The notes under the pieces were generated by a model. The model did no database searches. It was not told where the DNA came from and worked only from the letters and a program-made list of their open reading frames with translations. 64,000 bases of DNA from assembly GCA_020161065.1 (NCBI GenBank), contig JAIUPH010000007.1:454225-518224 (forward strand), in the 5' to 3' direction. This document shows positions 1 through 64,000 of the stretch, one piece after another (positions within the stretch are counted from its first letter, which is position 1; each line of letters begins with the position of its first letter). This DNA is from Pseudomonadota bacterium (lineage in GTDB: Bacteria; Pseudomonadota; Gammaproteobacteria; Burkholderiales; Burkholderiaceae_C). The position numbers and the translations under genes are program-made.

Positions 1-1
1 C

Positions 2-151
2 AGCGCGGCGCCGCTGTCGCTCGGCGCCGGCCCGTTCACCGGCACCGGCGAGAAGGGCGACCACCTGGTGATGGCCTGCGAGGTCACCGCCGCGGCCAGC
101 GGCGGGCTCACGCCGAGCGAGACGCTGACGATCGCCTGGGACGAGATCTGA
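2..151 (+). CDS. C-terminal end of a phage structural protein (partial)
   Basis: An open frame enters from the left edge and ends at the TGA at 149-151, giving 49 residues of the C-terminus. The stop overlaps the ATG of the next gene, so the frame belongs to the same phage operon. The visible part is small and Gly/Ala/Thr-rich and has no motif I can name. I infer a virion protein only from its neighbours. Confidence 0.5.
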   Translation, partial: SAAPLSLGAGPFTGTGEKGDHLVMACEVTAAASGGLTPSETLTIAWDEI

Positions 152-528
152 TGTCGCAGCAGCAGCCGATCGCCTTCGAAACGGTCATCGGGCCGGACGG
201 CACCGCGGTGGCCAGCAACGGCCAGCTGCGCGTGATCGTGCCCGGCGGCTCCGGCGGGCGGCTGTTCCGCCGCCGCGGCCTGCGCGGCCTGGCCATGAAG
301 ACTGCGGCCGAGCAGCTGGTGCCGCAGCTCAACGCACTGGCCGGCGAGCTGCTGCAGCACCCAGGCATGCCGGCGCAAGAAGCCGTTGGGCGGCTGCTCG
401 CCCTGGCCGGCACCGTGCACGTGGACGAGCCGCAGCGCGTGGAGTGGGTCGTCGCCGAGCTGAACGGCGTGCGCGTCTACGCCGACGGCGTGAGCGTGAT
501 CGTCACGACGCAGGACTTGACGCCATGA
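151..528 (+). CDS. Phage protein of unknown function, 125 aa
   Basis: A 125-residue protein, translationally coupled to both neighbours: its ATG overlaps the upstream stop and its TGA overlaps the ATG at 525. The N-terminal third is Gly-rich with a short basic stretch (RLFRRRGLRG) near residue 40. The rest looks mixed alpha/beta with no membrane segment. I do not recognise the family. Position in a run of overlapping virion genes suggests a tail or baseplate-associated role, which is inference. Confidence 0.55.
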   Translation: MSQQQPIAFETVIGPDGTAVASNGQLRVIVPGGSGGRLFRRRGLRGLAMKTAAEQLVPQLNALAGELLQHPGMPAQEAVGRLLALAGTVHVDEPQRVEWVVAELNGVRVYADGVSVIVTTQDLTP

Positions 529-1010
529 CGCCGAAGCAGCAGTCCGCGCTCGAAGCGCTGGCCGGCCGCACGCTCAGCGTGGTCGAGGTCGAGCAGATCG
601 ATGCTGCGCTGGCCGCAGGTGACCTGGCCGCCGTGGCCACGTTGCTGTCGGTCGACCGCAAGCGCCTTGCACCGCGGATCCTCAGCGCCCGCGGCCTCGC
701 CGAGCAGGTACCGGGCGGGCCCATTGCCGCCGAGATCATCCTGATGAAGCTCGAAGGCGCCCGCGACAAGATGCTCGAGAGCAGCGACCCGCAGCAGCGC
801 GTGATGGGGTCGCTGCTGCGCCGACAGCTGGGCTTTCTTGCCGGCGATGGCCTGGACTTCGGGTCACCCCAGTTGCGCGGCATGCTCGATCAGTTCGCGG
901 CGCTGGGCATCCTGGACCAGTCCGAGGTTGACGGGTTGCAACGCATTGCGCTTGTCGATGACCCGATCACCTGGCGGCAGGTGGCCGACGCGGTGCAGGG
1001 AGTCGAATGA
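525..1010 (+). CDS. Phage protein of unknown function, 161 aa
   Basis: I chose the ATG at 525 because it overlaps the previous stop (ATGA), as at the neighbouring gene junctions. The frame is open further upstream, but that would run through the preceding gene. The product is mainly helical, with Leu/Ala-rich amphipathic stretches and no membrane segment. The last 40 residues contain a conserved-looking DPITWRQV segment. Function unknown; a small tail-assembly or chaperone-like protein is possible from context only. Confidence 0.55.
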   Translation: MTPKQQSALEALAGRTLSVVEVEQIDAALAAGDLAAVATLLSVDRKRLAPRILSARGLAEQVPGGPIAAEIILMKLEGARDKMLESSDPQQRVMGSLLRRQLGFLAGDGLDFGSPQLRGMLDQFAALGILDQSEVDGLQRIALVDDPITWRQVADAVQGVE

Positions 1011-1396
1011 TGCTCGGCCACACCTATCGGTACCAGGTCTACAACAGCACCGGCGTTAGCGTCACGGTGGTCGTGAAGAGCCGCCGCTGGAAGTTTGCTT
1101 CCGACGGCTCGCGCACCGATGACAGCGAAAGCACGCCGATCGCGTCGGTCAGCGTCGCCGCCGGTGCTTACAGCAACGGCAGCACGATCGACAACAGCGC
1201 GGACAAGTACCTCGGCGCGCACCTCGTCGCCTCATTCACGCCATCGGCTTCTGCCACTGGATTGGTTCGAGTGGTGCGGCAGATGTCGACCGACGGTGGC
1301 ACGACCTGGCCGAGCAACGGCAACGGCGAGCACATTTGCGCGGTGAGCTTCGCCGCATCAAGTACGGCGCAGATCGCCCAAGGCGAGGCTGGCTGA
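1007..1396 (+). CDS. Phage structural protein of unknown function, 129 aa
   Basis: Begins at an ATG overlapping the upstream TGA; a second ATG follows directly at 1010. The product is rich in Ser, Thr, Gly and Val with alternating hydrophobic residues, as in beta-sandwich virion proteins, and has no membrane segment or signal peptide. It ends immediately before the fibre-like gene. A role in the tail tip or as a head-decoration protein is plausible but not shown. Confidence 0.5.
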   Translation: MMLGHTYRYQVYNSTGVSVTVVVKSRRWKFASDGSRTDDSESTPIASVSVAAGAYSNGSTIDNSADKYLGAHLVASFTPSASATGLVRVVRQMSTDGGTTWPSNGNGEHICAVSFAASSTAQIAQGEAG

Positions 1397-3043
1397 ATGT
1401 CGCTGATCCCGCTTGTCCGGCCGTGGCGGCGGCAGCCGCTGCCGTCGGCCGGCGTCGGCCGCAGTCCGCTGGTCGAAGGCCTTGCGCTGCTGTTCAACGC
1501 TGCCGGCAGCCACGAGGTGTTTCGTGGGCTGGGCCCGACCACGCTGAACTCGATCGCCTCGCCCGATGGCACTGCCTACGCCACCGCTGGCAACTCCGCC
1601 GGCTGGCAACTGTCGTCGGGCCCGCTGCCGAACGGCTCTGATGAGCTGTCGATCATCGTGTGGGGCTACAACGGCGAGAACGTCAACGTCAGCGCCGAGA
1701 CCACGCTACTGACGGCGGGCGCTGCAGGATCTGGCGCGGCAAGTGGGCTGCAGGTAGCGACGTATGCAGGCGGTGCTCCGCGGGCGTTCGTCTACTACTA
1801 CCCGAACTACAACGGCAGTGCGTTGGTCAACAGCCCAGCGCCGCTTTCGCCCAACAGCCCGCATGTCGTCGGGATGCGGTTCGTGCGCAACTCCATGCTC
1901 GAACTTTGGGTTGATGGCGACATGGTTGCCTCCACGGCTGCCTCGAACTTCGCGGCCGGCTTGCGCGCCACTGGCTCTGGGATCAACGTCTCGGTGGGCT
2001 CGCAGGCGCGCTCGCTCGCAATCGCCGGCGGCGCGATGTGGCTGCGCGACATCGGCCCTGACGCTATGCGCTTGCTCACTGCAAGCCCGCAAGCACCATG
2101 GCAGCTCTTTGACAACCAGCGCATCTGGGCACCTGCTTCAGCGGGCGCGGGCGCATCGACGATCACACTGTCCGCAAGCCTCGGCGCGGTGGTGCAGCGC
2201 GCACTTTCCGCGAGCGCAGGCAGCTCGGCCGCGGTGCAGGCCGCCGGCGCGTCGACCAGCAGCGTTGGCCTTGCCGTGCAGGCCGCGCGCAGCGGCCAGG
2301 CGCAGCTGGAAGCGGCGGTGCAGGCCGCCGGCGTCGCGGTCAGCAGCTTGCAAGCTGCCGTGCAGGTCAGCGGGCAGCAGTCGGCGTCGCTCGACGCGGC
2401 CCTGCAGCTCGCGCGCAGCGCCGCGGCCGCGCTCGACCTGGCCGTGCAGGCGCAGGGCGCGCAGACCGCTTCGCTGTCGGCGCAGGTGCAGGCCGATCAA
2501 AGCGTGGCCACCGGGCTGAGCACGTACGTGCAGGCCGGCATCAGCGCGCAGGTGGCGCTGAGCGCGGCGGTGCTGCACCAGGCGCTGGCGGCGGCGGGCA
2601 TCGACACGGCCGTGCAGCTGCCTGGGCAGACCGCCATCACGGGCGTGGGCGCGGCGCTGCAGCAAGCCGGCGCGGCGGCGGCGGCGATCGAGCTGGCCGT
2701 GTCGCAGGCGCGCAGCGCGGGCGCGGCGCTCGACGTGCAGGTGCAAGGTGGGTCGATGGCCTTCGGTGCTGTGGACGCCGCGCTGCAGGCGCTGGCCACC
2801 GCCAGCGCCGGCATCACCACGGCCGTGGCCGAGGTGGGCTCGGCGCAGGCGTCGCTCAATGCCGCGGTGGCGATGCGCGCTTCGGTGCAAGCCGCGCTGC
2901 AGGCCGCGACGCAGGACATGCGCCAGCTGTGGGCGGCGCTGTCGCTGTACATCGCCGATGGCCTGGTGGTCATCGTGGCCGCGCCGCTGCGCCTGCGCTT
3001 CAGCTTCGCGGCACGGCACATCACCTTCAAGTGGTCGGCATGA
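1397..3043 (+). CDS. Fibre-like phage protein with LamG-like N-terminus and 14-residue repeats
   Basis: A 548-residue protein in two parts. Residues about 25-250 look like a concanavalin/LamG-type carbohydrate-binding beta sandwich (the SIIVWGY and ELWVDG segments fit that fold). Residues 254-506 are eighteen tandem 14-residue units with consensus near xxGxxxxxLxxAVQ, very rich in Ala, Gln and Ser. The last 40 residues are hydrophobic and basic. A sugar-binding head followed by a regular repeated shaft suggests a tail fibre or surface appendage protein. The fold of the repeat is not obvious: two heptads would also give 14, but the hydrophobic pattern is weak. The start abuts the previous stop. 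Confidence 0.6.
   Translation: MSLIPLVRPWRRQPLPSAGVGRSPLVEGLALLFNAAGSHEVFRGLGPTTLNSIASPDGTAYATAGNSAGWQLSSGPLPNGSDELSIIVWGYNGENVNVSAETTLLTAGAAGSGAASGLQVATYAGGAPRAFVYYYPNYNGSALVNSPAPLSPNSPHVVGMRFVRNSMLELWVDGDMVASTAASNFAAGLRATGSGINVSVGSQARSLAIAGGAMWLRDIGPDAMRLLTASPQAPWQLFDNQRIWAPASAGAGASTITLSASLGAVVQRALSASAGSSAAVQAAGASTSSVGLAVQAARSGQAQLEAAVQAAGVAVSSLQAAVQVSGQQSASLDAALQLARSAAAALDLAVQAQGAQTASLSAQVQADQSVATGLSTYVQAGISAQVALSAAVLHQALAAAGIDTAVQLPGQTAITGVGAALQQAGAAAAAIELAVSQARSAGAALDVQVQGGSMAFGAVDAALQALATASAGITTAVAEVGSAQASLNAAVAMRASVQAALQAATQDMRQLWAALSLYIADGLVVIVAAPLRLRFSFAARHITFKWSA
2156..2914 (+). repeat. Eighteen tandem 42-bp units encoding a 14-aa repeat
   Basis: Read in frame, the segment divides into eighteen consecutive units of 14 codons; one unit, ending near 2660, has 15 codons. 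Position 9 is usually Leu, position 13 Val or Leu, and position 14 nearly always Gln (GTGCAG or CTGCAG). The DNA copies have diverged, so the period is clearest at the protein level. The total of 253 codons fits 18 x 14 + 1 exactly. Confidence 0.85.
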
Positions 3044-3354
3044 GAGTGGTGGCCGAACAATCGACCGCAGTGCTGTCGGCAACGTTCACCGATCGGTACC
3101 GCGCGCCGGCGGCGCCGGCATCGGTGAAGTACCGCATCGACTGCCAGACCACCGGCGTAGAGGTGCGCGGCTGGACCGACCTGGCTGCCGCCGAGGCGGT
3201 CGACATCGTGCTGACCCCGGCGGACACCGCGCTGATCGATCAAGCCCACGAGAGCGAGCGCCGCCTGGTGACCGTGGTGGCGACCTACGGCGCTAACGAC
3301 CAGGTGCAGGACGCCTGCGACTACTACATCCGAAACCTCGAACACGCGAGCTGA
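3040..3354 (+). CDS. Phage protein of unknown function, 104 aa
   Basis: The ATG at 3040 overlaps the stop of the fibre-like gene, which decides the start. The product looks all-beta in its first two thirds, with an immunoglobulin-like feel (VKYRIDCQTTG, VVATYGA), and has no signal peptide. Two Cys residues are present. A small accessory to the fibre protein, such as a fibre chaperone or tip protein, is possible. I do not recognise a family. Confidence 0.5.
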   Translation: MRVVAEQSTAVLSATFTDRYRAPAAPASVKYRIDCQTTGVEVRGWTDLAAAEAVDIVLTPADTALIDQAHESERRLVTVVATYGANDQVQDACDYYIRNLEHAS

Positions 3355-3362
3355 GCCCTCCC

Positions 3363-3716
3363 ATGAACATCGTGCAGGTCGAACTCTGGCAGCTGGTGCT
3401 GCTGCTCATCACCTTCCTGGGCGCCGCCGCTGGCACGGGCAAGCTGCTGCTGTCGCAGACGCAGACGCACATCGAGGGCCAGATCGGCGCGCTGGCCGAG
3501 CGGCTGGGCTCGATCGAGGAAGCCAACCTGCGCGAGGTCGGGCAGTGGCAGCGCGTGGAGAGGGAGTTGATGAAGCTGCAAGCCGACCTGCCGCTGCACT
3601 ACGTGCGCCGCGAGGACTACATCCGCGGGCAGAGCGTCATCGAGGCCAAGCTCGACAGCCTGGCACTGCGGATCGAGAACATGCAGCTGCGCGGAGGCAA
3701 GCATGACGCAGATTGA
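3363..3716 (+). CDS. Mu gp25-like (DUF2730-type) membrane protein
   Basis: 117 residues: one N-terminal membrane segment (about residues 8-27, LVLLLITFLGAAAG) followed by a long charged helix that looks like a coiled coil. This size and layout match the DUF2730/Mu gp25 family, which lies just before gp26, gp27 and the terminase in Mu-like phages, exactly as here. Its role in the phage is not established. The end overlaps the next gene by 14 bases. Confidence 0.6.
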   Translation: MNIVQVELWQLVLLLITFLGAAAGTGKLLLSQTQTHIEGQIGALAERLGSIEEANLREVGQWQRVERELMKLQADLPLHYVRREDYIRGQSVIEAKLDSLALRIENMQLRGGKHDAD

Positions 3717-4014
3717 CCAGGCTCGAATCCGGCGCGAGGCACTGCGCTGGCTGATCCTGTTGACGCTGAACACCGCGCGCCCGCTGGGCGCGTACGAAGG
3801 CCCGGTGCTGGCCGTGGCGCAGAGCGAGTACCCGGACGCCACGGCGCACGAGCTGCGGCGCGAGCTGGACTACCTGGTCGGCCGTCACCTGGTGCTGGTG
3901 ACCAAGGAGCCGAGCGGCCGCTGGTTCTGCGAGCTGACGCGGCACGGCACGGACGTGGCCGAGTACACCGTCGACGTCGAGCCCGGCATCGCGCGGCCGG
4001 CGAAGTACTGGTGA
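3703..4014 (+). CDS. Mu gp26-like winged-helix protein
   Basis: 103 residues. Residues about 10-85 look like a winged-helix domain: a helix rich in Leu/Arg, then HELRRELDYLVGRHL as the presumed recognition region, then a beta wing (LVTKEPSGRWFCELT). In Mu-like phages a gp26-type protein of this kind sits between gp25 and the small terminase, so order and size agree. DNA binding is inferred from the fold only. It overlaps the upstream gene and is followed after four bases by the gp27-like gene. Confidence 0.6.
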   Translation: MTQIDQARIRREALRWLILLTLNTARPLGAYEGPVLAVAQSEYPDATAHELRRELDYLVGRHLVLVTKEPSGRWFCELTRHGTDVAEYTVDVEPGIARPAKYW

Positions 4015-4018
4015 GACG

Positions 4019-4591
4019 ATGTCGCGCAAGAGCAGCGTCAGCCGGCTGCCGGCGGAGATCAAGAGCTACATCGAGGCCATGCTCGCCACCGGCGCGCAGA
4101 CGCTCGACGAGCTGATCGCCGACCTGCAGCAGCGCTACCCCGCCGAGGCCAGCGCCGGCAAGCTGCCGAGCCGCAGCGCCATCGGCCGCTACGGGCAGAA
4201 GCTGGATCGGCGGTTGGCGGCCATCAAGGCCAGCACCGACGCGGCCCGCCTCATCCACGAGCAGGTGGGTGATGAGTACGCGTCGCTGAGCGGCGCGGTG
4301 ATGAAGCTGGTGCAGACCGAGATGTTCGAAGCCATCGTCACCTTGCAAGAGGCCGACGATCCCGACACCGACCCCGGCGAGCGCCTCACGCTGCTGAGCA
4401 AGGCCGCGAAGAACATCGCCACGCTGGCGCGCAGCGACGTGCACCTGAAGAAGTTCCAGGCCGAGGTGGAAGAGCGCGTGCGCACGCGTCTCCTCGAAGA
4501 GCAGAAGGCCAAGCTGGACCTGGTGGCCAAGGCCGAAGGCGTGACGCCGGCGACGCAGGCGGCCATTCGGCAGGCGCTGGGGATCGAATGA
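4019..4591 (+). CDS. Mu gp27-like (DUF3486) small terminase subunit
   Basis: 190 residues, mostly helical. The start (SRKSSVSRLPAEIK) and the central pattern of DUF3486 proteins are recognisable: a helix-turn-helix-like N-terminus, a middle region with SRSAIGRYGQKL, and a charged C-terminal helix. In Mu this protein partners the large terminase encoded next. Its last codons overlap the terminase start (ATGA at 4588), as expected for a two-subunit packaging enzyme. Confidence 0.75.
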   Translation: MSRKSSVSRLPAEIKSYIEAMLATGAQTLDELIADLQQRYPAEASAGKLPSRSAIGRYGQKLDRRLAAIKASTDAARLIHEQVGDEYASLSGAVMKLVQTEMFEAIVTLQEADDPDTDPGERLTLLSKAAKNIATLARSDVHLKKFQAEVEERVRTRLLEEQKAKLDLVAKAEGVTPATQAAIRQALGIE

Positions 4592-6009
4592 AGCGCCGCG
4601 GCAACGCCAAGGTGATCCCGGCCAACCCGGAGGCCATCTTCCTGCCCTACCAGTCGCGGTGGATCAAGGACAAGAGCCGGCTCAAGCTGATGGAGAAGAG
4701 CCGGCAGGTCGGCCTGTCGTGGTGCACGGCCTACGACGTGATCGAGGACGTGTCCGCGCAAGGCCGCCGTTACGACGAGTGGGTGAGCAGCCGCGACGAC
4801 ATCCAGGCCCGGCTGTTCCTCGAGGACGCCAAGCTGTGGGCAGGCGTATCCAACCTGGCCGCGCAAGACCTCGGCGAGCAGGTGCTCGATCTCGGCAACG
4901 GCGAGAAGGCAACGGCCTACGTGCTGACGTTCGCCAACGGCCGGCGCCTGCACAGCATGTCGAGCAACGCCGACGCCCAGGCCGGCAAGCGCGGCGGCCG
5001 CACGCTCGACGAGTTCGCGTTGCACAAGGACCAGCGCAAGCTGTGGGCCATCGCCTACCCCGGCATCACCTGGGGCGGCAGCCTGCGCGTCGTCAGCACC
5101 CATCGCGGCAGCAACAGCTTCTTCAACGCCCTGGTGCGCGAGATCCGCGAGAAGGGCAACCCGAAGAAGATCAGCCTGCACCGCGTGACGCTGCAGGACG
5201 CGCTGGACCAGGGCTTCCTGTTCAAGCTGCAGCAGGCGCTGCCGGCCGACGACCAGCAGCAGGCCATGGACGAGGCGCAGTACTTCGACTTCGTGAAGGC
5301 CGGCACGGCCGACGCGGAGAGCTTCGATCAGGAGTACATGTGCATCGCCTCGGACGACGATTCGAAATTCATCGAGTACGAGCTGATCACGGCCTGCGAG
5401 TACCTGGCCACCGAGCCGTGGCAACGCGCGCTGGACGAGCCGGTGCAAGGCCAGCTGTATGCCGGGGTGGACATCGGCCGCAAGAAAGACCTCACGGTGC
5501 TGTGGATCGTCGAGCGGCTGGGCGACGTGTTCTACACGCGGCACGTCGAGTCGATGGCGCGCATGCGCAAGAGCGCGCAGGAGGCCATCATGTGGCCGTG
5601 GTTCGAGCGCTGCGAGCGCATCTGCATCGACGCCTCGGGCCTGGGCATCGGCTGGGCCGATGACGCGCAGGACCGCTTCGGCGAACACCGCGTGGAGGCG
5701 GTGACCTTCACGCCGCAGGTCAAGGAGGCGCTGGCCTATCCGCTGCGTGGCGCGATGGAAGACCGCAAGCTGCGCATCCCCGATGACCCGGTGATCCGCG
5801 CCGACCTGCGCAAGGTGCAGAAACAGGTGACGGCCGCCGGCAACGTGCGCTTCGTCGCCGAGAGCACGCCCGACGGCCACGCCGACCGCTTTTGGGCGCT
5901 GGCGCTGGCGCTGCATGCGGGGTCGGTGCCGTTCTCGCCGATCGAATTCCAGTCGGCCGGCAGTGTGGGCGCTGCACCGCGAGACCTGTCGGGCTTCCTC
6001 TATGGCTGA
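4588..6009 (+). CDS. Mu gp28-like large terminase subunit (DNA packaging motor)
   Basis: 473 residues, normal for Mu-type TerL. The N-terminal ATPase carries the non-canonical Walker A region seen in this family (EKSRQVGLSW, residues about 32-41) and a Walker B-like segment (RTLDEFALHK). The C-terminal RNase H-like nuclease begins near residue 290 with AGVDIGRKKDLTVLW; its Asp is a likely metal ligand, and further acidic residues follow (CIDASGLG). It lies between the small terminase and the portal and overlaps both. It would pump and cut phage DNA at the portal. Confidence 0.85.
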   Translation: MKRRGNAKVIPANPEAIFLPYQSRWIKDKSRLKLMEKSRQVGLSWCTAYDVIEDVSAQGRRYDEWVSSRDDIQARLFLEDAKLWAGVSNLAAQDLGEQVLDLGNGEKATAYVLTFANGRRLHSMSSNADAQAGKRGGRTLDEFALHKDQRKLWAIAYPGITWGGSLRVVSTHRGSNSFFNALVREIREKGNPKKISLHRVTLQDALDQGFLFKLQQALPADDQQQAMDEAQYFDFVKAGTADAESFDQEYMCIASDDDSKFIEYELITACEYLATEPWQRALDEPVQGQLYAGVDIGRKKDLTVLWIVERLGDVFYTRHVESMARMRKSAQEAIMWPWFERCERICIDASGLGIGWADDAQDRFGEHRVEAVTFTPQVKEALAYPLRGAMEDRKLRIPDDPVIRADLRKVQKQVTAAGNVRFVAESTPDGHADRFWALALALHAGSVPFSPIEFQSAGSVGAAPRDLSGFLYG

Positions 6010-7585
6010 AACCACCAAGACCCGCCGCGCCGCCAAGGCGCCTGCCGCGCTGCCCGAGCCGCAGCTCGACACCGAGATTGCATCGCGGCTGCTCGACCCG
6101 TTCGAGACGCTGTACATGGGTCTCGTGCGCACCAACGATCCGCTGCTGCTCGAGAAGGGCAGCGCGGCCAGCGGGGCCGACCTGTACCGCGACCTTAAGC
6201 GCGACGGCAAGGTGTTCAGCGCGCTGCAGAAGCGTGTGCTGGCGCTGGTGGGCCGACCCTACCAGGTGGTGCCGGTGCAGGACGGCGGGCGCGGCAAAGC
6301 CGACGCCGAGGTGCTGCAGGACATCCTCAAGCGCAGCGGCTTCGACAAGCTGTGCAGCGAGCTGCTCGAAGCGCTGCTGACCGGCGCGGCGATCAACGAG
6401 ATCGTGATGACGATCCGCGACGGGCGCTACGAAGTGGCCCGCGCGCCGCAGCGCGCGCTGCGCCGCTTTGCGTTCGTGCAGCCGGATGACGGCGGCCCGC
6501 CGGAGCTGCGCATGCTCACGCGCGCCAACCTGCTGACCGGCGAGCCGCTGCCGCCGCGCGCGTTCGTCGTCCACCGCGTCAACCCGCAGGACGACAACCC
6601 CTGGGGCCTCGGCCTGGGCCTGCAGCTCTACTGGGCCGTGTTCTTCAAGCGCAAGGCCATGATCAGCTGGAACAAGCTGAACGACCGCGCCGGCGTGCCA
6701 GTGCCGTGGGGCAAATACCCGCGCGGGGCCGGGCCGAAAGAGAAGGGCACGCTGTTCGATGCCCTGAAAGCACTCAGCAACGACGGCGTGATCATGACGC
6801 CCGAGGGCACGATGATCGAGCTGCTGGAGAGCAAGCTCGCGTCGGGCTCGATCACCTCGCAGCAGGCGCTGTGCGAGTACTGCGACGACTGGATCGACGC
6901 GGTGCTGCTGGGCCAGGAAGCACGCAGCAAGAGCGGCGGGGCGCTGGCCAGCGCGAGCAAAGAGCGCAGTTCGGTCAGGCTCGACCTGGTGCAGGCCGAC
7001 AGCAACCTGCTGAGCGAGACGCTCAACGCCACCCTCATCCAGTGGCTGTGCGAGCTGAACGGCTTGGTGCCCTGCACGGTCGAGCGCGTCATCAAGGAGG
7101 AGGAGGACCTCAAGATGTCCGCCGACACCGACAAGGTGGTCAGCGACATGGGCTTCGAGCTGGACGAAGAGACCGTGCATGCGCGGTACGGCGAGGGCTG
7201 GCGCAAGAAGGCGGCAGCGCCAGCGGCACCACCGCTTGCGCCTGGTGCTGGCGCCGGCGATGCACCGCCGGGCGCGGCGGCTGAGCCGAAGCCTGGCGCG
7301 GTGCAGTTCGCCGAGGCCGCGCAGCGCGATGGCCAGGCCGCGATCGACGCCGCGATCGACGCGGTCGACGACGCCGAGCTGCAGGCCGCGATGCGTGGCC
7401 TGCTGGACCCACTGATGGCCGCGATCGACGCGGCCGACACCTACGAGGACGCCCTGGCCGCCGCCGAGGCGGCCTACCCGCGCATGGACAAGGCGCGGCT
7501 GCAGTCGCTGTTGGCGCGCGCGATGTTCGGTGCCGAGACCTTCGGCCGGACCGAGCGTGACGACGCGAAACCTTCGCCGGCGTGA
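6002..7585 (+). CDS. Mu gp29-like portal protein (DUF935)
   Basis: 527 residues from the ATG at 6002, which overlaps the terminase stop. The body matches Mu gp29-type portals: YRDLKRDGKVFSALQKR near residue 65, PWGLGLGLQLYWAVFFKRKA near residue 205, and a Ser-rich loop before SSVRLDLVQAD. The C-terminal 120 residues are Ala/Pro-rich then helical and acidic, a variable tail in this family. The portal forms the ring through which the terminase packages DNA. Length is in the usual range. Confidence 0.85.
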   Translation: MAETTKTRRAAKAPAALPEPQLDTEIASRLLDPFETLYMGLVRTNDPLLLEKGSAASGADLYRDLKRDGKVFSALQKRVLALVGRPYQVVPVQDGGRGKADAEVLQDILKRSGFDKLCSELLEALLTGAAINEIVMTIRDGRYEVARAPQRALRRFAFVQPDDGGPPELRMLTRANLLTGEPLPPRAFVVHRVNPQDDNPWGLGLGLQLYWAVFFKRKAMISWNKLNDRAGVPVPWGKYPRGAGPKEKGTLFDALKALSNDGVIMTPEGTMIELLESKLASGSITSQQALCEYCDDWIDAVLLGQEARSKSGGALASASKERSSVRLDLVQADSNLLSETLNATLIQWLCELNGLVPCTVERVIKEEEDLKMSADTDKVVSDMGFELDEETVHARYGEGWRKKAAAPAAPPLAPGAGAGDAPPGAAAEPKPGAVQFAEAAQRDGQAAIDAAIDAVDDAELQAAMRGLLDPLMAAIDAADTYEDALAAAEAAYPRMDKARLQSLLARAMFGAETFGRTERDDAKPSPA

Positions 7586-7610
7586 GCCGGCTGCGAACGG
7601 AGATCGACCC

Positions 7611-7877
7611 ATGATTCCAACGATCGGCCGCGACGTGATCCTGCACGGCCACCATGCGAACGGCTCGCTCAACCACCCGGCCAAGATCACCCGCGTGTGG
7701 AGCGCCAACACCGACACCGCCAACGGCCCGGTGTGCGTCAACCTGATCGTCTTCGGCGACAACGAGGTGCCGCATGTGCGCACGTCGGTGATGCTCTACG
7801 AGAGCCGCGACGAGGCGTTCGCCGCCTGCGCCGGCGTGATGGGCGGCTGCGCGGCGCACTGGCCCGTGCGGGCCTGA
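7611..7877 (+). CDS. Phage-encoded protein of unknown function, 88 aa
   Basis: A GGAG-like site lies just before the ATG at 7611; longer frames upstream run back into the portal gene. The product is small and probably beta-rich (DVILHGH, AKITRVW, VNLIVFGDN), with two Cys near the end. Similar small proteins occur in Mu-like phages next to the portal, but I know no function. Codon use matches its neighbours. Confidence 0.5.
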   Translation: MIPTIGRDVILHGHHANGSLNHPAKITRVWSANTDTANGPVCVNLIVFGDNEVPHVRTSVMLYESRDEAFAACAGVMGGCAAHWPVRA

Positions 7878-8072
7878 CGCCGGATGAACTTCGGGCCTGC
7901 GTTGACGTTCCGGTGCTCGGCGCCGGTCGGACGCACGCCCAGCAAAAAAGACAGGGCGACGGCCACGGGTGCGCGAACACCCGCAGTCGACGCCTCCTCC
8001 GTGTTATGCGCACGGGATCGGCCGAAGACCCTGCCACCTGTACAGGCCGGGTCAGTGTATCGGAGCCCCCTC

Positions 8073-8861
8073 GTGCAAGGACCCATCATTCCGTGGATCG
8101 GCGGCAAGCGGCGCCTGGCTGACTTGCTGATCCCGCGCTTCCCGCAACACCACTGCTACGTCGAGCTGTTCGCCGGCGGCGCCGCGCTCTACTTCCTGCG
8201 GCCGCCGGCGCCGGTGGAGGTGATCAACGACGTCAACGGCGACCTGGTCAACCTGTACCGCGTCGTCAAGCACCACCTCGAAGAATTCGTCAGGCAGTTC
8301 AAGTGGGCCTTGTCGAGCCGCGAGCTGTTCCGCTGGCTGCAAGACACGCCGCCCGACACGCTGACTGATGTGCAGCGCGCGGCGCGCTTCTACTACCTGC
8401 AGCACCAGTGCTTCGGCGGCAAGGTCGCAGGCCAGACCTGGGGCACCGCGACCACCGCGCCGCCGGTGAACCTGCTGCGCATCGAAGAGCAGCTGAGCGC
8501 CGCCCACCTGCGCCTGCAGGCGACCTACATCGAGCGCATGCACTGGCTCGAATGCCTGCAGCGGTACGACCGCGAGCACACCTTCTTCTATCTCGATCCG
8601 CCGTACTGGCAGACCGAGGGTTATGGCGTCGGGTTCGGCTTCGACAACTACGAGGCCATGGCCACCGCGCTGCGCACGCTGAAGGGCAAAGCGCTGGTGA
8701 GCATCAACGACCACCCCGACATCCGGCGCGTCTTCGACGGCTTCCACATGGAGAGCCTGGACATCAGCTACACGGTAGGCGGCGGCGACAAGGCCGCGGC
8801 GCGCAAGGAGCTGGTGATCTGGTCGTGGGACCAGGCGGCCGAGCCGGCGGGGCTCTTCTGA
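8073..8861 (+). CDS. Phage DNA N6-adenine methyltransferase (Dam/D12 class)
   Basis: I chose the GTG at 8073: GGAG lies seven bases upstream (8062-8065), and the protein then starts QGPIIPWIGGKRR, where this family normally begins. The 262 residues carry the SAM-binding motif LFAGGAALYF (about residue 30) and the catalytic DPPY (in FYLDPPYWQ, about residue 175). It should methylate adenine in a short DNA site. Phage copies usually protect viral DNA from restriction or affect gene timing. Its place between portal and MuF genes is that of a cargo gene. Confidence 0.85.
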   Translation: MQGPIIPWIGGKRRLADLLIPRFPQHHCYVELFAGGAALYFLRPPAPVEVINDVNGDLVNLYRVVKHHLEEFVRQFKWALSSRELFRWLQDTPPDTLTDVQRAARFYYLQHQCFGGKVAGQTWGTATTAPPVNLLRIEEQLSAAHLRLQATYIERMHWLECLQRYDREHTFFYLDPPYWQTEGYGVGFGFDNYEAMATALRTLKGKALVSINDHPDIRRVFDGFHMESLDISYTVGGGDKAAARKELVIWSWDQAAEPAGLF

Positions 8862-8869
8862 GGACCGAC

Positions 8870-9172
8870 ATGCAAATCTCGATGGATCCCGCGCAACCCG
8901 GCGGCGACACGACGATGTTCTGGGTCGTGCAAGCCGTGATCGGCGACGGCTGGCGCTGCCGTGGCGTCTTCTCGGTGGAGGCGGAGGCCGATGCCCTAGT
9001 GGCCAGCCTCAACGAGCGCCCGGAGATCTTTGGCTCGGCCTGCCGCGTGCGCATGAGCTACGAGGTACTGGCGGACCAAATCTTCGAGGACCGCCTGGGC
9101 CGGCTGGCGCCGCTGCTCAAGCTGATCGAAGGCCTCCAGCAAGCCGTCATCGCCGCAAACGAGCAAGGCTGA
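8870..9172 (+). CDS. Phage protein of unknown function, 100 aa
   Basis: Starts eight bases after the methylase. The N-terminal half looks alpha/beta (MFWVVQAVIGDGWRCRGVFSVEAEADAL), the C-terminal half helical and acidic, with no signal or membrane segment. The layout resembles small phage proteins of about 100 residues that lack an assigned role. It is separated by four bases from the MuF gene and probably co-transcribed with it. Confidence 0.5.
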   Translation: MQISMDPAQPGGDTTMFWVVQAVIGDGWRCRGVFSVEAEADALVASLNERPEIFGSACRVRMSYEVLADQIFEDRLGRLAPLLKLIEGLQQAVIAANEQG

Positions 9173-9176
9173 GCTG

Positions 9177-10511
9177 ATGGCCATCGCGGCGCGCCTGGAC
9201 CTTGAGCCCGCCGATGCGGTGCGCTTTTTCGCCGCCAAGGGCGAGGCGCGGAGCTGGGACTACACGGACACCTGGCGCGAAGCCAACGTGCACGCCTTCA
9301 CCGTGGCCAAGGCCACGACGACGGAGGTGCTGCGCACGATCCGCGCCGAGGTGGCCAAGTCGATCGGCGAGGGCCAGACCTTCGAGGCCTTCAAGAAGGC
9401 GCTGCGCCCGCGCCTGGAAGAGCTGGGCTGGTGGGGCCGCCAGCAAGTACTCGACGGCGACACCGGCGAGGTGAGCAGCGTGCAGCTGGGCAGCAACCGC
9501 CGGCTGCGCACGATCTACCAGACCAACGTGCAGACGGCCTACATGGCCGGCCGCTACAAGCGCTACCTGGACAACGTGGCCGACCGGCCGTACTGGCAGT
9601 ACGTGGCGGTGATGGACAGCCGCACGCGGCCCGAGCACGCGGCGCTGAACGGCAAGGTGTGGCGCTGGGACGATCCGATCTGGGAGGTGATCTGGCCGCC
9701 CAACGGCTGGGGCTGTCGCTGCCGCAGCGTGGCCCTGACCGAGGCCGAGTTCCAGGCGCTGGGCGTGGCGCTGGAGCGCGGCGCCGACGCCATCGTCGAG
9801 CTGCAGGTGCCCGTCGGCCGCGAAGGCCGAACGGTGACCGTGCAGGGCGTGCGCTACCTCGATTCGACCGGCAAGGAGCAGGTGTTCCGGCCCGATCCGG
9901 GCTGGGACTACAACCCGGGCGCCGAGTGGTCGCGGTTCGATCCGGCGGGCTTCAGGTCGGAAGCCGACGCCGGCCGATCGCTGACGGCAGCGCCGGCCGC
10001 GAAGCCGATTCGGTCGATCGCCGGCATCCCCACCTGGCAGGACGTCGGCCGGCCGGACCTGCGCCTGCTCGATCCGGCCTGGCGGCTGCCGGATCCCGGC
10101 GAGCTGCCGGCCGCGAGCGACCGCGACACCGCGCATCGCATGATGGTCGACGTGCTGCTGGCGGGCGCGTCGACGCGCACCGTGAAGACACCGATCGAGG
10201 ACGTGGTCATCCGGCGCGAGCTGCTACCGCACGTGACGGAGAAAGAGCAGGACGCGCGCGAGCGCTACGCCAACTACGTGCTGCCGGCGCTGCAACAGCC
10301 CTTCGAGGTGTGGTTGACGCCGTACGAGGACGGCACCTACCGAAAGCGCTACATCGGCCTGTTCCAGGCCAAGAACGATTTGCTGGTGGTAGTGCGCGAG
10401 AACCGCGACGGCGCGCTGAGCTGGGACGTCTACAACCTGATGCACGGCACCGCGAAGCGCCTGAATAAGCTCCGCGTCGGCACGCTGCTGTTCAGCGAGC
10501 TTGGCAGGTAG
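9177..10511 (+). CDS. MuF-type head morphogenesis protein with C-terminal PBECR2-like nuclease domain
   Basis: 444 residues. Residues about 20-210 are the phage head morphogenesis (Mu F / SPP1 gp7) domain, with the conserved TIYQTNVQTAYMAGRYKR and the RPEHAALNGKVW ... PPNGWGCRCR motif including its Cys pair. A linker follows. The last 130 residues (from about 315) look like the phage-borne barnase/EndoU/colicin-E5/RelE-fold nuclease family (PBECR2): VVIRRELLPHV, DARERYANYVLP, LFQAKNDLLVVVREN. Such fusions may be injected with DNA as toxins. The catalytic residues cannot be assigned without an alignment. Confidence 0.75.
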   Translation: MAIAARLDLEPADAVRFFAAKGEARSWDYTDTWREANVHAFTVAKATTTEVLRTIRAEVAKSIGEGQTFEAFKKALRPRLEELGWWGRQQVLDGDTGEVSSVQLGSNRRLRTIYQTNVQTAYMAGRYKRYLDNVADRPYWQYVAVMDSRTRPEHAALNGKVWRWDDPIWEVIWPPNGWGCRCRSVALTEAEFQALGVALERGADAIVELQVPVGREGRTVTVQGVRYLDSTGKEQVFRPDPGWDYNPGAEWSRFDPAGFRSEADAGRSLTAAPAAKPIRSIAGIPTWQDVGRPDLRLLDPAWRLPDPGELPAASDRDTAHRMMVDVLLAGASTRTVKTPIEDVVIRRELLPHVTEKEQDARERYANYVLPALQQPFEVWLTPYEDGTYRKRYIGLFQAKNDLLVVVRENRDGALSWDVYNLMHGTAKRLNKLRVGTLLFSELGR

Positions 10512-10519
10512 GAGCGAAG

Positions 10520-10630
10520 GTGCGCGCCGGTCTCATGCTCTGGCTTGTGGCGGCTGCCTCGGCATCCCTAACGCCGGTCGACGGGGCTCGTCCCTATCGG
10601 GTTCGCGCGGCGCGCACGCAAGGAGTGTAG
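10520..10630 (+). CDS. Possible small exported peptide, 36 aa
   Basis: Between MuF and gpG a GTG-started frame at 10520 has GGAG five bases upstream (10511-10514). It encodes 36 residues: a short hydrophobic stretch (LMLWLVAAASASL) after an Arg, then a basic tail. That resembles a minimal signal peptide or lysis-type peptide. It ends four bases before the gpG ATG. Small size makes chance a real possibility. Its position directly after a nuclease-bearing gene makes an immunity or lysis role worth asking about. Confidence 0.25.
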   Translation: MRAGLMLWLVAAASASLTPVDGARPYRVRAARTQGV

Positions 10631-10633
10631 GCC

Positions 10634-11263
10634 ATGCAGAAATTCGAGGTCGACCCCGGCGGCAAGGCCGCCGCGCAGCTCAGCAAAGCCGCCCAGCAGC
10701 TCGCCGACGCCACGCCGCTGTTTCGCTCCATCGCCGGCCTACTGGAGCGGGAGACCGAGGCCAACTTCGCGGCCCAGGGCCGGCCGAGCTGGGTGCCGTT
10801 GTCGGCGAGCACAAAGGCCGAGCGGCTGCGGCGCAACAAAGGCGGCTCTGTGCTGAAGATCCTGCAGGACCGCGGCATCCTGGCGGCCAGCATCAGCAGC
10901 GCGCACGGGCCTGACTTCGCGCTCGTTGGCGCCGGCGGCGCCGCGAAGGACTACGCGGCGATCCACCAGTTCGGCGGCACCGTCGATGTGCCGGCCCACT
11001 CGGTCAAGACGCGCCTGCGCACCGACGCCAAGGGCGGCCTGGTGCGGCAGCAGGGCCACCAGAACCTGGCGGTGTTCGCCAAGGAGGGCCACAAGCGCGT
11101 CCGCGAGAGCTGGTCGACCGTCGACGCGCACAAGGTTCAGATCCCGGCGCGGCCCTATCTGCCGTTCAGCGGCCCGGCCGAGAGCGCCACCCTGCAGCCC
11201 GAGGTCGAGGGGTCGCTGCTCGACCTGATCGAGCGCCACCTGCAGGCCTCGACGGGCGGCTGA
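10634..11263 (+). CDS. Mu gpG-like virion morphogenesis protein
   Basis: 209 residues matching the phage virion morphogenesis family (Mu gpG, Phage_tail_S type). Features: an N-terminal helix, NFAAQGRPSWVPLSAST near residue 45, ILQDRGILAASI near residue 75, AIHQFGG near residue 112, and a C-terminal IPARPYLPFS segment. It follows MuF as G follows F in Mu. AAGGAGT lies upstream of the ATG. In Mu the protease and capsid genes come next; here the module ends. Confidence 0.8.
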   Translation: MQKFEVDPGGKAAAQLSKAAQQLADATPLFRSIAGLLERETEANFAAQGRPSWVPLSASTKAERLRRNKGGSVLKILQDRGILAASISSAHGPDFALVGAGGAAKDYAAIHQFGGTVDVPAHSVKTRLRTDAKGGLVRQQGHQNLAVFAKEGHKRVRESWSTVDAHKVQIPARPYLPFSGPAESATLQPEVEGSLLDLIERHLQASTGG

Positions 11264-11282
11264 GAGCGCCCGAGCGCCCCGA

Positions 11283-11305
11283 AAAACGGACCGCGCGGCC
11301 GTTTT
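11283..11305 (+). terminator. Hairpin after the phage operon
   Basis: AAAACGG (11283-11289) pairs perfectly with CCGTTTT (11299-11305) around a GC-rich loop. The T run is part of the stem. It lies 20 bases after the gpG stop and before the opposite-strand GHKL gene end, so a terminator for the phage operon is likely. Confidence 0.5.
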
Positions 11306-11344
11306 GCGTCATGCGCAAGGCCTTTGCATAGTAGGTCCCTCAGA

Positions 11345-11370
11345 ATCCCGGTCGATCCCGCCCCATCCCG
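11345..11370. repeat. Three ATCCCG repeats at exact 10-bp spacing
   Basis: ATCCCG occurs at 11345, 11355 and 11365, one per helical turn, ending four bases before the GHKL stop codon. The whole gap 11264-11373 holds the hairpin above and this repeat, and nothing else that I see. It marks the boundary between phage and element DNA. Chance in GC-rich DNA is possible. Confidence 0.4.
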
Positions 11371-11373
11371 GAT

Positions 11374-12399
11374 TTATCGCGCTCGACCGCCTGTGAATAT
11401 CTCAGCTCCCCTCACGACGGCCACCGTCCGCAGGTAGTCCCTGTCACCCGAGCCCTCCTGGTAGGGGTAGCCGCAAATCTCGTCGAAAACTGCGGCGGGC
11501 AGGGCGTCGATGTCGTTGAGCAGGTCCAGGTGGCCCCAGCCTCGCAGCGCTGGGTAGAACCTGTCGACGAATACATCGGCGGGCAGGGCGCGCTTGGCGT
11601 CCTCGAGTACGCGGCGCCACTCGGCACGCAGCGTGTTGTCGATGCGCTTGCGCTGCCGGTCTTCGTCGATCAGCTTGTCGCGATCGGGCAGCCGGGCCAT
11701 GAACTGGCGCGGATCGAGGTGCAGCACGTTCGCGCGCTCCGACCAGTGGTAGATCGGGCGCAGCACGCAGAAGCCCTGCAGATAGACCAGGGTGTCGTGG
11801 CTGTGCTCGCCGTTGCGCGTGCCGCACAGGCGCAGGCCGCCGACGGGTGTCGCGGTGAGCGCCAGGTGCTCGGGGGCATGCGGGCGCTCGAGTGGCTTGC
11901 CGTTGAAGCACACCGGCACGGGGAAGCCCGCGCACAGCGTGGCGATGCGCGATGCCAGGTCGGGCAGGTCGACGCCGTGCAACTCGATCTGCGTGCCTTC
12001 GGAAGACGCCTCGACCAGTTCGATGACGTCGATCGGCGTTCGGGCGAGCGCCGCTTCGGTGTCGAAGTCCGCGCGCTGACCGCGTGAGCGGACGATGCAG
12101 CGCGACGCGGCGTAGAGGCACTTCGAGAACCCGACGCCGAACGGGTTCTCGGCGTCGCAGGTGGTTTCATCCCAGCCCGACTCGTTGAAGGTCAGCAGCT
12201 TCTGGAAGTCGTCGATGCCGCGGCCGTTGTCGCGGACGGTCAGCGTCCTGGTCTCGGCGTCGTGGTCGACAGTGATGAACGTGGCGCCCGCGCGTCGGGC
12301 GTTCTGGAGCAGTTCCGACACGAGGGTGAATCGGTCGGTGAAGGCGAAGCGCTGGTTGCGCAGCGCGCCTTCCTCGTTGATGCGGACTTGAATCTGCAT
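11374..12399 (-). CDS. GHKL (HSP90-like) ATPase of a mobile element
   Basis: 341 residues from the ATG at 12399, preceded by GGAGAACC. The N-terminal Bergerat-fold ATPase is clear: the N box ELLQNARRAG (about residue 29), the G1 box VRDNGRGI (about 56), and a G2-like GVGFSKCLYAA (about 88). The C-terminal 200 residues contain YLQGFCVLRPIYHW and many charged helices. Such stand-alone HSP90-like ATPases are common in Burkholderiales integrative elements near alpA and DUF1845-type genes. Their role is unknown; chaperone, DNA maintenance and defence are all possible. Confidence 0.7.
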   Translation of the reverse strand: MQIQVRINEEGALRNQRFAFTDRFTLVSELLQNARRAGATFITVDHDAETRTLTVRDNGRGIDDFQKLLTFNESGWDETTCDAENPFGVGFSKCLYAASRCIVRSRGQRADFDTEAALARTPIDVIELVEASSEGTQIELHGVDLPDLASRIATLCAGFPVPVCFNGKPLERPHAPEHLALTATPVGGLRLCGTRNGEHSHDTLVYLQGFCVLRPIYHWSERANVLHLDPRQFMARLPDRDKLIDEDRQRKRIDNTLRAEWRRVLEDAKRALPADVFVDRFYPALRGWGHLDLLNDIDALPAAVFDEICGYPYQEGSGDRDYLRTVAVVRGAEIFTGGRAR

Positions 12400-12458
12400 G
12401 GTGGTTCTCCGGTATGGCGGGTGCCCCCGAAGGGACGCCCGCCTTTGGGGTGGATGAG

Positions 12459-12785
12459 TCAACCGCGCGGCGAGTCGAACTCGATCGGCGCGGTGAAGAG
12501 CTGGCCGGCATGCAAGGCCTCCAGCAGCGGGTGGTCGAGGAACTCGAACAGCAGCAGTTGCTGCACGTGCAGCGCGCGGCCGCGGCTGTCGAGCCGCTCG
12601 ACCTGGAAGCCGAGCGGATGCCACTGCAGCCGGTAGGCAAGGCGGTCGGCGCCGGCGATCACGAAGGTGCGGCCGGGCCGGCCGGTGACGATCTCGCTCT
12701 CCTTGACGAGGTACTCGAGATCCTCCGGCGCGCGCACCGGCAGCAACAGCGCCGCGACACGCCCGGTCTGGGAAACGATGTGCAT
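12459..12785 (-). CDS. Mobile-element protein of unknown function, 108 aa
   Basis: Start at 12785 with GAGGAG upstream. The product looks alpha/beta (HIVSQTGRVAALLLPVR, FVIAGADRLAYRLQWHP), has no signal peptide, and ends with a short Pro/Arg tail. It lies 59 bases before the GHKL gene on the same strand and is probably in its operon. I recognise no family. Confidence 0.5.
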   Translation of the reverse strand: MHIVSQTGRVAALLLPVRAPEDLEYLVKESEIVTGRPGRTFVIAGADRLAYRLQWHPLGFQVERLDSRGRALHVQQLLLFEFLDHPLLEALHAGQLFTAPIEFDSPRG

Positions 12786-12794
12786 GGCGGCTCC

Positions 12795-12938
12795 TCAGCG
12801 GACCGGCGTGGCGCCGGGCAGGCGATGGCCTTCGGCGCGCGAGGGCGGCGAAGGCGAATCGGTGGCGTCCAGGTGGGCGCCGAGTACGTGCAATGCGAGA
12901 ACGGCCAGCACGCCGGCCGCGCGATAGAAGCGGGACAT
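12795..12938 (-). CDS. Small exported or membrane peptide, 47 aa
   Basis: Starts at 12938 with AAGGAACACACC upstream. Residues 6-22 (RAAGVLAVLALHVLGAH) form one hydrophobic segment after two Arg, like a signal peptide or single membrane helix. The rest is Pro/Ser-rich and polar. It is nine bases from the next gene on the same strand. Function unknown. Confidence 0.45.
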   Translation of the reverse strand: MSRFYRAAGVLAVLALHVLGAHLDATDSPSPPSRAEGHRLPGATPVR

Positions 12939-12991
12939 GGTGTGTTCCTTGAGGTGGTGGTCGCCGCGGTGTGGCGGCGGCCGTTGATGGC

Positions 12992-13534
12992 TCAGGCGAA
13001 CAGGTCGCCTTGCAGGGCGACCGCGCGGACCTGCTGGTTGATCCACTGCGGATTGCGGGCGAGTTGCAGCTCGACCCACTCCGGGTTGCGCGCAACGGCC
13101 TCGCGCACCCACTCGGGGTAGCGCGTCAGCGTGGCTTCCAGCCACTGCTTCACGTCATGCCGGATGCGGCTGCGAATCTCTTCGGCGTCGACGAGGCCGC
13201 AGTAGGCAATCGGCGACAGCGGGCTGCAGCCGACGACGCGCAGGCAGTTCACGAACGAGAACGGCCGCGAGTCCTTCTCGCGCTCGGTGAACACCCAGCG
13301 CAGCGTGTCGAGCTTCGCTTCGAGCGGTGTCTCGGGGTCCGACAGCGCCTCGACTTCCTGCAGCAGGCGCCAGTGCAGGAACACCACGTCCTGCTCGGTC
13401 CAGTCGATGGCCTCTGCGCCACCTTGGGCGGTGTCGTCGTCCTCGGTCGGGACGTCGTCAAACGAATCACGGTAGGTGCCCGCCGTGAAGAGGGGTGCGC
13501 GGGAACGTTCGAGCGATGCTCGGGGGTGTGGCAT
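12992..13534 (-). CDS. Mobile-element protein with PEWV-type repeats, 180 aa
   Basis: Three in-frame ATGs exist (13564, 13546, 13534). I chose 13534 because GGAGG sits five bases before it. The central part (VFTEREKDSRPFSFVNCLRV) resembles a conserved protein of Burkholderiales integrative elements whose function is not known. The C-terminal 45 residues hold three copies of an about 12-residue unit: YPEWVREAVAR, NPEWVELQLAR, NPQWINQQVRA. It is first in the leftward group ending with the GHKL ATPase. Confidence 0.55.
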   Translation of the reverse strand: MPHPRASLERSRAPLFTAGTYRDSFDDVPTEDDDTAQGGAEAIDWTEQDVVFLHWRLLQEVEALSDPETPLEAKLDTLRWVFTEREKDSRPFSFVNCLRVVGCSPLSPIAYCGLVDAEEIRSRIRHDVKQWLEATLTRYPEWVREAVARNPEWVELQLARNPQWINQQVRAVALQGDLFA

Positions 13535-13685
13535 GTTGGCCTCCATGGAGAACGCGGAGGCCATGACCGCCCGTGGGGCGATGGCCCCACGGGGTGACGA
13601 ATGCCGGCTGAGAGCCGGCGGCTGACTTCAAGGGCTGGCTGGACGCGACGCATGCCGCGTGATCGGGATGCCAGCGACCGATCGA

Positions 13686-13746
13686 AGCGCGCGTTGCAGC
13701 CGTTGGCCACACGAGGCCCGTGCAATCAACGGCTCGAAAGCGCGCT
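13686..13746. repeat. Long imperfect inverted repeat in a divergent intergenic region
   Basis: Left arm 13686-13704 and right arm 13728-13746, spaced 23 bases. Each reads AGCGCGC-N5-AGCCGTT (right arm as reverse complement). The gap 13535-13999 between leftward and rightward genes also holds a perfect 8-bp hairpin (CCGTGGGG at 13571-13578 with CCCCACGG at 13585-13592). I see no convincing gene in this gap. It could hold an operator pair, a replication or transfer site, or the divergent promoters. Confidence 0.45.
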
Positions 13747-13999
13747 CAGGGTGCGAAGCGGTCGAAGCGTTCGAGACGCCCGCATGCGCACGAGGATCAA
13801 CAGGGCTTGCCAAGGTGGACGCAGGGCCAGCTGCTGCGTGTGCGAAAGGTAGCGACGCGAGCGTCGGTGGTCAACGGGGTTGTGGCCGTGTGGCGCGGGC
13901 TGATGGCGAAACCACCGCCGCCGCGCGGCCGTTTCGGGTGGCGACGGGTGCCGAACGCGGCGAACACTGTTGCCAGCGCGTCCTTTGCGGGAGAGGCCC

Positions 14000-14794
14000 A
14001 TGCACAACGATGTCCTGCCGACGACCACCAGCCTGCAGATCGTGCGGGTGGACCAGGGTGGCGTGAACGAGCGCATCCTCGCGCGCGAGGCCAAGGTCGA
14101 CTACCGGCGTGTCGAGGCGGCGAGCGTGAAGATGCCGGCCTGCTTCACCAGCGCCGAGGGCAAGCGCCTGTTCGTGCGCATGTTCGCGACGCTGCAGCTC
14201 AACGCGCACTTCATCTCGGTGATCGCACGCACGCGCCTGGACCCCGAGGACGTTGCGCGCGTCGAGACCGCGTTGCGCGAGCGGCTGGATGCCGTCTCGG
14301 CGGCGCTCGACCGCGCCATCGACGGCGCCGAAGCGCTCTTCAAGGCGCACGGGATCACGCGGGTGGCGACCTATGACACGCGAGCGCTGGAGATCGAGGT
14401 GGGCGTGCTGTCGTCGAGCGGCCGGCGCTACCTGGAACTGCTCGGCAAGCTCGACCAGCTGATGCCCTTGCTGCAGACGCTGGAGATCCACGAGGTCATC
14501 ACCACGCGCGAGGTCGACAAGCAGCGTGCACTGGTGAAGCGCCAGGTGCGCGGCGTCGCCACCGCGGCACGCAACTTCGCGTCGGGGTTGCGGCGACGCA
14601 TGAACGCACCGGAGGTCGAGATCGAGGGGCAGGGTGAATCGGTCGAAGAGACGACACCCGATGGCGCGAGTGTCCTGACCGGCGAGGACGCGCCGACCTC
14701 TGCCTTGCCGCCCGCCGCGCCGGTGGCCGAGGCTGGCGCATCTGGCGACGGCGAGAACGATGAGACCCCGGCGCCGCGAATCGCCACCGTGTAG
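14000..14794 (+). CDS. DUF1845-like integrative-element protein (possible AcaB-type regulator)
   Basis: 264 residues from the ATG at 14000, with GGGAGAGG upstream. The first 200 residues are charged and helical, with a RMFATLQLNAHFISVIART core and a YLELLGKLDQLMPLLQTLEIHEVI heptad-like stretch. The last 60 are an acidic, Pro/Ala-rich tail. Size and pattern resemble the DUF1845 proteins of integrative elements, some of which are called AcaB-like regulators. I hold that family call loosely. It stands alone, followed by a 380-base gap. Confidence 0.4.
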   Translation: MHNDVLPTTTSLQIVRVDQGGVNERILAREAKVDYRRVEAASVKMPACFTSAEGKRLFVRMFATLQLNAHFISVIARTRLDPEDVARVETALRERLDAVSAALDRAIDGAEALFKAHGITRVATYDTRALEIEVGVLSSSGRRYLELLGKLDQLMPLLQTLEIHEVITTREVDKQRALVKRQVRGVATAARNFASGLRRRMNAPEVEIEGQGESVEETTPDGASVLTGEDAPTSALPPAAPVAEAGASGDGENDETPAPRIATV

Positions 14795-15176
14795 CGCCCG
14801 CGCGAGGCCACCGTTTTGCAGGCGCCCGCTGCACTCGACGTGCATTCACTGATCGCCGGCGCTACGGTCTCACGCAGGCGCATGGCGGCTCCACGGGTCG
14901 CAGCGCTTCTCCCATCGAAGGTCGATGGCGTCGCAGTCGACACCTGCCTTGAATCCGCTTGAGGCGACCAGCTACAACGCTGGCATCCCGCCATCAGCAA
15001 CCACCTTTTCAGGGCCGGGCATCAGCGCCGGTCCGCACGAACCGCCAGTTGGGAACGCACCGGCGGTTGATCTGGAGTCTTCGCGTTCCTTTCCGCAGCG
15101 ATCCGACCGTGACCCTTCGCTGTCGCAACGAGCTGGTCATGCCTTCCGGCGGAGCCGTCCGCCGCGGAGACCGAAC
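14795..15176. other. Intergenic region without a recognisable gene
   Basis: 382 bases between the DUF1845-like gene and alpA. A small hairpin (TGCAC/GTGCA near 14829-14843) is visible. The region presumably carries the alpA promoter, but no clear -35/-10 pair stands out in this GC-rich DNA. I see no coding evidence beyond chance frames. Confidence 0.4.
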
Positions 15177-15452
15177 ATGCCCATGCGAACATCCTTGCCC
15201 GGTAGCGCCGCTGCTGCCACGCCCTTGCGCGCGACCGAGTCCGGCGCGGCCAACAACCCCTCACCCTGCTTGCCCGACACGGGCTTCCTGCGCCAACGTC
15301 AGGTGCTCGCGTTCGTGCCGATCTCGAAGTCCACGCTGTGGCGTCAGGTCCGTGCGCGCTCGTTTCCAAGCCCGGTGAAGCTGTCGGCAGGGGTGACGGC
15401 CTGGCGCGCCGAAGATGTACGGCGATGGATCACCGAGCAGGGCGGCAGCTAG
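15177..15452 (+). CDS. alpA: AlpA-family DNA-binding regulator
   Basis: 91 residues from the ATG at 15177; a second ATG follows two codons later. The C-terminal 57 residues are a typical AlpA/MerR-like helix-turn-helix: TGFLRQRQVLAFVPISKSTL, then RSFPSPVKLS and the WRAEDVRRWI ending. AlpA proteins usually control excision or transfer genes of prophages and integrative elements. Its TAG overlaps the stop of the opposite-strand ACT gene in a shared CTAG. It is the last backbone gene before the accessory cargo. Confidence 0.8.
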   Translation: MPMRTSLPGSAAAATPLRATESGAANNPSPCLPDTGFLRQRQVLAFVPISKSTLWRQVRARSFPSPVKLSAGVTAWRAEDVRRWITEQGGS

Positions 15453-15871
15453 ACGGCGGGCCGCGCCGAGGGGCGCGGCGGTGCCGAAATCGACGCCAGC
15501 ACCTTCAGTGCCTGCTGCGAGTGACGCGTCGGCACGAACAGGTGATCGTGGTGGTAGCCCGCGACGACGTTGCAGGGGATGTCGGCGTCGGCCAGCCGGC
15601 CGGCCAGCGTCGCGATGAAACCCACGGCGTCGAGGGCCGAATGCACCGTGAGGGTGATGAGGTGCGATTCGAAGACGTAGGGCACGGCCGAGTCTTCGGC
15701 CTGGGCTTTCTCGACGATCGCGGTCACCCCCTCGGCCTCGCGAAAGGTGCAGATCGGCTCCAGGCCAGGTGGGATGCGGAAGTCCGGAAAACTGCAGTAG
15801 ACGAAGGTCTCGGGGTGCAACTGCGGGGCCATCTCGCGCCGCAGGGTATCGAGGTCGCGTTCGCCACTCAT
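15449..15871 (-). CDS. ACT-domain amino-acid-binding protein (ACT_3/ACT_7 type)
   Basis: 140 residues with two ACT-like halves. The first is residues about 5-65 (DTLRREMAPQLHPETFVYCSF, a pattern of the ACT_3 family). The second is about 66-130 (YVFESHLITLTVHSALDAVGF ... IPCNVVAGYHHDHLFV). Proteins of this type are small cytosolic ligand-binding proteins, related in fold to arginine and lysine sensors. No catalytic domain is attached. It is divergent from the desaturase gene with about 240 bases between. Confidence 0.75.
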   Translation of the reverse strand: MSGERDLDTLRREMAPQLHPETFVYCSFPDFRIPPGLEPICTFREAEGVTAIVEKAQAEDSAVPYVFESHLITLTVHSALDAVGFIATLAGRLADADIPCNVVAGYHHDHLFVPTRHSQQALKVLASISAPPRPSARPAV

Positions 15872-15989
15872 CCGAGGCTCTCCTTGCGTGTGTGGGAAGG
15901 CTGGTTTCTGTAACTGATTATGAGGACTCGGCGAGGTATCTCGCGGCTCGACGTTGCGGTTTAGCGAAGCTCACCGAGGGCCAAAGTTG

Positions 15990-16034
15990 CTAAACGCCCC
16001 CTGAGCAGCGCGGCGCGCTGCTAGCGTCGATACC
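15990..16034 (+). promoter_or_regulatory. Shared control element upstream of the desaturase operon
   Basis: CTAAACGCC (15990-15998), 22 bases, CTAGC (16021-16025), then CGATACC (16028-16034). The same three blocks, with the same 22-base spacing between the first two, occur at 19294-19340 upstream of the LysR gene. The element ends 84 bases before the desaturase ATG. A binding site for the LysR regulator, or a common promoter, is the simplest reading. Confidence 0.55.
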
Positions 16035-16117
16035 CGGGCCTTTGCAAAGGCGTTTCCACTGGCGCGTAGCCGGTGGCACACGCAACGCGAAGCTGCCCGG
16101 GGAAGGAGTTTCCGGAC

Positions 16118-17062
16118 ATGTTGACGCATTCGGAAGTCCTCGGGGACCAGTCGGCACTGCGCGCGCAGTTGCATCGCGACGGCGACGCGCACCGCGAGTT
16201 GCTTCGACTGAACTGGGCGCGGCCACTCGGCGACATTGCCTTCGATTGGGTCGCCAGCTTGGCCGCGACGGCGGCCGTGGTGTGGGTCGGGTTGGAGACG
16301 CTGCCACTGGCGCTGCTCGTCATCGCCAACCGGCAGCGCGCCCTGGGCAACATCCTGCACGATGCCGGGCACCGCAACCTCTGCCGAACGCTGCGCGTGA
16401 ACGATGCCGTCGCGGGGCTGCTCGTCGCGCCTTTGGTGTTCGCATCGCTCGAGAGCTATCGAGCGGATCACTTCAAGCACCACATGCAGCTTGGCGCGGC
16501 AGGTGGTGATCCCGACCTGATGGATCCACCGGCCGCACTGCCGGACCATTGGCTGGGGAGCTATCTGCGCCAGGTCCTTTCGCTGCGAGCCTGGTGGGGC
16601 AACTTCCTCGGGCACCTCGGGGCCGTGGGCGTGTCATGGTCGGGCCGGATCGGCATCGTGGTCTGGTGGTTCGGGGCGCTGACGCTGCTGTTCGAGTTCA
16701 CGGGCGCGCAGTTCACGCTGACGTTTGTCGGGTTGTGGATGCTGGCGCGGGCCACGGTCTTTCACCTGATCACGACACTGCGCGAGATGTGCGACCACTT
16801 CGGCCTGCGGCCGGGCGGCATCCTGAGCTTCACGCGCGACATGGCTGTGCGCGGCCCTGCGCGCTGGCTGATCCACCCGCGCAACAACGGCTACCACCTG
16901 ACCCATCACCTGCTGCCGGCCGTTCCCTACTACCACCTGCCGCGAGCGCATGCGCACTTCCGGCGCCTGCCCGCGTACCGGGAGCATGGGACGGTCTCTG
17001 ACGCGTATTTCACCGGTCCCACCGCGGTCGTACGGGCCTGGGAGCGGGGGGCCAGATCATGA
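16118..17062 (+). CDS. Membrane diiron desaturase/hydroxylase
   Basis: 314 residues from the ATG at 16118, with GGAAGGAG nine bases upstream. Three His boxes of the membrane fatty-acid desaturase superfamily are present: HDAGH (residues 81-85), HFKHH (118-122) and HLTHH (260-264). Hydrophobic segments lie at about 45-70, 97-111, 170-190 and 195-225. The superfamily uses a diiron centre and O2 to desaturate or hydroxylate lipids or small molecules. The substrate is not evident. Its neighbours (ACT protein, transporter, ArgP-like regulator) suggest an amino-acid-related substrate rather than membrane lipid, which is inference. The stop overlaps the transporter start. Confidence 0.75.
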   Translation: MLTHSEVLGDQSALRAQLHRDGDAHRELLRLNWARPLGDIAFDWVASLAATAAVVWVGLETLPLALLVIANRQRALGNILHDAGHRNLCRTLRVNDAVAGLLVAPLVFASLESYRADHFKHHMQLGAAGGDPDLMDPPAALPDHWLGSYLRQVLSLRAWWGNFLGHLGAVGVSWSGRIGIVVWWFGALTLLFEFTGAQFTLTFVGLWMLARATVFHLITTLREMCDHFGLRPGGILSFTRDMAVRGPARWLIHPRNNGYHLTHHLLPAVPYYHLPRAHAHFRRLPAYREHGTVSDAYFTGPTAVVRAWERGARS

Positions 17063-18327
17063 CGACGCGGGTGCTCGGCACGCTGCAAGTGGCAGCCCTG
17101 CTGGTCTCGGCCAGCTACGGCATCGGCTTCCTGTTCGGGTCGGGCGAGATGGCGCTGTCGCACGGCATGGCGGGCGGTCTGTACGGTGTCGCGTCCGCGC
17201 TGGGCATGCTCGCGCTTGCGACCTTTGCGGGCAGGTTGTGGAAGCTCGGCGTACCGGTCTGGGAACTGTTCGGGCAGGCCTTCGGCCAGCCGATCCAGCG
17301 CGCCGTCGCGTTCCTGTCCCTGGTCTGGATGAGCGGTGTCCTGGCGGCCCAGATCGCGGGCGGCGTCGCCATTGCGCGAGTGATCGGCCTGCCGGAGTAC
17401 TTGTCCCAGGCGCTGGTGCTGGCGCTGATCCTCGGCGCGTCCAGGCTCGACTTGCGCGTGGCGTCCCGCCTGTTCGCCGCCTGCCTGCTGGCGAGCGCGC
17501 TGGTGCTGCTGTACGCGCTGGCTGACGCGGGCGGCCTGGCGCTGTATGCGCAGGCGGTGCCACGGTTCGTGAGCGACCTGGGCGGGTTCAGCACGTCGCG
17601 GCTGGTGTCCATCGTGCTGGCGGTCGGGCTGCTCGTGTGCCTGGGCGCGGACTACCACCAGTTCGTGCTGGCTGCGCGCCGTCCGCTGGTCGCCGCAGCG
17701 GGCTGCGCACTGGCGGGTGTGGTCCTGATCGCCATCGCTTTCCTGTCGCCAGCCCTGGTGCTGGCGCTGCGGGGCACGGGCGAATTGGACGGGCTCACCG
17801 ACGCGAAACAGGTGATCCCGTTTGCGCTGGGGCGCGCCGCGGATGGGCTGTGGCCCGGGTCGCAATCGCTGCTGCTCGCCGCGCTCTCGACGGCCGCACT
17901 GGGTTCGGGCGCGGCGATCGTGCGCGCCATGGCCAGCGCAATGGCGGCTGCGGTGCCAGGCGCGCGCGATACGAATCACCTCGGCTGGTCGATTGCCGCG
18001 CTGGCCGCCGGGGGCCTGCTGGCCGCTCGCGGGCAGGGCATCGTGGAGACGATGGTGTCAGTCAACGTGGTCTACCTCGCCAGTGTCGGTTGGCTGTTCG
18101 TGCTGCTGCTGCGCGGGGCGACGCTTCCGGCGATCCAAGCCGGACTGGTGATGGGTTCGGGCTTGGCCGCGTCAGGGGCTGCCTATCTGGCGGGCTGGGC
18201 GGGGTGGATCGAAGGCGACGCCGACACTGTGTCGCTGGTCGGCGGGCTCGGCGCTTCGGCCGTCGTGGGATTGCTTTGCGCGGCGGGTGGCCCCAGATCA
18301 ATGGGCGTCGGCGGCCTTCGGCGTTGA
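17059..18327 (+). CDS. Sodium:solute symporter (SSS)-like transporter
   Basis: 422 residues with about 12 hydrophobic segments and almost no loops. The N-terminal ASYGIGFLFGSGE and the later LVCLGADYHQFVLAAR fit the SSS/LeuT-fold permeases, which commonly take up amino acids or organic acids with Na+. The start (ATGA overlap at 17059) couples it to the desaturase, so the two probably handle the same compound. The last 30 bases overlap the opposite-strand LysR gene. Confidence 0.65.
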   Translation: MTTRVLGTLQVAALLVSASYGIGFLFGSGEMALSHGMAGGLYGVASALGMLALATFAGRLWKLGVPVWELFGQAFGQPIQRAVAFLSLVWMSGVLAAQIAGGVAIARVIGLPEYLSQALVLALILGASRLDLRVASRLFAACLLASALVLLYALADAGGLALYAQAVPRFVSDLGGFSTSRLVSIVLAVGLLVCLGADYHQFVLAARRPLVAAAGCALAGVVLIAIAFLSPALVLALRGTGELDGLTDAKQVIPFALGRAADGLWPGSQSLLLAALSTAALGSGAAIVRAMASAMAAAVPGARDTNHLGWSIAALAAGGLLAARGQGIVETMVSVNVVYLASVGWLFVLLLRGATLPAIQAGLVMGSGLAASGAAYLAGWAGWIEGDADTVSLVGGLGASAVVGLLCAAGGPRSMGVGGLRR

Positions 18328-19248
18328 CGCCGCCGCATCGGACGGCTGCTCGGCGCGCGGCAGCAGTTGCGCCTGAGCGTGTCGGACCACGAGGTCCGTG
18401 ATCTCGCGCGAGAGAGGCGGCTCCAGTTCCCAGTGATGCCAGTGCAGGTCGACGAGCACTGGTTCATCGGGCGCGAGATCGACGAGTTCTCCGCGCACGG
18501 CCGCCGAAGCGGCTTGCAGGCTCGGCACCAGCCCATAGCCGATCCCGGCGGCAACACCCTCCATCAGGATCATCGGCGAGGGCAGGTAGTGGCGCGGGTA
18601 GCGGTCGACGGCGAAGCCGAAGCGCCGCTTCAGAAAGTCATCGTGAAGCGAGTCCTTGCGGTTGAACAGGATGGCCGGCGCGACGAGCACGGCCTGCACG
18701 TTCAGTCCGTTCGGAAAGTACTCCGCCGCAAAGGCCGGTGTGGCGTAGCAGCGGTACTCCATCGCGCCGAGACATTCGGCCAGAAAGCCGCCCGCGGGCT
18801 TGGCGTCGGTGGAGACGCAGCCGATGACCTCGCCACGTGCAAGGCGCCCCGACGTGTGGTCCTGGTCGTCGGTGACGATCTCCAGCGCGACCTGCCTTCG
18901 CAGCAGCAACTCCCACAAGGCGCGCGGAAACCAGGTCGCGAGCGAGTCGGCATTGACCGCGATGGCCAGCGGAACGGGCACGTGCGGGCCGGCCTGGGGT
19001 TTGAGTTCGTTCAGCGTCGCGCCTTCGAGAAGACGCAGCGCCTTGACGTGGCGCAACAGGACCTCGCCCGCGGCAGTCGGTACCACGGGCTTCTCGCGGA
19101 CGAGCAGAACCGTCGTCAATGACTCCTCGAGGGCCTTGATGCGTTGTGACACCGCCCCGCGTGTGATGTTGAGCAATGCCGCGGCGCGTTCGAAGCTGTG
19201 CGCCTCGGCCACCGTCGCGAAGGTTTCCAGCTGATCGCGATCGAGCAT
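18298..19248 (-). CDS. LysR-family regulator, ArgP/LysG type
   Basis: 316 residues. The N-terminal helix-turn-helix (residues about 3-60: LDRDQLETFATVAEAHSFERAAALL, then TRGAVSQRIKALE) is typical of ArgP/IciA/LysG proteins, which respond to lysine or arginine and control exporters such as ArgO/LysE. The effector domain follows (residues about 95-295), then a 20-residue tail. It is convergent with the transporter and overlaps its end by 30 bases. The shared CTAAACGCC element in its upstream region and before the desaturase suggests it controls both. Confidence 0.8.
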   Translation of the reverse strand: MLDRDQLETFATVAEAHSFERAAALLNITRGAVSQRIKALEESLTTVLLVREKPVVPTAAGEVLLRHVKALRLLEGATLNELKPQAGPHVPVPLAIAVNADSLATWFPRALWELLLRRQVALEIVTDDQDHTSGRLARGEVIGCVSTDAKPAGGFLAECLGAMEYRCYATPAFAAEYFPNGLNVQAVLVAPAILFNRKDSLHDDFLKRRFGFAVDRYPRHYLPSPMILMEGVAAGIGYGLVPSLQAASAAVRGELVDLAPDEPVLVDLHWHHWELEPPLSREITDLVVRHAQAQLLPRAEQPSDAAASTPKAADAH

Positions 19249-19293
19249 TCTTCTAGCCCCCTGTTCAGCGTTTCTGCGTGCCGACGAAACTCC

Positions 19294-19340
19294 CTAAACG
19301 CCGATCGGCTGCGGCGCCTTCAACCTAGCATTTCGATACC
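19294..19340 (+). promoter_or_regulatory. Second copy of the shared control element
   Basis: CTAAACGCC (19294-19302), 22 bases, CTAGC (19325-19329) and CGATACC (19334-19340), same orientation as the copy at 15990. It lies 46 bases upstream of the LysR start and just before a short broken frame at 19350. In ArgP/LysE pairs this is where the exporter promoter would be. Confidence 0.5.
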
Positions 19341-19349
19341 GACGTTCCC

Positions 19350-19442
19350 ATGGAGTGGCTCGTTGATATTGGCGCAGGAAACAGCGCGATGTGCGCGCTC
19401 GGGTTGCACCCGGTAACTAAACCGCTAATTGCTTGCCATTGA
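19350..19442 (+). pseudogene. Short frame, possible remnant of a LysE-type exporter
   Basis: A 30-codon frame directly after the shared element and divergent from the ArgP-like gene. Its product has a WLVDIGAGNSAM stretch that weakly recalls the IGAQNAF region at the start of LysE/ArgO exporters, then stops. ArgP/LysG regulators are normally divergent from such an exporter. The match is short and may be chance. Otherwise the region 19249-19574 holds only regulatory DNA. Confidence 0.2.
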
Positions 19443-19574
19443 AGATTGATTGACAGCGGCTGACGTTGAATGAGCCAGTGCCGATACCACGGGCCAGGCC
19501 GCATGGTTTTGGCTGTCCGCGCAGGGATCTCTTGGGAACGATGGACATGTTCGACAGCAGTCGGAGGGCATGCC

Positions 19575-20513
19575 ATGGAAGACGATGAACCAGGTTCCAC
19601 GGGGGCTGCCGCGATACAGGCGGTGGCCATGCTGCGTGCGGTGATCGACGGCCGCACCTACGATTCGGTGGCCGCGGATTTCGGTATCACGCGCACCGCC
19701 GTCGAGCGGCGCGTCAAGGCAGTCGCGATCCGACTGTGTAGGGAGGTGGGCATCGAAGGGATGAACGACGGTGCCACCGCTTTCGTGCGGCGCCTGCGCG
19801 AGCGACGCGACGCCATCCTGCACGCCCTGGAGCGTTTCGAGCCAGCCGCGGGTCACGCTCCGAAAGGGGATCGGGTGGTGAGCGTCGACGAGATCGCCCG
19901 GGCGGTGTTGCGCATCCGCGGCCGCAGCGGCCAGCCCACCCGCGACGTGGCCTTGTTCTACACGCTGTTCGTCACCGGCGCGCGCCCGCTCGAAATCGTG
20001 CGGCTGCGGGTCTGTGACTACCTGCAGGCCGATGGTGAGGTACGCCGAGAGTCGGAATTGCCGGCGAGTGCCAGCATCTCCGGGAAATCCAGACCGCTCT
20101 ACTTCGCCAGCCGCAAGTTGGACGACGCACTGGACGCCTACCTCGCGGAACGAGTGGCTCGGGGTCATGGCGTCGCCGACGGCGGCGCCTACCGCGGCCT
20201 CGATCCGGACAGCCCCTTGTTCCTGAGTGCGACGGGCGAGGGCTTCCGCATCACGCAGTACGGCGCCGAGGGCCGGCGGCGCTGCCTCTGCCGCCCGATC
20301 CTCGAGACCTACCGCAAGCTGTTCCGCTACGCGGAACTGGAGTGGGCGACACCGCTGTCGATCCGCCGCACGGTGGTCGCTCGCCTGTATGACCGCGGCG
20401 CCGACGAGGAGCAAGTCGGCCTGGTGCTCGGCATCAGCGAAAGAAGCGCGGTGCGCGAGCAGTTCCCGCGTGCGAGGCCCACCATGGCGAGCCTCGTGCA
20501 GGAACTGGTCTGA
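19575..20513 (+). CDS. Tyrosine-recombinase-like protein lacking the catalytic Tyr
   Basis: 312 residues from the ATG at 19575 (GGAGG eight bases upstream). An N-terminal helix-turn-helix (YDSVAADFGITRTAVERRVK) precedes a recombinase fold. Box I is intact (TGARPLEI, Arg137), and SGKSRP supplies the beta-hairpin Lys. In box II, LSIRRT keeps Arg264, but the His three residues before it is Leu261. The later His/Trp position is Ile. The nucleophile position, 33 residues after Arg264, is Phe297 (REQFP). It is therefore probably not a recombinase but a DNA-binding relic or regulator. It sits at the edge of the metal island. Confidence 0.65.
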   Translation: MEDDEPGSTGAAAIQAVAMLRAVIDGRTYDSVAADFGITRTAVERRVKAVAIRLCREVGIEGMNDGATAFVRRLRERRDAILHALERFEPAAGHAPKGDRVVSVDEIARAVLRIRGRSGQPTRDVALFYTLFVTGARPLEIVRLRVCDYLQADGEVRRESELPASASISGKSRPLYFASRKLDDALDAYLAERVARGHGVADGGAYRGLDPDSPLFLSATGEGFRITQYGAEGRRRCLCRPILETYRKLFRYAELEWATPLSIRRTVVARLYDRGADEEQVGLVLGISERSAVREQFPRARPTMASLVQELV

Positions 20514-20530
20514 GCGCCGCGCAGCGCTGC

Positions 20531-20875
20531 TTATCGGCGGTTCGACGGGTTGCGGCCGACGTACACGACGAAGGGCGTGCCAGCGAAGCCGGCCGGTGCG
20601 ATCTGGCCGACATCGACGGACCTGCGGTCGAGCCCGTCGAAGGTCCACGAGAACTGCTTCGCGCCGCTGCGGAACGTCACGCTCTCGCCGTAGGCAACGT
20701 TGAGCCGGTCGGTGGACGCCAGGTCCACGACGCGCACTGGCGCGCCCTGCGCCGCCGGCTGCCCATAGATCGACTGGCCGTTCATGAACGTATTGCCGCT
20801 GGCGGCGAAGCCCGCGAGGGGAAGCACGGCCAGGGCAACGAGGGCAGCGGTGCGGAGTCGGCGAGTCGATTGCAT
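20531..20875 (-). CDS. czcE: CzcE-family periplasmic metal-binding protein
   Basis: 114 residues from the ATG at 20875 (AAGGA upstream). A signal peptide (ALVALAVLPLAGFAA) is followed by the CzcE-type body: YGQPAAQGAPVRVVDLAS, LNVAYGESVTFRSG and FSWTFDGLDRR, ending FVVYVGRNP. CzcE proteins of Cupriavidus bind copper or zinc in the periplasm and usually sit beside cadmium/zinc efflux genes, as here. The promoter (20945-21002) carries the AACATGAC dyad typical of CusR/CopR-type regulators, which predicts control by the two-component system at 26.8-28.9 kb. Confidence 0.7.
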   Translation of the reverse strand: MQSTRRLRTAALVALAVLPLAGFAASGNTFMNGQSIYGQPAAQGAPVRVVDLASTDRLNVAYGESVTFRSGAKQFSWTFDGLDRRSVDVGQIAPAGFAGTPFVVYVGRNPSNRR

Positions 20876-20944
20876 GTTCAGTCCTTTCGATGTGGGAGGG
20901 GTGCCGCCGGCGCGCGATCGCGCGCTGGGCCGGCATCGAAAGGA

Positions 20945-21002
20945 ACTGTAGAAACCGCTTTCCAACAGCCGCTGAACGGGAACATGACAGCCTCGTCATG
21001 TT
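20945..21002 (-). promoter_or_regulatory. CusR/CopR-type box and promoter of the czcE-like gene
   Basis: The dyad AACATGAC-N6-GTCATGTT lies at 20981-21002. Read on the minus strand, GTCAT is followed after 15 bases by CTGTTG (20963-20968) and after 12 more by TACAGT (20945-20950), a -10-like hexamer. The same layout occurs at 28939-28982 and 38353-38410. The dyad resembles the E. coli CusR box (AAAATGACAA-N2-TTGTCATTTT). Confidence 0.7.
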
Positions 21003-21017
21003 CGCCGCGGCAGGGCC

Positions 21018-21461
21018 TCAGTGCGTACCGCGGATGTGGCGATGTGGCGACGCGGAAGTTGACTGAGCGGCGGCGGTGTCGAGCTCGTTCAGGATGCCGC
21101 ACTGCTCGATCGCATGCGGCGAGCCGCACCTCGCGCGCAGCGCCTTCAGATCCTTCTGCAGCGTCCGAAGTTCGCGGATGCGGTGGGTGACGTGCCCGAT
21201 GTGCTCGTCGAGCAGTGCGTTGACCTCGCCGCAGTCCTGCGAGGGCGCATCGCGCAGCCGCAGCAGCGTCCGGATCTCGTCCAGCGTCATGTCCAGGTTG
21301 CGGCAATGGCGGATGAACGCCAGCCGCTCGGCGTGGGCGGCCGTGTACACGCGGTAGTTGTTGTCTGCGCGCTGCGCCGCGGGGATCAGGCCCTCGCGCT
21401 CGTAGAAGCGGATGGTCTCGACCGCCGTGCCGGTCGATTCCGCCAGGTCGCCGATGCGCAT
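21018..21461 (-). CDS. cadR: CadR/PbrR-type MerR regulator (Cd/Pb/Zn)
   Basis: 147 residues. The N-terminal MerR helix-turn-helix and wing (MRIGDLAESTGTAVETIRFY, NNYRVY) and a long dimer helix are clear. Cys77, Cys112 and Cys121 correspond to the three-Cys metal site of CadR/PbrR proteins. The C-terminal tail is His-rich (SASPHRHIRGTH), as in CadR. It is divergent from cadA and should open the 19-bp-spaced promoter at 21490-21520 when cadmium or lead binds. Confidence 0.9.
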   Translation of the reverse strand: MRIGDLAESTGTAVETIRFYEREGLIPAAQRADNNYRVYTAAHAERLAFIRHCRNLDMTLDEIRTLLRLRDAPSQDCGEVNALLDEHIGHVTHRIRELRTLQKDLKALRARCGSPHAIEQCGILNELDTAAAQSTSASPHRHIRGTH

Positions 21462-21489
21462 CGTCTTTTTCCGTGGTGGATCGAGGGTC

Positions 21490-21520
21490 TTGACTCTACA
21501 CCGACTTCAGGGTTTGCAAT
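21490..21520 (+). promoter_or_regulatory. MerR-type promoter of cadA with 19-bp spacer
   Basis: TTGACT (21490-21495), a 19-base spacer, and TGCAAT (21515-21520). The overlong spacer contains the imperfect dyad ACTCTACA...TTCAGGGT, typical of CadR/PbrR operators. It lies between divergent cadR and cadA, 27 bases before the cadA GTG. Confidence 0.8.
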
Positions 21521-21547
21521 GGCGGCCATGAGTCAAGGAACGCACCC

Positions 21548-23815
21548 GTGAGCACCACCCACACCCATGCCGATACCCACGCCTCGCCCGCCGCGGGCAG
21601 CAAGCCCGCCGATGCCTGTTGCGCTCACGATGGGCACGCCGCAGCGTCGGTGCCGGCGGGCACTGCCGCGCCTGCCGGCTGGGCCCGGTTCCGCGTGCCG
21701 ACGATGGACTGCGCCAGCGAGGAGTCGGAGATCCGGCGCGCGGTCGAGCACATCGCAGGCATCCGCGCGATGACCTTCCAGCTCGGTCAGCGCACGATGG
21801 CCATCGATGCGCCGCCTGCGTCCGTCGAACAGGCCGTTGCCGCGATCCGCAAGGCCGGCTTCGAACCGCAGCCGGTGCCGGAGAAGGCTGCCGAGTCGTC
21901 GAGCACGGGAGCCGGATCGGAGGACCATGATCACGGCGCCGGATCGGGAGGGGCGTGGCGGCTCGGCGGCGCCCTGCTGCTGGCTATCGGTGCTGAGGTG
22001 CTCGGCTTCTTCGCTCCGGACACGCAGATCTGGAAAGGCGCGGGTCTCGCCTTGGCGGCCGCGGCGATCTGGCTGGCCGGCTTCGACGTCTACAAGAAGG
22101 GTCTGACGGCGCTGCGCCATGGGCGGCTGAACATCAACGCCCTGATGACCGTGGCCGTCACAGGCGCGTTCGTGATCGGCCAGTGGCCCGAGGCGGCCAT
22201 GGTGATGGCGCTGTACGCCATCGCCGAAGCGATCGAGGCGCGTGCGGTCGATCGCGCCCGCAACGCGATCAAGGGCTTGCTGGCCATGGCGCCCGAGGAA
22301 GCCTCGGTGCGGCAGGCCGATGGCAGCTGGGCGAACGTGCCAGTCGCGTCGGTGGCGCTGGGCGCCGTCGCGCGGGTGCGGCCCGGCGAGCGCGTGCCGA
22401 TGGACGGCGTGGTATCCGCCGGGAGTTCGAGCATCAACCAGGCGCCGGTGACCGGCGAGAGCATCCCGGTGGACAAGGCGGTCGGTGACCCGGTGTTCGC
22501 CGGCACGATCAACGAGACCGGCACCTTCGAGTTCGAGGTCAACGCGCTGGCGTCGAACTCGACACTCGCGCGCATCATCCACGCCGTGGAGGAAGCGCAG
22601 GGCACGCGCGCGCCCACGCAGGGCTTCGTCGACCGCTTCGCCGCCGTGTACACGCCAGCGGTCTTCGTGATCGCGCTCGCCGTGGCGCTGCTCGGCCCCT
22701 GGCTGTTCAGCTGGACCTGGATGCAGGCGGTCTACAAGGCGCTGGTGCTGCTGGTCATCGCCTGCCCCTGCGCGCTGGTGATCTCGACCCCGGTGACGAT
22801 CGTCAGCGGTCTGGCGGCCGCGGCGCGGCGCGGCATTCTGATCAAGGGCGGGATCTACCTGGAGGAAGCACGCAAGCTCAAGGCCATCGCGCTGGACAAA
22901 ACCGGCACGATCACCGAGGGCAAACCCAAGCTGGTGGCCTGGGAGGTGCTCGGTCCGGGGACCGATGCTGCCGCCGCCGAGCACATCGCCGCGGCGCTGG
23001 CAGGCCACTCCGACCATCCGGTCTCGCGTGCCATCGCTGCGGGCCTGCGGCCCAACAGCGTCGAAGCGAAGGACTTCAAGGCCATCGCCGGTCGCGGTGT
23101 CCAAGCCGACATCGGCGGCACCGTCTATGTGCTGGGCAACCATCGGCTGATCGAGGAGCGTGGCCAATGCTCCCCGGGGCTCGAGGCCACCTTGCGCACG
23201 CACGAGGAAGCGGGCCGCACGGTCAGCCTGCTGGCCTCCGAGGCGGGCCCAGTCGCCTTGTTCGCCGTCGCCGACACGATCAAGTCGTCGTCGCGCGAAG
23301 CGGTGGCATCGCTCAAGGCACTCGGCATCACGCCGGTGATGCTGACCGGAGACAACCAGGCCACGGCCACGGCCATCGCGCACGAGGCCGGCATCGATGA
23401 GGCTCAGGGGAACCTGCTGCCCGAGGACAAGCTCGAAGCGATCAAGGCGCTGCAGGCAAAACATGGTCTGACCGCGATGACCGGCGATGGGATCAATGAC
23501 GCGCCGGCGCTGGCCCAGGCCGACATCGGCGTGGCGATGGGCGCAGCCGGCACCGACACCGCGATGGAAGCGGCGGACGTGGTGGTGATGAACGACGATC
23601 TGCGCCGCATCGCCGAAACCGTGCGGCTGTCGCGGTCCACGCATGCGGTGCTGTGGCAGAACATCACGCTGGCGCTGGGCATCAAGGCGGTGTTCCTGGT
23701 CATGGCGGTGTTCGGCAACGCCTCGATGTGGATGGCGGTGTTCGCCGACATGGGGGCGAGCCTGCTGGTCGTGGTGAACGGCCTGCGGCTGTTGAGAAAA
23801 GGGGAGGGTAAGTAG
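21548..23815 (+). CDS. cadA: Cd/Zn/Pb-exporting P1B-type ATPase
   Basis: 755 residues from a GTG at 21548 (AAGGA upstream). The order is: a His-rich start, an HMA domain with the MDCASEE motif (about residue 56), eight predicted membrane segments, TGES in the actuator domain, the membrane CPC (Cys406-Pro-Cys408), DKTGT with phospho-acceptor Asp450, an HP motif and GDGINDAP. The MDCxxEE-type HMA and CPC site are those of divalent-cation pumps (CadA/ZntA), not copper pumps. It exports cytoplasmic Cd, Zn or Pb to the periplasm. It starts an operon continuing to 26336. Confidence 0.92.
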   Translation: MSTTHTHADTHASPAAGSKPADACCAHDGHAAASVPAGTAAPAGWARFRVPTMDCASEESEIRRAVEHIAGIRAMTFQLGQRTMAIDAPPASVEQAVAAIRKAGFEPQPVPEKAAESSSTGAGSEDHDHGAGSGGAWRLGGALLLAIGAEVLGFFAPDTQIWKGAGLALAAAAIWLAGFDVYKKGLTALRHGRLNINALMTVAVTGAFVIGQWPEAAMVMALYAIAEAIEARAVDRARNAIKGLLAMAPEEASVRQADGSWANVPVASVALGAVARVRPGERVPMDGVVSAGSSSINQAPVTGESIPVDKAVGDPVFAGTINETGTFEFEVNALASNSTLARIIHAVEEAQGTRAPTQGFVDRFAAVYTPAVFVIALAVALLGPWLFSWTWMQAVYKALVLLVIACPCALVISTPVTIVSGLAAAARRGILIKGGIYLEEARKLKAIALDKTGTITEGKPKLVAWEVLGPGTDAAAAEHIAAALAGHSDHPVSRAIAAGLRPNSVEAKDFKAIAGRGVQADIGGTVYVLGNHRLIEERGQCSPGLEATLRTHEEAGRTVSLLASEAGPVALFAVADTIKSSSREAVASLKALGITPVMLTGDNQATATAIAHEAGIDEAQGNLLPEDKLEAIKALQAKHGLTAMTGDGINDAPALAQADIGVAMGAAGTDTAMEAADVVVMNDDLRRIAETVRLSRSTHAVLWQNITLALGIKAVFLVMAVFGNASMWMAVFADMGASLLVVVNGLRLLRKGEGK

Positions 23816-24174
23816 TGGCGACGACGGGATCACGGCGGATCGAGGCCTTCGAGGCGGCCATGGCCGAGGCCGCCCGGCACCGGTCCGCCGGTGACGCCAA
23901 GGGCGCGTTCGAAGCGCTCGAGCGCGCGCATGTGCTCGGGCAACTCGACTTCGTGCCGCATGTGCGGGTGCACTGGCAGATGCTTCGTGTCGGCTGGGCC
24001 GCGGGCGACCGGCGTGAAGTGGCGGGCCAACTGCTGCGCATCGCACTGGTGCCGGTGGGCCATCTGGTCGGCCGCCTGCCGGTCGGCAACACCGGCGGTT
24101 CGAACGTCAGTGCGTTCAAGCCGATGGCAATCCCGCCCGATCTCAAGCGGCTGATTGAGGACCGCGACCGATGA
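23815..24174 (+). CDS. DUF3703 protein
   Basis: 119 residues. The GTG start shares one base with the cadA stop (23815), so it is coupled to the pump. The helical N-terminus (FEAAMAEAARHRSAGDAKGAFEALERAH) and the VGWAAGDRREVAGQLLRIALVPVGH core are typical of DUF3703, a cytosolic family found beside cadmium/zinc pumps and lspA in beta- and gammaproteobacteria. No metal-binding cluster is obvious. Its role is unknown, but the context ties it to metal efflux. Confidence 0.75.
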   Translation: MATTGSRRIEAFEAAMAEAARHRSAGDAKGAFEALERAHVLGQLDFVPHVRVHWQMLRVGWAAGDRREVAGQLLRIALVPVGHLVGRLPVGNTGGSNVSAFKPMAIPPDLKRLIEDRDR

Positions 24175-24722
24175 CGCCCGCATCCGTCGGCCTTGTCGCA
24201 CCACGCGCGGCGGCTGCGGCCTCACGGGGCCGCTGGTGGCTGCTGATGGGCGTCGCCGCTTTGCTCCTCGTGCTGGACCAGAGCGCCAAGTGGGTGGTCG
24301 CCGCGAACCTGCCTCTAGGCCAGGGCATCACCGTCACCGCCTGGTTCAACCTTGTGCATGTCCTCAACCCTGGCGCGTCGTTCTCGTTCCTCGCCGACGC
24401 GGGCGGCTGGCAGCGCCACGCGCTCACGGCAGTCGGCATAGCCGTCAGCGTAGCGCTCGCTGTGCTGCTGTGGCGCGGCGTTCGCAGCCGACTCGAAAAG
24501 GCTGCCTACGTTGGTCTGATCGGCGGCGCGCTGGGCAACGTCGTCGACCGGCTGCGCATCGGCGCCGTGGTCGACTACCTCGACCTGCATTGGCGCGGCA
24601 TGCACTGGCCCGCCTTCAATCTGGCGGACATCTTCATCGTCGGCAGCGCCGCGCTGCTCATGCTGGCCTCGTTCGGGCCAAGGCCGGATTCGCGCGGGGT
24701 CAACCGAGGAGTTGCGACGTGA
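24171..24722 (+). CDS. lspA: Signal peptidase II (lipoprotein signal peptidase)
   Basis: 183 residues with four membrane segments and the conserved motifs of LspA: LDQSAKW near the start, LNPGASFSF, GALGNVVDR (first catalytic Asp) and FNLADIFI (second catalytic Asp). It cleaves prolipoproteins after lipidation. This is an accessory copy; lspA genes of this kind travel with cadA and DUF3703. It overlaps the upstream gene (ATGA). The lipoproteins of this island (for example CzcB and the Met-rich one) are possible substrates. Confidence 0.9.
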   Translation: MTPASVGLVAPRAAAAASRGRWWLLMGVAALLLVLDQSAKWVVAANLPLGQGITVTAWFNLVHVLNPGASFSFLADAGGWQRHALTAVGIAVSVALAVLLWRGVRSRLEKAAYVGLIGGALGNVVDRLRIGAVVDYLDLHWRGMHWPAFNLADIFIVGSAALLMLASFGPRPDSRGVNRGVAT

Positions 24723-24757
24723 GTCCGCAAGCGCCTCCAACGGGTCTCCGGACGAGA

Positions 24758-25228
24758 ATGACGGCGATGAGCTTTTCTCTTCCGAATCGTCTGTTGTTCC
24801 GCTGCCTCGCTGCGCTGCTCACTGTGGGTGCGGCGTCGGGGGTCCATGCGCAGGTGACCGTCGATGGAGCCTGGGCGCGCACCACCGTGCCGAACCAGTC
24901 GGCCACCGGTGCCTTCATGCGGCTGACCGCCCAGAAGGATGTCGTGCTGACGGGCGCCAGTTCGCCGGTCGCCGACATCGTCGAAGTGCACGAGATGTGG
25001 ATGGACAGGGGCATCATGCGGATGCGGCCCGCCGATCGCGTGCCCTTGAAGGCCGGCCAGACGATCGAGCTGAAGTCGGGCGGTCTGCACGTCATGATGA
25101 TGGACCTGAAAAAGCAGATCAAGGCGGGCGAGCGCGTGCCCCTGACGCTCTCGTTCACGGCGGCCGACGGCAGCGTGTCGACGGTCGAGGTGAACGCGAC
25201 GGCTGCCTTCGCGCCACCGACACGATGA
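24758..25228 (+). CDS. PCu(A)C periplasmic copper chaperone
   Basis: 156 residues from the ATG at 24758; another ATG at 24767 is equally possible. A signal peptide (LLFRCLAALLTVGAASGVHA) precedes the PCu(A)C domain. Its copper ligands are recognisable as the Met and His pattern in VHEMWMDRGIMRMRP and then, about 20 residues on, GLHVMMMDL. These proteins carry Cu(I) in the periplasm, often toward cytochrome oxidase. Here it lies in a cadmium-type operon before thiol-redox genes, which suggests envelope protection. Confidence 0.85.
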   Translation: MTAMSFSLPNRLLFRCLAALLTVGAASGVHAQVTVDGAWARTTVPNQSATGAFMRLTAQKDVVLTGASSPVADIVEVHEMWMDRGIMRMRPADRVPLKAGQTIELKSGGLHVMMMDLKKQIKAGERVPLTLSFTAADGSVSTVEVNATAAFAPPTR

Positions 25229-25683
25229 GCGAAGATCAGCCGGTTGCCCCGCATGGCAACGGCCGGAACGCCGCGTTCTGGCTGCCGCTGTTCCTGGCCT
25301 GGTTGCTGGCGCTTCTGGCCACGGCTGGCGCGTTGTTTCTGGGCGAGGTGATGGGCAAGACGCCATGCGTGCTGTGCTGGTACCAGCGCATCGCGATGTT
25401 CCCGCTGGTGTTGGTGCTCGGCATGGGCCTGTTCGTGTCGGACGCGCGCAGCGTTCGTTATGCACTGCCGCTGGCCGGCGTGGGGTGGGGCATCGCCGCC
25501 TACCACCTGTTGGTCTTCTGGGGCATGGTGTCCGAAGGGCTGGTGCCGTGCGGCAAGGGGTCGTCCTGCGCCGACGCCGATGTCCAGGTGGCCGGCGTGG
25601 TGCCGATTCCTTTGCTGTCGCTCGCGGCGTTCACGGGAATCCTGGTTGCGTTGTGGGTGGCAAGAAGAAGGGCAAGAACATGA
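25225..25683 (+). CDS. DsbB-like disulfide-bond formation protein
   Basis: 152 residues, four membrane segments. The first loop holds Cys48-Val-Leu-Cys51 (KTPCVLCWYQR), and the second periplasmic loop holds Cys109 and Cys115. This is the pattern of DsbB/BdbC quinone-linked oxidases, which re-oxidise a DsbA partner. The start overlaps the PCu(A)C stop, and the DsbA-like gene starts inside its last codons, so the two form one redox pair. Confidence 0.85.
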   Translation: MSEDQPVAPHGNGRNAAFWLPLFLAWLLALLATAGALFLGEVMGKTPCVLCWYQRIAMFPLVLVLGMGLFVSDARSVRYALPLAGVGWGIAAYHLLVFWGMVSEGLVPCGKGSSCADADVQVAGVVPIPLLSLAAFTGILVALWVARRRART

Positions 25684-26336
25684 GCAGGAAATGGATCGTG
25701 CTGGGCACCGTCGCGGCGGTGGTTCTGGCTTTCGTGGCCGGCGTCGTGGTCTTCACGAACCGCTCGAGCCAGGAAGTGAAGCAGGCGGCGCAGACCCATA
25801 GCGATGCACTGGTCAGGCCGCACTCGCCCGTCTTCGGCAATCCGGCGGCCAAGGTGACGATCGTCGAGTTCTTCGACCCGTCCTGCGAGACCTGCCGGGC
25901 CTTCTATCCGATCGTCAAGCAGATGGTCAACGCGAGCTTCGGCCAGGTCAGGCTGGTGGTGCGCTATGCACCGCTGCACCACGGGTCCGACACAGCGGTC
26001 AAGATCCTCGAGGCGGCGCGGCAGCAGGGCAAGTACTGGGAGGCGCTCGAGCGCGCCCTGGCTGCACAGCCGCAGTGGGCTGCGCACGATCGACCGCAGC
26101 CGCAGATGATCTGGGATCTCATCGGTGACATTGGGCTCGACATGACAAAGGCCAGGGCGGATGCCGACGGCCCGGGCGTCGCCCAGGTGCTGCGGCAGGA
26201 CATTGCCGACATGCAAGCCCTGAAGGTCGATCGGACGCCGGGCTTCTTCGTCAACGGCACGCCGTTGCGTGAGTTCGGCGAGGCGCAGCTCAAGGCGCTC
26301 GTCGATCAGGAGATCAAGAAGGCTGGCACGCCCTGA
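25680..26336 (+). CDS. DsbA-like thioredoxin-fold protein
   Basis: 218 residues. An N-terminal membrane anchor (about 6-25) is followed by a thioredoxin fold with the active site Cys69-Glu-Thr-Cys72 (FFDPSCETCRAF) and a cis-Pro region DRTPGFFVNG near residue 188. The fold is that of DsbA/DsbG-like periplasmic oxidoreductases (Thioredoxin_4 type). With the adjacent DsbB it should form or repair disulfides in exported metal-resistance proteins, many of which here are Cys-rich. It is the last gene of the cad operon. Confidence 0.85.
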   Translation: MSRKWIVLGTVAAVVLAFVAGVVVFTNRSSQEVKQAAQTHSDALVRPHSPVFGNPAAKVTIVEFFDPSCETCRAFYPIVKQMVNASFGQVRLVVRYAPLHHGSDTAVKILEAARQQGKYWEALERALAAQPQWAAHDRPQPQMIWDLIGDIGLDMTKARADADGPGVAQVLRQDIADMQALKVDRTPGFFVNGTPLREFGEAQLKALVDQEIKKAGTP

Positions 26337-26348
26337 ACAGTCGGCGGT

Positions 26349-26732
26349 TCAAGGGGTGATCCGCACCCGGATGTTCACGGGTTCGGCACCGGGGTTGGAC
26401 CACAACCAGCAGTAGTCATGGCTTGCGCTTGGCGCGAGGCGGCCTCTTGCCGCCGTGATCGCCGAGAGGCCTTCCGGGTACTTCACGGCACCGCCCTCGT
26501 GGAGGTGGGTGTTGAATGCGACGGGTGCTTCGGATTCGAAGGCCCAGTCGAGCGCTCGTCCGGGCTGCAGCCTGGTGCACAGTTCGACGAACTCGCCCGG
26601 TGGCGCCGTCAACTGGCGGACCAGAGGGCGGTCGTTCGGCAGCGTCACTTCGACGAGCTGGCGCTGCGCCGGACTGGCCTCCGCCATGCACGCAAGGATG
26701 GCGACGGAGAGCAGGCGCGCTGAGCACGGCAT
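26349..26732 (-). CDS. Exported GOLD-like beta protein with conserved Cys pair (copy 1)
   Basis: 127 residues from the ATG at 26732 (GAGGAG upstream). A signal peptide is followed by a beta-sandwich-like domain: FVELCTRLQPG, LDWAFESEAPVAFNTHLHEG and a C-terminal YCWLWSNPG. A protein with the same pattern lies at 44312-44692 (FVEVCGKLAVG, FNIHYHVG, YCWMWTNKG). Two Cys (likely a disulfide) and the FNxHxH motif are conserved, so metal binding is possible. The pattern around the HxH and YCW motifs resembles GOLD-type domains, without certainty. It follows the sensor kinase on the same strand. Confidence 0.55.
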   Translation of the reverse strand: MPCSARLLSVAILACMAEASPAQRQLVEVTLPNDRPLVRQLTAPPGEFVELCTRLQPGRALDWAFESEAPVAFNTHLHEGGAVKYPEGLSAITAARGRLAPSASHDYCWLWSNPGAEPVNIRVRITP

Positions 26733-26809
26733 TGCAGACTCCTCAACTCTGGCCCGTCCGATTTGGCGGCCGCGCATCGGCACTTGGATGCCGGATCGGG
26801 CTGCGGCGT

Positions 26810-28210
26810 TCAATGCCCTGGAGAGCCGGTTCTTGCTGTGGAGGAGGTGGCCGGCGCCGACAAGCCGGTCTCGTCGGTCCCCGCGTCCCGCAAGCTCATG
26901 CCGATCGCCGAAGTCCCGCCTGACGAATTTGCCAAGGGCCGCCCTCCGTGCATGCGCGCGATGGCCGCAACGATGGACAGTCCGAGCCCGTGGTTGCGAT
27001 CGGCGTCGCTGCGGGAGGCATCGCCGCGGTAGAAGCGGTCGAACAGGCGCGGAAGATCGTCGGGCCCGATGGTGACGCCGCGATTCACCACCTTCAACCG
27101 CACCTCGCCGGCCGCTTCAGCAGTGATCTCCACGCGCACGGTCGACCCGCGCTGCGCATAGCGCGTGGCGTTGCCGATCAGATTGGACAGGGCGCGCTGC
27201 AGCAGCGGGGTGTCGAAGCTGCCCTCGGCATCGCCGACGATCTCCAGCGCCAGGCCGGCATCGACAAGTGCCGCCTCATGGTAGTTGCACACCTGCCGCG
27301 CCAACGCGGCGAGGCTCGGAGTCGGGACGCGTCGAGCTGAGGCGCCGCGATCGGCCTGCGACAGGAACAGCATGTCGTGCACGATGCTGGCGACGCGCTG
27401 CAGTTCCTCCAGGTTCGAGCCGAGCACCTCGCGCAGTTCGTCAGCGTCACGGGCTTTGCGCAATGCGAGCTCGGTGCTGCCGATCAGCGTCGCCAGCGGC
27501 GTGCACAGTTCGTGGGCCACGTCTGCGTTGAAGCCTTCCAGCTGAGCGTAGGCCAGCTCCAGCCGGCCGAGCAACTCGTTGAACTGCGCGATCAGCGGCT
27601 CGAGTTCCTCCGGCTGCGCGGAGCCGTCCAGCCGGCGATGCAGGGTATCGGCCGCGAGTTGCCGGGTCTGGTTCACCAGATCGCGCAGCGGGCGCAGGCC
27701 AAGGCGCACGAGCACGAAGCCGCCGGCCGACACGAGCAGCGCGCCGGCGAGAGCGGCCACCGCGAGCGTGAGTCCGATGCGGCGCAGCAGCGCGGCATCT
27801 TCCCGGATGTCCAGTGCCAGGACGGCATCGAGCGATCCTTGCTCGGGCGCCGGCGCAGGCAGTGCGAACCGTGCGACGCGCACGTCGCCCGTCGGTGTTG
27901 GCGAGGAGCGCCGATAGAACTCCGATCCGTCGGCGGCGCGCGTCAGCGCCAAAGCCATGTCGGGATGGCCGATGAAGAAGTCGTCGAGCTTGTGCTTCAG
28001 CGTCGCCACGTCACCGTCGTGCGACGACTCCGCGAGCAGGTGGCGAAGCTGCACCTGCTTCTGCACCAGTTCCTCCGACTGGCGGGCCTGGAAGCCCAGA
28101 TGCGTGGCGCCGTAGACCGCCGCACACACCACGACAAGGCCGGCCAGGCTCTGCAGGGCCAGCCAGTACGACAGCCGGCGGCCGAGCGACCCGATGCGGC
28201 TGCGGCTCAT
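26810..28210 (-). CDS. Heavy-metal sensor histidine kinase (CusS/CopS type)
   Basis: 466 residues; the start at 28210 overlaps the regulator stop. The layout is a membrane segment at about 15-40, a periplasmic sensor of about 120 residues, a second membrane segment (about 165-185), HAMP, an H box ([12 protein letters not shown], with Cys where Arg is usual), an N box ([11 protein letters not shown]), a G box ([16 protein letters not shown]) and an F box (RFYRG). This is the CusS/CopS/IrlS heavy-metal sensor family. The N-box Asn is followed by Ala-Thr, as in that family. The signal is probably periplasmic copper or silver. Confidence 0.85.
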
Positions 28211-28893
28211 TCGTCGCGTGACTCCATCACGTAGCCCATGCCGCGCACAGTGTGCAGCAAGGTGCGCTCGAAGGGCGCATCGAGCTTGTTGCGCAGACGG
28301 CGAATGGCGACGTCGATGACGTTCGTCGCGCTGTCGAAGTTCATGTCCCACACCTGCTCGGCGATCTCGGTGCGTGACAGCACCTCGCCTTGCCGGCGCA
28401 CGAACAGCGCGAGCAGGCCGAACTCTTGCGCAGTGAGCTCGAGTCGGCGGCCGGCGCGAACCGCCTTGCGGCGGATCAGGTCGATCTCGAGATCCGCCAG
28501 CCCGAGCACGGTCGCGCCGTCGTTGGCGCGGGCAGGGCGTGCGCGGCGCAGCAGCACCTGGATCCGCGCCAGCAGTTCAGAGAAGGCGAAGGGCTTGACG
28601 AGGTAGTCGTCAGCGCCGCTCTGCAGCCCGCGCACCCGGTCCTCGACACGCACACGGGCGGTCAGCATCAGCACCGGCGTCTGCTTGCTCTGGCGCAACG
28701 CCGCGAGCAGGCCCAGGCCATCGATGCCCGGCAGCATGCCGTCGAGCACGATCAGTTCGTAGTCGGACTCCATCGCGAGGTGCAGGCCATCGACACCGTT
28801 GTGGGCGAGGTCCACCACGAAGCCTTCCTCGGTCAGTCCCTTGCGCAGGTACTCGGCCAGCTTGACCTCGTCGTCGATCACCAGCAGCTTCAT
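28207..28893 (-). CDS. OmpR-family response regulator (CusR/CopR type)
   Basis: 228 residues from the ATG at 28893. The receiver (LLVIDDE ... IVLDGMLPG, phospho-acceptor Asp near residue 51, and K in LVKPF) is followed by a winged-helix output domain ([45 protein letters not shown]). The pattern fits CusR/CopR/IrlR. It is divergent from the DUF4148 gene. The box between them matches the sites before the czcE-like gene and the small gene at 38 kb, so it probably controls all three and itself. Confidence 0.88.
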
Positions 28894-28927
28894 GCGCAAA
28901 GGGCCCCGATGCGGCAGCTCAGCCAGC

Positions 28928-28982
28928 CTGTCCAATCTGTCATTGGTTCGACCCGTTTCTGTTGGTGCGCGGTTTCTAGATT
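28928..28982 (+). promoter_or_regulatory. CusR/CopR-type site and promoter of the DUF4148 gene
   Basis: CTGTC repeats at 28928 and 28937, the second continuing as CTGTCAT. From GTCAT (28939-28943) it is 15 bases to CTGTTG (28959-28964) and 12 more to TAGATT (28977-28982). The spacer GCGGTTTC before TA is identical to that of the czcE promoter. It is divergent from the regulator gene, so autoregulation is likely. It ends 70 bases before the DUF4148 ATG. Confidence 0.65.
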
Positions 28983-29051
28983 GGCGGTCATGCCGTCAGG
29001 CATCCCGCGGCAGGCTGCCTGCGGGAACTCCCCAGGAAAGGAATAGACACC

Positions 29052-29390
29052 ATGCGCTTCGACAAGTTCGCCATCGCCACCGTCGCCGCCATCTCCACCC
29101 TCTCGTTGCCCGGTCTGTCGCAGGCCGCGTCGACCTATCACGCCGCCGGCGGCGAAGCGGGGTTCACGTACCACCCGGATCACGCCACGAACGGCAAGGC
29201 ACGCGCCGAGGTGCTGGCCGAACTCGAGGCCGCGCGCAAGGACGGCACGCTGGCGCTGATCCAGCGCGGTGCGCCCCTGCCGATCAAGAACGCCGGCCCG
29301 GCCAAGACGCGCCAACAGGTCATCGACGAGATGCGCAACGAGTCGCCCGAACAGCGTCGCGCGCGCATGGAACTGACGGCCGGCGGCTGA
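29052..29390 (+). CDS. DUF4148 exported protein
   Basis: 112 residues with a clear signal peptide (IATVAAISTLSLPGLSQAA), AGGAAAGGA-type Shine-Dalgarno upstream, and the family pattern KARAEVLAELEAARKDGTL followed by KTRQQVIDEM. DUF4148 proteins are small periplasmic proteins of Burkholderiales, often several per genome, with unknown role. The first mature residues include AASTYHAAGGEAGFTYHPDH, with three His that could bind metal. The promoter suggests control by the divergent two-component system. Confidence 0.75.
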   Translation: MRFDKFAIATVAAISTLSLPGLSQAASTYHAAGGEAGFTYHPDHATNGKARAEVLAELEAARKDGTLALIQRGAPLPIKNAGPAKTRQQVIDEMRNESPEQRRARMELTAGG

Positions 29391-29400
29391 GCATCGGGCC

Positions 29401-29649
29401 TCATCCGTGGCGGCGTGGCGGGCTCTTTGCGGAGCCGCCTTGCCGCTTGCGCTTCGTGGCGCCCTGGTTCTTCGCGAGTCGCTGTTCCAGGCGCTGGCTG
29501 TAGCTGCGCTTGGGCTCGGGGACCGGGGGCGGATGGCGCTTGCGCCAGTACCGGTAGGCAAACCAGACCACGACACCGGCGACGAGAAAGCCCAGCCACA
29601 GCCAGGCGATCGTCTGGGCCAGATCGGTGTCGAGATACTTTCGGCCCAT
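29401..29649 (-). CDS. Small single-span membrane protein, 82 aa
   Basis: One membrane segment (about residues 12-34, IAWLWLGFLVAGVVVWFAYRYW) with a long, strongly basic cytoplasmic tail (YSQRLEQRLAKN, then KRKRQGG). It is convergent with the DUF4148 gene (ten bases between) and co-directional with the czc operon. Family and function are not recognised. Confidence 0.5.
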   Translation of the reverse strand: MGRKYLDTDLAQTIAWLWLGFLVAGVVVWFAYRYWRKRHPPPVPEPKRSYSQRLEQRLAKNQGATKRKRQGGSAKSPPRRHG

Positions 29650-29718
29650 GCCAAGTCCTCGAACGGGGATCGAAGGGACTGCGGGAACGCAACCGACAGC
29701 CGCCCGACGCGCCGTTCC

Positions 29719-30261
29719 TCATCTGATATCGGCCACGAGCCGCAGCGACATCGCGCGTTGGCGGGACTCCGCGGCATCGCCGCGTTCAAGTCGATAGTCG
29801 CTGCCCCACACCCAGACGCTGCCGATCACCTCGACAAAGACCACTTCCCCCGCGGCGCCGGCGATGTCCATAGTGGCCGAACCCTCCGGCCACGTGACGG
29901 CGAGGCGGTGACTGCCCGCAGGCAGGCGCCAGCGGGCGAAGGACTCCGGCACCGTATCGACGGACGAAGTGCCATCGCTGCTGACCCGCACGACGTTCTT
30001 GGCATCGCCCCAGCGTTTGCGAACCAGGTAGACCGTCAGCTTGCCGGGTGCGGGTTCAAAGCGCTTCGCATCGGCCTCGATCGATTCCGAAGGGATAGCC
30101 GATGGTGTGCAGGTGAGCGTCGGGCGGTAACTCTTGCCGATGCGGAAGCAGTAGGTGCCGTCGGCGTTCGCGGGCCGCACCGGCTTGGTCATGCAGCCTG
30201 CCGTCAGCAACGCGGAGCCGCCCACGGCGAAGAGCAGGGCGCGTCTGCGTACGAGATTCAT
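29719..30261 (-). CDS. Exported lipoprotein of unknown function (tandem copy 2)
   Basis: 180 residues from the ATG at 30261 (GGGA seven bases upstream; an ATG at 30267 is also possible). A lipobox (SALLTAGC) follows two Arg, giving an outer-membrane or periplasmic lipoprotein. The core PSESIEADAKRFEPAPGKLTVYLVR is shared with the adjacent gene at 30302-30853, so the pair arose by duplication. The VYLVR start of the beta domain recalls DUF2846-type proteins. The genes lie downstream of the czc operon; a metal link is contextual only. Confidence 0.55.
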   Translation of the reverse strand: MNLVRRRALLFAVGGSALLTAGCMTKPVRPANADGTYCFRIGKSYRPTLTCTPSAIPSESIEADAKRFEPAPGKLTVYLVRKRWGDAKNVVRVSSDGTSSVDTVPESFARWRLPAGSHRLAVTWPEGSATMDIAGAAGEVVFVEVIGSVWVWGSDYRLERGDAAESRQRAMSLRLVADIR

Positions 30262-30301
30262 GGTCATATCCCATTCGGTTCAGTTGAGTCCGGTCGCCGT
30301 G

Positions 30302-30853
30302 TCATCGCGGTGCAGAGGTGGTCCACTGCGCGTCCGCGATCAGCCTTGTCGTGCGCGCGCGCAGCTTCGCTCCTGCGGGATCGGCGTCTGACCAGTGGTA
30401 GGGACGATCCAGTGGCACAGACGATCCCGCAAGTTCGACGATGCGCAGCTCCCCAGCCTCTCCTCTGACATCGAAGCCGTGGACCCGCTCGTTCCGCTCG
30501 AACGCGAGTTGATGCGCACCCGGCGCCAAGCGAAGCCGGATCAATGAACGCGGCAGCGTTCCGATCTGCGAGTCCCCATCGACGATGACGGTCAGCGGTC
30601 GAACCGCATCCACCCACGCGGATCGCACCACGTACACCGTGAGCACGCCGGGCGTCGCCTCGAAACGCTTGGCGTCGGCCTCTATCGCAGCGCTGGGTAC
30701 GGGCTCGGGCGTGCAGACCGTGCGCTTCGTGCGTGGCGTCGACATGCAATAGGTCCGGCGGTCGCCTGTGCTCCGCTCAGGGGCACTGGCACACCCTGCC
30801 AAGACTCCAGACGAGGCAATGGCGCCTAGCAAAAGTTGTCTGCGCGAGACCAT
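30302..30853 (-). CDS. Exported lipoprotein of unknown function (tandem copy 1)
   Basis: 183 residues; signal with twin Arg (MVSRRQLLLG) and lipobox (SGVLAGC). It shares AAIEADAKRFEATPGVLTVYVVR and the following beta strands with the downstream copy. A Cys pair in the mature N-terminus (TYCMSTP, TVCTPEP) is conserved in both (TYCFRIG, LTCTPSA), probably a disulfide. The copies have diverged widely outside these parts. It is 40 bases upstream of the second copy and 88 bases downstream of the next czc-side gene. Confidence 0.55.
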   Translation of the reverse strand: MVSRRQLLLGAIASSGVLAGCASAPERSTGDRRTYCMSTPRTKRTVCTPEPVPSAAIEADAKRFEATPGVLTVYVVRSAWVDAVRPLTVIVDGDSQIGTLPRSLIRLRLAPGAHQLAFERNERVHGFDVRGEAGELRIVELAGSSVPLDRPYHWSDADPAGAKLRARTTRLIADAQWTTSAPR

Positions 30854-30941
30854 TCGGTTCTCCTGATCTGTTCATGTCATGGCCTGCAGCGCCGCCAGAG
30901 CGGCTCGGTGAGGCCGCAGCGCCAATGCTCGGGAACGCCGC

Positions 30942-31313
30942 CTACTTCAGCGTGAACCGCGCGGCCACGGCTGGCTTCCCATTCAATGCCACATCCGCCA
31001 GCACCTTGGTACCGGCGCCGACCTTGAAGCTGCCCTTGGCTTCGAGCTTGTCGCCAGCCAGCGCCAGCGGCGCCTCGGTCTTGTCGTTGCCGTTGAACAC
31101 CGTGACCTTGCCGGTGGCGCTGGTCAGTTTCATGGGTTTGCCGTGGTCGCTGACGTGGATCACGATCAGGTCCGCCTTGGCGACGAGTTCCATGTCGCCG
31201 GCCTTGGTTTCGACGACGACGCCGCCATGCTTCGGCGCGTGGTCCTCAGCGGCGAACGCGGGCGCTGCCGCGGCGGCGGCGGAGATCAGGAGGGTCGTGA
31301 GAAGGTGCTTCAT
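30942..31313 (-). CDS. Periplasmic protein at the end of the czc operon, 123 aa
   Basis: A signal peptide (LLTTLLISAAAAAAPAFA) is followed by a mature start AEDHAPKHGGVVVE, with His residues suited to metal binding, and a beta-rich domain. The HGG start followed by beta strands resembles a module found at the N-terminus of some CzcB-type adaptors, so it may deliver or sense metal for the pump. That is inference from pattern and place. It follows the PII-like gene by 35 bases. Confidence 0.55.
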   Translation of the reverse strand: MKHLLTTLLISAAAAAAPAFAAEDHAPKHGGVVVETKAGDMELVAKADLIVIHVSDHGKPMKLTSATGKVTVFNGNDKTEAPLALAGDKLEAKGSFKVGAGTKVLADVALNGKPAVAARFTLK

Positions 31314-31348
31314 CGTGAGTCCTTGGTGGGTTGAAAGAACGGGGGGGT

Positions 31349-31687
31349 TCAGTGGATGGGCGTCGCGCTGACCACATCGATGACGGTGATCCATCCGGCG
31401 ATCGCCTGGCCAGTGCGGGCGGCGTCGGTGAGCGCTGCCGAGAGGGCCTCGACCTCGCTGTCCTCGCACAGCAGCTCCAGCTTGTATTCGTTGACGACTT
31501 CGTCGCCGAGGTCCATCGCATAGTGCTTCTCGTCGCTGTCCAGCGGCAGCAGCGAGCCCTTCACGATGTAGACGGCGAGGTTGTGGCGGCGGCCTCCGCG
31601 GGCGCCGCCCCACGCCGGGCTGTCCTTCAGTGCCGCGATCACGTCGGCGATGCGGCTGCGATGCACGTAGGCCTTGATTTCCTTCAT
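31349..31687 (-). CDS. PII-like signalling protein linked to RND metal efflux (PII-NG type)
   Basis: 112 residues with the PII fold pattern: MKEIKAYVHRSRIADVIAAL at the start and a C-terminal GWITVIDV strand. The classic GlnB uridylylation site (Tyr51 in the T loop) is not present in the expected form; the loop reads VYIVKGSLLPLD. A group of PII paralogs without this site is known to be encoded in operons with heavy-metal RND pumps. The start overlaps the czcA stop. It may couple pump activity to a small molecule or metal. Confidence 0.75.
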   Translation of the reverse strand: MKEIKAYVHRSRIADVIAALKDSPAWGGARGGRRHNLAVYIVKGSLLPLDSDEKHYAMDLGDEVVNEYKLELLCEDSEVEALSAALTDAARTGQAIAGWITVIDVVSATPIH

Positions 31688-34600
31688 GGCGTCTCCTGGG
31701 TGGGTTGCGGTAGCGCGACGCCTTGCGGTTGTTCGGCGTCTTCTTCGGCCGCGTCACGCGCGCGCTGTTTGGCTTCGGCGCGCGATTCCGACCATTCGTA
31801 GATCAGCGGCAGCAGCAGCAACGTCAGCAGCGTCGAGGTGATCAAGCCGCCGATCACCACGGTGGCCAGCGGGCGCTGGGTCTCGGCCCCGACACCTGTG
31901 GAAATCAGCATCGGCACGAGGCCGAGGATCGCCACCGAGGCCGTCATCAGCACCGGCCGCAGGCGCAGCGCGGCGCCCTGGCGCACGGCATCGCGTATCG
32001 ACAAGCCGTGCTTGCGCTGGTCGTTGAGGAACGAGACCAGCACGATGCCGTTCAGCATCGCGACCCCGAACACGGCGATGAAGCCGATCGCCGACGGAAC
32101 CGACAGGTACTGCCCGGTGATGAACAGCCCGACGATCCCGCCGATGATCGCGAACGGGACGTTCGCAATGATCAGCGTGGCGTGGCGTACCGAGTTGAAC
32201 GCCGTGTACAGCAGGATGAAGATCAGGCCGATCGTGAGCGGGACGATGATGCCCAGTCGTTCCATCGCACGCTGCTGGTTTTCGAAGGCGCCTCCCCATT
32301 CCACCCAGTAGCCCGTGGGCATCTTGACTTTCGCCTGGATCGCGGCGTTCGCGTCCTTGACGAAGCTGTCGACGTCGCGGCCCTGCACGTCCATCTGCAG
32401 CACGGCGTAGCGCTGCAAGGCCTCGCGCCGGACGAAGGTGTAGCCCTCGGCAAGTTCGATCTTCGCCACCTGGGCGAAGGGCACGATCGCGCCTTCGGAC
32501 GTGCGGATGGGAATGGCGGCGATGGCCGATGGGCTGTTGCGGAACTCCTCGGGCAGCCGCACCGAGATATCGAAGCGGCGTGTGCCTTCGATCAGCGTCG
32601 AGACAGTCTCGCCGCCGATGCCGGCCTGGACGATGGCCAGGATGTCGTCGGCGTTCAGGCCGTAGCGGGCCGCCGCCTGGCGATCCACCTTGATGACCAT
32701 CTGCGGCTTGCCCTTGTTGGCTTCCGCCGACAGGTCGGCCACGCCGGGAACGCCACCGACCACGCCCTTGAGCTGCGCGGACAGCTCCTCGAGCTTGTCC
32801 AAATCCTCGCCGTAGACCTTCAGCGCCAGCGTTGCGCGCACGCCGGAGATCAGTTCCTCCACGCGCATCTGGATCGGCTGCGTGGCGCCGAAGACAGCGG
32901 TCTGCACCTCGCCTTCGAGGAATTCCTGCATCTCCCGGCCGAGAGCGGCATACGACTGCTTCGTCGGCCACTCGTCCTTGGGCTTCATGTCGAGCAGGAC
33001 TTCCATGTAGTTCACATCGGCCGTCTCGCCCTTTTCGGCGCGGCCGATGGTGGCCAGCACCGAGTTCACCTGCGGGTACTTCTGGCGCAGGGCGGCGTCC
33101 ATCACATTCGCCACGCGGACCGATTCCTCGAGCGATGTCGAGGGAATGCCGACGACGCGGAACATGATCGCGTCCTCCTGCAGCGTCGGCATGAACTCCT
33201 TGCCGAGCAGAGGGAAGAGGGCGAGGGCGCCGACGAGCAGTGCGATCGCCGCGCCGATGACGGTCTTCTTGCGGTCGAGCGCCCAGTCCAGCATCGGCAG
33301 GTAGAGCTTCTTCGCGCCGCGCACCAGCCAGGTGTCCTTCTCCTCCTTGGGCTTGAGGATCAGCGCCGCCAGCACCGGCACCAGCGTCAGCGACAGCAGC
33401 AGCGAGCCGGCCATCGCGAACGTGATGGTCAGCGCCATCGGTTTGAACAGCTTGCCTTCCAGCCCCGTCAGCGAGAACAGCGGCAGGAACACGACGATGA
33501 TGATCATGATCGCGAAGGCGATCGGGTTCGCCACTTCGCGCGCCGCTTCGAGCACCACGTGGGTCCGGTTGATCGGCCGGCCCGACTCGCGAGCATGCGC
33601 GAGCAGGCGGAAGGCGTTCTCCACCATCACCACCGCGCCGTCGACCATCATCCCGATGCCGATCGCCAGTCCGGCCAGCGACATCAGGTTGGCCGACATG
33701 CCGAAGCGCTGCATGCAGATGAACGCGAACAGCATCGCCAGCGGCAGCGTGACGATCACGACGATGGCGGAGCGAAACTCGCCGAGGAACAGGAACAGGA
33801 TCACCGCGACCAGGATCGAGCCTTCGATGAGGGCGTTGGTCGAGGTCGCCAGCGCCTTGTCGACGATCTCGGTGCGGTCGTAGGCCGCCTTCAGCTCGAT
33901 GCCCTTGGGCAGCGCGGCTTGCGCGATGGCCAGCTTCTCCTTGACCGCCTTCACCACGGAGGCCGAGTTCTCGTGGATGCGCGCCAGCGCGATGCCGAGC
34001 ACGGTCTCCTGGCCGTTGCGCGTGACTGCGCCGAAGCGCACGGCCGGCGCCTCCTTGACGTCGGCGATGTCGCGCACGTAGACCGGCGAGCCCTTGCGCT
34101 CGGCGACGACGATGGTGCCGATGTCGGCGGCGTTGCTGACCAGCCCCAGGCCGCGCACGAGGTACTGTTCGACGCCGATGTTCAGGAACTGCCCGCCGAC
34201 CTGCTTGTTGTTGGCCGCCAGTCGCTCCATCACCTCCTTGAACGACAGCCCGTATTTGACCAGTCGCCGCGGGTCGATCTGCACCTGGTACTGCTTTTCG
34301 TGGCCTCCCCAGGTCGTCACGTCATCGACACCCGCGGCCGTGCGCAGGATGAGCCGCACCGTCCAGTCCTGCAGCGTGCGCAAGTCCATCGCGCTGAGCT
34401 TCTTGTCGGCGTCTTCGATCGTGTACCAGAACACCTGGCCCAGGCCCGAGCTGTTGGGGCCGAGTTCGGGCTCGCCGTAGCCGGCGGGCAAGCGGCCTTT
34501 CACCTCCTGCAGCTTTTCACCCACCAAGCGGCGCGCGAAGTAGATGTCGACGCTGTCCTTGAAGTACACGCCGACGTAGGACAGGCCGAACAGCGAGACC

Positions 34601-34851
34601 GAGCGGACGACTTCCACGTCCGCCAGGCCCGCCATCGCGGCTTCGATCGGAACGGTGAGCAGCTTTTCGATGTCTTCGGCGGCGACGCCGGGGGACTCGG
34701 TGTAGATGTTCACCTGCGCCGGCGTCACGTCGGGGAAGGCGTCCACCGGCACCTGCCGGTAGGCCATGGCCCCGAGGCCGATGAGCACGGCGAAGGCCAC
34801 CAGCACCAGCACTTTGTAGCGCAGGCTGGCATCAACGATTGCATTGAGCAT
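31684..34851 (-). CDS. czcA: CzcA-type heavy-metal RND efflux pump
   Basis: 1055 residues, the usual RND length, with an N-terminal membrane helix, two large periplasmic loops and 12 membrane segments. The fourth membrane helix carries LAIGIGMMVDGAVVMVEN. The Asp of DGA and the Glu of EN, needed for proton flow, are present, but the first Asp of the DFGxxxDGA signature of Zn/Co/Cd pumps is replaced by Gly. It thus falls outside the classical CzcA signature, and its metal range is uncertain. It forms the inner-membrane part of CzcCBA, proton-driven export from periplasm or cytoplasm to outside. Confidence 0.88.
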   Translation of the reverse strand: MLNAIVDASLRYKVLVLVAFAVLIGLGAMAYRQVPVDAFPDVTPAQVNIYTESPGVAAEDIEKLLTVPIEAAMAGLADVEVVRSVSLFGLSYVGVYFKDSVDIYFARRLVGEKLQEVKGRLPAGYGEPELGPNSSGLGQVFWYTIEDADKKLSAMDLRTLQDWTVRLILRTAAGVDDVTTWGGHEKQYQVQIDPRRLVKYGLSFKEVMERLAANNKQVGGQFLNIGVEQYLVRGLGLVSNAADIGTIVVAERKGSPVYVRDIADVKEAPAVRFGAVTRNGQETVLGIALARIHENSASVVKAVKEKLAIAQAALPKGIELKAAYDRTEIVDKALATSTNALIEGSILVAVILFLFLGEFRSAIVVIVTLPLAMLFAFICMQRFGMSANLMSLAGLAIGIGMMVDGAVVMVENAFRLLAHARESGRPINRTHVVLEAAREVANPIAFAIMIIIVVFLPLFSLTGLEGKLFKPMALTITFAMAGSLLLSLTLVPVLAALILKPKEEKDTWLVRGAKKLYLPMLDWALDRKKTVIGAAIALLVGALALFPLLGKEFMPTLQEDAIMFRVVGIPSTSLEESVRVANVMDAALRQKYPQVNSVLATIGRAEKGETADVNYMEVLLDMKPKDEWPTKQSYAALGREMQEFLEGEVQTAVFGATQPIQMRVEELISGVRATLALKVYGEDLDKLEELSAQLKGVVGGVPGVADLSAEANKGKPQMVIKVDRQAAARYGLNADDILAIVQAGIGGETVSTLIEGTRRFDISVRLPEEFRNSPSAIAAIPIRTSEGAIVPFAQVAKIELAEGYTFVRREALQRYAVLQMDVQGRDVDSFVKDANAAIQAKVKMPTGYWVEWGGAFENQQRAMERLGIIVPLTIGLIFILLYTAFNSVRHATLIIANVPFAIIGGIVGLFITGQYLSVPSAIGFIAVFGVAMLNGIVLVSFLNDQRKHGLSIRDAVRQGAALRLRPVLMTASVAILGLVPMLISTGVGAETQRPLATVVIGGLITSTLLTLLLLPLIYEWSESRAEAKQRARDAAEEDAEQPQGVALPQPTQETP

Positions 34852-34866
34852 GGTCCGTGGTCCTTC

Positions 34867-36099
34867 TCAATGCCCGTGGCCGAGCTGGGATTTCAGCTTG
34901 CGTGCCTTGAGCGCATAGGCTCCGGAGGTGACCACCTGGTCGCCGGCCTTGATGCCCGACTTGAGCAGCGTGCGGCCGCCCACCCGTTCACCCGGCTCGA
35001 CCTGGCGCGCTTCGTACGCGCCTTGCTCGTAGACGAATACGGTCGGCTGGCCCTCGAGCAGCACGATGGCCGCGTCGGGCAAGCTGATGACATCACGCTT
35101 GTCGTCGCCCGCCTCGATGGTCGCGGTGGCGAACATCTCGGGCTTCAGGCGGCCGTCCGCGTTGGCGACCTCGATGCGGGCCGCGATCGTGCGGGTGTCC
35201 TTGTCGAGCATCGCGCCGATGTGGCCGACCCGCCCGCTGAAGGTCTCCCCGGGGTAGGCCGGCACCGTCACCTTGGCGTTGGCCCCGATGCGGACCTTGG
35301 CCAGCGCAGCCTCGGGCAGGTCGGCCTGGATCCAGACACGGCTCAGGTCGGCGATGGTGAACATCGATTCGCTCGGGCTGCCCAGTTCGCCCAGCGTCAC
35401 TTTCTTCTCGATCACGGTACCGGCAAACGGCGCCGTGACGGCAAAGCCGGCGACGCCGCTGCCGCTGGCCGCTTGCGCGCCGCCGAGCAGGCGCAGCCGA
35501 TCGGCGGCGTTGCGCACAGCGGCGGTCGCCTTGTCGCGGTCGGCCTGGGCGCGCAGGAAGTCCTTGCGCGGGATGATTTCCTCCGCGTTCAGCGACTCGG
35601 CGCGCTTGAAGTCGGCATCGGCGATCCGCAGTTCGGCCTGGGCCTGGGTCCAGGTGGCATGAGCTTCAGCAACATCGACGCTGTCGAGCGTGGCCAGTGT
35701 CTGCCCGGCGCGCACGCGGTCACCCAGCTTCGCCGGGGCCGAAGTGATGCGGCCTTCGATTCGGGGTGCGACACGGGCCAGACGGTCCTGGTCGGGCCGG
35801 ATCGTTGCGGTGACCTGAAGCGTCTCGCCAAGTGCTTCCGCCTTGATCGCTTCGACCTTCACGCCGGCGCGTTCCGCCTCCTCGGCGGTGAGGGTCAGTT
35901 CCTCTGAGCCTTCCTTGTGCTCGTCCTTCTTTTCGCCGGCATGCTCGGCATGTTTGTCGCCTTCAGCGGCGTGCTCGTCCTTGGCTCCGCCCTTGCCGCA
36001 GGCGGCAAGCGAGACAGCGACGGCCAGTGCCAGGGCGACTTTGGTCGCCAGCCCGGCCAGGCGCTTCGGACGCCCTGTGTCGTCTTGCAGCGTGATCAT
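34867..36099 (-). CDS. czcB: CzcB-type membrane-fusion protein (lipoprotein)
   Basis: 410 residues. A lipobox (VSLAACG) anchors it in the inner membrane. The mature N-terminus is rich in His, Lys and Glu (DEHAAEGDKHAEHAGEKKDEH), a likely metal-binding region. Lipoyl, alpha-hairpin and beta-barrel domains follow (RIEGRITSAPAKLGDRVRAG; ADFKRAESLNAEEIIPRKDF; FAGTVIEKKVTLGE). It bridges CzcA and CzcC. It overlaps czcC by four bases and lies 15 bases before czcA. Confidence 0.9.
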   Translation of the reverse strand: MITLQDDTGRPKRLAGLATKVALALAVAVSLAACGKGGAKDEHAAEGDKHAEHAGEKKDEHKEGSEELTLTAEEAERAGVKVEAIKAEALGETLQVTATIRPDQDRLARVAPRIEGRITSAPAKLGDRVRAGQTLATLDSVDVAEAHATWTQAQAELRIADADFKRAESLNAEEIIPRKDFLRAQADRDKATAAVRNAADRLRLLGGAQAASGSGVAGFAVTAPFAGTVIEKKVTLGELGSPSESMFTIADLSRVWIQADLPEAALAKVRIGANAKVTVPAYPGETFSGRVGHIGAMLDKDTRTIAARIEVANADGRLKPEMFATATIEAGDDKRDVISLPDAAIVLLEGQPTVFVYEQGAYEARQVEPGERVGGRTLLKSGIKAGDQVVTSGAYALKARKLKSQLGHGH

Positions 36100-37370
36100 T
36101 GCGAGGTTCCTTCCCGCGACCAGCCGGCCGCGTTTTCGAGTTCGATTCGGGTGGTGTGGAATTCGGCCAGCGCGTCGTTCAGATCGCGTTCGGCGTCCAG
36201 GGCCTGGCGATTCACGAGCAGTTGATCGAGCAGGCCGATCTGGCCGGCCTGCCGCGACTTCGCGGCGAGTTGCTGGTTGTCGGCCGAGGCGGCGACCATC
36301 GCGCGCTGCAGGCGCGCCACGCGCTCGCGCTGGCTGTCGAGCCGGCTCCAGAGGCGCCGCACCTGGGCCTGGCCGTCGCGCGTCGCGGCGGCACGTTCGA
36401 TTTCAGCCTGCGTTGCATCGCTCATGGCCTGGCCGATGGCCGCGTCGTTGCGCTTGAAGAGCGGCAGCGGCACGGAAAGGGTCAGCGTGGTGACGCGCTC
36501 GCGACCGTCGGCCGGACCCTCGCGGCCGACGTTCAGCCCGACCGTCACGTCCGGGTAGCGGCTGGCCCGCTCGACGCCGACCCGTGCGCGGGCGGCGTCT
36601 TCGCGTGCAGCCAGCGCGCGCTGCCTGGGCAAGGCCTGCGCCGATGCGAGCAGTTGATCGAGGCCATAGGGCAGTGGCGCGCCATTCGGCACGCCGAGGT
36701 CGCCGATCACCTCCGGCACGGCGGACGGCGGCAACTGCAGGGCTGTGGCGAGGTCGGCCTTGGTGTCCTGCAGATGCTCTTGCGACACCGCCAGCGCATT
36801 GCGGGCGCGTTCGGCCTCGATCAGGGCGACGTTGGCATCCAGGCGGGTGTCCTCGCCCGCGCTGCGCCGCCTGGCGACGGCCTGCGCAGTGCCGTCAAAC
36901 AACTCGACCGAACGCTGTTCGAGCCGCACCCGCCGCTGCGCGGCAAGCACGGCGTGGAATCGCAGCGACGCTTCGGCGCGTGCCTGGCGCCGCGCATCTT
37001 CGATCTCGGCGCGCAAGGCCTCCAGCGATGCGGACGCGGCCTCGCGGCGGCGCGCCTGCTGGCCACCGATCTCGATCGGCTGCGCGATGCCCAGGCCCCA
37101 CTCGCGGGCGTTGCCATCGGGAGTCGCGGCGCTGCGTCGCGTGCGCTCCACGCTGAGCTCGGGGTTGTTGAAGAGCAGTGACGCGGCTTCGCGGCGGGAG
37201 CCTTCGGCGGCCACCAACTGGGCCTCGCGCGCACGCACGGTGGGGCTGGCGGCTTCTGCCAGCCGCAGCGCCTCCGCAAGCGTCAGCGGGCCCGAGCCCG
37301 CGGTCTGCGCACTCGCGGGAACGGTCGAGGCAGCCAGCACGAAGGCCAGCGCCAGGAGTGGGAATCGCAT
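36096..37370 (-). CDS. czcC: CzcC-type outer-membrane factor
   Basis: 424 residues with a Sec signal peptide (LALAFVLAASTVPASA) and the two-repeat coiled-coil pattern of TolC-family proteins (LTLAEALRLAEAASPTVRAREAQ; ARARVGVERASRYPDVTVGL; LLDQLLVNRQALDAERDLNDA). It forms the exit duct for the Czc pump. It is first of the three pump genes, with czcI 61 bases upstream on the same strand. Confidence 0.9.
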   Translation of the reverse strand: MRFPLLALAFVLAASTVPASAQTAGSGPLTLAEALRLAEAASPTVRAREAQLVAAEGSRREAASLLFNNPELSVERTRRSAATPDGNAREWGLGIAQPIEIGGQQARRREAASASLEALRAEIEDARRQARAEASLRFHAVLAAQRRVRLEQRSVELFDGTAQAVARRRSAGEDTRLDANVALIEAERARNALAVSQEHLQDTKADLATALQLPPSAVPEVIGDLGVPNGAPLPYGLDQLLASAQALPRQRALAAREDAARARVGVERASRYPDVTVGLNVGREGPADGRERVTTLTLSVPLPLFKRNDAAIGQAMSDATQAEIERAAATRDGQAQVRRLWSRLDSQRERVARLQRAMVAASADNQQLAAKSRQAGQIGLLDQLLVNRQALDAERDLNDALAEFHTTRIELENAAGWSREGTSQ

Positions 37371-37431
37371 CGAATCATCCTTCTGGTCTCACGACAGAAG
37401 CGATTCGCCGGCGATGTGGAGATGTTGTCAG

Positions 37432-37842
37432 TCAGTCCGCGAGCGAGACCATCACCACGTCGCCGCCGGATCGCGCGGCAGGGATGGAGTGGGCTCGATC
37501 CGGGCGCAGGGGGCTGGCCGGAATGTGGGAGTCGTAGCGGGGTTCTGGCTGCCGCATGGCGTCGCCATGCGGCAGAGCGTCGACAGCGGAGGTTGGCGCG
37601 GGCATGAACGCGGAACAGCCCAGATGGCAGGTTTCGCAGTCCGTGTGATATGCGCCCGCAGTGTCGTCAGCATCTTGGGCGGCCGAGGCGATCTCGCCAT
37701 CGGCCTGATGCTTGTGTTCATGGTGGCCGAAGTGCTTCTTGGTCGAGACACCGGTTTCGTGCGCGCAATACGGTGCCGCCGCGCCCCAGACCAACTGAAA
37801 CGGCACGACGAACAACAGAAAAGCGAACACCCAACGACGCAT
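37432..37842 (-). CDS. czcI: CzcI-like small exported Cys/His-rich protein
   Basis: 136 residues. A signal peptide (FAFLLFVVPFQLVWG) is followed by a Cys/His-rich part: YCAHETG, HFGHHEHKHQ, and HTDCETCHLGCSAF. This is the pattern of CzcI proteins, which sit directly before czcC and are thought to modulate efflux or bind metal in the periplasm. The start at 37842 has a weak ribosome site. It leads the czcICBA operon. Confidence 0.75.
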   Translation of the reverse strand: MRRWVFAFLLFVVPFQLVWGAAAPYCAHETGVSTKKHFGHHEHKHQADGEIASAAQDADDTAGAYHTDCETCHLGCSAFMPAPTSAVDALPHGDAMRQPEPRYDSHIPASPLRPDRAHSIPAARSGGDVVMVSLAD

Positions 37843-37990
37843 GATTGAGATTCTAGACTGGCAGTGTCTGGCCCGGCCCACGGCACTGGCGGGTCAAACC
37901 GCGACATTTTCCGATTCAGCATGGGCTGCTGCTTCGAGCTTGGTTGATTCGAGCGCTCCGAAACCGGTCCGGCCGGGGAGCGGCCCTGGT

Positions 37991-38278
37991 TCAAAGCCGC
38001 TTGGCGAACGCCATCGGGATGCCAGTCAACGCCCGATCGGACGCTGATGTCCGGTCGGACTGCGTCGAAACGCCGTGACGTGTTGCCATGGCCATGGGGA
38101 CTCCCGAGAGCGTCGTCGGCCGCGTCAGGCCGTCGGAAGGCGTGCGGGTGTCGAGCCGTTTGGCGACGTTCATCGAGACGCCGGTGAACGGCACATCCGA
38201 CGCCGCAGGCGCTGCGTGCGCGTAGGTGCCCAGCGTCAGCGTCAGGGCAAGGGTCAGAATAAGGGCAGTGAATTGCAT
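37991..38278 (-). CDS. Small exported protein with triple short repeat, 95 aa
   Basis: Start at 38278. A signal peptide (TALILTLALTLTLGTYAHA) is followed by three related segments: FTGVSMNVAKRLDTRT, LSGVPMAMATRH and LTGIPMAFAKRL. Each has a (T/S)G(V/I)xM core followed by a basic end. No Cys. The promoter at 38353-38410 carries a perfect CusR/CopR-like palindrome, so it is probably copper-induced. I know no family. The repeated Gly-x-x-Met could bind Cu(I). Confidence 0.55.
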   Translation of the reverse strand: MQFTALILTLALTLTLGTYAHAAPAASDVPFTGVSMNVAKRLDTRTPSDGLTRPTTLSGVPMAMATRHGVSTQSDRTSASDRALTGIPMAFAKRL

Positions 38279-38352
38279 GGGGATCTGTCCGGCAGGACGG
38301 GGCGCCGACACGCAGCGGTGCCGAACCCGCGTCGGGTTTGGAGACCGGCCGC

Positions 38353-38410
38353 AATCTACGGAGCCGCAATCAACAGAACTCTGTCGGGAACATGACAGGC
38401 CTGTCATCTT
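38353..38410 (-). promoter_or_regulatory. CusR/CopR-type box with 16-bp perfect palindrome
   Basis: ATGACAGGCCTGTCAT (38392-38407) is a perfect palindrome within a 22-bp box at 38389-38410. On the minus strand GTCAT is followed after 15 bases by CTGTTG (38371-38376) and after 12 by TAGATT (38353-38358). Layout and the adjacent GTTCCCG match the czcE-like promoter. It lies 111-132 bases upstream of the 95-aa gene, almost the same distance as at czcE. Confidence 0.75.
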
Positions 38411-38525
38411 TCGTCGCCGCACGTTTGAGTCGATGACACGGTATCGTGCGAACTCGCGGCTTTCGACCTTCTGGCGAACGGGTCACCGTGCTCCGCAAAG
38501 TGACGGGCTGCTGTAAAGTTCAGGC

Positions 38526-38966
38526 ATGGGTTTGTTGATCAGAACGCTTCTGATTTGGTTGCTGGTGTTGGCGGTTCCTGCGCAAGGGGCTGCTGCCGCG
38601 ACCATGGCGTTTTGCGGCCCGAATCACCATGGTGGCGAGTCGACGTCGACGCGCTCCGAACTGAGTTCGAACGCTTCCGAGCATTCGCATCATGGCGATG
38701 CTGCGCCTGCGCATGAGGTCGATGCAGACGCAGCGGCCGATGCGGCCATCGCTGACGATGCGTCGATGATGGTGAAGGCTGGCCATGCGGCCAAGCAGAA
38801 GTGCAGCGCCTGCGCCTCCTGCTGCTCGCTGGGCGCCATCCTGACCACGGTGCCGGTCATTCCGGTCACCGACTCGGCTCCGACGGTGTTCGCCACCGTC
38901 GTGCCGACCGTCGACGCATTCGCCGCCGACGGACCTGACCGTCCTCCTCGAAACGTCCTCGCGTAA
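38526..38966 (+). CDS. Small exported Cys/His-rich protein upstream of the copper module
   Basis: 146 residues. A signal peptide (TLLIWLLVLAVPAQGAAA) precedes FCGPNHHGGE, SEHSHHGD and KQKCSACASCCSLGA, a strong soft-metal-binding composition. Its place (just before an outer-membrane factor operon), size and Cys/His content are those of CzcI-type and similar proteins, three more of which occur in this window (37432, 48245, 52508). A metal-binding or pump-modulating role is likely, but the sequences are too divergent to call one family by eye. Confidence 0.6.
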   Translation: MGLLIRTLLIWLLVLAVPAQGAAAATMAFCGPNHHGGESTSTRSELSSNASEHSHHGDAAPAHEVDADAAADAAIADDASMMVKAGHAAKQKCSACASCCSLGAILTTVPVIPVTDSAPTVFATVVPTVDAFAADGPDRPPRNVLA

Positions 38967-39076
38967 CTGGCCCGGGCTGACGCGCGTGTAGCGACGCGCG
39001 GCCCTGCGCCAGGTGCCGTTCCGTCCCCGCCGCGGCTGCGGCAGGGGGCGTCCCCAGACGTTCACGCGAGGATTTC

Positions 39077-39469
39077 ATGGTCCCAATCCCCACGCTCCGA
39101 CGCAGGCCGCGCGCCCTGCCGAGCCTGCTGTTGACGGCGCTCCTGGCCGCGCAGGCACAGGCGCAGCCCACCACCACTACCACCGTCCGCCCTGATCCGC
39201 TGGACCCGAAGGCCCAAGTGCCCGCGATGCGCTACGAGTCGTCGCTCGGGCAGTCTCGTCGCATCGGCGATGACAAGCCCGTGGCCTGGCGCGAAGCCAA
39301 CGAGGCCGTCGCTCGCATCGGCGGCTGGCGGGTTTATGCCCGCGAGGCACAGCAACCCGATGCCCCTCCGACGACACTGCCGGCGGTAGCTCCGGCGCAG
39401 TCTCCGGCGTCGACGCCGGCGGCCACCACGAAGCCGACGCCTGCCGGTCATGGTGGTCACAAGCCATGA
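39077..39469 (+). CDS. Exported protein with His-Gly tail, 130 aa
   Basis: A signal peptide (LPSLLLTALLAAQAQA) is followed by a short conserved-looking domain (VPAMRYESSLGQSRRIGDDKPVAWREANEAVARIGGWRVYAREA), a Pro/Thr/Ala-rich linker and the tail GHGGHKP. Proteins of this type precede copper outer-membrane-factor genes in Burkholderiales. The next two gene products also end in Gly-His. Function unknown; periplasmic copper handling is inferred. It overlaps the next gene (ATGA). Confidence 0.6.
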   Translation: MVPIPTLRRRPRALPSLLLTALLAAQAQAQPTTTTTVRPDPLDPKAQVPAMRYESSLGQSRRIGDDKPVAWREANEAVARIGGWRVYAREAQQPDAPPTTLPAVAPAQSPASTPAATTKPTPAGHGGHKP

Positions 39470-40923
39470 AGGGCGGCGCAATGAACGACGACATTCACGG
39501 CCCTTCGAAGCCGAGACGCGAACGCCGCCCGCTCCGCTTGTGGACACTGCTGGCCTCTGCCGCCCTGCTGGGCGGCTGCGCCAGTTTCAGCCCGGACGGT
39601 GGATTCGGCGCGGTGGAACAGACCGCCAAAGAACGGATCGGCAAGGACCTGCGCTGGGCGCGTACCGATGCCGACCGGGACAGCATCGACAAGCGTGTCG
39701 CGGAGTTGCTGGCCAAGCCTCTCACGGTGGATGACGCCGTGCAGGTCGCCTTGCTCAACAACCGCGGGCTGCAGGCCGACTTTCAGGAACTCGGCATCAC
39801 CGAGGCCGAGGTCGTGCAGGCCGGACGCCTGCCGAACCCGGGCTTCAGCTTCGGGCGCATGAGCCGGGGTGACGAACGCGAGATCGAGCGTGGGCTCCAC
39901 TTCAACCTCGCGCGCCTGGTCGCGATGCCGCTCATCGGAAAGATGGAAGCGCGGCGTTTCGAGCAGACGAAGGCCCGCGTGGCGATGAGCGTGCTGGCAC
40001 TGGCCGCCGACACGCGCAAGGCCTACTTCACCGCCTTGGCGGCGGAGGAGTCCGTTCGCTACATGCGGCAGGTGAAGCAGGCGGCCGATGCGAGTGCCGA
40101 ACTGGCCCGGCGCATGGAGCAGGTCGGCAACTTCAACAAGCTGCAGCGCGCGCGGGAGCAGGCGTTCTACGCCAACGCCGCCTTGCGCTTGGCCCAGGCG
40201 GAGCAGACGCAGCGGTCGACCCGCGAACGGCTGGTGCGCTTGCTCGGCGTCTGGGGGCCGCAGACCCAGTTCGCCTTGCCCGAGCGCCTGCCGGACGTGC
40301 CGACCTCGCCAGTCGAACTGCAGGACATCGAGCAGGTGGCATTGGCGCAGCGTCTGGACGTGCAGGGCGCCAAACTGGCGGCGCAGCAGACGGCAAGCAA
40401 CCTCGGCCTGACGAAGACGACCCGTTTCGTCAACGTGCTGGAACTCGGCTTGCTGCGCAACAGCTCGAACGAGGCACCCACGCAGCGCGGCTGGGAGATT
40501 GGCCTCGAGTTGCCGCTGTTCGATTGGGGCGGCGCGCGCGTCGCGCGTGCCGAGGCGGTGTACATGCAGACGCTGCACCGCGCCGCGGAGACCGCGATCA
40601 ACGCGCGGTCCGAGGTGCGCGAGGCCTACATGGGTTATCGCTCGGCCTACGACATCGCGCGTCACCACCGCGACGAGATCGTGCCGCTGAACCAGCGCAT
40701 CGCCGAAGAGAACGTGCTTCGCTACAACGGCATGTTGATCGGCGTCTTCGAACTGCTCGCCGATGCCCGCACGCAGATCGCCAGCGTCAACGCCTCCATC
40801 GAGGCGCTGCGTGATTTCTGGATCGCGCAGGCCGACCTCGACATGGCCCTGATCGGTAAGCCCAGCCTGAACGCCGCAGCGGGCCCCGCGATGGCGGCCG
40901 AAGCCGCCGGCGCAGGTCATTGA
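39466..40923 (+). CDS. TolC-family outer-membrane lipoprotein of the copper module
   Basis: 485 residues; a second start at 39481 (MNDDIHG) is possible. After a basic N-terminus a lipobox (AALLGGCASF) is present. The mature part shows TolC-type repeats (LTVDDAVQVALLNNRGLQADFQELGI; LVRLLGVWGPQ; GLELPLFDWGGARVARAEA). It should form an outer-membrane duct. No RND pump genes follow; instead the oxidase and cupredoxin do, so it may serve the Cus or Czc pumps or another exporter. It ends in Gly-Ala-Gly-His. Confidence 0.8.
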   Translation: MKGGAMNDDIHGPSKPRRERRPLRLWTLLASAALLGGCASFSPDGGFGAVEQTAKERIGKDLRWARTDADRDSIDKRVAELLAKPLTVDDAVQVALLNNRGLQADFQELGITEAEVVQAGRLPNPGFSFGRMSRGDEREIERGLHFNLARLVAMPLIGKMEARRFEQTKARVAMSVLALAADTRKAYFTALAAEESVRYMRQVKQAADASAELARRMEQVGNFNKLQRAREQAFYANAALRLAQAEQTQRSTRERLVRLLGVWGPQTQFALPERLPDVPTSPVELQDIEQVALAQRLDVQGAKLAAQQTASNLGLTKTTRFVNVLELGLLRNSSNEAPTQRGWEIGLELPLFDWGGARVARAEAVYMQTLHRAAETAINARSEVREAYMGYRSAYDIARHHRDEIVPLNQRIAEENVLRYNGMLIGVFELLADARTQIASVNASIEALRDFWIAQADLDMALIGKPSLNAAAGPAMAAEAAGAGH

Positions 40924-42365
40924 ACATGAAGGACTCTCACATGCTTTCCCGACGCAAGATGCTCGGCGGTGCTGGAGCCATCACAGCCGCCGCTGCCGCC
41001 GCCTCCGTCAGCAAAGTGGCCATGGCCGCACTGCCCGAGCCGGTCATCCAGACCAAGCCCGACACCATGCCGCCGCTGGTGCCGAACACAGGTCGCCCCT
41101 ACAACCCCGTTGTCACGCTCAACGGCTGGACGCTGCCCTGGCGCATGAACAACGGCGTCAAGGAGTTCCACCTCGTCGCGGAGCCCGTGGTGCGCGAGAT
41201 GAGCCCGGGCTTCAAGGCGCACCTGTGGGGCTACAACGGGCAGAGCCCGGGGCCGACGATCGAGGTGGTCGAAGGCGACCGCGTACGCATCTTCGTCACC
41301 AACAAGCTCGGCGAGCTCACCAGCATCCACTGGCACGGCCAGCGCCTGCCGAACGGCATGGACGGCGTGACAGGGCTGAACCAGCCGGGCATCGCACCCG
41401 GCAAGACCTACGTCTACGAGTTCGTTGCACGCCGCCCGGGCACCTTCATGTACCACCCGCACGCAGACGAGATGGTGCAGATGGCGATGGGGATGATGGG
41501 CTTCTGGATCACGCATCCGAAGGCGAAGCACCCGCTGATCGACGAGGTTGACCGTGACTTCGTGTTCCTGCTCAACGCCTACGACATCGATCCCGGCGCC
41601 TACACGCCCAAGATCATGACGATGCTGGACTTCAACCTGTGGAGCTGGAACAGCCGCATCTTCCCGGGCATCGACCCGCTGGTGGTCAGGCACATGGACA
41701 AGGTGCGCATCCGCATCGGCAACCTGACGATGACCAACCACCCGATCCATCTGCACGGGCACGACTTCCTCGTCACGGGCACCGACGGCGGGCCGACGCC
41801 CAAGTCCAGCCGGCAGTACGAGGTGACGACCGACGTTGCGGTGGGCCAGATGCGCCAGATCGACTTCCTGGCGGACGAGGAGGGCGACTGGGCCTTCCAC
41901 TGCCACAAGAGCCACCACACGATGAACGCGATGGGCCACGACGTCCCGACCATGATCGGCGTGGACCACCGCGGCGTGGCCAAGCAGATCACGAAATTGA
42001 TCCCCGACTACATGGTGATGGGCGAGCGCGGCATGAAGGACATGACCGAGATGGAGATGCCGCTGCCCGACAACACGGCCGCGATGATGACGGGCACCGG
42101 TCCCTTCGGCGCCGTCGGCATGGGCGGCATGTTCAGTGTCGTCAAGGTACGCAAGGACCAGAAGCCAGGCGACTACGCCGACCCGGGCTGGTTCAAGCAC
42201 CCGCCGGGCACGGTGGCCTACGAGTTCACGGGCGCGCTGCCCGACCCGGCGCGCTTCAAGGCCGACGCCAGCCCCGGGCCTGGCTCCATGCCACCAATGG
42301 CCAAGCCGTCGAAGGAGGTCGAGGTCAAGGTGCGCAAACCGGCGGGCGGCCACGGCGGCCATTGA
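40920..42365 (+). CDS. Periplasmic multicopper oxidase (copper oxidase)
   Basis: 481 residues with a twin-arginine signal (SRRKMLGGAGAI), exported folded with copper. The copper-binding motifs are complete: HWHG (about residue 137), HPHAD (about 180), HPIHLHGH (about 275) and HCHKSHH (about 325). The enzyme should oxidise Cu(I) to the less toxic Cu(II) with O2. The C-terminal 100 residues are Met-, Pro- and Lys-rich and end GGHGGH. It overlaps the upstream outer-membrane-factor gene. Confidence 0.9.
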   Translation: MNMKDSHMLSRRKMLGGAGAITAAAAAASVSKVAMAALPEPVIQTKPDTMPPLVPNTGRPYNPVVTLNGWTLPWRMNNGVKEFHLVAEPVVREMSPGFKAHLWGYNGQSPGPTIEVVEGDRVRIFVTNKLGELTSIHWHGQRLPNGMDGVTGLNQPGIAPGKTYVYEFVARRPGTFMYHPHADEMVQMAMGMMGFWITHPKAKHPLIDEVDRDFVFLLNAYDIDPGAYTPKIMTMLDFNLWSWNSRIFPGIDPLVVRHMDKVRIRIGNLTMTNHPIHLHGHDFLVTGTDGGPTPKSSRQYEVTTDVAVGQMRQIDFLADEEGDWAFHCHKSHHTMNAMGHDVPTMIGVDHRGVAKQITKLIPDYMVMGERGMKDMTEMEMPLPDNTAAMMTGTGPFGAVGMGGMFSVVKVRKDQKPGDYADPGWFKHPPGTVAYEFTGALPDPARFKADASPGPGSMPPMAKPSKEVEVKVRKPAGGHGGH

Positions 42366-42401
42366 CCACTGATAAGCATCCCCCACTCGAAAGGACATCC
42401 C

Positions 42402-42914
42402 ATGCACCACAGCAAGCGTCAACTGCTCCTCGCCATCCCTGCCACCCTGCTCGGTGCCTCCGGGCTGGTGCGGGCGCACGGCGACGAAGACCACCCCAAG
42501 AAAGCCGGTCCGGTCAAGAAGGAGCAGAAGGACTGGGGCATCGCCGGCGATGCCAAAAGCGCCAAGCGCAGCATCGAGGTCGGCATGGCCGACAACATGC
42601 GATTCACTCCGGACAAGATCGCCGTGCGACAGGGCGAGACGGTGAAGTTCGTTGCGCGCAACACCGGCAAGGTGATGCACGAGTTCGTCATCGGCACCAA
42701 GGCCGAGAACGGCAAACACGCTGAGATGATGGTGAAGTTCCCGACCATGGAACACGACGAGCCGTACATGGCCCACGTGCCGCCCGGCAAGACCGGCGAG
42801 ATCGTCTGGACCTTCAACCGCGCCGGCGAATTCGAGTTCGCCTGCCTGATCGCCGGTCACTACCAGGCCGGGATGGTGGGATCGATCACGGTGGCGGCGG
42901 CGGGCAAGGCATGA
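42402..42914 (+). CDS. Periplasmic cupredoxin (plastocyanin-like)
   Basis: 170 residues. A signal peptide and a His/Lys-rich linker (AHGDEDHPKKAGPVKKEQKD) precede a cupredoxin domain with type-1 copper ligands His93 (VMHEFVIG), Cys148, His153 and Met158 (CLIAGHYQAGM), spaced C-x4-H-x4-M. It should bind one copper and pass electrons or copper between the oxidase next door and other partners. It overlaps the DUF411 gene. Confidence 0.88.
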   Translation: MHHSKRQLLLAIPATLLGASGLVRAHGDEDHPKKAGPVKKEQKDWGIAGDAKSAKRSIEVGMADNMRFTPDKIAVRQGETVKFVARNTGKVMHEFVIGTKAENGKHAEMMVKFPTMEHDEPYMAHVPPGKTGEIVWTFNRAGEFEFACLIAGHYQAGMVGSITVAAAGKA

Positions 42915-43393
42915 AGCGGCGTCGCGCACTGGCTTCGCTGCTCGGCGCTGCCGGGTGGCTGTCGATTCCCACTGCTCTGCAAGCGCAGAGTTCCGCGGTG
43001 CGGGTCGAGGTCTGGAAAAGCCCGACCTGCGGGTGTTGCAAGGACTGGATCACCCACCTCGAAGCCAACGGCTTCCAGGTCAAGGTCAACGATGTCGGCA
43101 ACACCGCGGCCCGCGCCCGGCTGAAAGTGCCCATGAAGCTCGGTTCGTGCCACACAGCGTGGGTTGGCCGCTACGCCATCGAGGGGCACGTACCGGCGGC
43201 CGACATCCACCGTCTGCTGAAAGAGCGCCCCGACGCCATCGGCCTGGCCGTTCCCGGCATGCCGGTCGGCTCCCCAGGGATGGATGGTCCCGCCTACGAC
43301 AACCGGCAGGACCCCTACGACGTGCTGCTGATCGCCCACGACGGCAGCACCCAGGTCTTCAACAGCTACTTCAAGCAAAAGGAACGTTCATGA
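42911..43393 (+). CDS. DUF411 periplasmic metal-binding protein
   Basis: 160 residues with a signal peptide (ALASLLGAAGWLSIPTALQA), then the DUF411 hallmark VEVWKSPTCGCCKDWITHL (CGCC) and later LGSCHTAWVGRYAIEGHVPA and GLAVPGMPVGSPGM. The Cys, His and Met residues suit Cu(I) binding. DUF411 proteins are common in copper and silver islands. It overlaps both neighbours by four bases, so it is in the same operon as the cupredoxin and CusF-like genes. Confidence 0.88.
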   Translation: MKRRRALASLLGAAGWLSIPTALQAQSSAVRVEVWKSPTCGCCKDWITHLEANGFQVKVNDVGNTAARARLKVPMKLGSCHTAWVGRYAIEGHVPAADIHRLLKERPDAIGLAVPGMPVGSPGMDGPAYDNRQDPYDVLLIAHDGSTQVFNSYFKQKERS

Positions 43394-43752
43394 ACCACCA
43401 ACGATTCTTCTTCCGCGCGACGGGCCTCGCGCTCGCGTTTTCGGCCTCGGCTGCGTTGCCGGCTTGGGCAGCAGGTGAACCCGGCGCGCCCGGCACGGTG
43501 ATCGCGCAAGCCTCGACCACCGACATGACCGACGGCGAGGTGCGCAAGGTGAACAAGGAAGGCGGCACCCTGACCCTCAAGCACGGCGACATCAAGAACC
43601 TGGACATGCCGGGGATGACGATGGTGTTCGCGGTCAAGGACAAGGCGATGCTCGACAAGGTGAAGGCCGGCGACAAGATCAAGTTCAAGGCCATCAACGA
43701 CGCGGGCAAGTTCACCGTCACCGAGGTGCAGGTGGTGCAGGTGGTGCAGTAG
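43390..43752 (+). CDS. cusF: CusF-like copper-binding protein with Met in place of Trp
   Basis: 120 residues from the ATG at 43390. After a signal peptide, the CusF-type OB fold shows DGEVRKVNKEGGTLTLKHGDI and LDMPGMTMVF. The Cu(I) ligands align as His65, Met76 and Met78, with spacing identical to E. coli CusF His36/Met47/Met49. The Trp44 position is Met73. That could give a fourth sulfur ligand in place of the cation-pi cap. The end carries three near-identical GTGCAG repeats (VQVVQVVQ). Confidence 0.85.
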   Translation: MNHQRFFFRATGLALAFSASAALPAWAAGEPGAPGTVIAQASTTDMTDGEVRKVNKEGGTLTLKHGDIKNLDMPGMTMVFAVKDKAMLDKVKAGDKIKFKAINDAGKFTVTEVQVVQVVQ

Positions 43753-43758
43753 TCCGCC

Positions 43759-44277
43759 ATGGGCCCGCCCGCCATGGCGCTGGCCCTCGTCGTCGCGCTG
43801 GCCGCTGCGGGCCTGGCGTGGCACGAGTGCCTGCTGTTGGTGACCGCGGCACTGGCGGCGCAGCGGCTCGAGCTGTTGCGCATGGAACGCGCCGGTCCGC
43901 TCGACGCGTGGCGCATCGGCGCTCGCTGCCTCTTGGCGGGCAGCGCAGGCCTGTTCGGCTCGGTGGTCCTCGCAGTGGTGTTGCTGGCCGCTGCGGCCGG
44001 CTGGTGGCAACCGAGCCACGACCAGCCCGTGCTCACGGTCGGACTGATCGCAACGGTCGGCGTCGTAATCACCGCCATGCAGATGCGCGTCGATCGAGTC
44101 TTCGCGGAGGGCGGGCTTTGGCTGCTGTCGGTGCTCGGCGCGACGACGGGCATCCTCGTGGCAACGGGCGGCGGCAGCGCCTGGACCTGCCTGGTGTCGG
44201 GTGCCGGCGCGGCGTACCTGGCATGGACGAGTTGGCAGCTCGCAACGGCCGGCGCATCGTTCCTGCGAACCGATTGA
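43759..44277 (+). CDS. Small multi-span membrane protein, 172 aa
   Basis: Five or so hydrophobic segments with few charges and one Cys near the end. It starts six bases after the cusF-like gene and precedes the GOLD-like gene by 34 bases, so it is probably in the copper operon. No known transporter motif is visible. I cannot name a family; a membrane partner of the periplasmic copper proteins is possible. Confidence 0.45.
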   Translation: MGPPAMALALVVALAAAGLAWHECLLLVTAALAAQRLELLRMERAGPLDAWRIGARCLLAGSAGLFGSVVLAVVLLAAAAGWWQPSHDQPVLTVGLIATVGVVITAMQMRVDRVFAEGGLWLLSVLGATTGILVATGGGSAWTCLVSGAGAAYLAWTSWQLATAGASFLRTD

Positions 44278-44311
44278 AGATCACTGCAACCACGGACACG
44301 AAAGCAAGAAC

Positions 44312-44692
44312 ATGAAGCGCATCCGGACCTGCTGCGCACTGGCCGCAGCAACGCTCTCCGGCGCGGCCCTTGGCGCAACCCACATCGTGGACATCGCCTG
44401 GCCGCCCGACGGCCGCTTCGCGCACATGGCGCAGATCGCCTCGGGCAAGTTCGTCGAGGTCTGCGGCAAGCTGGCGGTGGGGGAGGGCGTGCGCTGGAGC
44501 TTCACTACCTCAGCGCCGGTGGACTTCAACATCCACTACCACGTCGGCAAGGAGGCCGTATTCCCGGCCAGGCAGACACAGGTCACCAGCGGCCGCGACA
44601 CGCTGAATGTCGCCGTGGCGCAGGACTACTGCTGGATGTGGACGAACAAGGGCGGTGCCCCGGTGAGCTTGACGGTCGAGCTGGCGCGTTGA
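44312..44692 (+). CDS. Exported GOLD-like beta protein with conserved Cys pair (copy 2)
   Basis: 126 residues from the ATG at 44312, with a signal peptide (TCCALAAATLSGAALGA). The mature domain shares FVEVCGKLAVG, VRWSFTTSAPVDFNIHYHVG and DYCWMWTNKGGAPVSL with the gene at 26349-26732. The FNxHxH motif and the two Cys are conserved. Both copies lie beside copper-type genes (kinase pair; copper operon), which suggests a periplasmic metal-binding family without an assigned function. Confidence 0.55.
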   Translation: MKRIRTCCALAAATLSGAALGATHIVDIAWPPDGRFAHMAQIASGKFVEVCGKLAVGEGVRWSFTTSAPVDFNIHYHVGKEAVFPARQTQVTSGRDTLNVAVAQDYCWMWTNKGGAPVSLTVELAR

Positions 44693-44721
44693 TCTCCGGG
44701 CGTGGCAGCCGGCGCCGTCGA

Positions 44722-45201
44722 TCAGGCGGCCCGGCGACGCGCCCGCCCCGGCTGGAGTCCGACGGTCCTGCCGAGCGGCTGACGTGCCGGGGCCGCCTTC
44801 GTGGCGCCCTCGTGGGCGAGTGTGTCGATGATCGGGCAGTCGGGCCGGTCGTCACCGTGGCAGCAATGCACGAGGTGCTCGAGTGTCGCCTTCATCGACT
44901 GCAGTTCCTTGAGCTTCTCGTCGAGTTCCTCGATGTGCGCCTGCGCCAGCGCGCGCACCTGCCGGCTCGGCCGCCTGCGGTCCTGCCACAGACCGAGCAG
45001 TTCGCGAATCTGTTCGATGGAGAAGCCCAGGTCGCGCGACTGGCGGATGAAGCGCAGCGTGCTGACTTCCTTGTCGGCGTATTGCCGGTAGCCTGACTCG
45101 GTGCGAACGGCCTCCGGAAACAGGCCGACGCTCTCGTAATGGCGAATCATCTTCGCCGACACGCCCGAGGCTTTGGCGGCTTCGCCGATGTTCATGCTCA
45201 T
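44722..45201 (-). CDS. cueR: CueR-type copper-responsive MerR regulator
   Basis: 159 residues. The MerR helix-turn-helix ([24 protein letters not shown]) and dimer helix are complete. The Cu(I)/Ag(I) site is Cys114 and Cys122 in [14 protein letters not shown], spaced as in E. coli CueR (112/120), and Ser79 sits at the position of the CueR Ser77 that marks monovalent-metal sensing. A basic 25-residue tail follows. The start overlaps the copA stop, so regulator and pump are co-transcribed. Likely targets are the three promoters at 47683, 47766 and 49800. Confidence 0.9.
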
Positions 45202-47651
45202 CGTTGTACTCCCAAGGCTGCCACGGTTCGAGGCTGCTGGTTCGCCGGTTCTGCCGCGCGCCCGTCGGCGACGCCGCGCCAGCGGCGCAGGGTCAGCGCG
45301 TTCAGCACCACGCTGACGCTGCTGAAGGCCATCGCGGCACCGGCGATGACTGGGTTCAGCAGGCCCAGCGCTGCGAGCGGGATGCCGAGCACGTTGTAGC
45401 CGAAGGCCCAGAACAGACCCTGCTTGATCTTCGAGTAGGTGCGGCGGGAAATGTCCAGCGAGTCGGCCACCAGCCGCGGGTCGCCGCGCATCAGCGTGAT
45501 ACCGGCGGTCTCGGTCGCCACGTCGGCACCGCCGGCCATCGCGTACGACACCGATGCAGCGGCGAGCGCTGGTCCGTCGTTCAGACCATCACCGACAAAG
45601 GCCACCACCTCACCGGCGTCGCGCAGTTCCTTGACGATGGCCGCCTTGTCGCCGGGCAGCACCTCGGCACGCACCTCGGCGATGCCCAGTTCCTTCGCGA
45701 CGGCTTCGGCCGCGCCGCGGTTGTCACCCGTCAGCATCACGGTGCGGATGCCGAGCTGATGCAGACGTGACACCGCCTCCGCCGCAGCCGGCTTGACCGT
45801 GTCGCCGAAGGCCAGCAGGCCGAGCAAACGCTGCTGACCGGCATTGGACTGGACCAGCCACGACACGGTCCTGCCCTGCCGCTCCAGCCGTCGCGCTTCG
45901 GCGTGCAAGCTGCCTTCTTCGAGACCCAGTTCGCGCAGCAGGCGCGTGCTGCCCAGCGCCAGCGTCTGGCCCCGAACGACGCCTTGCACCCCGCGCCCCG
46001 GGAGCGCCTGGGCTTCGTGCGCCTCGGGCACCGGCAGGCGCTCATGGCGGACCTGGTCCATCACGGCCACGGCGAGAGGATGGCTGCTTGACATCTGCAG
46101 CGCGGCGGCCAGCCGCAGCACGTCGTCCCGCGTCGAACCATCCGCAGCCACCACCGCAGCGAGCGACGGCTTGCCTTCGGTGAGCGTGCCGGTCTTGTCG
46201 AACGCGACCACAGTGACGGCGTGTGCGACCTCCAGCGCCTCGGCATCCTTGATGAGGATGCCATGGCGCGCCGCGACACCGGTGCCGGCCATGATGGCCG
46301 TCGGCGTAGCCAGCCCGAGCGCACATGGGCAGGCGATGACCAGCACGGCCACCGCATTGATGAGCGCCTGCTCCCAGTCACCCGTGAAGCCGAACCAGCC
46401 CAGGAACGTCGCCAACGCGATGACCAACACCACCGGCACGAACACCGCACTGACGCGGTCGACGATGCGCTGGATCGGTGCCTTCGCGGCCTGCGCCGAC
46501 TCGACCATGCGGATGATCCGAGCCAGCGTCGTCTCTGCGCCGATCGCGGTCGTGCGGACCGTCAGCGCGCCCTCGGCATTGATGGCGCCGCCGGTCACCT
46601 TGTCTCCGACGCCCTTGGCCACCGGCAGGCTCTCTCCGGTGATGAGCGATTCGTCGATGTGGCTGCGGCCTTCGACGATGTCGCCGTCGACGGCCACGCG
46701 GTCGCCAGGGCGAACGATGACCAGGTCGCTGACCACGACCTGATCCACCGGAACATCCAGCTCGACATCACCGCGGCGCACGCGGGCTGTGGTCGGCCGC
46801 AGCGCGTTCAGCGCCCGGATGGCATCGGCCGTCTGCCGCTTGGCGCGCTGCTCGAGCCACTTGCCCAGCAGCACGAGCGTGACGACGGCCGCGGAGGCCT
46901 CGAAGTAGAGGTGCGGCATGCCATGCTGGGCATGCTTGAAGAGCAGGTAGACCGAGAGCCCGTAGGCCGCCGAGGTGCCCAAGGACACCAGCAGGTCCAT
47001 GTTGCCGGTCTTGGCGAGCACGGCCTTCCAGCCGGCGCGGTAGAAGCGCCAGCCGAGCCAGAACTGCACCGGCGTGGCCAGCGCCAGCTGGAGCCAGCCG
47101 TTCAGCATCCAGTCGATGCCGACGAGCTGCAGCAGCATCGGCAGGACCAGGGGCAAGGTCAACGCGCCGCTCACGGCCACGGGCCACCAGGCTGGGATGC
47201 GAGCAGTTGGCTGCGAACTCGCTTCCTGAACGTTCTTTGCGGCGTAGCCGGCCTTCTCGATCGCGGCCTTCAGCGCTGCGACGGGCACCGTCGACAAGGC
47301 CTGGATCCTCGCTTTCTCGGTCGCCAGGTTGACCGTGGCGCTGGAGACCCCGGGCACCTTGAGCAGCGCCTTCTCGACCCGAGCCACGCACGATGCGCAG
47401 GTCATGCCTTCGACCAGAAGAGTCGTCTCAGACGTCGCAACGTCGTAGCCAGCCTTGCGCACAGCAGCCGCCAACGTGTCTGCGGTCACTGCAGGCTCGG
47501 CATGCACCGAGGCTTGTTCGGTCGCCAGGTTGATGCTGGCATCCCTGACGCCAGGGACCGCCTTGAGCGACTTCTCGACGCGCATGACGCAGGAGGCACA
47601 GGTCATGCCCGTGACCTGCAGCTTGATGTTGGACAGCGCGGCGGTGTTCAT
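45198..47651 (-). CDS. copA: Cu(I)-exporting P1B-1 ATPase with two HMA domains
   Basis: 817 residues from the ATG at 47651. A longer frame and the ATG at 47684 are excluded because 47684 falls inside the -10 of the CueR-type promoter. Two N-terminal HMA domains each carry GMTCASC (Cys18/21, Cys85/88). Then come eight membrane segments, TGES, the CPC motif ([13 protein letters not shown]), DKTGT, an HP motif and [10 protein letters not shown]. The pump moves Cu(I) from cytoplasm to periplasm. It forms an operon with cueR and is divergent from copZ. Confidence 0.93.
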
Positions 47652-47682
47652 GGATGTCTCGGGAAGTTGTTCGATCTTGCGC

Positions 47683-47713
47683 ATCGTCAAGGTTCTAACG
47701 ATGGCAAGGTCAA
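47683..47713 (-). promoter_or_regulatory. CueR-type promoter of copA (19-bp spacer)
   Basis: On the minus strand TTGACC (47708-47713), 19 bases, GACGAT (47683-47688). The spacer carries the ACCTT half-site. The promoter is divergent from that of copZ, 52 bases away, and decides the copA start at 47651. Confidence 0.65.
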
Positions 47714-47765
47714 CAGCCGCCGACGATTGTGCCTGCTGGGATTGTGGATTCCCCGCCACTGTCGC

Positions 47766-47796
47766 TTGACCTTCCAACAGTGGGAGAGTGAACAGT
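47766..47796 (+). promoter_or_regulatory. CueR-type promoter of copZ (19-bp spacer)
   Basis: TTGACC (47766-47771), a 19-base spacer beginning TTCCAACAG, and AACAGT (47791-47796). The ACCTTCC start of the operator equals that at 49800. It ends 30 bases before the copZ ATG. Confidence 0.7.
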
Positions 47797-47826
47797 TGAT
47801 TCATCAGCAACCCACTGGAGCAAACG

Positions 47827-48087
47827 ATGATTGCCTTCGAAGTCAACGACATGACCTGCGGCCACTGCGTCAGCACCATCACCAAGGCGCTGAAGGGCAC
47901 CGACAAGGACGCAAAGATTCAGATCGATCTCGCGACGCACCACGTGCAGGTGGAGCCTGTCTCGGCCGACGCCGAGGAACTGGCGGAAGCCATCAAGGAT
48001 GCAGGCTACACGCCGGTGCCGGTCGAGACGGTGGCCGGTGAAGCCGCGGCGCAGAAGAGAGGGTCCTGCTGCGGGCACTGCCAGTGA
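47827..48087 (+). CDS. copZ: CopZ-like Cu(I) chaperone
   Basis: 86 residues, one HMA domain: [19 protein letters not shown] with the metal-binding MTCGHC (Cys11/Cys14), then a C-terminal extension ending [10 protein letters not shown] with three more Cys. It should carry Cu(I) in the cytoplasm to CopA. The extra CCGHC tail, not part of a minimal CopZ, may hold further copper. It is divergent from copA and has its own CueR-type promoter. Confidence 0.9.
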
Positions 48088-48244
48088 TGGCTGTGGACGT
48101 GGTCGTCCGACCCGCATCGAAGCCGAGCCCGCGTCGTCAACCGTCGCGCGCGAACGTGGCATCCCCTTGATGCGGGTCAATCACTTCTGTGGCGATGCTC
48201 ATAGGATCGCCAGCATGGGGTAGCTCCTGCCTCCCCACCAGCGC

Positions 48245-48685
48245 ATGCACTCTCGACTCGGCCGCCCTCAAACACGACGCATCGCCTCGGTGATGCTGTT
48301 CGTGTGGCTGTTCGCGGTGGTCGCGAGCTGGGCCAATGCGTGCATCCTGCAGCCGGAGAGTTCGAGCGGTCACCATGCGCGCGGGGGCTTCGTCGTACCG
48401 CACGGATCGAGTCACGAAGCTGCTGCTGGCGCCAATGGGACGCACGAGCCCGATCCGGCGCTGCAAGCCTGCTCGAGCTTCTGCGAGACGGAGCGGAACA
48501 TCGTCACCAAAGCCCAGTCGGCCAAAGCCGATGGCGCCGCGGAGCAACCGGCACTGGGGGCACAGGTCTTCGCCTGCTGGCCTGCCTTCACGCCCGGACG
48601 GACGGAAGTCCTCTGGCGTCCGCTCGCGACGCCACCGCCACCGGGACCGTCGGTGGCCATCGCCTTCCTTCGGCTGACCATTTAG
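48245..48685 (+). CDS. Small exported Cys-containing protein, 146 aa
   Basis: A long basic start (RLGRPQTRRIASV) precedes a signal-type segment (MLFVWLFAVVASWANA) and a mature part with CILQPESSSGHH, LQACSSFCETERN and FACWPAF. The end is Pro-rich. Four Cys and some His suggest a redox or metal role. It resembles in design the other small Cys/His-rich proteins of the island. It is followed after about 150 bases by the Met-rich lipoprotein gene. The family is not recognised. Confidence 0.5.
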   Translation: MHSRLGRPQTRRIASVMLFVWLFAVVASWANACILQPESSSGHHARGGFVVPHGSSHEAAAGANGTHEPDPALQACSSFCETERNIVTKAQSAKADGAAEQPALGAQVFACWPAFTPGRTEVLWRPLATPPPPGPSVAIAFLRLTI

Positions 48686-48832
48686 CCCCTCGGCCGAGCT
48701 GGCGCAGGCGCGGACGTGCTCCGCGCGCTGGCCGGCTCGCGCGTCCACACCTGCTTCGGTCGATGCCGAAGCGCAGGTGTCCTTGCCGTTCCTCGACGGT
48801 GACCCATCCCTCGTTCCCACTGGAGTTTCATC

Positions 48833-49303
48833 ATGGCAACTCTTCGTTCCTTCGCCCTGGCCGGCGCAGTGGCCTTCACGCTGGCGGCCTGCGCCCAGAC
48901 CCCGGGCGCACCCGGCAGCCAGGATCACTCAGCCCACCATCCACCGGGCGCGGCCTCGGCCGCGGCGGCTCCGGCCGACCGCATGGCGACGATGGACGCG
49001 CACATGAAGGCGATGCGCGAGATGCACGACAAGATGTCCCGCGCCCGCACGCCGGAGGAGCGCAACGCGCTGATGGCCGAGCACATGAAGCTGATGCAGG
49101 AAGGCATGGGCATGATGGGCGGCATGGGCCCCGGGCCGATGGCCGGCATGGGTGGCATGCGCGCCATGGGCCCGATGGGCGCTGCCAGCGCACCGATGGA
49201 CATGGCCATGCGCCAGCAAATGATGGAGAAGCACATGGAAATGATGCAGTCCATGATGCAGATGATGATGGACCGCATGGGCGCTCCCCCGGCCAAGCCC
49301 TGA
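48833..49303 (+). CDS. Met-rich exported lipoprotein, 156 aa
   Basis: A lipobox (AFTLAACA) is followed by a His-containing stretch (DHSAHHPP). The rest is dominated by Met: by my count 33 of 156 residues, in MxxM, MGMM and MMQMMMDRM clusters, with two helical parts (about 50-85 and 120-150) around a Gly/Met/Pro centre. Met clusters bind Cu(I) or Ag(I) by thioether sulfur, so a periplasmic copper sponge or carrier is likely. Co-directional with the cytochrome gene three bases downstream. Confidence 0.65.
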   Translation: MATLRSFALAGAVAFTLAACAQTPGAPGSQDHSAHHPPGAASAAAAPADRMATMDAHMKAMREMHDKMSRARTPEERNALMAEHMKLMQEGMGMMGGMGPGPMAGMGGMRAMGPMGAASAPMDMAMRQQMMEKHMEMMQSMMQMMMDRMGAPPAKP

Positions 49304-49306
49304 ACG

Positions 49307-49789
49307 ATGTCCATCAGGAAGAGATCCTGGATGGTGGCCCTCGTTGTGGGGGCTGCCATCGTGACGAGCATCGCGGCTTCCGTGTTCTGGATGGCAAGCC
49401 GCGCTCCGGTCCATCGCCTGCGGGCGGACGATGCGACGCTCACGGCCCGGGGTCAGCGGATCTATGCGGCGCAATGCGCAGCTTGCCATGGTGCAAGGCT
49501 GGAGGGCCAGGCGAACTGGCGCGAGCCCGGGCCGGACGGCAGGCTGCCGGCGCCGCCCCACGACGCGAACGGACACACCTGGCATCACCCTGACGAACTG
49601 CTGTTCCGAATCACCAAGTTCGGCGTCGCGAAGGCGGCGAACCTGAAGGACTACGCCTCGGCAATGCCGGCTTACGAGGGGACGCTCGGCGACGAGGAGA
49701 TCGTCGCCGTGCTCTCGTGGATCAAGTCGCAGTGGCCCGCGGACATCCGCTCGCGCCACGACGAACTCAACCGCTCGGCCGAACCTTGA
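49307..49789 (+). CDS. Membrane-anchored c-type cytochrome
   Basis: 160 residues. An N-terminal anchor (WMVALVVGAAIVTSIAASVFW) is followed by a class I cytochrome c domain: the haem site Cys57-Ala-Ala-Cys60-His61, and YASAMPAYEGTLGDEEIVAVLSWIKSQW, with the Met of AMPAY the likely sixth ligand. It could take electrons from copper oxidation or serve respiratory flow. Its coupling to a Met-rich lipoprotein and the following CueR-type promoter place it in the copper response. Confidence 0.8.
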   Translation: MSIRKRSWMVALVVGAAIVTSIAASVFWMASRAPVHRLRADDATLTARGQRIYAAQCAACHGARLEGQANWREPGPDGRLPAPPHDANGHTWHHPDELLFRITKFGVAKAANLKDYASAMPAYEGTLGDEEIVAVLSWIKSQWPADIRSRHDELNRSAEP

Positions 49790-49799
49790 TCTGTTCCGC

Positions 49800-49830
49800 T
49801 TGACCTTCCCATGCTGTCAAGGTCTAAGGT
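49800..49830 (+). promoter_or_regulatory. CueR-type promoter before the DUF2933/copper ATPase pair
   Basis: TTGACC (49800-49805), 19 bases, TAAGGT (49825-49830). The operator is a clean dyad, ACCTT-N11-AAGGT, the classical CueR form. It lies 11 bases after the cytochrome stop and 54 before the DUF2933 start. Confidence 0.8.
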
Positions 49831-49883
49831 CAATGCATCCCTGGCCGGCACCACAAGTGCCTCGGCGGGGTAAGGAGCCATTC

Positions 49884-50141
49884 ATGAACCACCCTGTCAA
49901 TGAGTCCCATGCGAACGGCACGCCCTCGCGTCGCCGCCCGGTCAGCATCGCGTTGCTGATGGTCGTGCTGATCGTCGCCTTCTACCTGCTGCGCGAGCAC
50001 TGGGGTCACGTGGCCGGCCTGTGGCCTTACCTGCTGCTGCTGGCCTGCCCGCTGATGCACCTGTTTCACGGCCATGGCGGCCACGGTGCCCATGCTCGGC
50101 ATGAGAGCCATGGCCCGGACAAGCCGGTGAGCGGGAGCTGA
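49884..50141 (+). CDS. DUF2933 small membrane protein
   Basis: 85 residues from the ATG at 49884 (AAGGAG upstream; longer frames would include the CueR operator). Two short hydrophobic segments (ALLMVVLIVAFYLL; LWPYLLLLACPLMHLF) are joined by REHWGHVAG, the DUF2933 hallmark, and followed by a His-rich tail (HGHGGHGAHARHESHG). These proteins usually precede copper ATPases or sit in copper/silver islands. A metal-binding helper of the adjacent pump is likely. It is three bases before the pump gene. Confidence 0.8.
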   Translation: MNHPVNESHANGTPSRRRPVSIALLMVVLIVAFYLLREHWGHVAGLWPYLLLLACPLMHLFHGHGGHGAHARHESHGPDKPVSGS

Positions 50142-50144
50142 GCC

Positions 50145-52367
50145 ATGGACATGCAAGCTCACAAGCACGGGGGGCACGACAAGGCCCGACAGCATGGCCA
50201 CCAGCACCATGGGGGGCAGCACGAGCCCAGCCAGGCAACGGGCGCAGCGGATGAAGCTCCGCCCGCCGGCACGATCTACACCTGTCCGATGCACCCCGAG
50301 GTGCGGCAGGACCACCCCGGCAACTGCCCCAAGTGCGGCATGACGCTGGAGCCCATGCTGCCGGCGCTCGACGAGGACGAGAACCCGGAGCTGGCCGACT
50401 TCAGCCGGCGCTTCTGGTGGACCCTGCCGCTGACGGTGATCGTCACGCTGCTGGCCATGGCCGGCCATCGCCTGCAGTGGTTCGGCATGGGCGTGCAGAG
50501 CTGGGTCGAACTCGTGCTGTCCGTGCCCATCGTCCTGTGGGCGGGCTGGCCGTTCTTCGTGCGCGGGGTGCAATCGATCCGCCTGCGCAGCCCGAACATG
50601 TGGACGCTGATCGGGCTGGGCACCGGCGCGGCGTTCGCCTACAGCGTCGTGGCCACGGTGGCGCCGGATGTCTTCCCGGCCTCGTTCCAGGCCATGGGCC
50701 GCGTGGCGGTGTACTTCGAGGCGGCGGCGGTCATCATTTCGTTGACGCTGCTGGGCCAGATCCTGGAACTCAAGGCCCGGTCGCAGACCTCGGCGGCCAT
50801 CAAGTCACTGCTGGGCCTGGCGCCGAAGACGGCGCGCCGCGTCGGCGCCGATGGCAGCGAGGAGGACGTGCCGCTGACGCACGTGCACGTCGGCGACCTG
50901 CTGCGCGTGCGCCCCGGCGAGAAGGTGCCGGTGGACGGCGTGGTGACCGAAGGCTCGAGCGCGGTCGATGAGTCCATGCTGACCGGCGAGCCGCTGCCGG
51001 TGAGCAAGCGGGCCGGCGACAAGCTGATCGGCGCCACGCTGAACACCAGCGGGGCACTGGTGATGCGCTCGGAGCGTGTCGGCGCGCAGACCATGCTGTC
51101 ACAGATCGTGCAGATGGTGGCGCAGGCGCAGCGCTCGAAGGCGCCGATGCAGCGCATGGCCGACCAGGTGGCTGGCTGGTTCGTCATGGCCGTGGTCGCC
51201 ATCGCCGTGTCGACCTTCCTCGTCTGGGGCGTTTTCGGGCCCGAGCCGAGCTGGGTCTACGGCCTGATCAACGCGGTCGCCGTGTTGATCATCGCGTGCC
51301 CGTGTGCGCTGGGGCTGGCCACACCGATGTCGATCATGGTCGCCACCGGGCGCGCCGCGACGCAGGGCGTCCTGTTCCGCGACGCGGCGGCGATCGAGCG
51401 CTTGCGCAAGGTCGACACGCTGATCGTCGACAAGACCGGCACGCTGACCGAAGGCAAGCCGAGCTTCGAACGCGCCGTCCCGGCAGTGGGCTTCACTGCA
51501 GAGGAGGTACTGCGACTGGCTGCCAGCCTAGACCAGGGCAGCGAACATCCCCTGGCCGACGCCATCGTGCGCGCGGCGCGCGAGCAGGGTCTGGCGCTCG
51601 ACAACGCGGAGGGGTTCGAGTCGGGTTCCGGCATCGGCGTTCGTGGTTGGGTGGGCGGGCGTCAACTCGCGCTCGGCAACACCGCGCTGATGGACCAACT
51701 GGGCATCGACGTGTCGGGCCTGTCGGCGCAGGCGGAGGCGCTGCGCGGTCAGGGTGCCAGCGTGATGTTCCTCGCTGCGGATGAGACGCCGATCGGCTTG
51801 CTGGCCGTCTCCGACCCGGTCAAGCCAAACACGCCGGAAGCGCTCGCCACCGTGCGTGCCGAGGGGCTGCGGGTCGTGATGGCCACCGGCGACGGCCTCA
51901 CCACGGCGCGCGCGGTGGCCGTGCGGCTGGGCATCGACGAGGTGCATGGCGAGGTCAAGCCGGCCGACAAGCTGGCGCTGGTGCGGCGGCTGCAGGCCGA
52001 AGGCCGCGTCGTGGCCATGGCGGGTGACGGCATCAACGATGCACCGGCACTCGCCCAGGCGGATGTCGGCATCGCGATGGGCACGGGGACCGACGTGGCC
52101 CTGAACAGCGCGCAGGTCACGCTCGTCAAGGGTGACCTCCGGGGCATCGCCGCCGCCCGGGCCTTGTCGGTGCAGACCGTCGCCAACATGAAGCAGAACC
52201 TCGGCTTCGCCTTCGTCTACAACGCGCTCGGCGTGCCGCTGGCCGCGGGGCTGCTGTATCCACTCACGGGCTGGTTGCTGTCGCCGATGATCGCCGCCCT
52301 GGCGATGAGCCTCAGCTCGGCATCGGTGATTGCGAACGCGCTGCGGCTGCGCAGGGTGAGGGCGTGA
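50145..52367 (+). CDS. Second Cu(I)/Ag(I) P1B ATPase with N-terminal heavy-metal-binding domain
   Basis: 740 residues. The N-terminus is very His-rich ([21 protein letters not shown]) and then has the short zinc-ribbon-like heavy-metal-binding domain [11 protein letters not shown]...[10 protein letters not shown] (Cys47, Cys61, Cys64) instead of HMA repeats. The core shows TGEP (in place of TGES), CPC ([15 protein letters not shown]), DKTGT and [10 protein letters not shown]. Similar pumps (SilP/CopF type) export Cu or Ag. It is co-transcribed with DUF2933 from a CueR-type promoter, distinct from copA at 45 kb. Confidence 0.9.
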
Positions 52368-52507
52368 GCGCAACTGCCCTTTCGGCGCCGCCGCCCTAGA
52401 ATGCGATCGCAACAGCCAAGCACGATGACCTCCCAGGACGCCACGATCGCCACCCGTGCCGAACGGCACGGTGCGACCTCGTCGCGCTCAGGAAGGAGTG
52501 CCTTCCC

Positions 52508-52915
52508 ATGACGCGCGGTTTTTTGCGCAGCTTGGCTCGCGGCCTGATCGGCGTATTGCTGCTCGCGCAGTTGGCGGTGGCCGCCTACGCCTGCCCGGGG
52601 CTGGCCGCCAAGGCTCCCAACACCGCCACGGCGTCTGCTGTTGCCGCCATGGACGCGCAGATGCCCGGTTGCGACGACATGGTCGGCGCGATGGACCCGG
52701 ACTCGGCCAACCTGTGTGCCGAGCACTGCAAGCAAGGCAATCAAAGCGACCAGGCGTCCACGCTGACCGTGCCCGTGGCGCTGCTCACGGCGCTGTACAC
52801 GACGACGCCCGCGCTGCCCGGCAAGGCGCCGCCGCGCGTTGCGGCGGCCACGCTGAGTGCACTGGTTGCGGCTTCACCGCCGCACGCCATCCTGCACTGC
52901 GTCTACCGAATCTGA
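52508..52915 (+). CDS. Small exported Cys/Met protein preceding cusC
   Basis: 135 residues. A signal peptide (GLIGVLLLAQLAVAAYA) is followed by CPGLAAKAP, MPGCDDMVGAMDPDSANLCAEHCKQGNQS and a C-terminal hydrophobic part ending CVYRI. The CDDM...LCxEHCKxGxQS pattern recurs in small proteins directly upstream of cusCBA in Burkholderiales; their function is unknown. It is analogous in place and style to CzcI before czcC. AAGGAG precedes the ATG. Confidence 0.6.
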   Translation: MTRGFLRSLARGLIGVLLLAQLAVAAYACPGLAAKAPNTATASAVAAMDAQMPGCDDMVGAMDPDSANLCAEHCKQGNQSDQASTLTVPVALLTALYTTTPALPGKAPPRVAAATLSALVAASPPHAILHCVYRI

Positions 52916-52990
52916 TCCTCCCGACAACGCTGCGCTGACGACCCTTCGCGGGTCGGTCCGGCGCACCGGTCGCGCCCGTCCGCCTCCGCG

Positions 52991-53010
52991 AGCCTCGCTC
53001 GCACGAGGCT
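52991..53010. terminator. Hairpin between the small Cys protein and cusC
   Basis: AGCCTCG (52991-52997) pairs with CGAGGCT (53004-53010). A second, shorter stem (CGACCC/GGGTCG) lies just upstream near 52940. No T run follows. These may attenuate or set expression of cusCBA relative to the small gene. Confidence 0.35.
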
Positions 53011-53054
53011 GAACGGGCCCGGCACGACGCCTTGTTCGTTGTCTGGAGAGTTCC

Positions 53055-54422
53055 ATGTTCACTGCTTCTTCACGACGCGCGCCGCGCTGGTCGTGGCTGC
53101 CTCGCCACCGTTTGGCCGGTTCGGTGTTGGCGCTGCTGATCAGTGCGGCGAGCTTCGGCGCCCAGGCTCAGCCGACGCTGAGCCTCGACCAAGCACTGCG
53201 CTTGGCGCAGGACCGCTCGCGCCAGCTCTCGGCCCAGGAGTTGGCAGCGGTAGCGGCGCGCGAGATGTCCGCCGCCGCCGGCCAACTGCCCGATCCGACC
53301 CTGAAGGCGGGCGTCAACAACCTGCCTGTCGACGGGGCCGACCGGTTCAGCCTGACGCGCGACTTCATGACTATGCGCTCGATCGCCGTGATGCAGGAAC
53401 TGACGCGCGACGACAAGCGCAAGGCACGTTCGGCACGCTTCGACCGCGAAGCGGAACTGGCCGAGGCGGGCCGGTCCGCCGCGCTGGCCGATCTGCGGCG
53501 CGACACCGCGATGGCCTGGCTGGACACGCATTTTCAGCAGCGCATGCGCAACTTGCTGCGGGACCAGCGTGCCGAAGCCGTGCTGCAGATCGAGGCCGCC
53601 GACGCCGCCTACCGCGGCGGGCGAGGCACGCAGGCCGACGTGTTCGCGGCCCGCTCCGCCGTGGCACAGATCGACAACCGGCTGCGCGAGATCGAGGGCC
53701 AGATCGCCAGCGCCCGCACGCGGCTCGCACGCTGGGTCGGTGCGGCTGCTGAACAGGACCTGGCCACGCCGCCGTCGCTCGAGGCCGCGCCGCTCGACGT
53801 GGCCGGCCTCGAAGCCCGGCTCGACCATCATCCGCAGATCGCGGTGCTCGCCCGCCAGGAAGCTGCGGCGCGTGCCGATGTGGACGTCGCCACCAGCGCC
53901 AAGCACCCGGACTGGAGCGTGGAGCTGATGTTCAGCCAGCGCGGTTCGGCGTACTCCAACATGGTGTCGCTCAATGTCTCGGTTCCGCTGCAGTGGGACC
54001 AGAAGAACCGGCAGGACCGCGAAGTCACCGCGCGGCTGGCGCTGGCCGAGCAGCTGCGGGCGCAGCGCGAGGAAGCCACGCGTGAGCACGCCGCCGAGAC
54101 ACGCATCTGGCTGCTGCAGTGGCAGTCCGGCCGCGAGCGGCTGGCCCAGTACGACAGTGCCCTCATACCGCTGGCGACCGAGCGCACGCGCGCCGCGCTG
54201 GCCGCCTACCGCGGTGGTGGCAGCCCGCTCGCCGCAGTGCTCGAAGCGCGCCGCATGGAGATCGACACGCGCATGGAGCGCCTGCGCCTGGAGATGGAAT
54301 CCGCCGGGCTGTGGGCGCGGCTCCAGTACCTCATTCCGCCCGAGCAGCCGCCCGCACCGACGAACGGTGCGACGAACGGCGTTGCGAACGGCACCACGGC
54401 ATCCAAGGAGCCCCAGCGATGA
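53055..54422 (+). CDS. cusC: CusC-type outer-membrane factor
   Basis: 455 residues. A long basic signal region ends with LALLISAASFGAQAQ. The mature part has the TolC-family repeats (LSLDQALRLAQDRSRQLSAQELA; YRGGRGTQADVFAARSAVAQ; VSLNVSVPLQWDQKNRQDREV; YRGGGSPLAAVLEARR). Together with CusB and CusA it forms the Cu/Ag efflux channel. The first ATG after GGAGAG is used. It overlaps cusB by four bases. A run of Asn-Gly-Ala-Thr repeats lies near the C-terminus. Confidence 0.88.
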   Translation: MFTASSRRAPRWSWLPRHRLAGSVLALLISAASFGAQAQPTLSLDQALRLAQDRSRQLSAQELAAVAAREMSAAAGQLPDPTLKAGVNNLPVDGADRFSLTRDFMTMRSIAVMQELTRDDKRKARSARFDREAELAEAGRSAALADLRRDTAMAWLDTHFQQRMRNLLRDQRAEAVLQIEAADAAYRGGRGTQADVFAARSAVAQIDNRLREIEGQIASARTRLARWVGAAAEQDLATPPSLEAAPLDVAGLEARLDHHPQIAVLARQEAAARADVDVATSAKHPDWSVELMFSQRGSAYSNMVSLNVSVPLQWDQKNRQDREVTARLALAEQLRAQREEATREHAAETRIWLLQWQSGRERLAQYDSALIPLATERTRAALAAYRGGGSPLAAVLEARRMEIDTRMERLRLEMESAGLWARLQYLIPPEQPPAPTNGATNGVANGTTASKEPQR

Positions 54423-56062
54423 ACACCAAACCCCTGTTGATCGTCTTCGGCGGCGTGGTCGCGGCCGGCGTGCTCGGCGCGGCCGGCTATGCGCTCTACG
54501 CGATGGGCATGGACCGCGGCATGGGCATGGCCACCCCACCGACAAGCGCCGGCGCGGCGAGTGCCGCGCCGGCGCAAGCCCTTCCGCAAGGCATTGCCGA
54601 AGGTGAGGACGCGACGCGGCGGCACATCGCGACCGGCCTCAAGGCGGGCGAAGTGGACCCGGCCACCGGCAAGAAGATCCTCTACTACCACGACCCGATG
54701 GTGCCGGGGAACAAATTCGAGAAGCCGGCGAAGTCACCCTTCATGGACATGATGCTGGTGCCGGTGTACGCGGACAGTGATGGCGACGGCAGCAAGGTCA
54801 CCGTGAGCCCGCGCATCCAGCAGAACCTGGGCGTGCGCACGGCGCTGGTGACCGAGGGCACGCTGTCGCCCGAGGTGGCGGCGGTCGGCAGCATCACCTG
54901 GAACGAACGCGACCAGGCGGTCGTGCAGGCCCGTGCCAACGGCTTCGTCGAGCGCCTGCAGGTGCGCGCGACGCTCGACCGCGTCGCCAAGGGGCAGGCG
55001 CTTGCCGAGCTGTACGTGCCCGACTGGATCGCGGCGCAGGAGGAGTTCCTGTCCGTTCGGCGCATGCAAGGCTCCGACATGGCCGAGCTGGTCGACGGGG
55101 CGCGCCAGCGCATGCGCCAGGCCGGCATGGACGAAGCGCTGATCGAACTGGTCGAGCGCAGCGGCCGCACGCAGCCGCGTTTCACGGTGATGGCACCGAT
55201 CGGTGGCGTTGTCACCGAGCTGATGGCGCGCGAGGGCATGACAGTCATGGCCGGTGCCACGTTGTTTCGGATCAACGGCACCGCCACGGTCTGGGCCAAC
55301 GCCGAGGTACCGGAGAGCCAGGCCGCGTTGCTGCGACCCGGGGCCAAGGTGCGGGCCCGCAGCCCGGCCGCGCCGGGCGCGAGCTTCGAGGGCCGGGTGC
55401 AGGCGCTGCTGCCGGAGGTCAATCCGACCACGCGCACGCTGAAGGCGCGCCTCGAACTCGGTAACCCGGACGGGCACCTGGTGCCCGGCATGTTCGTGCA
55501 GATGCAGTTCATGGACATGCGCGCGGAGAAGGCGTTGCTGATCCCGACCGAGGCGGTCATCCAGACCGGCCGGCGCACGGTGGTGATGCTCGCCGAGGAG
55601 GGCGGCCGTTTCCGGCCGGTCGATGTCGAGATCGGCATCGAGAGTGGGGGCCAGACCGAGGTCAAGCGCGGGCTGCAGCCTGGCCAGCGCGTGGTCGTCT
55701 CGTCGCAGTTCCTGATCGATTCGGAAGCCAGCCTGAAGGGTGTCGAGGCACGGCTCAACGACGAGCCGAAACCCACGTCCGCCAACGCCGCGCCCAGACA
55801 CTCGGGCACGGCCACGATCGAGGCTATCGGCCGCGACGCGATGACGCTCTCGCATGGGCCTATTCCCTCGCTGAAGTGGGGCTCCATGACGATGGATTTC
55901 AAGCTGCCGAAGGGCGGCGCGCCGCGTGGGCTGGAAGCGGGCGACCGCGTGGACTTCGAGTTCACCATGGAGGCCGATGGCACCCCACAGCTGACGAGAA
56001 CCACGCTGCTGCCGCCTGAAGCCAAGGCTCCCGCGTCCGCAGCTTCCGGAGCCTCGCGATGA
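54419..56062 (+). CDS. cusB: CusB membrane-fusion protein with fused CusF domain
   Basis: 547 residues, much longer than E. coli CusB (about 407). The order is: an N-terminal membrane anchor; a heavy-metal-binding domain ([12 protein letters not shown] ... [12 protein letters not shown], about 78-105); beta-barrel, lipoyl and alpha-hairpin parts; then a C-terminal CusF domain (about 460-535). Its Cu(I) residues are His479, Trp487, Met490 and Met492, spaced exactly as in CusF. The fusion would place the metal carrier permanently on the pump. Confidence 0.9.
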
Positions 56063-59000
56063 TCGCCGCGCTGATCCGCTGGTCGATCGTCAACCGCTTC
56101 CTGGTGCTGTTAGCCACGCTGATGCTCAGCGCCTGGGGCGTGTACTCGGTGCTCAGGACACCGCTGGATGCGCTGCCCGACCTGTCCGACGTGCAGGTCA
56201 TCATCCGCACGACCTATCCGGGGCAGGCGCCGCGCATCGTCGAGAACCAGATCACCTACCCGCTGACGACGACGATGCTGTCGGTGCCGGGGGCGAAGAC
56301 GGTGCGCGGTTATTCGTTCTTCGGCGACAGCTTCGTTTACGTGCTGTTCGAGGACGGCACCGACCTCTACTGGGCCCGCTCGCGGGTGCTCGAGTACCTG
56401 AACCAGGTGCAGTCGCGCTTGCCGCCGGGCGCAACGGCTTCGCTCGGACCGGACGCCACTGGCGTCGGCTGGATCTACCAGTATTCGTTGGTGGACCGCA
56501 GCGGCCAGATGGACGCCGGACAGTTGCGCGCACTGCAGGACTGGTTTCTGAAGTACGAACTGAAGACGGTACCCAACGTCGCCGAGGTCGCGTCGGTGGG
56601 CGGCATGGTGCGCCAGTACCAGGTGCTGCTCGACCCCGACAAGCTCGCGGCCTACAACATCCCTCACACCCGGGTTGTCGAGGCGATCCGCAAATCCAAC
56701 CAGGAAGCCGGCGGCTCGGTGCTCGAGCTCGGCGAGGCCGAGTACGTGGTGCGTGCCTCGGGCTACCTGGCCTCGCTCGATGACTTCCGCAAGGTGCCAC
56801 TCGTGACCACCGACGCCGGCGTGTCGGTGCGCCTGGGCGACGTCGCGCGCATCCAGGTCGGCCCCGAGATGCGGCGCGGCATCGGCGAGTTCGACGGCGA
56901 GGGCGAGGCCACCGGTGGCGTGATCGTGATGCGCTCAGGCAAGAACGCGCTGGAAACCATCGCCGCCGTCAAGGCCAAGCTTGCGTCGCTCCAGGGCAGC
57001 CTGCCGCAGGGCGTGGAGATCGTGCCGGTGTACGACCGCTCGGGGCTGATCGAACGAGCGGTCGAGAACCTCGGCTTCAAGCTGCTCGAGGAGTTCATCG
57101 TCGTCGCGGTGGTGTGTTTCGTCTTTCTGTTCCACCTGCGCTCGGCGTTCGTGGCCATCGTCAGCCTGCCGCTGGGCATCCTGATGGCCTTCATCGTGAT
57201 GCACTACCAGGGCGTCAACGCCAACATCATGTCGCTGGGTGGCATCGCCATCGGCGCGATGGTCGATGCAGCGGTGGTGATGATCGAGAACGCACACAAG
57301 CACCTCGAGCGCTGGGGCCATGAGCATCCCGGCCACGAGTTGCAAGGCGAAGCGCGCTGGAAGGTGATCGGCGATTCGGCCGTCGAGGTCGGGCCGGCGC
57401 TGTTCTTCTCGCTGCTGATCATCACGCTGTCCTTCATCCCGGTGTTCACGTTGGAAGCGCAGGAAGGGCGGCTGTTCTCGCCGTTGGCCTTCACCAAGAC
57501 CTACGCGATGGCCGCGGCGGCCGGCTTGTCGGCCACGCTGATCCCGGTGCTGATGGGCTACCTGATCCGTGGCCGCATTCCCGATGAGAGGACGAACCCG
57601 CTGAACCGGCTGTTGATCGCCGCCTATCGCCCGCTGCTGGACGTAGTGCTGCGCGCGCCGAGGCTCGCGCTGGCGCTTGCTGGGGTTGTGCTGGTGGCGA
57701 GCCTATGGCCGCTGCAGCACATCGGCGGCGAGTTCATGCCGCGGCTCGACGAGGGCGACCTGCTCTACATGCCGTCGGCGCTGCCGGGCCTCTCGGCCGG
57801 CAAGGCGGCCGAGCTGCTGCAGCAGACCGACCGCCTGATCAAGACCGTGCCCGAAGTCGCCAGCGTGTACGGCAAGGCCGGCCGCGCCGAAACCGCTACC
57901 GACCCCGCGCCGCTGGAGATGTTCGAGACCACGATCCAGTTCAAGCCGAAGAGCGAGTGGCGACCCGGCATGACGCAGGACAAGCTGGTCGACGAACTGG
58001 ACCGCATCGTCAAGGTGCCCGGCCTGGCCAACATCTGGGTGCCGCCGATCCGCAACCGCATCGACATGCTGGCCACCGGCATCAAGAGCCCTGTCGGCGT
58101 GAAGGTCGCCGGCACCGACCTCGTGACCATCGACCGCATCACCGGCGAGATCGAGAAAGCGCTGAAGGACGTGCCTGGCGTGAGCAGCGCACTGGCCGAG
58201 CGGCTGACCGGTGGGCGCTACGTGGACGTGACGATCAACCGCGACGCGGCGGCACGCTTCGGCATGAACATCGCCGACGTGCAGTCGATCATCACCTCGG
58301 CCGTGGGCGGCGACAACATCGGCGAGACGGTCGAAGGCCTGCAGCGCTTCCCGATCAACATGCGCTACCCGAGGGAAACACGCGACTCGCTGGACAAGCT
58401 GCGCAAGCTGCCCATCGTCAGCGAGCGCGGCGCCCGTCTGGTGCTGTCGGACGTGGCCGACATCCGCATCACCGACGGCCCGCCGATGCTGCGCAGCGAG
58501 AACGCACGGCTGTCGGGCTGGGTCTATGTCGACATCCGTGGCCGCGACCTGCGCGGCGCGGTGCAGGACATGCAGCGCGTGGTCGGCGAGAAGGTCAAGC
58601 TGCCGCCTGGCTACTCGGTGTCGTGGTCGGGGCAGTTCGAGTTCCTGGAGCGTGCCACGGCCAAGCTCAAAGTCGTCGTGCCGTTCACGTTGCTGATCAT
58701 CTTCGTGCTGCTGTACCTGACCTTCAGGCGCTTCGGCGAAGCCCTGCTGATCATGGCGACGCTGCCGTTCGCGCTGGTGGGCGGCATCTGGTTGCTGTAC
58801 CTGCTGGGCTACAACCTGTCGGTGGCAGGCGCGGTGGGTTTCATTGCGCTGGCCGGCGTGTCGGCCGAATTCGGCGTGATCATGCTGCTCTACCTGAAGC
58901 AGTCCTGGGACGCACGTGTGGCCGCAGGCAAGACCGGCGAGGCCGACCTGCTTGATGCGATCCGCGAGGGCGCGGTGCTGCGGGTGCGGCCGAAGGCGAT

Positions 59001-59214
59001 GACCGTGGCCGTGATCCTGGCCGGCCTGTTCCCGATCATGTGGGGCACCGGCACCGGCTCCGAGGTGATGCAGCGCATCGCCGCGCCGATGGTGGGCGGC
59101 ATGATCACCGCGCCGCTGCTGTCGATGTTCGTGATTCCGGCGGCGTACCTGCTGATGCGCAGGCGGCGCGAGCGACTGGACAGGGAGGTGCGTCAAGAGC
59201 CGGCAGCCGCTTGA
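56059..59214 (+). CDS. cusA: CusA Cu(I)/Ag(I) RND efflux pump
   Basis: 1051 residues. The fourth membrane helix carries the monovalent-metal signature ([21 protein letters not shown]). The three-Met Cu(I) site is present at Met571 (LLYMPS), Met621 (EMFETT) and Met670 (RIDMLATG), each two positions from E. coli Met573, Met623 and Met672. Further Met pairs in the membrane part suit relay of copper. The pump takes Cu/Ag from periplasm or cytosol and exports it through CusC. It overlaps cusB by four bases. Confidence 0.93.
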
Positions 59215-59262
59215 AGGGCACGGCGCGAAGCATCGGCTTCGCCGGGGGGCCGCAACTGCGAA

Positions 59263-59658
59263 TCAAGACCCCAGCCAGGGCTTGATGAGCCATTGCCACA
59301 GGGCAAGGCTCACGCCGATCCAGACCGCGACGATGAGGAGCGCGCCAACCCGACTGGTCGGCTTTCTGCCCTGCTGGGTCATCCAGTGGTCCGCCTGCTC
59401 GCGGCATTCCCCGAGAACCGGAGCCGGGATCAGCCGGATGGCCGCCCAGATCAAGGCGGGCAGCAGGATCACGTCGTCAAGGTAGCCCAGCACGGGGACG
59501 AAGTCCGGAATCAGGTCGATGGGACTCAGCGCGTAGGCGACGACGAAGACGGCGAGCGCCTTCGCGAGCCAGGGCACCGCGGGATGCCGAGACGCGAACC
59601 ACAGCGTCACGCCGTCGCGCTTGATCCTCTTTGCCCACGCTTGCAGCCGGTCGAACAC
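59263..59658 (-). CDS. YkvA/DUF1232-family membrane protein
   Basis: 131 residues from a GTG at 59658 (AAGGAACG upstream). DUF1232 hallmark: KALAVFVVAYALSPIDLIPDFVPVLGYLDDVILLPALIW, with the SPIDLIPD motif. A further membrane segment lies near the end (VGALLIVAVWIGVSLALWQW). The role is unknown; such proteins are sporadic in metal islands. It is convergent with cusA (48 bases) and marks the right end of the cargo. Confidence 0.8.
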   Translation of the reverse strand: MFDRLQAWAKRIKRDGVTLWFASRHPAVPWLAKALAVFVVAYALSPIDLIPDFVPVLGYLDDVILLPALIWAAIRLIPAPVLGECREQADHWMTQQGRKPTSRVGALLIVAVWIGVSLALWQWLIKPWLGS

Positions 59659-59772
59659 GGAGACGTTCCTTCCTTTCGGCTCAGCGCCGCAACGGTTGAT
59701 GGCGATTGCCCGCCAATCGCGTTGTATTTCGGGCTGGTGCCCTGGGAGCAGGGCCCTGAAGGATTGGGCCCC

Positions 59773-60981
59773 ATGGACACCCAGCGATTGTCGATCCGCG
59801 GCCGCATCCTGGAGCCCGACGACCCAGCGATTCAGGATGCGCTGTCTGCTGTCTACGAAACACCGGAGCGCCCGCGCTGCCTGTGCGTGCCCGGCGGCGT
59901 CGAGATGTACGTCGCCTTTCACCGCCGCTACCAGGCCAAGCGCATGCCTGACACCGGCAGCCAGCACCATCCGACCTGCGCGTCGTTCGAGCCCTCGCCA
60001 CAGCAGTCGGGTCTGGGCGAGTTGGTTGGCGACGCGGTGCTGGAGTCCGAGGGGGCGGTGGAACTGCGGGTCGACTTCGCGTGGAGCCGCCAGGCCGGCG
60101 GCAAGGCTCCGGGCCGACGGACGGACGATGACCCGGGCGAGATCGAGGCGCCGCGGCGCCGCATGAGCCTGCGCGCGCTGACGCACTTCCTGTTCGAGCG
60201 CGCGGGGTTCAACCGCTGGTCGCCGGCGATGGCAGGTAAACGATCGCAAGGCGTGCTGCACAAGTACCTGCAGCGCGCCGCCGAGCAGGTGAGGGCGAAG
60301 GGCGTCGTCCTCGGCGAGCGCCTGTACGTGCCCGAGCAGTTCAACGAAGCGACGCACGCGGAAGCGGCGCAGCGCCGGCGCGAACGCCTGGGGGTGTTGC
60401 GGCCGCACGATGGCGTGGCGCCGCTGGCGGTGGCGCTGGCTGAGTTCAAGGGGGTCGAGGCTTGCCCGGGCGGCTACCGGGTTTGGCTGAAGCACATGCC
60501 CGACGCCCCGCTGCTGGCGTCGGCGAAGACCTGGGAACGGATCGCGAGGACGTATGCGGCAGTTCTCGAAGCCCGTGACGCCGATCATGGCCAGCGCGTG
60601 CGCGCGGTGATCACGGCCCTGATCCGTGCGCGGCGCGAGCACACCTACGAGATCGACACCGCGACCCTGCTGCTGGCCAGCGATCAGTGGATCCCGGTCG
60701 AAGGCGTGCATGAACTGCCGCTGTTGCGGGCGCTCGTCGATGCGGGGCGGTACTTCGTCAAACCGCTGCGCTACGACGCGCGCTGCGTCGCCGCGTTTGC
60801 CAACGCGCTGCTGCTGGACACGGGCGCCGTACCGCTGCCGCTACATGTGTACAGCCCCTTCATGACTCCCCGCGAGCGCGAGGCCAAGGCCGCCACGCTG
60901 CGCGCTGCGGGTGGCGGCTGGGTGTGGTCCACCGACGAGCCGATGCCGGCGCTGCCGTCGGCCGCACCACGGCGCACGTGA
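59773..60981 (+). CDS. DUF1173 integrative-element/plasmid protein
   Basis: 402 residues from the ATG at 59773. The conserved beginning (ERPRCLCVPGGVEMYVAFHRRYQAKRMPDTG, with CLC and the later HHPTCASF) and the LTHFLFERAGFNRWSPAMAGKRS core are typical of DUF1173 proteins of plasmids and integrative elements. The Cys/His cluster at about residues 38-75 suggests zinc binding. The function is not known. It resumes the mobile-element backbone right of the metal island. Confidence 0.75.
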   Translation: MDTQRLSIRGRILEPDDPAIQDALSAVYETPERPRCLCVPGGVEMYVAFHRRYQAKRMPDTGSQHHPTCASFEPSPQQSGLGELVGDAVLESEGAVELRVDFAWSRQAGGKAPGRRTDDDPGEIEAPRRRMSLRALTHFLFERAGFNRWSPAMAGKRSQGVLHKYLQRAAEQVRAKGVVLGERLYVPEQFNEATHAEAAQRRRERLGVLRPHDGVAPLAVALAEFKGVEACPGGYRVWLKHMPDAPLLASAKTWERIARTYAAVLEARDADHGQRVRAVITALIRARREHTYEIDTATLLLASDQWIPVEGVHELPLLRALVDAGRYFVKPLRYDARCVAAFANALLLDTGAVPLPLHVYSPFMTPREREAKAATLRAAGGGWVWSTDEPMPALPSAAPRRT

Positions 60982-61080
60982 GGGCGGCGCGCCTGAACAA
61001 GCGCACTTGAAGCGGCGGATTCCCGCGAGAGCATGAATCGCCGGGATGTCCCGGTGCACGCCTCGCGAAGGAGCGCAGCC

Positions 61081-62349
61081 ATGACCGCCGCATCCGCACT
61101 GCCCACCGTCACCTTGCACGGCGGCCCCTCAACACTGGCCACTGTGCTCGGGCAGGGGCCTGCCCGCATCCCCACCGCCGGGAAGATCCGCGCCGGCATC
61201 AAGGTGCTGACCAAGCGCGCCGCGGGTGAGCCGCGCGCCTGCGAAATCTACGAGCGCGGACTGCGCGACGGCCACTCGTTCGACCGCATCGAGCAGGCGC
61301 TCGCCGAAGCCTTGCCGCAGCTGAAGAATCCGCTGGTGCCGCGCAACGTGCCGTGGTTCACCGTGCGCGCGCAGGACTTCGGCAACCCAGCGCTGGCACG
61401 TGAGCTGATCGAGGCCTACGGCGAGGATCGCGGCGAGGGTCGGTACCTGTACCGCTTCCCGGTGGTGTTCCCGTCGGACCACTGGCAGACCGTGATGCCG
61501 CACGAACTGGCGGCCTGGGGCACGCACGACAAGCGCTACTGGTCGGAGTACGCGCCCGATGGCCGCGTGCGGCACTGCATGTGCCACGCGCCGGTGCCGG
61601 TGGACGCGCAGGGGCGGCGCGCGGTGCGCCTGTTCGGCGGGCGCAAGACGGTGATGCGCGAGGCCAACGGCGGCGTTTGCGAGCCCGAGGCTTGCCGCGA
61701 ATACCAGCAGCGCGAATGCAACCTGACGGGCCGCTTCCTGTTCTTCGTGCCGGGCATCCGCTCGCTGAGCGCGTTCGAACTGCACACCACCAGCTTCTAT
61801 GCGATGAACGCGGCGATCCAGAAGTTCGAGACCGTGGCCTTCCTGCGCGGCGGGCGCATTTCGGGCTTTCTCGACCGCCAGCGCACGCCGTTCTACCTGT
61901 CCAAGCGGCTGATGGAGGTCAGCCACATCGACGAGCAGGGCCGGGCGGTGCGGGTGCCGCAGTGGATCATCGACCTCGAGGCACCTGTGGACGTGAGCGC
62001 GCTGTTGCGTGACCGCGAGGAAGACGAGGCTGTCGTCGTGCAGGCGCATGCGTCTTGCGGCGTGCTCGAAGGCGAACCCGCCGGGGCTACCGCGGCATCC
62101 GCCGAGGTCGCGGACGCCGATGGGGTTCCGTCTCGCGGCGAGCCGACGCTGGACAAGGTGCTGGCCCTGGCCGGCGGGCACGGTGTCTCCGCCGCCGACT
62201 TCGAGGCCTACGCGGCGCGGCGGTGGGGGCCGGGCTGGAAACTCAACCCGCAGGGCCGGCGCCGGGCCTGGGACGAACTGGACCGCCACCGCAACGATGC
62301 GCCGGGCTATGTCGACAAGGTCGCAGTCGCGCTGCGGGAGGCGTCATGA
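61081..62349 (+). CDS. Cys-rich mobile-element protein (gp3/RDF-like fold possible)
   Basis: 422 residues from the ATG at 61081 (GAAGGAG upstream). The central region has a Cys/His cluster: HCMCHAPVP (about residue 168), then CEPEACREYQQREC leading to GRFLFFVPGIRSLSAFELHTTSFY. That arrangement, Cys-x5-Cys-x7-Cys then a beta segment with PGI and a Ser/Thr turn, resembles phage recombination-directionality (phiC31 gp3-like) proteins and the so-called hydrolase or metal-binding proteins of integrative elements. The call is tentative. It overlaps the phosphoesterase gene. Confidence 0.5.
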   Translation: MTAASALPTVTLHGGPSTLATVLGQGPARIPTAGKIRAGIKVLTKRAAGEPRACEIYERGLRDGHSFDRIEQALAEALPQLKNPLVPRNVPWFTVRAQDFGNPALARELIEAYGEDRGEGRYLYRFPVVFPSDHWQTVMPHELAAWGTHDKRYWSEYAPDGRVRHCMCHAPVPVDAQGRRAVRLFGGRKTVMREANGGVCEPEACREYQQRECNLTGRFLFFVPGIRSLSAFELHTTSFYAMNAAIQKFETVAFLRGGRISGFLDRQRTPFYLSKRLMEVSHIDEQGRAVRVPQWIIDLEAPVDVSALLRDREEDEAVVVQAHASCGVLEGEPAGATAASAEVADADGVPSRGEPTLDKVLALAGGHGVSAADFEAYAARRWGPGWKLNPQGRRRAWDELDRHRNDAPGYVDKVAVALREAS

Positions 62350-63698
62350 CTACGCGCCCGCCCCTGCGCGTGGCGCACTTCTCCGACCTGCACTACGGGC
62401 CGCGCAACCTGGTCGAAGCGGATCGGTGCTTTGGCGCTGCAATCGAGCGTGCCGTGGACGTCGGCGTCGACGTGGCCGTGATCTCCGGCGACAGCACCGA
62501 CCATGCGCTCGATCTGCACTCGCCGTCGGCGGTGGCGCTCGTGTCGCGGGTTCGGGGGCTGGCGGACCACTGCCCCGTCCTGATGCTTCAAGGCACCTGG
62601 TCGCACGAACCGCCGGGAACCCTGTCCGTGTTCAGGGAACTGGGAGGACGCCATGCCGTGCATGTGGGCGACCGGATCGGGCAGGTGGGCCTGACCGCCG
62701 GGGGCGATTGGGTCGTGTCGCCGGGATGGAGTTTCGACGCGCTGCCGGACGGCCTGGTCGGGCTCTTTTCCTGCTTGCCATCGGTGAACCGCGCCGTGGT
62801 CGCCGCGGCCCTCGGGGCCGCCGACGCTGCCGGCGCGACCGGGGAACACGTCGCGGCGCTGCTGCGTGGGCTCGCATCGAACCACGCGATGGCGCGCCAG
62901 CTTGGCTTGCCGACCTTGCTCGTGTCTCACGGCACAGTGTTCGGCTGCATCACCGAGCACGGTGTGCCGATGGCCGGCTTCGATCACGAGTTCACGACCG
63001 GCAGCCTGTTCGACGCCGGCGCGCAGGCGGTGCTGCTGGGTCACATCCACCGCCACCAATGCTGGGAACGCGACGATGGCGGCGGACGGCGCTGCATCGC
63101 CTACGCCGGGTCGATCGGCAGGTTCCACCACGGCGAGGCCGGCGACAAGGGCTTCCTGCTCTGGCAGGTCGGGCCGGACTCCGCCACATGCCGCCTGGAA
63201 GCGACGCCAGCGCGCCGCACGGTCGACATCTGCTTCGACGGCAAGCCGGACCTCGCCACACTGCGTGCCGCGTTGGTGGCGCAGCCGGTCGCGGGGGCCT
63301 GGGTGCGCCTGCGCTGGAGCGTTCCCGAAGAGGAGCGCAACGACGTCGACCGCGCCGCAATGCGCGAACTGCTGGCCGGCGCCGCAAGCGTGCAGTTCGA
63401 AGGGCGCATCTTGCCGGTGGTGCGCGTGCGCTCCGGCGGCATCGGCCAGGCCGGCGCGATGCGGGACAAGGTGGCGGCCTGGGCCGGCGTGGTCGGCGCG
63501 CGACCCGAGCCGCTGTGGTCGTGTCTCGACGAGCTCGCGGTGCGCGAGACGCAACGCATCGTGGATGCTGCACTGGCCGAGCCGGGCGCGGCAACCGCCG
63601 CAGGTGCACAGCATCCCGGCGCCGAAGCGCAAGGCGACTTGAAGGTGTTGGAACTCGCGGGAGACTGCCTCGAGGTTTCATCGGGAGCACACGCATGA
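62346..63698 (+). CDS. SbcD/Mre11-like metallophosphoesterase
   Basis: 450 residues. The calcineurin-like phosphoesterase motifs are visible: FSDLHYG (residues about 13-19), ISGDSTD (about 51-57), QGTWSHE at the GNHE position (about 81-87; Thr and Trp replace Asn), LVSHGT, and LLGHIHRHQ. The divergent GNHE motif is a caution about activity. With the adjacent SbcC-type ATPase it should form a DNA-end processing nuclease. It overlaps the ATPase gene by four bases. Confidence 0.75.
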   Translation: MTTRPPLRVAHFSDLHYGPRNLVEADRCFGAAIERAVDVGVDVAVISGDSTDHALDLHSPSAVALVSRVRGLADHCPVLMLQGTWSHEPPGTLSVFRELGGRHAVHVGDRIGQVGLTAGGDWVVSPGWSFDALPDGLVGLFSCLPSVNRAVVAAALGAADAAGATGEHVAALLRGLASNHAMARQLGLPTLLVSHGTVFGCITEHGVPMAGFDHEFTTGSLFDAGAQAVLLGHIHRHQCWERDDGGGRRCIAYAGSIGRFHHGEAGDKGFLLWQVGPDSATCRLEATPARRTVDICFDGKPDLATLRAALVAQPVAGAWVRLRWSVPEEERNDVDRAAMRELLAGAASVQFEGRILPVVRVRSGGIGQAGAMRDKVAAWAGVVGARPEPLWSCLDELAVRETQRIVDAALAEPGAATAAGAQHPGAEAQGDLKVLELAGDCLEVSSGAHA

Positions 63699-63871
63699 GA
63701 GTCCATTCGCTGATGCTCAAGGGCTTTCGCGGCATACGCGACGGCATGGGGCAGGATGTGCTGGAACTGGACTTCGAGCGCCTGGCCCCCGGCGCCGCGC
63801 TCGTGGCCATCGCGGGCGCCAATGGGCGCGGCAAGACCACCGTGATGGACAACCTGCACCCCTTATGTTGA
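63695..63871 (+). pseudogene. Truncated SbcC/Rad50-type ATPase
   Basis: 58 residues only. The start RVHSLMLKGFRGIRDGMGQDVLELDFERL and the Walker A motif GANGRGKTTVMDN are those of SbcC-like ATPases, which normally run to 600-1000 residues. After NLHP, where family members continue with Tyr-Arg, the frame changes to Leu-Cys and stops. The DNA to the right has different composition and another coding frame, so the gene is interrupted at about 63861-63866. The SbcCD pair is probably inactive. Confidence 0.7.
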
Positions 63872-63887
63872 ATTCGCTGCGTCAACA
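63866..63887. other. Hairpin at the junction inside sbcC
   Basis: TGTTGA (63866-63871) and TCAACA (63882-63887) form a perfect 6-bp stem with a 10-base loop, exactly where the SbcC frame is lost. This could be the end of an insertion element. No target duplication can be checked because the other end is outside the window. Confidence 0.45.
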
Positions 63888-64000
63888 ATCGTCCAACACG
63901 CGGCGTTTCACTTGTTTCACTGCCTCTGCAGGGTGGTTATCAACGGGCACGACAACTTGCCCCGCATCGAGCAGCAGTCGCGGACGAGGACGGCCAGCGC
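63882..64000 (-). CDS. C-terminal fragment of a gene on the inserted DNA (partial)
   Basis: On the minus strand a frame runs in from the right edge (39 full codons) and stops at 63882-63884. It reads ...RLLLDAGQVVVPVDNHPAEAV... and ends in a basic RRVLDDC. Base composition is less GC-rich than its surroundings. A transposase C-terminus is the obvious guess at an element end, but I see no diagnostic motif. Confidence 0.3.
   Translation of the reverse strand, partial: AGRPRPRLLLDAGQVVVPVDNHPAEAVKQVKRRVLDDC

Follow-up and report, generated by a model that had tools for sequence, protein, structure and literature searches.

Three Promoters of a Bacterial Metal-Efflux Island Share a Phased Half-Site Array: Putative Operators of a Heavy-Metal Response Regulator

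Introduction

What kind of promoter is shared by three genes for small exported proteins in one bacterial metal-efflux island, and which regulator and which metal would it serve? The question arises in a 64-kb stretch of DNA (the whole of which is referred to here as the window), where an initial annotation had placed a single spaced pattern, GTCAT-N15-CTGTTG-N12-TASAKT, before a czcE-like gene (promoter A), a DUF4148 gene (promoter B), and a gene for a 95-aa protein (promoter C) and had assigned all three to a CusR/CopR-type regulon. We propose, with a probability of roughly 70%, that promoters A–C are putative class II operators for a response regulator of the TIGR01387 family, in which the promoter-proximal half-site replaces the −35 element. 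If this is true, three poorly understood groups of small exported proteins (DUF4148, CzcE-like, and the 95-aa family) would be tied to an RND metal-efflux operon as a proposed regulon.

Results

Layout and Rarity of the Three Promoters

The pattern is present at 20945-20988 (minus strand, A), 28939-28982 (plus strand, B), and 38353-38396 (minus strand, C), and the spacings of 15 and 12 bp are the same at all three (Table 1). These three matches in the window compare with none in 100 dinucleotide shuffles of it. A search of the whole genome (6,291,011 bases) with GTCAT-N15-CTGTTG-N12-TANANT, allowing up to two mismatches, returned the three known sites and no unrelated matches, and the reversed pattern returned nothing at the same tolerance over the same bases. 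Within the window, a relaxed 19-position consensus with up to four mismatches again found promoters A, B, and C only. These searches support the earlier view of a single promoter class that is local to this island. The additional shared bases listed at that time are also present, with GTTCCCG in A and C (it is absent from B) and GCGGTTTC in A and B. Shared bases of this sort are the one feature favoring chance, or recent copying of one promoter, as the source of the three-way match. We regard that explanation as highly improbable given the empty shuffles, the lack of further matches in the genome, and the retention of the elements in other genera while most of the bases between them vary.

The initial annotation caught only part of the arrangement. 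GTCAT forms the right half of an inverted-repeat box of 16 bp, ATGAC-N6-GTCAT, whose left half had been overlooked together with an element at +11. The palindrome core TGAC-N6-GTCA is perfect at A (20985-20998) and C (38393-38406) and reads TGTC-N6-GTCA at B. Measured against the 16-bp consensus ATKACA-N4-TGTMAT, C, A, and B have zero, one, and three mismatches, respectively, and those in B all fall in the distal half, which is described as the less conserved half of the AgrR-type box (PMC7380067).

The make-up of these sequences appears to bear out the earlier suggestion of an activator-type promoter without a normal −35. Each has a recognizable −10, and at spacings of 15–19 bp the best −35 candidate in A, B, or C matches only two of the six TTGACA positions, on which ground a normal −35 promoter was rejected. 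MerR-type promoters place a dyad between the −35 and −10 elements in a spacer of 19–20 bp. A promoter of this type, for CadR or CueR, was likewise rejected, since no −35 at 15–19 bp exceeds two of six positions and the box is located further upstream than a −35 would be.

Table 1. Promoter elements and genes of the proposed regulon and its surroundings (positions in the window)
Feature	Position	Strand	Sequence or evidence
Promoter A, inverted-repeat box ATGAC-N6-GTCAT	20984..20999	-	TGACGAGGCTGTCA, 0 mismatches
Promoter A, +11 half-site	20973..20977	-	GTTCA
Promoter A, +22 half-site	20962..20968	-	CTGTTGG
Promoter A, −10	20945..20950	-	TACAGT
Promoter B, inverted-repeat box, weak left half	28928..28943	+	CTGTCC-N4-TGTCAT
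Promoter B, +11 half-site	28950..28954	+	GACCC
Promoter B, +22 half-site	28959..28965	+	CTGTTGG
Promoter B, −10	28977..28982	+	TAGATT
Promoter C, perfect box	38392..38407	-	ATGACAGGCCTGTCAT
Promoter C, +11 half-site	38381..38385	-	GACAG
Promoter C, +22 half-site	38370..38376	-	CTGTTGA
Promoter C, −10	38353..38358	-	TAGATT
CzcE-family protein, 114 aa, behind promoter A	20531..20875	-	PF16986, E=3.2e-19
CadR/PbrR-type regulator, metal context near promoter A	21018..21461	-	TIGR02047, 184.8 bits (cut-off 151.45)
Heavy-metal P-type ATPase near promoter A	21548..23815	+	TIGR01512, 492.1 (cut-off 313.5); TIGR01511, 406.7 (cut-off 397)
Cognate sensor histidine kinase, start placed by eye	26810..28210	-	TIGR01386, 346.4 bits (cut-off 292.55)
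Response regulator (TIGR01387 family), proposed activator of A–C	28207..28893	-	307.6 bits (cut-off 279.2)
DUF4148 small exported protein, behind promoter B	29052..29390	+	PF13663, E=6.9e-9
CusA/CzcA-family RND pump	31684..34851	-	TIGR00914, 1115 bits (cut-off 701)
Periplasmic adaptor (RND_mfp/HlyD type), RND operon	34867..36099	-	
TolC-type outer-membrane channel, RND operon	36096..37370	-	PF02321
CzcI-like protein, second gene behind promoter C, start codon unsettled	37432..37881	-	NF045614, 99.0 bits (cut-off 100)
95-aa exported protein with three imperfect repeats, encoded directly behind promoter C	37991..38278	-	

Half-Site Phasing across Genomes

Allowing one mismatch, the originally reported layout occurs in 22 of 200 genomes of the family (its own included), compared with 2 of 200 for a reversed control. 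By eye, 20 of the 29 places found in the 200 genomes look like real promoters, the three described here among them, and 9 look like chance. The extended pattern was also searched in genome_contigs, a set holding one genome each of 84,980 species, and gave 53 matches in 52 stretches. Relatives of the same three gene families follow 47 of these matches (26 DUF4148, 17 CzcE-like, and 4 relatives of the 95-aa protein); the other six are four Firmicutes loci plus L075, located at a contig end, and L061, where an outer-membrane-factor-like gene follows. Judging by name, we take 47 of the 52 stretches to be betaproteobacterial, one to be placed only within Proteobacteria, and four to be chance-like Firmicutes loci. 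Eleven contigs, many of them from close relatives, each carry at least two matches by hand count. Dropping the four Firmicutes loci as chance leaves 49 matches, which reduce to 21 non-redundant sites. Column 12, which lies 11 bp after the G of GTCAT and was left unspecified in the search pattern, is G in 21 of these 21 sites, and the next base is T or A in every one.

A test independent of CTGTTG used 52 loci (434,497 bases) chosen without reference to that motif: 30 by similarity to the DUF4148 protein (the window's own locus included), 20 by similarity to the regulator, and two from E. coli K-12 for the known promoters they contain. Scanning for TKAC-N6-GTMAT with at most one mismatch yielded 342 boxes. 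TANANT lies exactly 33 bp past GTCAT in 34 of them, one being promoter B, whereas 37 other spacings gave 28 TANANT in total over the same 342 boxes, five of these at 32 bp. By hand count, the exact combination of box and TANANT at 33 bp is present in 17 of the 30 DUF4148-chosen loci and 10 of the 20 regulator-chosen loci; the remaining 13 and 10, respectively, contain no box with an exact TANANT at that distance.

With one further Cupriavidus locus added, 35 sites were available, of which 25 were kept at less than 70% identity. G12 is found in 24 of these 25, with G(T/A) at +11 in 21, and G23 is found in 23, with G(T/A) at +22 in 22; at any other column, G(T/A) occurs in at most eight. Binomial values for these columns overstate the evidence because the sites are related by descent, and some of the 25 may be chance matches. 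An exact CTGTTG occurs in just 2 of the 25, one of them promoter B itself, so the motif does not hold up as the separate, invariant element for which it had been taken. The elements stand at +0, +11, and +22, with one helical turn between neighbors. CTGTTG occupies the last of these positions, where its best reading is a degenerate third half-site that keeps the 11-bp phase.

Over the 25 sites the consensus at +22 is TTGTCGG, in which C25 is kept in 15 sites and the GG at columns 26 and 27 in 17 and 18, respectively. Because this GG is not predicted by a GTCAT half-site, the +22 position could serve another contact. Pursued further, this would make CTGTTG a separate element, either an unusual RNA polymerase contact or the site of a second protein, and the regulator would bind ATGAC-N6-GTCAT only. 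G27 is present in 17 of the 21 CTGTTG-type sites, and footprints of about one box are known in the family, for example those of P. putida CzcR3, which span only ~25 bp at two of the three promoters (PMC8469834). We nevertheless consider a separate element unlikely, since G(T/A) at +22 continues the 11-bp phase of the box and the +11 repeat exactly and since C25 is so often retained. Two relatives of the 95-aa locus (L149 and L150) point the same way: they read GTCAT, GTCAG, and GTCGG at the three positions, the second and third side by side at +11 and +22, before a −10 with one mismatch.

Genes behind the Promoters

All three genes had been described as encoding small exported proteins, and by eye all three N-termini are indeed signal-peptide-like. 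The 95-aa protein has no family match in Pfam or NCBIfam. Its repeats, of about 12 residues, follow (F/L)(T/S)G(V/I)xMxxAxR... and are kept in four relatives; within the family, the protein was found in 3 of 200 genomes, its own included. Assignment of promoter C to the 95-aa gene stands insofar as this is the first gene behind it, but the gene is probably not the sole target. Five genes follow on the same strand, the minus strand from the 95-aa gene to the RND gene shows no terminator-like site, and promoter C probably drives an operon of the 95-aa, CzcI-like, TolC, HlyD, and RND genes. A gene divergent from promoter C (38526-38966, plus strand) gives weak matches to the CopL family (26.8 bits, cut-off 40) and the CzcI family (26.4 bits, cut-off 100) and may share the C box.

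The czcE-type leaders have features of their own. The sequence (C)TTCGAT(G) lies directly past the −10 in promoter A and in 11 of 17 czcE-type promoters, with a match, CATCGAAAGG, at the ribosome-binding site. Inverted-repeat leaders are found in the window (20877-20944, minus strand) and at L033, L039–L041, L047, L049, L050, L052, L058, L071, and L073. The likely transcript start of the czcE type is inside the first arm of the inverted repeat, which could mask the ribosome-binding site or else function at the DNA level. Measured with mononucleotide shuffles, the folding of leader A has a z of −3.3 for a segment starting where the −10 ends but −0.7 for one starting six bases later; the leaders of B and C give −0.4.

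Regulator and Metal Context

Promoter B had been described as divergent from CusRS-type genes. It is divergent from the regulator gene, as stated, but the regulator itself falls outside the CusR/SilR/CopR group. The protein scores above the curated cut-off of the heavy-metal family TIGR01387 (cztR_silR_copR), whereas the CusR model PRK09836 gives 283.8 bits against a cut-off of 420. In a tree of 26 rows, drawn with midpoint rooting, the regulator belongs to a seven-row group with support of 99/98, and CusR, SilR, and the C. metallidurans CopR-type proteins form a separate group (98/96). C. metallidurans CzcR (pMOL30), 58.5% identical to the window's regulator, branches outside both groups. Within the seven-row group, three loci (L114, L115, and L141) lie close to cadR together with heavy-metal ATPase and RND pump genes, L116 is near an ATPase and CzcE, L142 is near a zinc permease and RND genes, and L125 is near DUF4148 and RND genes. 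Among relatives, the same promoter type precedes RND clusters or DUF4148 genes adjoining the regulator gene and also czcE genes. For the regulator gene itself, no promoter of the A–C layout was found.

Could the signal still be copper or silver, as a CusR/CopR-type assignment implies? E. coli cusC, silC, and silE share this box and spacing, as does C. metallidurans copA2 with a looser −10; a copper block occupies about 39–48 kb of the window, and the ATPase near promoter A passes the cut-off of the copper subfamily, albeit narrowly and with a higher score for the cadmium subfamily. Copper as the inducer is nonetheless doubtful because the regulator lies outside the CusR/CopR group and most of its close relatives are encoded near cadR or near genes for heavy-metal ATPases, CzcE, a zinc permease, or RND pumps. 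The CadR/PbrR-type regulator, the ATPase that scores best as a cadmium pump, and the CzcI-like gene behind promoter C also argue against it. The box cannot name the metal, since the recognition helices are almost identical across the 26 tree rows and one palindrome can serve CusR, CopR, and CzcR, as reported in PMC11195947. On this genomic context, a Zn/Cd/Pb signal seems likelier than copper.

The copper block (39466-47906) is separate and encodes an outer-membrane channel, a multicopper oxidase, a cupredoxin, a DUF411 protein, a CueR-type regulator (above its cut-off), and a copper-type ATPase. A second CusA/CzcA-family RND pump, presumably CusA-type by motif, is encoded at 56059-59214. Neither the block nor this pump has a promoter of the A–C layout at up to four mismatches.

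The genome encodes a second TIGR01387 regulator (C33:336628-337293, L127), which scores 314.8 bits compared with 307.1 for the window's regulator and groups, with modest support (87/81), with Thauera regulators beside cadR and DUF4148. It is conceivable that this protein controls A and C, leaving only B to the regulator in the window: both proteins pass the family cut-off with nearly the same recognition helix, and GTTCCCG sets A and C apart from B. We judge this division improbable. The second gene lies at a distance of about 146 kb, and its 3.7-kb locus lacks a TGAC-N6-GTCA box (up to one mismatch) with a fitting −10. Among relatives of the window's regulator, moreover, one cluster (L141) carries boxes at both czcE and the RND operon.

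Discussion

Our proposal is a two-component metal-efflux regulon whose promoters, A, B, and C, are of the sigma-70 type and depend on an activator. Its response regulator, encoded beside promoter B, would bind its half-site array along one face of the DNA, the array consisting of the inverted pair ATGAC...GTCAT and, at 11 and 22 bp downstream of it, two direct half-sites. The last half-site (CTGTTG here, TGTCGG in the wider set) would lie at about −30 to −25, adjoining the usual place of the −35. There the bound regulator could touch RNA polymerase and replace the absent −35 element, in the manner of PhoB. A comparable role is described for AgrR (PMC7380067). The CzcE-like gene need not belong to this regulon, since zinc induction of czcE in C. 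metallidurans is reported without CzcR (PMC10127602).

More tentatively, and at odds somewhat short of even, the same geometry may extend across the regulator family. Many CusR-, SilR-, HprR-, CopR-, and CzcR-like activators would then rely on an array with an 11-bp phase, made up of one inverted half-site and as many as three direct ones. The −10 would stand a constant 33 bp past the palindrome, the proximal half-site would replace the −35, and CTGTTG would be one betaproteobacterial version of that half-site. Weighing against this rule, 10 of the 20 regulator-chosen loci have no exact site. In the literature searched, figures and most subscription papers excepted, no printed statement of a 33-bp/11-bp rule was found, which is weak evidence of its absence. 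If true, a rigid box-to-promoter geometry from E. coli cus/sil to Betaproteobacteria would provide a sharper rule for the targets and start sites of metal-sensing two-component systems, and both could be predicted from sequence.

Several known promoters share this geometry in large part. The box recurs at E. coli cusC and at the plasmid promoters silC and silE, together with GTCA(C/T) at +11 and a −10 exactly 33 bp past GTCAT. Unlike A–C, they read AAATCAG or CAAACAG at +22, with no G(T/A). Their regulators CusR and SilR sense copper and silver. Of the two +22 sequences of these enterobacterial cus/sil promoters (L004 and L113), CAAACAG is the reverse complement of CTGTTTG, which is near the CTGTTGG of A and B. 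E. coli hiuH, a target of HprR, has the box, the +11 repeat, and a looser −10 (TATCCT) in the same place, with C at column 23; C. metallidurans copA2 has the box, the +11 repeat, and a looser −10 (TACTCT) in the same place, with GT at +22. A box before C. metallidurans czcE is correctly spaced and has G at +11 and +22, but T or A does not come next. At the pMOL30 copA-copR locus of that species (L118), the only two box matches lie inside the regulator gene.

The half-sites of phoA, a PhoB promoter, are 11 bp apart like those of A–C, but no inverted repeat was seen upstream, the regulator is a different one, and the −10 lies 15 bp past the proximal G compared with 16 in A–C. In the pho box, the proximal half-site replaces the −35. 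A PhoB-type pho box (CTGTCAT repeats) was rejected as an identity for A–C, which match its phasing but not its half-site letters and have their −10 at a distance greater by 1 bp.

The CzcR and CopR operators of P. putida consist of TTAC-N6-GTAAT or TGACA-N4-TGTCA boxes, and although other footprints cover about 25 bp, some (35–47 bp) exceed one box; they serve different genes in a different host (PMC8469834, PMC12428095). The CopR footprints, of 27–47 bp, are described as having several half-sites within them (PMC12428095).

The closest described relatives are the AgrR box promoters of C. metallidurans (prsQ2, copA2, and agrR), which have the same kind of box with in-phase direct repeats (PMC7380067). 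AgrR binding is demonstrated in that report, and a change of GT in the proximal repeat largely affected activation; at A–C, two direct half-sites (+11 and +22) are present, and we infer binding. The agrR box is centered at −43.5 and the others slightly further upstream (PMC7380067), whereas the center estimated for A–C, about −53.5, would lie about one turn upstream. Promoters A–C thus refine a described promoter class, and the mechanism that we propose for them is not new.
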